DNA of 32,240 nucleotides from Polaribacter sp. (GTDB lineage Bacteria > Bacteroidota > Bacteroidia > Flavobacteriales > Flavobacteriaceae), in assembly GCA_020631275.1 (NCBI GenBank), contig JAHDHO010000004.1:1-32240 (forward strand), read 5' to 3'. Position numbers and translations under genes: made by a program. The notes beneath the pieces were generated by a model, which ran no database searches, was not told where the DNA came from, and was given only the letters and a program-made list of their open reading frames with translations. Below are positions 1 to 32,240 of this stretch, one piece after another. Position 1 is the first letter of the stretch; the number at the start of each line of letters is the position of its first letter.

Positions 1-1
1 A

Positions 2-199
<198 letters not shown>

Positions 200-201
200 G
201 T

Positions 202-567
202 ATGAATTGTCCTTGCAATCCAAATAAATTATATAAAAATTGCTGCAAAAAAGCTCATGATAATATTTTCTCCGCAGAAACATCAGAAGAATTAATGCGT
301 TCTAGATACAGTGCTTTTGTGTTGGGTAATATAAATTATTTACATAAAAGTCATCACAGTACAACAAGATTGTCTAATAGAGAGTATAAAGAATTAAAGA
401 AATGGACACAATCTGTTGATTGGGTAAAACTTCAAATTCATAATTCTACGGATAATAGTGTAGAATTTACTGCATTTTTTATAGAAAACGGAAATTTAGA
501 AACAATTAAAGAACATTCTATATTTTGTATTGAAAATAATCATTGGGTATATTTAAATGCAGTTTAA
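202..567 (+). CDS. YchJ/UPF0225-type protein with N-terminal SEC-C metal-binding motif
   Basis: This 121-residue protein opens with a cysteine cluster (C3, C5, C14, C15, in CPCNPNKLYKNCC) that matches the SEC-C zinc-binding motif. It is followed by the YchJ signature around residues 33-56 (RSRYSAFVLGNINYLHKSHH). The rest is a compact alpha/beta domain ending WVYLNAV, as in the NTF2-like YchJ middle domain. It is shorter than the roughly 150-residue enterobacterial YchJ and lacks a second, C-terminal cysteine cluster. No signal peptide is seen, so it should be cytoplasmic. The cellular role of the family is not well established. The start two bases after the preceding stop suggests translational coupling. 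The gene is unrelated to the glucan locus downstream. Confidence 0.85.
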   Translation: MNCPCNPNKLYKNCCKKAHDNIFSAETSEELMRSRYSAFVLGNINYLHKSHHSTTRLSNREYKELKKWTQSVDWVKLQIHNSTDNSVEFTAFFIENGNLETIKEHSIFCIENNHWVYLNAV

Positions 568-582
568 GTAGAGCTATTTTAT

Positions 583-590
583 TACTTTTG
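583..590 (+). promoter_or_regulatory. Bacteroidota-type -7 promoter element for the 616 gene
   Basis: TACTTTTG matches the flavobacterial -7 consensus TAnnTTTG exactly and is followed by GCAT. It lies 25 bases before the ATG at 616 and just after the stop of the YchJ gene. No convincing TTG/TTTG -33 element is seen at the usual spacing, so confidence is moderate. Confidence 0.45.
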
Positions 591-615
591 CATACCTAAC
601 TACAACTTATTTTTT

Positions 616-1266
616 ATGAAACAAATTATCATTTTTTTGTTGTTAATTATTGTTATTTTAATTGGCTACGGAAAATACAATCAGTACAAAAGATACAACT
701 CACCAAAGGTTAATTATACATCTTCAAAAACTGTAGATTTAGAATACTATAACCAAGACATTGTTTTAAAGTATTATGAGTCTGTAGAAGAACTTAATAG
801 TTATGTTATGCTACAATGGTCTGCAAACAACATAGATGTAAGAACGCCAGAGGACGATGATAATAAAACCAAAATTGCTGTTAAAACCTATGCTAAAAAA
901 TTAGCCGTTCTTAAATATTATGAAGATATTTTATCTAAATCTTCGGAATTAAAATCGAAAGGATTAACGAGTGAAGAAATTAAATTTTTAACTAAAAACG
1001 GTATTGATTTAAAAACCTACAATAAAAATCTTTACAAAAATAAGTTAATCACGTTATTTAAGAATACTCCTCAAATTAAGTTTGGAAGCAAACATCCAAT
1101 TGTTTTTGAAATTCAAAAGATTTTAATAAAAAAAGGATACAAACTAGAATTAGATGGTGTTTATAAAAAAGAAACTTTTAATATAATTAAGAATTTTGAA
1201 ACTAAAAACAATTTTTTATCAGATGGTGTTTTAGACCTTTTAACTTTAGAAGCACTTTTAAAATAA
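616..1266 (+). CDS. Membrane-anchored protein with C-terminal peptidoglycan-binding-like domain
   Basis: This 216-residue protein begins with a hydrophobic segment (residues about 4-18) without a lipobox, so it is probably an uncleaved inner-membrane anchor. The middle (residues 40-155) is Lys/Tyr-rich and helical and is not assigned to a family. The C-terminal 60 residues (about 156-216) contain VFEIQKILIKKGYKLELDGVY, then a helix, then a final LDLLTLEALL. This order matches the PG_binding_1 repeat (x-LQ..L...G-Y...DG.y...T..a...FQ...L..dG..g..T...L). The fold assignment is probable; binding of peptidoglycan is inferred. No enzymatic domain is visible. It has its own TAnnTTTG promoter and ends just before a strong hairpin terminator. 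It is probably a cell-envelope protein unrelated to the glucan locus. Confidence 0.7.
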   Translation: MKQIIIFLLLIIVILIGYGKYNQYKRYNSPKVNYTSSKTVDLEYYNQDIVLKYYESVEELNSYVMLQWSANNIDVRTPEDDDNKTKIAVKTYAKKLAVLKYYEDILSKSSELKSKGLTSEEIKFLTKNGIDLKTYNKNLYKNKLITLFKNTPQIKFGSKHPIVFEIQKILIKKGYKLELDGVYKKETFNIIKNFETKNNFLSDGVLDLLTLEALLK

Positions 1267-1280
1267 ATATTTATAAAGAA

Positions 1281-1318
1281 AAAAACGTCTAGAAACATTA
1301 AAGCATCTAGACGTTTTT
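1281..1318. terminator. Bidirectional intrinsic terminator between convergent genes
   Basis: There is a perfect 13-bp inverted repeat with a 12-base loop. The left arm (1281-1293) is five A followed by CGTCTAGA. The right arm (1306-1318) is TCTAGACG followed by five T. Because the arms carry an A-run on one side and a T-run on the other, the structure can terminate transcription on both strands. It sits between the stop of the + strand gene (1266) and the stop of the - strand gene (1336), which is the expected place. Confidence 0.9.
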
Positions 1319-1335
1319 AAAAAAATAATGAAACT

Positions 1336-2754
1336 CTAATTTTTCATAAACTTTAAACTACCAACAGCATTATCTATTGTATATTTAATCATGTAAACTC
1401 CCTTACTCAAATTTGATACATCAATACTTTTTGATTTTTCATTTATTTGAATATTTTTTACTTGTTTACCTAAAATATTATAAACACTAATTTTAGAAAT
1501 TATATTATCCGAAGAAATATTTAAGTAATTATTTGTAGGATTAGGATACATAGAAATGTTTAATAAAGAATCTCTATCTACACTTGCTACTGCCGCATTA
1601 GAACTTAAAACAACACTACCTAAACTAGCTTCGTTAGACGGATTACCCAAAGCACCTTTTACAGAAAAACCGTATTGAATTATAAAACCTGCTTGTAACT
1701 CTGCAGCTAATGCCGAAACAGAGAAAGAAGACATGCTACTAGTTAATGTTACATTCTTGTTTACAACTGTAGCATAACCATTATTAGGATCTAAGGCTTT
1801 TATAAATGCAACAACTGTATAACCAGCATCGATTGTATAACTATCAATATTTGCAGAAAAAGTTAAATCTGAATCTGCCAATCCGTTATTTTCTACATAA
1901 GAACTTGCTTCTATATATTTATTTGGTGTTGTTGTATTATCAAACCAAGATGCATTTGTGTTTTCTGCCGACCAAATAGCAAAGTTTGGTTGTAATGTTA
2001 CCGTTGAAGCTGCAACAGTAGTTTTTAAATTTGCAACATCATAAGAAAATCCAAAAGCATAACTGTCATCCGAAGTATTAAATGCATTTACATATCCATT
2101 CCAAGTTTTAGAACCATCGATAGTTACACCATCATTAGTTGCATTTCCAGAATTATCACTCGCATTTTCAGTAACTACAACACTACCTAATGATGCTTCA
2201 TTTGCAGGATCTCCTAATGCACCTGTGACAGAAAAACCATATTGAATTATAAAACCAGATTGCAGTTCTGCACCTGTTGCAGATATGGTAAAAGAGCTCA
2301 TTCCGTTTGTTAAAACGATATTTTTGTTAACCACAGTTGCATAACCATTATTTGGATCTAAGGCTTTAATAAAAGCGACAACTTTGTATGCAGAATCCAT
2401 GGTAAAAGCATCTAAATTTGCAGAAAAAGTTAAATCCGAACCTGCTAATCCGTTATTTTCTACATAAGAACTTGCTTCTATATACTTATTTGGAGTTGTT
2501 GCATTATCAAACCAAGATGTATTTGTATTTTCTGCCGACCAAATTGCAAAGTTAGGTTGTAATGTTACTGAAGAAGCTGCAACCGTAGTTTTTAGGTTCT
2601 GAACATCATAACTAAAACCAAAAGCATAACTATCATCAGAAGTATTAAAAGCATTAACATAACCACTCCATGTTTTCGAACCATCAACACTTACAGTGTT
2701 TTGAGCAAATCCAAAAGCAGTTATTAAAAGAAGTAATAAAGTAATTTTTTTCAT
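1336..2754 (-). CDS. Secreted T9SS-sorted protein with tandem duplicated beta-sandwich-like domain (putative glucan-binding)
   Basis: This 472-residue protein has a clean signal peptide (residues 1-18, ending FGFAQ). Two near-identical domains follow at about residues 19-195 and 208-383, with a 189-residue period. Each starts VDGSKTW.GYVNAFNTSDDS and ends with NEASLGSVV. The C-terminal 75 residues (SMYPNPTNNYLNI..., then KGVYMIKY and a basic KFMKN end) match the type A sorting domain of the type IX secretion system, so the protein is probably on the cell surface or released. The duplicated domain has no visible catalytic signature. Its aromatic-rich, Asn-rich beta character suggests a non-catalytic carbohydrate-binding module, which is an inference. 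The gene lies after the PUL transporter across a 376-bp gap but carries the same 29-bp upstream box as susC, so I place it in the glucan regulon. Confidence 0.8.
   Translation of the reverse strand: MKKITLLLLLITAFGFAQNTVSVDGSKTWSGYVNAFNTSDDSYAFGFSYDVQNLKTTVAASSVTLQPNFAIWSAENTNTSWFDNATTPNKYIEASSYVENNGLAGSDLTFSANLDAFTMDSAYKVVAFIKALDPNNGYATVVNKNIVLTNGMSSFTISATGAELQSGFIIQYGFSVTGALGDPANEASLGSVVVTENASDNSGNATNDGVTIDGSKTWNGYVNAFNTSDDSYAFGFSYDVANLKTTVAASTVTLQPNFAIWSAENTNASWFDNTTTPNKYIEASSYVENNGLADSDLTFSANIDSYTIDAGYTVVAFIKALDPNNGYATVVNKNVTLTSSMSSFSVSALAAELQAGFIIQYGFSVKGALGNPSNEASLGSVVLSSNAAVASVDRDSLLNISMYPNPTNNYLNISSDNIISKISVYNILGKQVKNIQINEKSKSIDVSNLSKGVYMIKYTIDNAVGSLKFMKN
1396..2698 (-). repeat. Intragenic tandem duplication (about 567-bp period, two copies)
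   Basis: The two copies of the duplicated domain in the T9SS protein are still similar at the DNA level. Blocks such as those encoding WSAENTN, NKYIEASSYVENNGL and FIKALDPNNGYATVVNKN recur 567 bases apart, with mostly synonymous changes. This points to a fairly recent internal duplication. The outer limits given are approximate. Confidence 0.7.
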
Positions 2755-2781
2755 GTGTTAATTGTTTTTTAGTTAATTAAT

Positions 2782-2789
2782 CAATATTA
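2782..2789 (-). promoter_or_regulatory. Probable -7 promoter element of the T9SS protein gene
   Basis: On the minus strand this reads TAATATTG, one mismatch from TAnnTTTG. It lies 27 bases before the ATG and 22 bases downstream of the 29-bp box. The susC copy of the box has a comparable element at 23 bases, and this shared geometry is the main support. Confidence 0.4.
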
Positions 2790-2811
2790 ACTTAAAATAT
2801 TTAACAATCCT

Positions 2812-2840
2812 TAAAAAACACCACAACAAAAAACATACAT
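2812..2840 (-). promoter_or_regulatory. 29-bp conserved upstream box, copy A (putative PUL activator site)
   Basis: On the + strand the element reads T, six A, CACC, A, CAAC, six A, CATACAT. An element identical at 28 of 29 positions lies at 20325-20353 upstream of susC. Read in the direction of transcription it contains TGTTTTTT twice, 15 bases start to start, as expected for a dimer binding two half-sites. It ends 57 bases before the start codon. The adjoining regulator gene encodes a LuxR-type HTH that could bind it; that pairing is inferred. Confidence 0.65.
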
Positions 2841-3046
2841 CATAAAATAATAATGATTTTATTATCAAATAACCACAAAACCAGTAATAATAAGAAAAAT
2901 TAGAAACAATTTATTTATTGACTAAAATAAAATAATAAATAAAATCTTGTTGTATAGGTAATGTATGGTTTTAAAATATCTTACAGCAAAAATAAAATAC
3001 AGAAAACAAGAATTAACAATTAACAAATTAACTATATAACAAGCAG

Positions 3047-3112
3047 TTAAGGTATTTTTCAAGATATAAAACTAGATACAAATATAATTATGTTGTGCTA
3101 CAAATACCTTAA
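3047..3112 (-). other. Long-loop inverted repeat after the symporter gene
   Basis: TTAAGGTATTT (3047-3057) and AAATACCTTAA (3102-3112) are perfect 11-bp complements separated by 44 bases, starting 18 bases past the symporter stop. The loop is too long for a textbook terminator, but the arms could form the base of a larger 3' structure. The same 11-mer AAATACCTTAA also occurs at 11901-11911, again in the 3' flank of a PUL gene. Confidence 0.35.
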
Positions 3113-3130
3113 AATAAGCCACTAAATTGG

Positions 3131-4555
3131 CTATGTATTGCTATTTCTTTTATCTAACTCAGCTCTTATAAGCAATGTTTTTTCTTCTGTAACATCATAA
3201 TTTCTCATTACGTACATTGCTGCCAAAGTTCCTAAGATTGGTAATCCCGAAAAGAAAATTCTTAACCCAAACATTGATTCTTCAGTTTGAATAGCCGCAC
3301 CAGATTCAAAATTTACAAAAGTTAAAATTAATCCACTTAATAAACCTGCAATTGCTAATCCAAATTTAACCATCCACCAATAAATTGCGCCAAAAATACC
3401 TTCTCTTCTTTTATTTGTATTTAACTCGTCGATATCAATAACATCAGAAGTCATAGACATCATCAAAGTAAATAAACTTCCAATACCAAAAGAAAAGAAT
3501 GGTAACGCAAACAAAAACATATATGGTTTACCCGGAATAAATAAAAACCAAAGTAGTATATACCCAACTACAGAAATACCTTGAGAAATTAAAAATGCTT
3601 TTTTCTTACCCATTTTTTTAGACATTTTAGCTACAATAGGTATTACTAAAAAAGTAGTTACTATTGCACCAACACTTCCAAATAAAGTGGGCCAAAGACC
3701 AAAATTAGATTCGTTTCCAGCAAATAAGTAATATTTAATAATGTAGTAAGAAAAACCTGCAATTGTATTGAAAGCATTAAATATTAAAAAAGTTGCAATA
3801 CATAATTTTTTAAAAGGTTCAATTTTTAAAGCAGCTCTAAAACCTTCTATTATTTCATTAAAACTACCACCGATATTACCTAATGTTAAAGACGAGTAAT
3901 TTTCATTTAAAGTTGACTTACTTTTGATAAAAATTGCAGGTACCGCAGCCAAAAAAGCACAAGCTATTGCTACATATATCGCTAAAGATCTAGTTGCAAC
4001 ATCGCCAGACGTAAATAATGTTGTATCTGCCATTAAAACCCAAAACCAAGGAGCAATTACCCAAGCCCATTGCCCAATTAATTGCGCTGTCGCCATTATA
4101 TTTGTTCGTTCATGAAAATCATCACTCATTTCATAGCCCATAGCAACATATGGAACACTAAAAATGGTTAACCCTAAATAAAAGACAAAAGACCAAAGTA
4201 AGAAATACGTAAAATTATAGTTTACAGAGTTTGATATATACATTTGCCACATCAAAGCAAACGAAACACCCATTATAATTGCACCAATTAAAACATATTG
4301 TCTTCTTCTACCCCATTTTGACTTAGTGTTATCTGAAATAAACCCCATAATAGGATCTGTAATTGCATCAAAAATTCTAGGAAGAAAATATAAAACACCT
4401 AACATCCAACCAGGAAAACCCAAATTTTCTACTAAAACCACAGTAAAAATTCCTAATACTGCCGGAAACATTTGATTTGCCAACATCCCTAAACCAAAAG
4501 CAACTTTTTGTCCGAAAGAAACTTTTTTCTTTTTTAATAAATTAGTTGATTCCAT
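3131..4555 (-). CDS. GPH-family (MelB-like) sugar:cation symporter
   Basis: This 474-residue polytopic membrane protein has about 12 hydrophobic segments and no signal peptide. The signature DAITDPIMGFISD (residues 63-75), followed by the basic loop KSKWGRRRQY, matches the loop 2-3 region of the glycoside-pentoside-hexuronide symporters, where acidic residues contribute to cation coupling. Its length is typical of the family. It is the last gene of the closely packed block, five bases after the GH30 gene. By context it would carry glucose or short beta-glucan oligosaccharides from periplasm to cytoplasm, feeding the cytoplasmic phosphorylase. The substrate is inferred from neighbours only. 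Confidence 0.88.
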   Translation of the reverse strand: MESTNLLKKKKVSFGQKVAFGLGMLANQMFPAVLGIFTVVLVENLGFPGWMLGVLYFLPRIFDAITDPIMGFISDNTKSKWGRRRQYVLIGAIIMGVSFALMWQMYISNSVNYNFTYFLLWSFVFYLGLTIFSVPYVAMGYEMSDDFHERTNIMATAQLIGQWAWVIAPWFWVLMADTTLFTSGDVATRSLAIYVAIACAFLAAVPAIFIKSKSTLNENYSSLTLGNIGGSFNEIIEGFRAALKIEPFKKLCIATFLIFNAFNTIAGFSYYIIKYYLFAGNESNFGLWPTLFGSVGAIVTTFLVIPIVAKMSKKMGKKKAFLISQGISVVGYILLWFLFIPGKPYMFLFALPFFSFGIGSLFTLMMSMTSDVIDIDELNTNKRREGIFGAIYWWMVKFGLAIAGLLSGLILTFVNFESGAAIQTEESMFGLRIFFSGLPILGTLAAMYVMRNYDVTEEKTLLIRAELDKRNSNT

Positions 4556-4560
4556 ATTTT

Positions 4561-6057
4561 TTAGATTGCGGGAATAATAATTGTTTGAATTGCTTGTGCA
4601 TCAATTTTTATAGATACCGATTTCTCTAAAAAATTTAAAGTGAAACTTTTTTGATTGAAGCCTTCATTAAAAACTACTACAGCAATAGAATCATCTGGAT
4701 TTTTGGCTGCTGTTACCTGTAAATCTTTATCAGAATTTGTAACTTCTATTATTACAGCTTCTGGTCTTATGTATTTACTAAAATGAGCTAAAGTGTAGTA
4801 TATTGGTGTAAAATACACTTCGTCTTTCTCTGGATCTACAATTACAGGTGCAACACACCAATTCTTAAACCAATTGGGTCCGCCTTGTGTATCTAAAACC
4901 ATATTCCAATCTACCCAACCATCTACATAATTATTTAAACAACCAATAATATCTCTTGCATATCTATTTACAGGCGCGTATTTTGGGTGTAAATGTCTAT
5001 CTTTTTCAGAAGCCCAATCCCAACCCCAATCTGTTGCTTCTTTAGACCAATACCATAAATCATCTTTCCATTTTGGCACTTCAGAATCTACACAACCTTC
5101 TGTTTCTATTAAATATTTGTTTGGAGATTTATGATGAGCATATTGCAAAGCCTCCGGAAAAACCTCGTACGTGCTTTCGTACCAGTGAATTGCTGTTCCG
5201 TCAAAATACTTAGCGCTTTCTTCGGTTTTATACATTTCATCTACCCACTCTTTTAAACCCGCTCTATTTTGATCGTATCCTAAAATCTTAACATCTGCTT
5301 TGCCTTCTTTTTCTAATTTTGGCCCTAAATAATTCTGAACAAAATCCGTCATTTCTTTTGGTGAATAATGCATGCTTTCCCAATTATTACCATTTCCATG
5401 CGGTTCATTTTCTACGGTAAAGCCCCAAATATCTATTCCTTCATTCTTATAAGCATCCACATATTTAGAAAAAAACAAAGCCCATGTATCATAATATTTT
5501 GGCAATAATTTACCACCAACCCAACTATTATTATCTTTCATCCAAGGTGCAGCAGACCAAGGAGAAGCAATAATTTTAAAACCATCCTTAGAAATCGCCA
5601 TTGCATCTTTAATCATAGGTATAATATCATCTTTATCTTCAGCAACAGAAAAATGTTTTAATTCTACATCGTCTGCGACTGGTGTATAAGAATAATTTGA
5701 CAATGAAAAATCACATGAATTCATATGAGTTCTTGTAAGAGAATATTTGGCACCTGATTCTCCGAAATAGGCTTCTAAAATCTGATTTCTTTTTACTTTG
5801 CTCAATTTATTTAACAAATACGCAGATGACTCTGTAAAAGAACCTCCAAAACCTGTTATCGTTTGAAACTTCTTTTGATCGTTAATTTTTATTGTTGATG
5901 AGTTTTCGTCTCCAGAAAAAGGTTTTATTTTAGAAAGTTTATTTCCTCTTGCAGAAGTTTCAAAAATTTTCACCTCTAAAACTTCTTGTTTTTTTCCGCA
6001 GCTTACTATCATCAAAATTGACATAAATAATAAGATGTTTTTTAGATCTATTTTCAT
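4561..6057 (-). CDS. GH30 family lipoprotein, probable beta-1,6-glucan debranching glucosidase/glucanase
   Basis: This 498-residue protein carries a lipoprotein signal (IVSC, Cys20). The GH30 catalytic barrel starts at ITGFGGSFTES (about 67-77). The acid/base is E218 in FTVENEPHG and the nucleophile is E320 in LIETEGCVDS. Strongly conserved family blocks follow (AIHWYESTY, WVDWNMVLDTQGGPNW, HFSKYIRP), and a C-terminal beta domain (about 435-498) completes the usual GH30 architecture. Both catalytic residues are present. In marine laminarin loci GH30 enzymes remove beta-1,6-linked glucose side chains. That is the likely role here, while glucosylceramidase-like activity is unlikely given the neighbours. 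The lipid anchor places it in the periplasm or on the outer membrane. It begins eight bases past the stop of the GH-A gene upstream. Confidence 0.9.
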   Translation of the reverse strand: MKIDLKNILLFMSILMIVSCGKKQEVLEVKIFETSARGNKLSKIKPFSGDENSSTIKINDQKKFQTITGFGGSFTESSAYLLNKLSKVKRNQILEAYFGESGAKYSLTRTHMNSCDFSLSNYSYTPVADDVELKHFSVAEDKDDIIPMIKDAMAISKDGFKIIASPWSAAPWMKDNNSWVGGKLLPKYYDTWALFFSKYVDAYKNEGIDIWGFTVENEPHGNGNNWESMHYSPKEMTDFVQNYLGPKLEKEGKADVKILGYDQNRAGLKEWVDEMYKTEESAKYFDGTAIHWYESTYEVFPEALQYAHHKSPNKYLIETEGCVDSEVPKWKDDLWYWSKEATDWGWDWASEKDRHLHPKYAPVNRYARDIIGCLNNYVDGWVDWNMVLDTQGGPNWFKNWCVAPVIVDPEKDEVYFTPIYYTLAHFSKYIRPEAVIIEVTNSDKDLQVTAAKNPDDSIAVVVFNEGFNQKSFTLNFLEKSVSIKIDAQAIQTIIIPAI

Positions 6058-6064
6058 AATATTT

Positions 6065-7075
6065 TTATTTTTTATCTAAAGATGAATACACGTTTTTCAC
6101 AATAGAAAAAACCTCTTTTTTCTTTCTATTAATATCTACTATCCCCCAAAATTCTTCATTGGGCGCACCGTCGTATGGCACACCAGAACTATTAGGAGCC
6201 CAACCGCCAATATCTTGTTGATTATTATTACCGGCTTTCCATAAACCATCTGTAAAAGAAAACAATGTTACACCGTTACCTTTATCTTTATTCGCTACAA
6301 TCTTGCTTAAAATTTTTGAAGTAGCTGCTGCTTGTGCCTTCTCGTTAATTCCTTTTTCAAAACCATCTTTAGCAATTGTCATATAACTATCACTTCCTGC
6401 TTCTGATAAATACATAGGTTTAGAACTAATTTTTTGCCATTGCATAAAAATTTCTTCCGGATTATCCCATCTATAAACATTCATCCCCCAGACATCTATA
6501 TTTTTACCCTTTTCATATGCAATAGCATCTGGCAACTCACCATGAGCCGTTGCTACTGGATGATTACTATCTATTTTATGAATTGCTACTGCTGCTTTAT
6601 CCATAACGTTATACCAATTTAAAATATCACCATCAAACCATTCTGGATGATAATTGTATTCATTCCCCAACTCCCACATTAAAATTGCCTTATGATTTTT
6701 AAATTTCTCTATATAATTTAAATAAGAGCCCGAAAACAAATCATTTTTACCATCTTGTTTATACCCAAAACCAATAATTACTTTAATACCTGCTTTTTCC
6801 AATTTATTTAAAATTGCAACCTCTGCAATAGGTTCATATACTCTTATAGTGTTTATGCCTGCATCTTGCATTAATTTTAAATCTTGATCTATACTTTTGA
6901 AACTTCTTTTATTGCTTCCTTTAGGAACCGGATGATAGCAAATTCCTTTAATAAAATAAGGTGTATTATTTACTAAAATCTTATTTTTTGCCACACTTAC
7001 AACATCAGTTTGTACCTCTTTATTACAAGTGGTAAAAAGTAATATCGATAAGAAAATTAATACGTAATTTTTCAT
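6065..7075 (-). CDS. Clan GH-A glycoside hydrolase-like lipoprotein, family uncertain
   Basis: This 336-residue protein has a short lipoprotein signal (LLFTTC, Cys17) and a single TIM-barrel-like domain. Visible landmarks are FIKGICYHPVP (41-51), INTIRVYEP (74-82), a probable acid/base E139 in MWELGNEYN, WGMNVYRW (196-203) and a probable nucleophile E225 in MYLSEAGSDS. The order (..NE.. on strand 4, ..SE.. on strand 7) is that of clan GH-A. The N-terminal FIKG...TIRVY pattern resembles GH72 glucanosyltransferases and the catalytic domain of GH2, but I cannot settle the family. It sits 15 bases after GH17 and 7 bases before GH30, so it probably works on beta-1,3/1,6-glucan fragments in the periplasm. 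Transglycosylation is possible but unproven. Confidence 0.75.
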   Translation of the reverse strand: MKNYVLIFLSILLFTTCNKEVQTDVVSVAKNKILVNNTPYFIKGICYHPVPKGSNKRSFKSIDQDLKLMQDAGINTIRVYEPIAEVAILNKLEKAGIKVIIGFGYKQDGKNDLFSGSYLNYIEKFKNHKAILMWELGNEYNYHPEWFDGDILNWYNVMDKAAVAIHKIDSNHPVATAHGELPDAIAYEKGKNIDVWGMNVYRWDNPEEIFMQWQKISSKPMYLSEAGSDSYMTIAKDGFEKGINEKAQAAATSKILSKIVANKDKGNGVTLFSFTDGLWKAGNNNQQDIGGWAPNSSGVPYDGAPNEEFWGIVDINRKKKEVFSIVKNVYSSLDKK

Positions 7076-7090
7076 TTATAAGTTTAGTAT

Positions 7091-8365
7091 TTAGGGAAGT
7101 AAAACCGCCTCCATTAATTTTTGCTTATTCCCGTTATAAGACTTTATAATTGGTAAATTATTTCTTGTTAATGATTTAAACACATTTTTATCTACCAATT
7201 GCCATAGCGCAAATTTGGCCTCACTTTTATTATTTATTAATCCAAAGTGATTTTCTGATCCATCAGGATTTTCAGCATCTTTCCATTGCTCATCAAAAGC
7301 TTCAAAATAAAAACAAGTAACTCTATTACTACTAGACCATTCTCTTATAGATTTATAATATAAGGCTTGCTTATATTCATCGGTTGCTTTAGATCCTTTA
7401 GAACCATAAAAACCATTAGAATTTGTTGCCCAACCAGTTTCGCCTATATGAATCGGTTTTTGAACACCAAGACTTTCAACATATTTTTTTACATTTTCAT
7501 ATTGATTAATCGCATATTTTGCAGCTTTTTTCATTAAAGAATCTATTCTTAATTCTTTAGTTTTTTCGACACTTTTATCATTATAAACTTTCCAAAAAAC
7601 AGGATTATAATGTGTATCATGCATTGGATATGTGTGCATAGAAATAAAATCTACAGCTTTAATTAATTGTTTTAAATCCTTTGTATGGTAAGCTGTATCA
7701 CCACCACCCCAAGAGGCAAAATTATCTGAACTTGTAACCCAAAGTTTACTCGGCAACTCGCCTTGTTTCTTTAACTTTTGAAGATAATTCACCCATTTTA
7801 ATATCACTTTGGGCTGAACATAATAACTTGTTGCCCATTTTACCATTGCCTCATTACCAACAGAAATAATTTTTACAATTTTTGGATATTTCTTTGCCAA
7901 TGTAACAGCTGTTTCTATTTCAAAGGCATTTCTATCACTTTCTTCAAAATGATTAGGAGCTTTATTATTACTCCCAAAAGCGTTTTTGCAATCGATCCAA
8001 GCACCCAACATTACATACATTTCAAAGCCATTTTCTTCTTGTTTAAGTTGATAAATAGCTTCTAACAAATTTGCCGCTTGCTTTAAATGAACATTATACG
8101 TTCTTAAAACTTTAATGTTCATTGCAGACAAAATTTTTAAATCATCTTTTAGTTCTTGCATTGTAGGCTGAATATCTCTTGATTTTTGTCGATATCCGCC
8201 ATATGAAATAGCTAAATACTCTGCATTACCTAGAATTTCTGATGCTGACAAATTTCCATCTTCAACCTTGTTCTTAGTTGCATTACCTTTACATGAAATG
8301 ATAAAAAAGAGCATAATTATCCACACAAAATAAAGGACACAATTCTTCTTTTTTATCATTTCCAT
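7091..8365 (-). CDS. GH17 family lipoprotein, probable beta-1,3-glucanase/exo-glucosidase
   Basis: This 424-residue protein has a lipoprotein signal ending IISC (Cys25). The GH17 barrel shows ISYGGYRQ (53-60), VLRTYNVH (86-93), acid/base E172 in SVGNEAMVKW, ISMHTYPMH (241-249) and nucleophile E309 in IHIGETGWAT. These are the expected GH17 positions for a retaining mechanism. The late FYFEAFDEQWKD (352-363) and FGL.N match bacterial GH17 members. GH17 enzymes hydrolyse beta-1,3-glucans, and in laminarin PULs they act on unbranched segments after GH30 debranching. The annotated ATG (MEM...) could be replaced by the in-frame ATG two codons later without affecting the signal. It starts 15 bases past the phosphorylase stop, within the same presumed transcript. 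Confidence 0.9.
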   Translation of the reverse strand: MEMIKKKNCVLYFVWIIMLFFIISCKGNATKNKVEDGNLSASEILGNAEYLAISYGGYRQKSRDIQPTMQELKDDLKILSAMNIKVLRTYNVHLKQAANLLEAIYQLKQEENGFEMYVMLGAWIDCKNAFGSNNKAPNHFEESDRNAFEIETAVTLAKKYPKIVKIISVGNEAMVKWATSYYVQPKVILKWVNYLQKLKKQGELPSKLWVTSSDNFASWGGGDTAYHTKDLKQLIKAVDFISMHTYPMHDTHYNPVFWKVYNDKSVEKTKELRIDSLMKKAAKYAINQYENVKKYVESLGVQKPIHIGETGWATNSNGFYGSKGSKATDEYKQALYYKSIREWSSSNRVTCFYFEAFDEQWKDAENPDGSENHFGLINNKSEAKFALWQLVDKNVFKSLTRNNLPIIKSYNGNKQKLMEAVLLP

Positions 8366-8380
8366 TTTTATAATACTTTA

Positions 8381-11300
8381 TTAAAATGACACTCTAATAC
8401 TTGTCACCTCATTGGTTCTTTTGAATAATTTCATACTAACTTTTTGAGTTAACTCTAATTTTTTAAAAACATCTTTTTCGCCATTTTCATAAAAAACAAT
8501 TACATTTTTAGTTCCTGATTTCTCATAAACTATGGGTACTTGGCAATACGTAAAACTCAATTGATTTTCTAAAACTTTAATTGATTTTACATCACCAGAA
8601 ACTGCGACGTAATTAAAAAGCTTTTCTTCTGATAAAAATTCTGAAGATTTTAATAAACGAGGATTAAAAACAATTTTCCCATCCTTAACAAAAACCCCTA
8701 ATTCACCGAATCTACTTAAAATATCTTCCTTAACTTGACCTGTCATACCTGGTTGTTGCGCTCCTTTACCAGCAGGTGTATGAGAATAAGCATCCGTAGG
8801 AAATGCACCATATAATTTTGGAGATTTGTGCACTCCAATTCCTGCATTTATTTCATAATAATGATCTAAAAGTCTTCCAATAATAGCTTCATCTTCATTA
8901 TTTCTTACTGCCAATAAGCAGTTTTCTTGCACAGCAACTAATAATTTAGAAACCATGTGCCAATAAATTGAACCTAAACCTTCGTAACCAAAAAATGTAC
9001 CTGAACGACCTGTAAATGATTTATGATCAAAAATATCTTCAAAAATTGCAAAAACTTTAGCTGAGTCTTTATCTATTAATTTTTGGTACTTTTCTTTTGA
9101 TAAATTACCTAAAGCTTCTTTTAAGCTATTTGCATTATTAAAATTACCGTTAAAATGATAATTTCCTAAAATATCTTTTTCAATAATTTCTTTATTATTC
9201 TCTTTTACTAAAGCAGATAATAATTCTGAATTTTCAACACTGTTTTTAGCGATGTTATTCTTCTTTGTAAATCTTGGTAACTCTTTATTTGGATATAAAA
9301 TGTAACTGTACTGATCTTCTCTAAAAAGCGCACTGTTTTTTAATCCATCTAACAAACTAAGCGCTTCTTTTGGTGATAAATAGCCAGAACTTAAAACAGC
9401 AACCTGCCCTTCTAACATTTCAGACAGATAAGAAATTGATACCTCTTCTTTGCTTTCTATCGTCATTAAATTATAAGCATGAAACATATTATCTTTACGC
9501 TTGTTTGCTCTAATAGAATGTTCTAAGTACTTGTTTGTAACATTTATAAATGCTAATAAATCTTCTTTAGATATAGTTTTTTTTGTTGCAGAAAATCCAT
9601 TTTTATAAATATCTAATCTGTATTTACTCGCGGGTATTCCAAGACCATCTAACACTGTTTTTCTTTCTTTATCTGTAAAATCTCTAGATAAAATAGATTG
9701 ATATTTATTTAAAGTAGCTAAGACTTCGTTGAACAAAGTTTGTAATTCAGAAGAAATATTTACTTCAGAAATTGAAGATTCGCTTACTATATTCTCGTAA
9801 AAATTTAAGAATCTGCGTAAATAATAAAGTGTAACCATAGAAACACCATTACCTACCAAAGCGTTATTGGCATCGTTCCATTCTGGTCGTTGGGTATTCA
9901 ACCAAATACCTGCTTCTGGTATAAAATTAGAAACCTTTGCTAAAACTGTTGCTAATAATTTTTCTATTAAATTAACCTTATAAATTTCTTTATTTTTAAC
10001 TTCTAAAAGCGCTCCATCTGCACCAAGTTTACTTCTTTTATTATCTATTTCTGCATTTAATTGGTAATCAAAATCAATTGTATCTTTCGGATTTTCTAAT
10101 ATTTCTTCGTAAGATTTGATTTTGTATGGCACATTTGCATATACAAAAATATCCTCTGTAAATAATTTTGTTAATTCACTTGGGTAATGTTTCTCGATAA
10201 ACTCTAAAAACTTAAGCAAATAAATAATTTGATGATCACCCCAATAACCAATATAAGACCAAGGGTCGTGCTCTTCTATAACTTCCCAATCAAAACCACC
10301 TTTTGTAACTCTGTAAGGATTATAACCATCAAAAGTTGTTGCATTTAAAAACTTATGAATCATACTCTCGATAAACTCCGGATAAGAATGCGCTAAAGCC
10401 TCCCAATTCTGAAAAATATCACGCCAATTCCCCTCATAATCTAAAACTTTAGATCCGTCAACTTCATTTTTCGTATTGATAGAAAATTTGTTCCAAGGTC
10501 TACTTGGGTCTCCGTGTCTTCTACTAAACTTTAATGGTAAATACTCTAAACATAAACGCTTAAAATCTTTATCTGAGCTCGAATTCGCAATCTTTTTTAC
10601 TTCGGATAAGTTAAAAACAGCAGTTAATTTATTTAATTCAGCTTTATTATCTTGAAACACATTCTTATTTGCTTTTTGTAAATAGTTGATAAAATCTTCT
10701 TTTTCGATAGTATAATTATCGTCAAAAATTCCACCTCTCATTATATTAAAAAGCGTATTAGAAAAGTGTCTTGTATTCACTAAATCGTCTTCTGTTAACT
10801 GTAAACCGTCTGCAGAAGCCGTTAACTTTATTAAGTTTTTTGTACCCAAATCAATATCATCTTGCAATAAATTTTCTACTGCAGTTTTAGATTTTATTAT
10901 TTCAGAAATTTCTACAACATCAGCTACAGATTGATTTACGTTAGCAACTTGCAACCATTTTTTTTCTGAATTAGAAGGTAAATTGAATTCGAAAGCAGTT
11001 AAATAAGCACCTTTTTCTGCTTTAATTGCTGTTTCTTGCTCTAAAGCAACACCTCTTCTAAAGTTATTAATTTGTAGTGATGATAGTAAATAAGTAGGAT
11101 TGTTGATACCTAAAGACCATACAATGTTTGCTTTTAATGCTTCACTAGGTTCTGCTTTATCTACAATAATTGCACTTAAAGCATAAATACCTAAACCAAC
11201 ATGTTCTTCTAATTCACATTTTTTATAAGCATCTGCCAAATTACTAATATTTGCTTGTAAATCTGACCCAATACCAAACGGAATTATATCTTGAAAACCA

Positions 11301-11815
11301 TCTAGAGCTTCAACATTTATATTGGTTTTAGCATTGTTTACTAGAGTTGCTTTTCTAACAAAACCAAACTTATCACTAGAATTCCATTCATACTTAAAAG
11401 TTAATTCTAAATCGTTATTAATTTCTTCAAAAACAATTTTATTACCAAAAGTATTCTTATAAATATTTCTTGTTATATCATACAAACCAGCTTGTCTATC
11501 AGAAAAAGGTTCCCAAAGTTTTGTGCTTTCTTGCTCTTTTATTCTAAAAATAGTTTTACAACCTGTTGTTTCTGCTAACGCTGTAATTTTATCGTCTGTA
11601 TAATACGGAAATAAAGCATATTGAGCATTTTTTCTACCAGCAGTTAAACCACCATTACTCGATACAAACATCCAATGGTTCGAGTCTGACACAATGGTCA
11701 TAAAAAAAGGACGCATTGTATGTGTGTTTTCAATCTTATAAAAAGACTCTTTTTCTATAGTTACCAATTTTCCGTTATTAGTTACTATTGGCTTATCTTT
11801 AAAATCAGTACTCAT
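8381..11815 (-). CDS. GH149-type beta-1,3-glucan phosphorylase (cytoplasmic)
   Basis: This 1144-residue protein has no signal peptide or lipobox, unlike its glycosidase neighbours, so it should be cytoplasmic. The N-terminal third (about 10-300) is a beta-rich domain with HWMFVSSNGGLTAGRKN. The (alpha/alpha)6-type region shows DPSRPWNKFSI, YEGNWRDIFQNWEALAHSYP and RPEWNDANNALVGNGVSM. In the last motif D648 aligns by pattern with the general-acid Asp of the DWND motif in GH94 phosphorylases. A conserved late block (YGAFPTDAYSHTPAGKGAQQ, then PGMTGQVKED) and the overall length match GH149 and the related GH161. GH149 is favoured because it is known from Gram-negative bacteria including flavobacteria. 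The reaction would be beta-1,3-glucooligosaccharide plus phosphate to glucose-1-phosphate. It is preceded by the only sizeable gap (133 bp) in the block. Confidence 0.85.
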   Translation of the reverse strand: MSTDFKDKPIVTNNGKLVTIEKESFYKIENTHTMRPFFMTIVSDSNHWMFVSSNGGLTAGRKNAQYALFPYYTDDKITALAETTGCKTIFRIKEQESTKLWEPFSDRQAGLYDITRNIYKNTFGNKIVFEEINNDLELTFKYEWNSSDKFGFVRKATLVNNAKTNINVEALDGFQDIIPFGIGSDLQANISNLADAYKKCELEEHVGLGIYALSAIIVDKAEPSEALKANIVWSLGINNPTYLLSSLQINNFRRGVALEQETAIKAEKGAYLTAFEFNLPSNSEKKWLQVANVNQSVADVVEISEIIKSKTAVENLLQDDIDLGTKNLIKLTASADGLQLTEDDLVNTRHFSNTLFNIMRGGIFDDNYTIEKEDFINYLQKANKNVFQDNKAELNKLTAVFNLSEVKKIANSSSDKDFKRLCLEYLPLKFSRRHGDPSRPWNKFSINTKNEVDGSKVLDYEGNWRDIFQNWEALAHSYPEFIESMIHKFLNATTFDGYNPYRVTKGGFDWEVIEEHDPWSYIGYWGDHQIIYLLKFLEFIEKHYPSELTKLFTEDIFVYANVPYKIKSYEEILENPKDTIDFDYQLNAEIDNKRSKLGADGALLEVKNKEIYKVNLIEKLLATVLAKVSNFIPEAGIWLNTQRPEWNDANNALVGNGVSMVTLYYLRRFLNFYENIVSESSISEVNISSELQTLFNEVLATLNKYQSILSRDFTDKERKTVLDGLGIPASKYRLDIYKNGFSATKKTISKEDLLAFINVTNKYLEHSIRANKRKDNMFHAYNLMTIESKEEVSISYLSEMLEGQVAVLSSGYLSPKEALSLLDGLKNSALFREDQYSYILYPNKELPRFTKKNNIAKNSVENSELLSALVKENNKEIIEKDILGNYHFNGNFNNANSLKEALGNLSKEKYQKLIDKDSAKVFAIFEDIFDHKSFTGRSGTFFGYEGLGSIYWHMVSKLLVAVQENCLLAVRNNEDEAIIGRLLDHYYEINAGIGVHKSPKLYGAFPTDAYSHTPAGKGAQQPGMTGQVKEDILSRFGELGVFVKDGKIVFNPRLLKSSEFLSEEKLFNYVAVSGDVKSIKVLENQLSFTYCQVPIVYEKSGTKNVIVFYENGEKDVFKKLELTQKVSMKLFKRTNEVTSIRVSF

Positions 11816-11948
11816 TGACTTTATTTTTATTTTATTATTTTAAAAAATTGATATAAAAATCTTGCACTCTAATTCTTAAGAATGTACAATTCTATGACCT
11901 AAATACCTTAATTTTATTTAATACAACTACTTACAAAAGAGTTGTTTA
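11816..11948. other. 133-bp intercistronic region between GH16 and phosphorylase genes
   Basis: This is the only large gap inside the PUL block. It holds a small hairpin right after the GH16 stop (ACAACT at 11922-11927 pairing with AGTTGT at 11939-11945 region, about 11-base loop), AAATACCTTAA (11901-11911), and a perfect 12-bp palindrome ATTCTTAAGAAT (11872-11883). TAGAATTG on the minus strand just downstream of that (one mismatch from TAnnTTTG) could be a weak internal promoter. Together this suggests a processing or attenuation point separating surface functions from downstream catabolic genes. The arrangement is visible, the role is inferred. Confidence 0.4.
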
Positions 11949-13661
11949 TTATTGAAATACTTTAATATAATCTACCTCCATTACATCTTCTGTAAAAGCT
12001 GGATCTACATCACCACCAAGTGTTCCTCCCATAGCAACATTCATAATAAAAAAGAAGTCTGAATTAAAAGGCAAAGAAGTATCATTTGCAAGTGTATGGT
12101 AAGCAACATTGTCTATAGAAAATTTAATTTCAGTTTCAGACCAATCTATCGAATACACATGAAATTCTGTTGTAGATGTTGGCAAATTAGTAGACATTGA
12201 TGGTCCGCCTCCACCAAAATTACCAGGATAATGTATGGTGCTTAAAACTGTATTTTTATCACTCCCTTTTTGCTCCATAATATCCATTTCTCCTGCATTT
12301 GGCCAACCAACCGAATTAAAATTGGCTCCTAACATCCATATTGCAGGCCATGTACCTTGCGATGCTGGCAATTTGGCTCTAATTTCAAATCTACCGTAAG
12401 TAAATTCTTGTAACCCTTCCGATTTTAATCTAGCAGAAGTGTAACCCGCACCATTTTTCTTTGCTTTAATTTTTAAACTTCCGTTTTCTACAATTACATT
12501 TTCTGCATTATTCGTATACGTTTGAAGCTCGTTATTTCCCCAGCCACCTGCACCTAGATCGTAAGTCCAGTTTGCTGCATTTGGCGCTCCATCAGTATTA
12601 AAATCATCTTCCCAAACTAAATTTGTAAAAGCAGAAGTTGTTGCAGAACCTGGTTTTACTGTTGTAAATTTAAAATACCATGCTAAATTAGGATCTACAC
12701 CATCTAAAGTTCTAACATACATTTCTGTTTCTGAAATTTCTAAAATTTCGAAACTTGTAGAACTAACATAATATGCCATAAAACCACCGTTAGAAAAATT
12801 CATTTGAGTTCCTCTTGGCTGAAAAGCAGGATCTGCTACTTTAGACCAATCTTCAGATGAAGGTGCTAATGAAACATTACTATCGAATGAAGTATCAAAA
12901 GTAAAACATTCATCTCCGTTTGCTCCAGAAGCACCAACAACTGTTTGGTGTGCTGCATTTCCGTTGAAAAAAGTTTCTCCTTTGTTATCTAAAGCATACG
13001 TCATCGAGCCGTCTTCATTAATTGTAAATGTTAACTCATCGTCTGAATAACAATCATTTGTTGTACCTGCTGCGGCTGCAAAAAATGCTGGATAATAATA
13101 CTGACTTGGTCCTCCGTTAATTTGAATATCAAACGCTAAAGAAGGTCCAACACCTAAAGCACCATCAACAGTATTGTCGATGTACCAAGTTTTAGAAACC
13201 GGTGTAGTAACTTCTAAAATATCGTTACCAGCAGCATCTTTAGTCAAAGGTGCACCAGATAAAAAAGATCTAGCTTGAATATCATCAAAAGCACTAAAAA
13301 CCTCTAAAAGTACTGTAGAAGATGATGAAACACCACCTTTACCAGATGCAATAATTGTTACATTATATGTGTTTACCCCAGTTTTAGTAAATCTGTGTTC
13401 TACTTCTCCGCTAGAAGAAGCCACTTTATCAGAACCATCACCAAAATTATAAATATAACTTACTGCGTTGTTTGCAGTGGCTTTAAATTTTACAATTCCA
13501 GATCCATCACCATAAACGTTCACATCATCTTTCCCTATAATTTCATTTTGAATATTAATATTACTAGGAACTGCTATTTGACCAAATTCTTGATCTTCTT
13601 CTTGACAACTAAATAGTGTTATTGTCAATGAAAATAATAGTATATATTTTAATGTTTTCAT
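11949..13661 (-). CDS. PKD-containing GH16 endo-beta-1,3-glucanase (laminarinase) lipoprotein
   Basis: This 570-residue protein has lipobox LFSC (Cys19). Residues about 45-121 form a PKD domain (YIYNFGDGSDK ... HRFTKTGVNTYNVTI). Residues about 125-335 are an extra beta-rich domain of no family I recognise. The GH16 domain covers about 345-570. Its signature GEMDIMEQ gives nucleophile E458, assisting D460 and acid/base E463; the methionine between I and E is the beta-bulge insertion typical of laminarinases. WPAIWMLG and NVAMGG blocks are also present. The enzyme would cut internal beta-1,3 bonds of laminarin at the cell surface. It sits 30 bases after the surface glycan-binding protein gene and near the start of the susCD block, as expected for the initiating endo-hydrolase. 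Confidence 0.93.
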   Translation of the reverse strand: MKTLKYILLFSLTITLFSCQEEDQEFGQIAVPSNINIQNEIIGKDDVNVYGDGSGIVKFKATANNAVSYIYNFGDGSDKVASSSGEVEHRFTKTGVNTYNVTIIASGKGGVSSSSTVLLEVFSAFDDIQARSFLSGAPLTKDAAGNDILEVTTPVSKTWYIDNTVDGALGVGPSLAFDIQINGGPSQYYYPAFFAAAAGTTNDCYSDDELTFTINEDGSMTYALDNKGETFFNGNAAHQTVVGASGANGDECFTFDTSFDSNVSLAPSSEDWSKVADPAFQPRGTQMNFSNGGFMAYYVSSTSFEILEISETEMYVRTLDGVDPNLAWYFKFTTVKPGSATTSAFTNLVWEDDFNTDGAPNAANWTYDLGAGGWGNNELQTYTNNAENVIVENGSLKIKAKKNGAGYTSARLKSEGLQEFTYGRFEIRAKLPASQGTWPAIWMLGANFNSVGWPNAGEMDIMEQKGSDKNTVLSTIHYPGNFGGGGPSMSTNLPTSTTEFHVYSIDWSETEIKFSIDNVAYHTLANDTSLPFNSDFFFIMNVAMGGTLGGDVDPAFTEDVMEVDYIKVFQ

Positions 13662-13691
13662 TTTTATATTTTTATAAAGTTATCTTTTATA

Positions 13692-14545
13692 CTAGTTGCT
13701 AGATAATGAAACATTATCAATATTAACTTGACCTACAGCTGCACCTAAATCGAAAATTACTCTGGCATCTGTTGCACCAAAATCTGTTGCCGTTAAGGTT
13801 ACACTATACGTTGTTACTTCTGTTGTTATATTTACAGTTTCTGCTGTATTAGACCAAGGCGCTGCGCTTAAACCAATTCCTGCAATTATTGGTCTATTTA
13901 CATCAGACCAAGCATCAAAAGTTAATGTGTATGTGTTTCCTTGAACTATTTCTACCTTCTGACTCAAGTTTACATCATAAGGATTTCCTGCAGCTGTTAC
14001 ATTTACAGAATAATATGTATTACCATTATCTGTAACTACTGGTGCAGAAGAGTTATCATCTACGCCTATTAACCAAGAATCGCTTCCGTTTTCAAAATCT
14101 GAATTATTTAACACATTTCCTTTTCCTATGATTAACGATACGTTATCAATATTTACTAAACCAACTGCTGCACCAATATCGAAAATTACTCTCGCATCTA
14201 TTGCCCCAAATTCTGTAGCCATAAGTGTTATTGAATATGAAGATCTTGTTGGAGTAATGTTAACTGTTTCTGTTGTATTAGACCAAGGTGAAGCACTTAA
14301 ACCAATACCTGCAATAATTGGTCTATTTACGTCTGACCAAGCATCAAAAGTTAATGTGTAAGTATTGCCTTGAATAATTTCTACTTTCTGACTTAGATTT
14401 ACATCATAAGGATTTCCTGCAGCTGTTACATTTACAGAATAATATGTATTGCCATTATCTGTAACTACTGGTGCAGAAGAATTATCATCAACACCAATTA
14501 ACCAAGCTTCACTTCCATTTTCAAAATCTCCGTTTGTTAATAAAC
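13692..14545 (-). repeat. Tandem duplicated CBM coding segment (429-bp period)
   Basis: The two CBM4-like modules are encoded by consecutive copies with a 429-base (143-codon) period. The segment from about 13960 to 14100 is almost identical to that from about 14390 to 14530, with only scattered, mainly third-position changes. The flanking parts of the module have diverged more. This marks a recent duplication or gene conversion between the copies. Confidence 0.8.
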
Positions 14546-15683
14546 CATCGTTAAAAGTAGTTGAAGCATCTGGCTCTTTATAGAAATAAAAATTATCTAT
14601 ATAAACTACATTAGAAATGCCATCAGAATCAATTAAAATTTGAGTAATCTTATTCTTGTTTGCTAGATCACCACCGTCAAAACCTGTAATATCTAAATCT
14701 ATACTTTGCCAAGATCCACCAACGGTTGTGCCTAAAGATTCTACATCTTCACCACCATCTACAGTGTTAACTATTTTAACTAACAACTCATTGGTAGCAT
14801 CATTAGGCACCCAATAATCTATGTGTAATTTTTCCATAGAAGATACATCGATTCCGCTATCGTAAATGGTAACCATACCAACAAAATCTAAATTTGTTAA
14901 TTTCCAAACATTATTATTATCTATTGTTACTGCTTCGAAACCAGAAGAAGACCAAGTTGTAGGTAATTCGTTTAATGTTACATCGGTATAAGTATCACTA
15001 AAAATCGAAACAACGTCTTCTGCTTTTCTATTCTTCGGATTTGGTGCCGCTTCTAATGGCGCTAAAATTTCTGTTACTGTAAATTCTTCTGTATATTCTA
15101 AAGTTGCAATTGCTGCACCTTTTGCTACAATTTTAATTGAATAATCACCCGCTTCTTTATAAAGGTAAGAAATAGTTTCACCTATATTACCAGAAACTGG
15201 TTCGGTTGCATTTACTTCACCTGAATAAAAATCGAACATGGATGCAAAATCTGCATTTACAGTAATATTTACTTGTTTAGATATTGCTGCATCATTTTCT
15301 AAAACTACAACTATATTTTGAGGTGCTTTAAATGAAACTACCAATTGTTGTATAGCTTCAGTTTTATCTCCGTTTAAATTATAAGCAACAATTTTTACAT
15401 CGTGCGTACCTTCTGAATAAACATTAGATGCACTTTCGCCTTGTTCTAAATTAACCGGCGTAGTAGTATCTGCATCAAAATAAACATCGTAATAAGTTGC
15501 TCCTTCTGCATTTGGCGTAATTGTAACTTCGCCAGTATTATCTTGCTTTATATTATAACTAGCTGTAACATTTGTTGGTGCCGATATATTATCTGCAAAA
15601 GAAAGGTCGTTTAAATTATCTTTACACGCTGCAAACAAGAACAATACGATAAAGAATCTATATATATTATTTATTTTTTTCAT
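13692..15683 (-). CDS. Surface glycan-binding lipoprotein with two tandem CBM4-like modules
   Basis: This 663-residue lipoprotein (FAAC, Cys20) occupies the SusE/SusF-like position after SusD. The predicted order is two PKD/Ig-like spacers (about 31-119 and 120-205), a galactose-binding-like beta-sandwich (about 226-370) ending YIDNFYFYKEP, then two CBM4_9-type modules (about 381-518 and 524-661). Each CBM starts N.DFENGS..WLIGVDD and ends with NIDNVSL. CBM4 modules are known to bind beta-1,3-glucans, and conserved Trp/Tyr residues (W394, W449, W467 and equivalents) could line the clefts. No catalytic motif is present. It probably holds laminarin chains at the surface for the neighbouring GH16 and SusCD. 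Gaps to SusD and GH16 are 10 and 30 bases, so it is co-transcribed. Confidence 0.88.
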   Translation of the reverse strand: MKKINNIYRFFIVLFLFAACKDNLNDLSFADNISAPTNVTASYNIKQDNTGEVTITPNAEGATYYDVYFDADTTTPVNLEQGESASNVYSEGTHDVKIVAYNLNGDKTEAIQQLVVSFKAPQNIVVVLENDAAISKQVNITVNADFASMFDFYSGEVNATEPVSGNIGETISYLYKEAGDYSIKIVAKGAAIATLEYTEEFTVTEILAPLEAAPNPKNRKAEDVVSIFSDTYTDVTLNELPTTWSSSGFEAVTIDNNNVWKLTNLDFVGMVTIYDSGIDVSSMEKLHIDYWVPNDATNELLVKIVNTVDGGEDVESLGTTVGGSWQSIDLDITGFDGGDLANKNKITQILIDSDGISNVVYIDNFYFYKEPDASTTFNDGLLTNGDFENGSEAWLIGVDDNSSAPVVTDNGNTYYSVNVTAAGNPYDVNLSQKVEIIQGNTYTLTFDAWSDVNRPIIAGIGLSASPWSNTTETVNITPTRSSYSITLMATEFGAIDARVIFDIGAAVGLVNIDNVSLIIGKGNVLNNSDFENGSDSWLIGVDDNSSAPVVTDNGNTYYSVNVTAAGNPYDVNLSQKVEIVQGNTYTLTFDAWSDVNRPIIAGIGLSAAPWSNTAETVNITTEVTTYSVTLTATDFGATDARVIFDLGAAVGQVNIDNVSLSSN

Positions 15684-15693
15684 CTTTTAACTA

Positions 15694-17184
15694 TTAATTA
15701 TATCCTTGATTTTGAGACCAACGATTACCTGTTAATTGAATTTCTATTGCCGGAATTGGAAACAGCTCATTTTTATCTGTTTGAAAACCAGAAATATTCG
15801 CTGCTGCTTCTCCCGTTCTTACTAAATCGAAAAATCGATGCCCTTCACCAGCTAATTCTAATCTTCTTTCATTAAAGATAATAGCTGTTAAATTTGCTCC
15901 GGTTTCTGAGATATTATGTAACATGTCTCCAAAAGCACGTTGCCTTACTAAATTTAAATATTCTAATGCCTTAGCATCATTTGCCGTAGGTTTTCTATTA
16001 TGAGCCTCTGCAGCCATTAACAGAACGTCTGCAAAACGAATTGCTCTGTAATTATTAGGATTTGTTAAATTTCTATCAGCTTGTGCATCTGTACCTCTTT
16101 TTCTTGGTAAATATTTTTTATTAAAATAACCAGTATGTTCGAAACCAGTATTAAATTCTGCTCCTGTTTGAGTTGCCCAAGCATTAATATCTAAAATTGT
16201 TAGATCTTTTCGCATATCACCGTCTTCAAAAGCATCTACTAAATCTTGTACAGGAACGTTAAAACTAAAACCAGAAGTAAACTCTGGTCCTTCATAACCT
16301 CTTACACCGTTAAATCCAACAGCAACATTACCTTCACTACACTGTAAACATCCAAAACCCGCACCTTGTGTTTCTGTATATTGCACTTCAAACACAGATT
16401 CTACACTATTTTCATTATCATTTTCAAACAAATCCATAAACGTAGCTGCATCCGTAACTAAACTGTGTGGTCCATTTAAAATTAAATTATCTAAAACGTC
16501 GGCAGCTTCTGTAAATTTATTTTGATATAAATATGCTTTACCTAACAAAGCTTCTGCTGCTCCTTTAGTAACTCGTCCTGTTTCTGACTGAACATATGGC
16601 AAATTGTTTGCCGCAAATATTAAATCTTGTTCTATTTGCAAATAAACCTCTGCTTTAGGCGTTCTATCTAGATTAAATTGATCTCCAAAAAGAATTCTTT
16701 GATCTACAACCAAAGGCACATCACCAAACCATTTTACCAACTCGAAATAATAATAAGCTCTTAAAAATCTTGCTTGTGCAATCACTTCTTCTTTACCAGA
16801 AAAATCTATTTTATCTTTAAACTCTAAGATATAATTCGCTCTGTTAACACCTGCAAACATCCAACTCCAGATATCTCTTAATTGCTGATTTTCTGATGTA
16901 TGAATCATGTCATCAATTTCTTGAATAGCAACAACATCTGTTGCACTTTCTCCGCCTGCTAATGTATTATCTGATGCAATTTCACCTAACAGAACGTTTA
17001 AATACGAAGATTGTAACATATCATAAGCACCAATTAAAGCGTTTTGATAATCTTCTTCTGTATTAAAATAATCTTCTGAGTTTTCTGCTGTCGATTCTAC
17101 ATCAACAAAATCATCACTACAACTTGTAATTAAAATTGAAGAGAATAAAAAGATAGCTATATATTTTATATGTAATTTTTTCAT
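15694..17184 (-). CDS. susD: SusD/RagB-family outer-membrane glycan-binding lipoprotein
   Basis: This 496-residue protein has a lipoprotein signal (LITSC, Cys22) and the typical SusD start, SDDFVDVESTAENSEDYFNTEED, read in two parts. The TPR-like helical region includes ARFLRAYYYFELVKWFGDVPLV (about 132-153) and the later NYRAIRFADVLLMAAEA. The C-terminal block FNERRLELAGEGHRFFDLVRTG and final FPIPAIEIQLTGNRWSQNQGYN are hallmark SusD sequences. It caps the SusC transporter and binds the incoming oligosaccharide on the outer surface. It starts ten bases after susC, forming the obligate pair. Substrate specificity for beta-1,3-glucan is inferred from neighbouring enzymes, since SusD sequence alone does not show it. 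Confidence 0.95.
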   Translation of the reverse strand: MKKLHIKYIAIFLFSSILITSCSDDFVDVESTAENSEDYFNTEEDYQNALIGAYDMLQSSYLNVLLGEIASDNTLAGGESATDVVAIQEIDDMIHTSENQQLRDIWSWMFAGVNRANYILEFKDKIDFSGKEEVIAQARFLRAYYYFELVKWFGDVPLVVDQRILFGDQFNLDRTPKAEVYLQIEQDLIFAANNLPYVQSETGRVTKGAAEALLGKAYLYQNKFTEAADVLDNLILNGPHSLVTDAATFMDLFENDNENSVESVFEVQYTETQGAGFGCLQCSEGNVAVGFNGVRGYEGPEFTSGFSFNVPVQDLVDAFEDGDMRKDLTILDINAWATQTGAEFNTGFEHTGYFNKKYLPRKRGTDAQADRNLTNPNNYRAIRFADVLLMAAEAHNRKPTANDAKALEYLNLVRQRAFGDMLHNISETGANLTAIIFNERRLELAGEGHRFFDLVRTGEAAANISGFQTDKNELFPIPAIEIQLTGNRWSQNQGYN

Positions 17185-17194
17185 GGTCTATTTT

Positions 17195-20100
17195 TTAAAA
17201 ATTAACATTTAATCCTACTAAAAAAGTCTTTGGAGTTGGATAAAATCCTTGATCAATTCCGCCACCAATTGGTGCTCCGTTAGAAGTTGTTGGGTCGTAA
17301 CCTCTATATTTAGTTAACGTAACTAAATTATTTGCAGATACATAAAAACGGAACTTACTTAAACCTACTTGTTCTAATATTTTTTGGTCTAAAGAATACC
17401 CCAATTGTATATTTTGCAACCTTACAAAAGAACCATCTTCTACAAAAAAGTCAGAAAAAAGTGCGTTACTATTTGCCCCTGTTGTAACTCTCGGAAAAGT
17501 ATTTGATGTTCCGGCACCTGTCCATCTATCTAAATAATATCTTGGTCTGTTTGTTAATGGTAAATTTCTTTCGAAGTTTCTTACAATTTCATTTCCAAGA
17601 GATGCAAAAGCATACATGTTAAAATCGAAATTTTTATAGTCAAAAGAAAAATTTAAACCCATTGTTACATCAGCAATAGGATCTCCGATGTATGTTTTAT
17701 CTTCATTTGTAATTTCTCCATCGTTATTAATGTCTCTAAATCTTAAATCTCCAGGATTCGCATTTGTCTGTGTTGCATGTGCATCAACTTCTGCTTGAGT
17801 TTGAAAAATTCCATCTGTTTGATATCCGTAGAAATAACCGATTGGCATACCTGCTTCCATTCTAGAAGGTGGATCTTGACCTACACCAAATGAACCGCCA
17901 AATAAAACGCCGCTTTCATTACCAACAAATAAAACTTCGTTTTCTAAAGTTGTGAAATTATACTTAATTCCGAAGTTAAAATCTTCTGAAACCGTTTCTT
18001 TGTAACCAATTGAGAACTCGAAACCTTTATTCTCTACAGTACCTGCATTTACAATAGGACTTCCAGAACCTGGTGCAGAAGCACCTAAGATTCCTGAAAC
18101 TTCTGGATTTAACAATAAATCTTCAGTTCTCTTATTAAAGTAATCTGCAGTAATATTTATTTTATTAAAAAGCTCTAAATCTACACCAATATCTAAAGGA
18201 ATTTGTTTTTCCCATTTAATTTCTGGATTCGATATTGCGCCAAGAGCAGTTCCGAATTGCAATTGATTATTAAAAACATATTCTCCTTCACCTGATAAGG
18301 TAGAAACAAAACCAAAACTCGAAATTCTATCGTTACCAATTACACCGTAACTTGCTCTTAATTTTAAAAAGCTTAAAACATCGTTATCTTCTAAAAACTT
18401 TTCTTTAGAAGCTACCCAACCAACTGATGCAGTAGGAAAATATCCAAATTTATTTTTTGGTCCGAAGTTTGAAGATCCATCTCTTCTAATTACTGCAGAC
18501 ATTAAATACTTACCATCATAATTGTATTGCAATCTTGCAAAATAAGATAACAACCTACTGTCAAAAAAACGTCTTGGTTGATTGCTAAGTGCTAAATTAT
18601 CTTGAGATGTATCTGCCCCTGAAACACTAACACTCTCTAATGTATTACCATTAGCTCCGAAACCTAATAAATTAGACTTATTAATTCCTTGAGATCTAAA
18701 AACCGAAGTACCTAATAAGACTTTAACATCATGAACATCATTAAAAGTTTTCTCATATTTTAATAAAGCATCAAAAGTATAATCTTTATAAGTCTGTTCA
18801 CTTTCAAAAACAGATGAAGTATTATTTGCATCCGTTAAATCTGCAAGAGCACTTACAGTATTAAACACCTTACCAGAACCATAATAAACTTCTGGACTAT
18901 AACTTTTTGTTTTTACTGATGCATGGTTAAATTGAATTCTAGATTCTGCAGAAAAACCGTCTAAAAAAGAATAATTTAAACCATAGCTACCAGCAAATTT
19001 ATTTACCCATGTTCTATTGTAAGCGTTTTCTGTTTGCGCAAGAGGATTCACAACTTCGATACCAACACCTGTGTTTGGCGCAAAAGAATAATCGCCATTA
19101 GCATCTCTAATTGAAATATTAGAAGGCATGTTTAAGGCATTAAATAAAACAGAACCTAAAGCATTTTCTGGCAAACCTCTTCTATTAGTATTCGTATAAA
19201 TTGAAGAAGATGTAAATTTTAAATTTTCTAAAATATCTGTACTAAAATTAAATTTAGCTGTAGTTCTATTAAAATTCGCTTTAGAACCACCTACAATACC
19301 ATCTTGATCTAAATGTGATGCACCAAAAGAATACGTAGATTTATCGGTACCTTTGGTAGCATTAAAATCTATACTAGAAATTGCAGCGTCTTTAAAAACT
19401 TCGTCTTGCCAATTTGTACCTACACCCAAATTAGAAATATTGTTAAAAGGCAAACTCTCTGCATTTGCAGCAAAAGCTTCGTTTGCTAAAAGAGCATATT
19501 CTGTAGCGTTTAATAAGCTGATGCTTCTAGTAGTTCTTTGAAAACCTGCATAAGCGTTTAAATTGTATTTAAACTCTGTATTTTTTCTACCAGATTTTGT
19601 TGTAATAATAATAACTCCGTTTGCACCACGTACACCGTAAATACCAGCCGAAGCATCTTTTAAAACATTCATAGATTCGATGTCTGATGGATTTATAACA
19701 CTTAAATCTTCTATAACATTACCATCTACCAATATTAAAGGGTTGTTATTTCCGTTTGTAGAAATACCTCTAATTCTAATATTTAAAGCTGCACCTGGTG
19801 CACCAGAAGAAGATGTAATGTTTACACCTGCAACTTGACCTTGTAAAGCTTGTTCTATTCTTGTTGGTTTTAAATTCTGAATTTCTTCACTCGAAACAAC
19901 GGCAACTGCACCTGTAATTTCCTTTTTCTTCTGAGCACCATAACCTACTACAACAATTTCATCTAAAGATTCTGATTCTACTGTTAAAAAAACATTTAAA
20001 TTGATAGAAGAAACTGTAACCTCAACCTCTTTTTCTGCATAACCTAGATATCTAAAAACTAAAACTGCTCCTTTTCTTATACTGTTTAGAGAGTAATTTC

Positions 20101-20269
20101 CTTCAAAATCTGTATTTGTTCCTTTAGCTGTACCTTTTAATATGATGCTAACTCCTGGTAGCGGATCTCCATTAGCAGCATCTTTAACAACACCTTTTAT
20201 ATTTATAGTTTGTGCAGTTGCACAAAAACCTATAAATAATAGAAGTAAAAATGTGATTTGTTTTCTCAT
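17195..20269 (-). CDS. susC: SusC-type TonB-dependent outer-membrane glucan transporter
   Basis: This 1024-residue protein has a signal peptide ending FCATAQ (20). Next come a carboxypeptidase-regulatory-like beta-sandwich (about 21-98, GVVKDAANGDPLPGVSIILKG), a TonB-box-like segment DEIVVVGYGAQKK (103-115), and a plug domain with GVNITSSSGAPGAALNIRIRG, PLILVDGN and YGVRGANGVIIITTKSG (about 115-228). The rest is a 22-strand-type beta-barrel ending in the aromatic C-terminal strand FLVGLNVNF. Length and motif order are standard for SusC. It imports oligosaccharides across the outer membrane with SusD, powered by TonB-ExbBD. It is the first gene of the PUL transcript. Its start is preceded by a probable -7 element and the 29-bp conserved box, which indicates substrate-induced transcription. 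Confidence 0.96.
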   Translation of the reverse strand: MRKQITFLLLLFIGFCATAQTINIKGVVKDAANGDPLPGVSIILKGTAKGTNTDFEGNYSLNSIRKGAVLVFRYLGYAEKEVEVTVSSINLNVFLTVESESLDEIVVVGYGAQKKKEITGAVAVVSSEEIQNLKPTRIEQALQGQVAGVNITSSSGAPGAALNIRIRGISTNGNNNPLILVDGNVIEDLSVINPSDIESMNVLKDASAGIYGVRGANGVIIITTKSGRKNTEFKYNLNAYAGFQRTTRSISLLNATEYALLANEAFAANAESLPFNNISNLGVGTNWQDEVFKDAAISSIDFNATKGTDKSTYSFGASHLDQDGIVGGSKANFNRTTAKFNFSTDILENLKFTSSSIYTNTNRRGLPENALGSVLFNALNMPSNISIRDANGDYSFAPNTGVGIEVVNPLAQTENAYNRTWVNKFAGSYGLNYSFLDGFSAESRIQFNHASVKTKSYSPEVYYGSGKVFNTVSALADLTDANNTSSVFESEQTYKDYTFDALLKYEKTFNDVHDVKVLLGTSVFRSQGINKSNLLGFGANGNTLESVSVSGADTSQDNLALSNQPRRFFDSRLLSYFARLQYNYDGKYLMSAVIRRDGSSNFGPKNKFGYFPTASVGWVASKEKFLEDNDVLSFLKLRASYGVIGNDRISSFGFVSTLSGEGEYVFNNQLQFGTALGAISNPEIKWEKQIPLDIGVDLELFNKINITADYFNKRTEDLLLNPEVSGILGASAPGSGSPIVNAGTVENKGFEFSIGYKETVSEDFNFGIKYNFTTLENEVLFVGNESGVLFGGSFGVGQDPPSRMEAGMPIGYFYGYQTDGIFQTQAEVDAHATQTNANPGDLRFRDINNDGEITNEDKTYIGDPIADVTMGLNFSFDYKNFDFNMYAFASLGNEIVRNFERNLPLTNRPRYYLDRWTGAGTSNTFPRVTTGANSNALFSDFFVEDGSFVRLQNIQLGYSLDQKILEQVGLSKFRFYVSANNLVTLTKYRGYDPTTSNGAPIGGGIDQGFYPTPKTFLVGLNVNF

Positions 20270-20293
20270 AAATAAAGAGTTTTATTTTTTTGA

Positions 20294-20301
20294 TAAATTT
20301 A
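20294..20301 (-). promoter_or_regulatory. Probable -7 promoter element of susC
   Basis: The minus strand reads TAAATTTA, one mismatch from TAnnTTTG. It lies 24 bases before the susC ATG and 23 bases below the 29-bp box, matching the arrangement ahead of the T9SS protein gene. Both share GTTAA at the upstream edge of the element. No separate -33 TTG is needed if the activator box replaces it. Confidence 0.4.
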
Positions 20302-20324
20302 ACACCGTTTAATTGCTAAATCGA

Positions 20325-20353
20325 TAAAAAACACCTCAACAAAAAACATACAT
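20325..20353 (-). promoter_or_regulatory. 29-bp conserved upstream box, copy B (putative PUL activator site)
   Basis: The + strand reads T, six A, CACC, T, CAAC, six A, CATACAT. It differs from copy A (2812-2840) at one position. It ends 55 bases before the susC start, against 57 for copy A, and has the same orientation relative to the gene. The matching position ahead of two co-functional genes supports a regulatory role, most likely as an activator-binding site. Confidence 0.7.
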
Positions 20354-20477
20354 AGCAATTTTTAACACAAAACACTTTGTGACCCCTTATTTTATGTAGA
20401 AACGCAGACCTTAGTAAATCCGAAGAAATTATTAATGTTGTGGTATTGTATAGTATAAAATATACTTTGATGTGGTC

Positions 20478-23285
20478 TTAAATGTTCAAAATATAATTTG
20501 TTAAGTTCATATCGTGCTCTAAATTCATCTTTTTTCTTAATCGATATCTTTTAACCTCTACACTTCTAGGGGAAATATTTAACAAAGGAGCAATCTCTTT
20601 AGAAGATAAATTTAACCGAAGATATGCGCACAACCTCAAATCATTAGGTGTTAAATTATCGTGCTTCTCTTTCATTTTATCTAAGAAATTTTGATCTGCA
20701 TTATTAAATGCTTCTTGAAACATTTTCCAATCGTCTGTATTGTTTAAATTATTATCAATAATTTTAACTACCTTTTTAATGTTTTGTTCATCACCTTTAA
20801 GAAGTTCAGTTTTTAAATTACTTAAAAACTCATTCTTCTTTATAATACTCATTGTAGATGTTGCCAATTCTCTATTTTTACTAGCAATATCGTTTCTTAA
20901 CTTTTCATTATTAAGTTTGATAATTTTTTGAGAACTTTCTAACTCTTTTAACTCTATCTCTCTTTGAGCTTTCATTAATAGTTTTTGCTGCTTAGCATTG
21001 TAATATTTCTTTGATAACATATACCATATCAACACTAAAAGAATAAAAATTAGAACATACACTAAAATTGCAAACTCAGACAAATACCATGGTTTTGCTA
21101 TATTAAAATTAAAACTAGCAATGTTACTACTAATTTTACCAGACATTAAAGCTCTAACTTTAAAAGTATAATTACCATGAGGTAAGTTTTCAAAAAGTGT
21201 AGTATTAGACTCAGAATAATCGCTCCATTTGCTATTGTAACCTTCTAATTTATGCTGATATGTTATATTAGCAGAACTTACAAAACTTGGTACACTATAA
21301 GAAAACTCTACACTATTCTCTTTGGTTTTAAATATTACTTCTTTAGTTAATTTTATATGCTTAATAGGCTTATCAGTCTCATAATTAATTACTTTAGTTA
21401 TACTTATATTGAAACTTTTTGGCACCTCAATTTTACTCAAATCCACTATTAAATACCCGTTTATTGTTCCAACCAAATATTTATCATTTTCTAAGTGAAT
21501 AATATTCTCGAAACCAGAAGCCCCCTTTAGTAGATTATTTTTTATAGGAATAATATTTAAATTAGGTTTGTTGCTTAAAGCTCCGGGACTTAAATATCTT
21601 AGCCCTTCATTTGTAAACGCCCACAACTTATTGGTTCGTTTATCTGTAATCAACTTTGCAGATACAAAGTTTTTCTTAGGTAATAAATTACTGTAAACTG
21701 AATCAATTTTAAAAATGTCTTCTAAAGAATTGTACTTAAAAACACCTTCTTTAGATGCATAAAGTACATCATTATTATATTTAATTAAACTAGAATGCAG
21801 TCCTTTATTTACCGACATTTCTTTTTCTACTTGTTCAACATTTTTTAAATCTGAATCAATCTTTAATTTAAAAACGCCTTTATACTCATGATTCACAAAA
21901 ATTTTGGAATTGTCTAAAATTAAAAAATAACGACTCGAATTATCAAAACCATTGATCTTATTTCTTAAAACCCAATTATTATTATTTTTTTGTAATACAT
22001 ACAAACCATCATAACTTCCTTGAATAATTAAATTACCGCTAATTGCCTTAAAATCCCAACTTCCTTGAGAATCAAAAATTAAGTTTGCTTTTTTATCGTT
22101 TATAATAAAAGTACCAGAATCATGACCACAAAACAAAGTTCCGTTGATAGCCTTTAAACTCCATACCTGCCCCTGAGTTTTATTCACAAATTTAAAAGGA
22201 TCTGTTGTGTTGTATTTTTTAACGAACAAACCTTGATTTGTACCTAAATACATGTTTCCCTCAAATAATAAGGTTGTATAAATTGTCCCCAAATATTCTT
22301 TCTGATTTGAGAAAGTTTTAAACGGAGAATTAAAGTTAACTAAGTTTATTCCGTTATCTAAACCCAACCATAAGTTTTTCTCAAAATCTTGAAAAATAGA
22401 AAGTACAGTGTTGTTACTTAATCCTAAATTTTGATTGAGTTCATATTCAATTTCTCCTAATTTATTGATATATATTAAACCATTAGATATCGTACCTAGA
22501 ACAAGAGAATCATCAACTAAAATTTCTGCACTGTAAATAGTATTATATTTTAAAACTTCATCTGCATTAATATTCCATTTTACAACCTTATTATTTTCAA
22601 AAAAATAAAACCCTTTTTTTTGCGTTAAAAAAAGAGGCTTATCGTTTAAATAAAAAATATTTATTAGTTTATTCTTCTTAAATACCGCATCATCAGAAAC
22701 CAAAAGAGAGGCACCATTTTCAATTTTAAACAAGCCTTTTTCAATATCTTGAAAATAAACGACATTATTTACTTTGGCAATCTTGGTAATAGAGTTGAAA
22801 CTTTCTATAATTTTAACATTTCTACTATTTAAGTTGTATAAATAAATTCTTTGTAAAGATTTAAATAACACCCAACCGTCTAACTCTATAATTTCCCATA
22901 TTTGCTCATCTTCTAACATCTTAACTTTTTCGATATTAACGAGAGAAGAATATTTTAGCAATCCAAATTCATCTTTTTCCCAATAACCAAAATCCATAAA
23001 AAAACCGGTGTAAATTCTATTAGAAATACATTTTACAGAACGCATTATAGTTTCATTTGGCGTAACATAAAGTTGCCAATCTTCTCCATTAAACTCTAAC
23101 AAACCTTTATTATTAGCTACATATATATATTTGTTTTCAGATTGAGAAATAGACCAATTTTGGTTTTCCCCACCATATTGTTCAGTCGTGTAAACATCTA
23201 TTGGAGGCACCTCTTGTGATCTTAACACACCTGCTACAAACAACAAAATGACAACAACAATATTTCTAGAAATATACTTTTCCAT
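20478..23285 (-). CDS. Transmembrane one-component PUL regulator: propeller + Y_Y_Y sensor with LuxR-type HTH
   Basis: This 935-residue protein has a signal peptide (ending GVLRSQ). The periplasmic part has propeller-type repeats (about 30-620, such as ENLWLGLDNGINLVNF) and a triple-tyrosine (Y_Y_Y) domain (about 665-730, YQHKLEGYNSKWSDYSE ... LPHGNYTFKVRA). One transmembrane helix (about 738-757) leads to a cytoplasmic coiled coil rich in Lys/Glu (about 765-810). The end is a LuxR/GerE-like HTH (about 878-922, LTPNDLRLCAYLRLNLSSKE then IAPLLNISPRSVEVKRYRLR). No histidine kinase or receiver domain is present, so signal passes directly through the membrane to the DNA-binding domain. This is unlike hybrid two-component PUL regulators and closer to SusR-like activators. 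It lies directly upstream of susC in the same direction and probably activates it through the 29-bp box. Confidence 0.88.
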   Translation of the reverse strand: MEKYISRNIVVVILLFVAGVLRSQEVPPIDVYTTEQYGGENQNWSISQSENKYIYVANNKGLLEFNGEDWQLYVTPNETIMRSVKCISNRIYTGFFMDFGYWEKDEFGLLKYSSLVNIEKVKMLEDEQIWEIIELDGWVLFKSLQRIYLYNLNSRNVKIIESFNSITKIAKVNNVVYFQDIEKGLFKIENGASLLVSDDAVFKKNKLINIFYLNDKPLFLTQKKGFYFFENNKVVKWNINADEVLKYNTIYSAEILVDDSLVLGTISNGLIYINKLGEIEYELNQNLGLSNNTVLSIFQDFEKNLWLGLDNGINLVNFNSPFKTFSNQKEYLGTIYTTLLFEGNMYLGTNQGLFVKKYNTTDPFKFVNKTQGQVWSLKAINGTLFCGHDSGTFIINDKKANLIFDSQGSWDFKAISGNLIIQGSYDGLYVLQKNNNNWVLRNKINGFDNSSRYFLILDNSKIFVNHEYKGVFKLKIDSDLKNVEQVEKEMSVNKGLHSSLIKYNNDVLYASKEGVFKYNSLEDIFKIDSVYSNLLPKKNFVSAKLITDKRTNKLWAFTNEGLRYLSPGALSNKPNLNIIPIKNNLLKGASGFENIIHLENDKYLVGTINGYLIVDLSKIEVPKSFNISITKVINYETDKPIKHIKLTKEVIFKTKENSVEFSYSVPSFVSSANITYQHKLEGYNSKWSDYSESNTTLFENLPHGNYTFKVRALMSGKISSNIASFNFNIAKPWYLSEFAILVYVLIFILLVLIWYMLSKKYYNAKQQKLLMKAQREIELKELESSQKIIKLNNEKLRNDIASKNRELATSTMSIIKKNEFLSNLKTELLKGDEQNIKKVVKIIDNNLNNTDDWKMFQEAFNNADQNFLDKMKEKHDNLTPNDLRLCAYLRLNLSSKEIAPLLNISPRSVEVKRYRLRKKMNLEHDMNLTNYILNI

Positions 23286-23506
23286 AATTAAAATTGTATA
23301 GTTTTATTTAGTAATAATAGTCTAAAATTAAGATATTTATATAAATTAGTATAGTTTTTATAATTATATTTTACAAATACTTTTAAAATATACTAAATTG
23401 ATTATAACAAACTTTATATGCTTATTACAATATTTTACCTTTAAAATTACCTTATATAGCTTTTAAACTAAAAAAAACTCACAAAAACCTAATAATCACC
23501 ACTTTG

Positions 23507-23537
23507 TTGTTTTCTTAAAATTTTAACATTATATTTG
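23507..23537 (+). promoter_or_regulatory. Promoter of the giant surface protein gene
   Basis: TATATTTG at 23530-23537 is an exact TAnnTTTG -7 element. TTG at 23507-23509 (part of TTTGTTG) lies 20 bases upstream, the spacing expected for the -33 element of flavobacterial sigma factor promoters. Transcription would start around 23544, leaving a leader of about 34 bases. Confidence 0.65.
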
Positions 23538-23540
23538 CAT

Positions 23541-23556
23541 TTAACACTAGTGTTAA
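23541..23556. promoter_or_regulatory. Perfect 16-bp palindrome at the transcription start (candidate operator)
   Basis: TTAACACTAGTGTTAA is perfectly self-complementary. It starts three bases after the -7 element and covers the expected transcription start. A symmetric site here is what a dimeric repressor would use; alternatively it could form a small 5' hairpin in the mRNA. No candidate regulator is identified in the window. Confidence 0.5.
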
Positions 23557-23577
23557 CAAAAAATAAATATTATCTAC

Positions 23578-26500
23578 ATGACGAATGTTTTTCTTAAGAT
23601 TACTGAATTTGGGGAAGTTCATAATCTAAAAAACAAAAGAAATAACTTTACATTATCTTTTTTAATAATTGTAATTTTTACATTTTGTAATAATTCATTT
23701 TCGCAAACTATACCGGGCACAGGAACAGTATCATCTAATTGTGGTAACTGTACACCCACAAATTGGTTAGATACTGGTGGTACACCAGATATTTCTAACA
23801 GATTTAATACCGGTGGACAAGGTAGTGCCGGTGGTAATGCAACATGGGTTAATCCTCTACCACTTCCTCCAACAGGAGATTTAACATGGGTATCTATAAG
23901 AGACATTGGTGATGGTGTTGGATTAACAGGTACAGAAGAATCTGTAACTGCTACAATGGGAGAGTTAGTTGCAAACAAGATATATATTTTAAAAATTTAT
24001 ACATTAACTGCTTTATCAAATGCAGATGGTACAGATCCAGCAAACTCTTATTATTCCGGAACTTATATGGATCAATTCGACTTTGAAATCGATAATAATG
24101 GTAGACAAACTATTTCTTCTATAACTAGAGATAAATGGGGAACTAACAATATCGTTTTTATTGCGCAACCAAATTCAGGCAACATGAGTATCTCTTTTTA
24201 CCCTAGAACAGATGCAAATGAAGGTCCTTTTCCATATCAAGGATTAGAAAGCTTACAAATTGCAATAGAATTGAATGCTATCGAAGAACTAGATACAGAT
24301 AAAGATGGTATACCAGATGTTGTTGATATTGATGATGATAATGATGGTATAATAGACACTATAGAATTAACAGTAGGCGCAACTACTTATGATCCTTTAG
24401 GTGATGAAGATGGTGATAAACTACCAAACTATCTAGACACTAGAGATGACGGTACTGGTGATGGCTCTAATACAAGTTATGCAGATTCAAATTCAGATGG
24501 TGTTCCTGATATTTTTGATTTTGATAATGACGGAATTCCTAATCACTTAGATTTAGATACCGATAATGACGGAATTCCAGATAACATTGAGGCTCAAACT
24601 ACAAATGGATATATTGCCCCAAGTGGATCAGTAGGAAACGGATTTACCGACATCGATAATGATGGACTAGATGACAAATATGATCCGGTAGTTGCCGGCG
24701 GAACAGCAGGTATTGCAATTATACCTGTGAATTCTGAAAGTGACGGAGAACCTGATTATAAAGACTTAGATTCTGATAATGATACTGTTTCTGACACAGT
24801 AGAAGCTAATTTAATTTTAAGTGGCAACGTTGGTGAAAATGGTTTAGATAATATTTATGATAACGAAGATAATTATTCCGATGTAAATGGAGCTTTCGAC
24901 AATACTCAAGTAGACAACTTTCCAGATCAAGACAATAATGCTAATTTAGGGTTGCCAAATGACGTAAACTGGAGAGATGTATCTGTTGCTGGTTTTATTG
25001 ATACAGATGGTGACGGTATTGCGAATTCTGTAGATATAGATAATGATAATGATGGTATTATAGACACTTTAGAAGGTTATGAAAGCCAATGTGCAAAATA
25101 CCAAAATGGTACTATAGAATCTGAAGTTAGTATTGTAAATTCTAATAACATAATTGGCGAACCGAACGGTAATTTCGGACAAGTTTATGATGCAGCTAGT
25201 ACTTTTGACTTTGATTTTGGACAAACATATCCTGCAGGAACCCAATATCAAATAACCTGGAGAAGAAGAAACAATATTACTACCGGTACTGCATATATAG
25301 ATTTAAGCGAATCTTCTAACAACACCACTTATGTTTTACATCCAATACGACCGCAAAGCACTAACAATGTTACTTTTCAAAATACAATTGTTACTTCAAA
25401 CGTAAGTTTTAGATACTTAAGATTTGCCAAAGGAACTTTAAATACTGTAGATTATGAAGTCGATGCAATCGGAATTATACAGAATACAAATTGCTCTTTA
25501 GATAGTGACAATGATGGTGTACCTAATTACTTAGATTTAGATTCAGATAACGATGGTATTCCAGATAATATTGAAGCTCAAGCAACAAATACATACATAG
25601 CTCCTAGTGGTGCACCAAACGCTGGCTTTACAGACGCAAATAACAATGGTTTAGATGATAATTATGAAACAGCACAAGGCGGTACAGATATTAATCCTAT
25701 AAATACAGATAGTGCAAATGATAGTATTCCAGACTATATAGATTTAGATTCTGACAATGACGGAACATCTGATAGAGCTGAAGCAAATTTAGTTTTACAT
25801 GGTACTTTTGGTTTAAATGGGCTAGACTCAAACTACGAAACATCTGATAATTATAATGATGTTAATGGAAGTTTCGACAACACTCCTTTCAATGATTTTC
25901 CAGACAATCCAACAGGAGGCGAAATTGATTGGAGAGACTCTACTAGTTCTTTTATTGATACTGATGGTGACGGAATTCCGGATAGTGTAGATTTAGATGA
26001 TGATAATGATGGAATTTTAGATACTGTAGAAGGCTGTAGTAGTTCAAGTCCTGCAATAGAAAACCTATCCTTTACAACCGTTTCTGGTTCTGGTTTTAGT
26101 TATAATGGTAATAATTTAAACTTCACCAACGGTACTGCTGGTTATGTAAATAGTACACATTCTCCTAATTTCTCTACTTATGGGGCTAATGGTAATTTTG
26201 AAATGAAATTTACCGTAAACGGAACCTATACAAATTCTACTAACAGAAGAGTTGTTATTGGAATTAATGAAGCAGGAACAGAATCTACAAACAGTTGGCA
26301 AGATGTAGATTATAGTTTTTACATTACTGGTAGCGGCCAAACACTACAAATTTATGAAAACGGAACTTACATTGGTAATTATGGTAGCGGGGCAAATGGC
26401 AATACACTAAGTATTAGAAAAACAGGTTCGTCTGTTAGCTATTTAGTTAACGGAGTTGTAGTCTACACAAGTTCACAAACAGCAAGAGGAAACGATTATT

Positions 26501-29500
26501 ATATAGATAATTCTTTTTTTGGACAAACTTCTAATTTCGATTTAAACAATTTTCAAATTGAATTTACAAATCCTGCTGACGATTTTGACGGAGACGGAAT
26601 TTTAAACTGTTTAGATTTAGACTCTGATAACGACGGAATTCCTGATAATATTGAAGCTCAAAGCACTTTAGGTTACACAGCACCAGACGGTATTTATGAT
26701 GCCAATGGTGTAGATACCGCATATACTGGTGGTTTAACTCCAGAAGATACAGATACAGATGGCGCTTTTGATTATTTAGATACAGATTCAGATAACGATG
26801 GCAAATTAGATAACTTTGAAGCTGGCTTAACGCTTACGGGTGTATATGGAATTAACGGTTTAGATAATGCGTATGATAATGGTGATAATTATAATGATGT
26901 AAATGGTTCTTTTGACAATTCACAAAGCAATAATTTTCCTGATGAAGATTCTGATGTTTTTAATAATGGTGATGTAGATTATCGAGATGATACATTTACA
27001 AACGATTATGATAAAGATGGTATTAGCGATGAATTAGACTTAGATGATGATAATGATGGTATCGTAGATGCTATAGAATTAGGACCAGGAAGCTGTTTAG
27101 TTTCAAATCCTACCAGCGGATCACTAAATTGGAATAATGAATTCACAAATGGAGATACTAACATCAATACAGGTGATGATCCTTTAGATACATCAGTAAA
27201 TCTATCTAATAATAACGTAAACATGTTATTATCTAGAACTTCTAACGTACTTAGTGAAAGTGAATTTAGGGTAAACAATGCAACAACAACAAATAGTTCT
27301 TACAATTTAAATCAAGGAGCTTCTTTTTCTGCTTTTTCTAGACACACCATTAATTTTGATACTCCTGTATACGGAATAAACTTCACAATATACGATGTAA
27401 ATATTGACGTAAATACAATCGCAATAGATAGGGTTAAAATTATTATAACAAAACAAGACGGAACAAATTACAACCTTACAACAGCAGACTATGTTACCGG
27501 TGCCTCTAACTCTTTTACAGGCAATAATACTTTCTTAGGAACAAGCACAACCGCATCTAATGTAACAATCAACTCGATATCAGAATGGATTACACAAGTT
27601 CAAATTGTATATGAGAACGCAGGTTCTGGTAGTCTAACTGCCACTCAAAACATTGCAATTGGCAATATCGGTTTTTGTACTCCAATAGATAGCGACGGTG
27701 ATACTGTGTTTGATTTTAGAGATTTAGATGCAGATAACGACGGAATACCAGATAACATCGAAGCGCAAACTACTTCTGGTTACATTGCACCAACAGGTAG
27801 TTATAGTCTTTTTGGTATAGATTTAGCATATGACACAGGTATATCACCTGTGAATACAGACGAAACTGGTGAGCCAGATTACTTAGATTTAGACTCAGAT
27901 GATGATGGAATAAACGATATTTTAGAATCTGGTTTAACTACTTTACCTAACAATGGTAGTACAACTACCAACCCAGTTGGTAAAAACGGTTTAGACAACA
28001 CCTTAGATAATGGCGATGACTATGTTGATGTAAACGGTTCTTTTGATAATACACCTACAGATAATTTTACAGACGGTGATGCTGATGTTAATATTGGAGG
28101 AGATTTAGATTATAGAGATGACATTATTGGCGTAGATACAGATAGAGATGGAATTACAAATGATATTGATATTGATGATGATAATGATGGTATTCCTGAT
28201 ATTATAGAAAATCAAGCAGACACATCAATTTCACCAACTTTTGCTACAAACCCAGATGCGTATTGGCCATTAGATAATAATTCTGATGATGTTTCTGGTA
28301 ATGGCAATAACGAAAGACCAGAAACAAATCAACCAGATTATTCTACAGATGCTATTCAGGGAACTCATTCGGCCGAATTTAACGGTAGTAATGATGTGTT
28401 AAGATACAGTCAAAATAACGGCTTTATGGAAGGTACATATACACACATAAGTTTTTCTGCATGGATAAAACCAGATGACGTTACAGGACAAAGAGTTATT
28501 TACGAAGAAGGAGGAGGAACAAATGGTGTAACATTATGGATTAATAATGGTGTAATCACATTATCAACTCGAAGCGGTGGTGCAACTAGCCAAAGAAATT
28601 TAGAACACCCTGTTTCTATTTCTGTAGATTATGCATGGCACCATGTTACAGCTACATTTGTTAATGGCGTATTAACTTTATATGTAGATGGCAACCCAGT
28701 AAGCTTAGATATTTCTGCAGATTACACAACAATACCTAGTCACGGAAGTGATGGCGGTCTTGGTGGACCTATTGATGGTGGTACAAGCGCTGGGGCTAAT
28801 GGTTTTTACTCTGGTTTAATTGATGCTGCCAGATATAGTAATACTCCTGTAAGTGTTTTTTCTGCAGAAGATATTGCAACAGAAGTTGCTTTAGGAAGTG
28901 ATACAGACAACGACGGCATAATAAATAGTTTAGATATTGATGCAGATAATGACGGTATTCCAGATAATATAGAAGCACAACCAACAGTAGGGTATATTTC
29001 TCCAAGCGGATTAGATACTGATAACGATGGACTAGATGATGCTTACGATCCTGATTGTGCGTTAGCTAGTGATTGTGCAGGCATTATTGGTATAGATTTA
29101 ACAACTCAAGAAAATACAGATGTATCACTTACAAATTCAGATACAATTCCAGATTATCTAGATACCGATTCTGATGGCGATGGTTTATTAGATATTGAAG
29201 AAAATGGGTTTACAGATAATGCTGTAAGCGGAACAGATTCTGACAACGATGGACTAGATGATAATTTTGAAGGTGCAAATACAAATGACAGATATGATGT
29301 TAATGATGAAATTAACACACCATCGCAAGACCTACCTGATGAAGACTCTGATGTAAGTGTAGATGATGTAGATTATCGTGATGAAGATTCTGATCCTGTT
29401 TCACCTGATTTTACAGGAAATACATTGTGGTTAAGAGCAGATAAAGATGTAACCGGAGGTAGTACAGTTACTAGATGGGAAGACCAAACAGCAAGTTTAG

Positions 29501-32240
29501 ATTTTGATGCTACTGCCGGTCAAGAACCAGACGCTAGTATAATTGCTAATAATTTAAACTTTAATCCAACAGTAACGTTTAATCAAGCTAACGGAGATGG
29601 TTTAGCTTATAATGGATTATTAAACCCAAGAACAATGTACATTGTCTATAACGACACATCTAACACTGACTGGGCCACTCCATTTACTCATAATGACGGT
29701 GCAGGTTTAGGACACGGAAACGGTAATACATCAAACGGTACCGATTTTGTTTTCGATTCTAATTTTAATCCAATAGAAGTAAGAGGCGGTGTCCAATATG
29801 TGAATGGTTTAGAAACTCAATTAACTGCACACCCAAGGCCAGATGATTTTGAAATGCATTCTCGAATATTTACTACAAATATTTCTCCAGACTCAGAAGG
29901 TTCATATACTTATACTGTGGGTAGAGATCGAAACTTTACCGACAGAGTTATAAATGGTAGTGTAGCAGAAGTTATACTTTATAGTGATGCACATTCAGAC
30001 GAAAAGAAACAAAGAGTAGAAACTTATTTAGCCATTAAGTATGGATTTACGCTAAGTAATAGTAACAATACTTCTGTAACCGACGGAGATTATGTTTTAA
30101 CAGATGGTAATACAAAGATTTGGGATTACACTGCTAATAGTACTTTCCATAACGATATTGCCGGTATTGGTAAAGACGATGCAATGGCTTTAGAGCAAAA
30201 ACAATCTAAATCGGTAAATTCAGATGCGTTGATTACTATTGGTTTAAATACCATTGCTTCCACAAACTTAGCAAATTCAGGTAGTTTTTCTAAAAATAAA
30301 GATTTCTTAGTTTGGGGTAATAATAATGGTAACATAAACTCAATTACAGAAACAGAGTTAATTTGTGCGCCAGAAAAAACAATTGGTAGAACCTGGAAAA
30401 TAGTTGAAACTGGTAATGTTGGTTCAACTCAAATTACAGCAAATAAAGCCATTATTGACGCTGCTTTAACCACACCTAACACTATTAAAGTATTAAAAGT
30501 AGCAGATGACGCAAACTTTACTTCAAATGTTAATTATGTGTTGTTATCAGATACAACTATTAACTCAGAAAATGTATATGCTGCACAATACAATTTTAAC
30601 GGTATAAAATATTTTACTTACTCAGAAATTAACGGTATTTTCTGGAATGGAGACGCAAATGCTTGGACAGGAGGTAATAGTAGCTTAATTGCTGGCGGAC
30701 CAAGCACAAATGCTGCAGACCGTGATAAAGTTATGGTTATTGATGCCCAAACATCACTTACGCATGCAGTATTAACAGAAAATGCAAGAGTTGAATGTGT
30801 TTGGATAAAAGAAAACTCTAAACTTATGGTATCAGATAACCGATACTTAGAATTTGATGAAGACTTTATTTTAGACGGAGAAATGAAATTGATTGGAGAC
30901 GGTCAATTGATTCAAACTCATACTGGCTTTTCTAACGTTCAAGGTAATGGTAAATTATATAGAGATCAGCAAGCTGTTGTACCAAGTATATACAGATATC
31001 ATTATTGGTCATCACCCGTTAGAGAATTAAATCAAGATTCTTTTAGAGTAAGAGAAGTTATGAAAGATGGAAACGAGCCTACTTCTGCTGCATCTACTAT
31101 TACAGAAATAGATTGGTCTGGAAACGGAAATATTTATGATGGAGCACCTGGAGTTGCAGGCGTTACACCTATAAAAATTGCGCCATATTGGATATATTCT
31201 TATTTTAACGGTACTACTCAAGCAGAATATGTACAAAGAAGAGAATCAAGCCCAATAAAAAGAGGGCAAGGTTTTACAATGAAAAGTACAGGACAAAATC
31301 CACAAAACTTTACGTTTGTAGGTACACCAAATGATGGTTCTATAACTTTTGATGTTGACCCAGCAACAACAAGTCTATTAGGTAACCCTTATCCTAGTGC
31401 TTTAGATGCTACAGATTTTATAAATACAAATATTAACGAAATCGACGGTACAATTTATTTTTGGGAACATACAGGAGAAGATCGTTCTAATCCGGCAAGT
31501 TCTGAAGGACATAATTTAACAGGATATCAAGGTGGATATTCTCAAAGAAACATTTCTATGGGAATTGCTGCAAATGGTGTTGGTAGTTTACCTGCATTAG
31601 TTTTTGATTGGACAGACGCTATTTTAAGTAGTAACACCATAACCCAAACAGTCTCTGGAATTACTACTACGGTAACAAAATCTTCTGGAAACATTGGTTT
31701 ATTATCTAATGTATTAGGACTTGGAGGCACTCTAGGTAACATTATTGGAGATGTAGGTTTAACAACTAGTACTTATGATGTGACTTTTGATTTTAACGCG
31801 AAAGTAGATTTAAAATCTATCTATTTATTTAATAATGTAATTTTACCTTTAGCAAATCCAACTGTAACGTTAACTCCTAACGGAGGAGAATCGCCTATAA
31901 CTCAAGAATTATCTGGAATTACAGGTCAAGAAATCACTTTAAATTGGGAAGATGTAACCTCTTTTACCATAACAACAGATAATCCTTATAATTTAATAAT
32001 AGATGATTTAAAATTTACGAAAGGAAATTTACCAAGTTTAGGTAACGGTATTTATCATGCGCCTAATAGATATATTAGTGTTGGTCAAGGATTCTTCGTA
32101 TCATCATCTTCTATTGGTGGAAGAATTAGATTCGAAAACTCTCAAAGAAATTATAGAAATAATAATTATGCATCAGGAGGTACTTTTTTCTTCAAATCTG
32201 ATCAGAAAAAAACAGCTTTAGACCAAGAAATAAGTCTATT
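23578..32240 (+). CDS. Giant secreted multidomain surface protein, TSP3/calcium-binding scaffold with lectin-like inserts (partial, 3' end outside window)
   Basis: One frame stays open from ATG 23578 to the window edge, at least 2887 codons. The signal peptide has a long charged start and ends about residue 42 (CNNSFS then QT). Residues about 45-235 form an N-terminal beta domain. From 237 on, thrombospondin type 3-like DxDxDG repeats (e.g. DIDDDNDGIIDTIE) alternate with inserts at about 502-640, 821-1002, 1170-1371 and 1545-1771. The last of these is a LamG/concanavalin-like domain (FSAWIKPDD, AWHHVTATFVNGVLTLYVDG). Residues about 1942-2230 (TLWLRADKDV ... YLAIKYGFTL ... IAGIGKDDAMALEQKQSKSV) match a domain common in large flavobacterial surface proteins (DUF8202-like). 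The later part (YHYWSSPV, GNPYPSALD, GQGFFV) is typical of the region before a T9SS sorting domain, expected just beyond the window. It is probably a calcium-stabilised adhesin or polymer-binding protein. No catalytic motif is seen. Confidence 0.88.
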   Translation, partial: MTNVFLKITEFGEVHNLKNKRNNFTLSFLIIVIFTFCNNSFSQTIPGTGTVSSNCGNCTPTNWLDTGGTPDISNRFNTGGQGSAGGNATWVNPLPLPPTGDLTWVSIRDIGDGVGLTGTEESVTATMGELVANKIYILKIYTLTALSNADGTDPANSYYSGTYMDQFDFEIDNNGRQTISSITRDKWGTNNIVFIAQPNSGNMSISFYPRTDANEGPFPYQGLESLQIAIELNAIEELDTDKDGIPDVVDIDDDNDGIIDTIELTVGATTYDPLGDEDGDKLPNYLDTRDDGTGDGSNTSYADSNSDGVPDIFDFDNDGIPNHLDLDTDNDGIPDNIEAQTTNGYIAPSGSVGNGFTDIDNDGLDDKYDPVVAGGTAGIAIIPVNSESDGEPDYKDLDSDNDTVSDTVEANLILSGNVGENGLDNIYDNEDNYSDVNGAFDNTQVDNFPDQDNNANLGLPNDVNWRDVSVAGFIDTDGDGIANSVDIDNDNDGIIDTLEGYESQCAKYQNGTIESEVSIVNSNNIIGEPNGNFGQVYDAASTFDFDFGQTYPAGTQYQITWRRRNNITTGTAYIDLSESSNNTTYVLHPIRPQSTNNVTFQNTIVTSNVSFRYLRFAKGTLNTVDYEVDAIGIIQNTNCSLDSDNDGVPNYLDLDSDNDGIPDNIEAQATNTYIAPSGAPNAGFTDANNNGLDDNYETAQGGTDINPINTDSANDSIPDYIDLDSDNDGTSDRAEANLVLHGTFGLNGLDSNYETSDNYNDVNGSFDNTPFNDFPDNPTGGEIDWRDSTSSFIDTDGDGIPDSVDLDDDNDGILDTVEGCSSSSPAIENLSFTTVSGSGFSYNGNNLNFTNGTAGYVNSTHSPNFSTYGANGNFEMKFTVNGTYTNSTNRRVVIGINEAGTESTNSWQDVDYSFYITGSGQTLQIYENGTYIGNYGSGANGNTLSIRKTGSSVSYLVNGVVVYTSSQTARGNDYYIDNSFFGQTSNFDLNNFQIEFTNPADDFDGDGILNCLDLDSDNDGIPDNIEAQSTLGYTAPDGIYDANGVDTAYTGGLTPEDTDTDGAFDYLDTDSDNDGKLDNFEAGLTLTGVYGINGLDNAYDNGDNYNDVNGSFDNSQSNNFPDEDSDVFNNGDVDYRDDTFTNDYDKDGISDELDLDDDNDGIVDAIELGPGSCLVSNPTSGSLNWNNEFTNGDTNINTGDDPLDTSVNLSNNNVNMLLSRTSNVLSESEFRVNNATTTNSSYNLNQGASFSAFSRHTINFDTPVYGINFTIYDVNIDVNTIAIDRVKIIITKQDGTNYNLTTADYVTGASNSFTGNNTFLGTSTTASNVTINSISEWITQVQIVYENAGSGSLTATQNIAIGNIGFCTPIDSDGDTVFDFRDLDADNDGIPDNIEAQTTSGYIAPTGSYSLFGIDLAYDTGISPVNTDETGEPDYLDLDSDDDGINDILESGLTTLPNNGSTTTNPVGKNGLDNTLDNGDDYVDVNGSFDNTPTDNFTDGDADVNIGGDLDYRDDIIGVDTDRDGITNDIDIDDDNDGIPDIIENQADTSISPTFATNPDAYWPLDNNSDDVSGNGNNERPETNQPDYSTDAIQGTHSAEFNGSNDVLRYSQNNGFMEGTYTHISFSAWIKPDDVTGQRVIYEEGGGTNGVTLWINNGVITLSTRSGGATSQRNLEHPVSISVDYAWHHVTATFVNGVLTLYVDGNPVSLDISADYTTIPSHGSDGGLGGPIDGGTSAGANGFYSGLIDAARYSNTPVSVFSAEDIATEVALGSDTDNDGIINSLDIDADNDGIPDNIEAQPTVGYISPSGLDTDNDGLDDAYDPDCALASDCAGIIGIDLTTQENTDVSLTNSDTIPDYLDTDSDGDGLLDIEENGFTDNAVSGTDSDNDGLDDNFEGANTNDRYDVNDEINTPSQDLPDEDSDVSVDDVDYRDEDSDPVSPDFTGNTLWLRADKDVTGGSTVTRWEDQTASLDFDATAGQEPDASIIANNLNFNPTVTFNQANGDGLAYNGLLNPRTMYIVYNDTSNTDWATPFTHNDGAGLGHGNGNTSNGTDFVFDSNFNPIEVRGGVQYVNGLETQLTAHPRPDDFEMHSRIFTTNISPDSEGSYTYTVGRDRNFTDRVINGSVAEVILYSDAHSDEKKQRVETYLAIKYGFTLSNSNNTSVTDGDYVLTDGNTKIWDYTANSTFHNDIAGIGKDDAMALEQKQSKSVNSDALITIGLNTIASTNLANSGSFSKNKDFLVWGNNNGNINSITETELICAPEKTIGRTWKIVETGNVGSTQITANKAIIDAALTTPNTIKVLKVADDANFTSNVNYVLLSDTTINSENVYAAQYNFNGIKYFTYSEINGIFWNGDANAWTGGNSSLIAGGPSTNAADRDKVMVIDAQTSLTHAVLTENARVECVWIKENSKLMVSDNRYLEFDEDFILDGEMKLIGDGQLIQTHTGFSNVQGNGKLYRDQQAVVPSIYRYHYWSSPVRELNQDSFRVREVMKDGNEPTSAASTITEIDWSGNGNIYDGAPGVAGVTPIKIAPYWIYSYFNGTTQAEYVQRRESSPIKRGQGFTMKSTGQNPQNFTFVGTPNDGSITFDVDPATTSLLGNPYPSALDATDFINTNINEIDGTIYFWEHTGEDRSNPASSEGHNLTGYQGGYSQRNISMGIAANGVGSLPALVFDWTDAILSSNTITQTVSGITTTVTKSSGNIGLLSNVLGLGGTLGNIIGDVGLTTSTYDVTFDFNAKVDLKSIYLFNNVILPLANPTVTLTPNGGESPITQELSGITGQEITLNWEDVTSFTITTDNPYNLIIDDLKFTKGNLPSLGNGIYHAPNRYISVGQGFFVSSSSIGGRIRFENSQRNYRNNNYASGGTFFFKSDQKKTALDQEISL
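24547..29394 (+). repeat. Five-copy protein super-repeat within the giant gene
   Basis: Five modules of about 130-160 residues start at residues near 324, 652, 1012, 1382 and 1785 (nucleotides about 24547, 25531, 26611, 27721 and 28930). All share DNDGIPDNIEAQ exactly. Copies 1-4 continue through NGLDN.YDN..NY.DVNGSFDN...N.FPD to D.DWRD or D.DYRD; copy 5 has a diverged second half. Nucleotide copies differ widely at third positions, so the duplication is old and the protein is under selection. Confidence 0.85.
28210..28890 (+). other. LamG/concanavalin A-like domain inside the giant protein
   Basis: Residues about 1545-1771 show the LamG_3 pattern: AYWPLDNNSDDVSGNGNN at the start, FSAWIKPDD, WHHVTATFVNGVLTLYVDGN, and GFYSGLIDAARYSN at the end. 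Such beta-sandwich domains commonly bind sugars or proteins. It is the fourth insert between TSP3-like super-repeats and the only one I can name with confidence. Confidence 0.8.

Follow-up and report, generated by a model that had tools for sequence, protein, structure and literature searches.

The closest described systems are the regulators of PULs in Bacteroides. SusR-like regulons are governed by a PUL regulator that likewise spans the membrane; their sites lie ahead of the sus operons, were also obtained by phylogenetic footprinting, and resemble one another as the regulators do (Ravcheev et al. 2013, PMC3878776). The HTCS regulators of Bacteroides bind direct repeats with a spacing of about 21 bp (PMC3878776). 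The laminarin PULs of a Formosa strain are induced by laminarin (PMC6246565), and a study of M. lutaonensis (PMC13188888) reports that many laminarin clusters with GH16 and GH149 begin with a gene annotated as LuxR. The passages of that study on these clusters take the gene as a sign of co-regulation and mention no operator. A search of an open-access library found no published operator for the laminarin PUL regulator of the Polaribacter/Formosa group.

The window considered here, a whole stretch of 32,240 nucleotides of Polaribacter sp. DNA, contains a beta-glucan utilisation locus. Its GH149 1,3-beta-glucan phosphorylase scores 1797 bits in NCBIfam; a 424-aa protein encoded within the locus (7091-8365) has no Pfam or NCBIfam match. 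A 29-bp element stands ahead of susC and again ahead of a distant gene for a T9SS-sorted protein (Table 1). Judged from its pattern of conservation, the element is very probably the operator for the adjacent membrane-spanning regulator, which would activate both the susC operon and the distant gene. The preliminary description had assigned the element to this adjacent LuxR-HTH protein; conservation, co-occurrence with the regulator gene and covariation with the recognition helix all support the assignment.

Table 1. Genes and predicted control elements of the window, with third-class operators of relatives
Feature	Position	Strand	Remarks
Regulator, 935 aa, operator partner (predicted)	20478..23285	-	signal peptide, periplasmic sensor, TM helix, LuxR HTH
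Operator copy 1 (predicted)	20325..20353	-	ahead of susC; conserved core TGTATGTTTTTTGTTGAGG at 20334-20352
-7 box TAAATTTA, susC promoter	20294..20301	-	conserved 30-31 nt after core; inferred transcription start ~20289
susC, TonB-dependent receptor	17195..20269	-	first gene of operon under copy 1 (predicted)
Rest of glucan locus	3131..17184	-	SusD, CBM4_9, PKD/GH16, GH149, GH2/GH72-like, GH30, GPH/MFS transporter, one protein without match
Operator copy 2 (predicted)	2812..2840	-	ahead of T9SS-sorted protein gene; core TGTATGTTTTTTGTTGTGG at 2821-2839
-7 box TAATATTG, T9SS-gene promoter	2782..2789	-	same core spacing; inferred transcription start ~2777
472-aa protein, T9SS type A sorting domain	1336..2754	-	under copy 2 (predicted)
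Third-class operators	L112:9017; L118:6666; L123:8272; L129:8348		oriented, 0-based offsets

The two copies agree at 28 of 29 bases and face the same way, as had been described. With start codons at 20269 and 2754 the distances of 55 and 57 bases are borne out, and the -7-like elements that had been noticed downstream of both copies were located at 20301-20294 and 2789-2782. Chance had been considered an unlikely source of the pair, and none of 100 dinucleotide shuffles gave a comparable match. A weight matrix constructed from other sequences matches the window twice, with scores of 46.8 and 45.8; nothing else in the window scores above 6, and the chance level, taken as the maximum in a 2.7-Mb Markov sequence, is 13.6. 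The genome as a whole was searched by pattern matching, the weight matrix being applied to the window and to selected sites. No third copy of the 23-nt pattern was found with up to 3 mismatches in the 2.7-Mb assembly (241 contigs, 88.8% complete). When the conserved core is compared with the genome, the next best sites have 2 mismatches and those examined score no higher than 12.3 with the weight matrix. Since the two copies are the only matrix and pattern matches, the phosphorylase, the regulator and the giant gene have no copy of their own, in agreement with the preliminary description. Its further statement, that the element marks exactly two transcription units, holds for this assembly but fails for some relatives, in which a third unit has the site. 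The giant gene is an open frame of 2887 aa (23578-32238) that runs off the window; it has no operator ahead of it and contains many Asp-rich repeats of ~26 aa (78 nt) each.

The element is conserved in orthologous promoters, where the preliminary description had proposed to look for it. A same-genus set of 81 regulator-susC intergenic regions was assembled from the window and the regions downstream of 80 orthologous regulators, and the element is present in 77 of them, mostly ~100-200 nt past the regulator stop codon. Beyond this set, 45 of another 48 loci have a PWM score of 15 or more, which exceeds the Markov-sequence maximum; most of the 48 come from other genera of the Flavobacteriaceae, among them Tenacibaculum, Formosa, Olleya, Winogradskyella, Aquimarina, Lutibacter and Flagellimonas. 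Exact cores occur in 54 of 299 family genomes and the reversed control pattern in 0; the element is not scattered at unrelated genes. In one relative (L125, genome G051) the susC-side site is absent near the regulator, and a site with 1 mismatch lies 1.5 kb further, before a gene for a ~1055-aa protein.

Presence of the core follows presence of the regulator. Across 146 genomes of the genus, a core with at most 1 mismatch was found in 80 of the 95 with the regulator versus 2 of the 51 without it (Fisher p = 7e-23, from counts that take no account of shared ancestry), and the reversed control pattern is almost absent. The 15 genomes that have the regulator and no core within 1 mismatch include some that are incomplete and some with weaker sites. 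Of the genomes lacking the regulator, L188 and L190 (G057 and G020) share a core-like site 266 nt before a gene that by eye is acetyl-CoA-synthetase-like; the site has a PWM score of only 12.4.

The genes that follow the sites fall into recognisable classes. Where regulator and core occur together (80 genomes), the core is present twice in 37 and three times in 5. At least 29 of the 49 distinct non-susC sites precede genes whose products start with MKKIT or MKNIT; the complete proteins mostly have T9SS tails at the end and dissimilar middle parts, and a Pfam sorting domain was found in 5 of 5 tested. Most of the remaining non-susC sites are ahead of a protein of ~950-1059 aa and form a third site class in some relatives; in several Polaribacter the product is a ~1055-aa secreted protein (MKN..LRL...NGKDFMVNG), and no Pfam match was obtained for L112, the only one tested. 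Both additional classes have the orientation of the susC sites, and the operator to -7 spacing of 30-31 is kept at 28 of 29 T9SS sites and 15 of 20 other non-susC sites. In L209 (G025 contig 7) an operator with a PWM score of 36.8 lies on a separate contig ahead of a SusC-like gene, which may mark a second locus controlled by the same or a sister regulator.

Alignment of the same-genus regulator-susC regions gives the core consensus TGTATGTTTTTTGTWGNGG, with a T-rich run before it and NNTTTTT after it. Information content is at background level upstream of the site; a renewed rise falls mainly on the -7 box TAnnTTTR, which lies 30 or 31 nt past the core in 61 of 77 regions. The sigma-A -7 box occupies positions -12 to -5 (PMC9723704), which puts the core at about -63 to -44 and the transcript starts near 20289 and 2777. 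The preliminary description had read the element as two TGTTTTTT half-sites 15 bp apart, and this is not what conservation shows: the second G of such a pair (core position 21) is G in just 21 of 77 regions, lag 15 has the lowest local self-similarity, and the downstream T-run is missing at the T9SS-gene sites. The best lag in a self-similarity scan is 11, corresponding to a TGTW direct repeat, yet it is within the shuffled-column null; two tentative TGTW half-sites 11 bp apart would fit the site better than the TGTTTTTT pair. Other known layouts were considered and rejected. Classical NarL/LuxR sites are inverted repeats; here the best inverted self-similarity is negative. A SusR-like pair of distant boxes would require a second conserved box, and none was found between -140 and +90 in 76 aligned promoters. 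The site is best described as compact and asymmetric, and possibly consists of two tandem TGTW units.

The operator also varies with the recognition helix. In 113 non-redundant regulator-operator pairs, R907K accompanies loss of T at operator base 15 (14/15 vs 33/98; p = 1e-5, site by site without phylogeny correction), and V911T accompanies changes at bases 4-5 (4/4 vs 4/109) and 15 (4/4 vs 0/109), the four V911T cases perhaps amounting to few independent events. Bases 4-5 and 15 are equivalent places in two TGTW units 11 bp apart, and residue 911 probably aligns with NarL Val189, a base-contacting residue. The Thr-911 regulators L328, L332, L331 and L353 go with the altered operators TGTTCG..ATCGAGG, TGTACG..GTGGTGG and TGTCTG..GTGGAGG. 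A partial Mantel test of operator against HTH distance, with the sensor controlled, was not significant (p = 0.12), so the helix covariation is support and not proof. Paralogous regulators of ~43% identity, which occur in genomes that also hold the main regulator, have a variant site TGTAGTTTTTTTGTAAAGGT before their own susC in 5 of 6 cases; 33%-identical paralogs have no similar site.

The regulator consists of a signal peptide, a propeller/Y_Y_Y sensor, one strong transmembrane helix (residues 735-759), a helical linker and a C-terminal LuxR/GerE HTH. Its Pfam content is Reg_prop, Y_Y_Y and the GerE-type HTH only, and neither a kinase nor a receiver domain was found in Pfam or NCBIfam searches. 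By profile the sensor matches the PDB HTCS sensors 4a2l, 3ott and 3v9f, best over the Y_Y_Y end. Close named relatives place the DNA in Polaribacter, the best of them being Polaribacter sp. BM10, whose regulator is 82% identical. Autoregulation was rejected, as a PWM site of 20 or more is found upstream of the regulator in 0 of 30 relatives.

From this domain content, the periplasmic propeller/Y_Y_Y domain would sense glucan or an oligosaccharide, and the transmembrane helix and helical linker would bring the C-terminal LuxR-type HTH to the ~20-bp site. The HTH would be bound at about -63 to -44 from the transcription start, conceivably as two HTHs arranged head-to-tail over a pair of TGTW half-sites with 11-bp spacing. 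There the regulator would recruit or stabilise RNA polymerase at sigma-A promoters with a -7 box 30-31 bp from the core, and the susCD-glycosidase operon and a gene further away that encodes a type IX-secreted, probably surface-displayed, protein would be switched on jointly. The geometry makes activation probable, and the gene content makes laminarin a plausible inducer. As a broader and distinctly more tentative proposal, kinase-less LuxR-HTH transmembrane PUL regulators across the Flavobacteriaceae may read compact tandem TGTW sites head-to-tail at a spacing of 11 bp, or one helical turn, with residues 907 and 911 setting specificity, in which case the regulons of paralogs, T9SS genes included, could be read from sequence.

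Other explanations of the element differ in the protein that binds it and in what binding does. The sign of regulation is not given by sequence alone, and the regulator might bind as a repressor or anti-activator that is released by glucan. Overlap with the -7 box or the start site would be more common for a repressor, whereas this site is upstream of the core promoter, as is usual for an activator, and keeps a fixed phase to the -7 box in three promoter classes that are unrelated to one another; repression is unlikely. The site might also be occupied by an unlinked transcription factor, global or AraC-type, with the LuxR-HTH protein acting elsewhere or only modulating, given that HTCS or global regulators bind many Bacteroidota PUL promoters (PMC3878776). 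For a global factor, far more sites would be expected than the one to three of most genomes and the exactly two found here. In addition the core tracks the regulator gene in presence and absence, adjoins it, and varies with helix residues 907 and 911 and between paralogs, all of which makes an unlinked factor improbable.

Some PULs are under ECF sigma factors (PMC3878776), and the element could in principle be an ECF promoter element, or could act in the 5' leader as an RNA element. In place of a near -10 box, however, there is a canonical sigma-A -7 box (TAnnTTTG class) 30-31 bp downstream. At this distance the element is too far for a -35 box and upstream of the transcription start, so the ECF type was rejected and the whole explanation is very improbable. 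Two near-identical copies in A/T-rich DNA could also be a repeat that arose by chance or by recent duplication, or else a mobile element. The shuffles gave no such match, and the orthologous promoters of many genera keep the site while their flanks are not kept; this conservation already refutes the account, to which we give practically no weight.

Laminarin is a major marine pool of fixed carbon, and Polaribacter, Formosa and their relatives are leading degraders of it. A conserved operator would allow the regulon to be listed from any genome, and because the site is kept across many marine algal-glucan eaters, glucan-responsive genes should be predictable from their DNA. The predicted operator connects glucan use with an unlinked class of T9SS-secreted proteins, and the element is a ready target for footprint or reporter experiments. 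The covariation of operator and helix offers a first step in predicting which targets other regulators of the same type have.

Compared with the known systems, the regulator belongs to the same HTH family as the proteins that bind NarL/LuxR-type operators. Its sensor, with propeller and Y_Y_Y, is related by sequence to that of the HTCS of Bacteroides, which have single-PUL regulons and direct-repeat sites; a single HTCS protein carries kinase, receiver and AraC HTH together, and none of these was found in the regulator here. In SusR sites two boxes lie 67 or 77 bp from each other, whereas the site here is a single compact one of ~20 bp, and the C-terminal domain of SusR is described as lacking significant similarity to other known DNA-binding domains, whereas the present regulator ends in a recognisable LuxR/GerE HTH (PMC3878776 for SusR).
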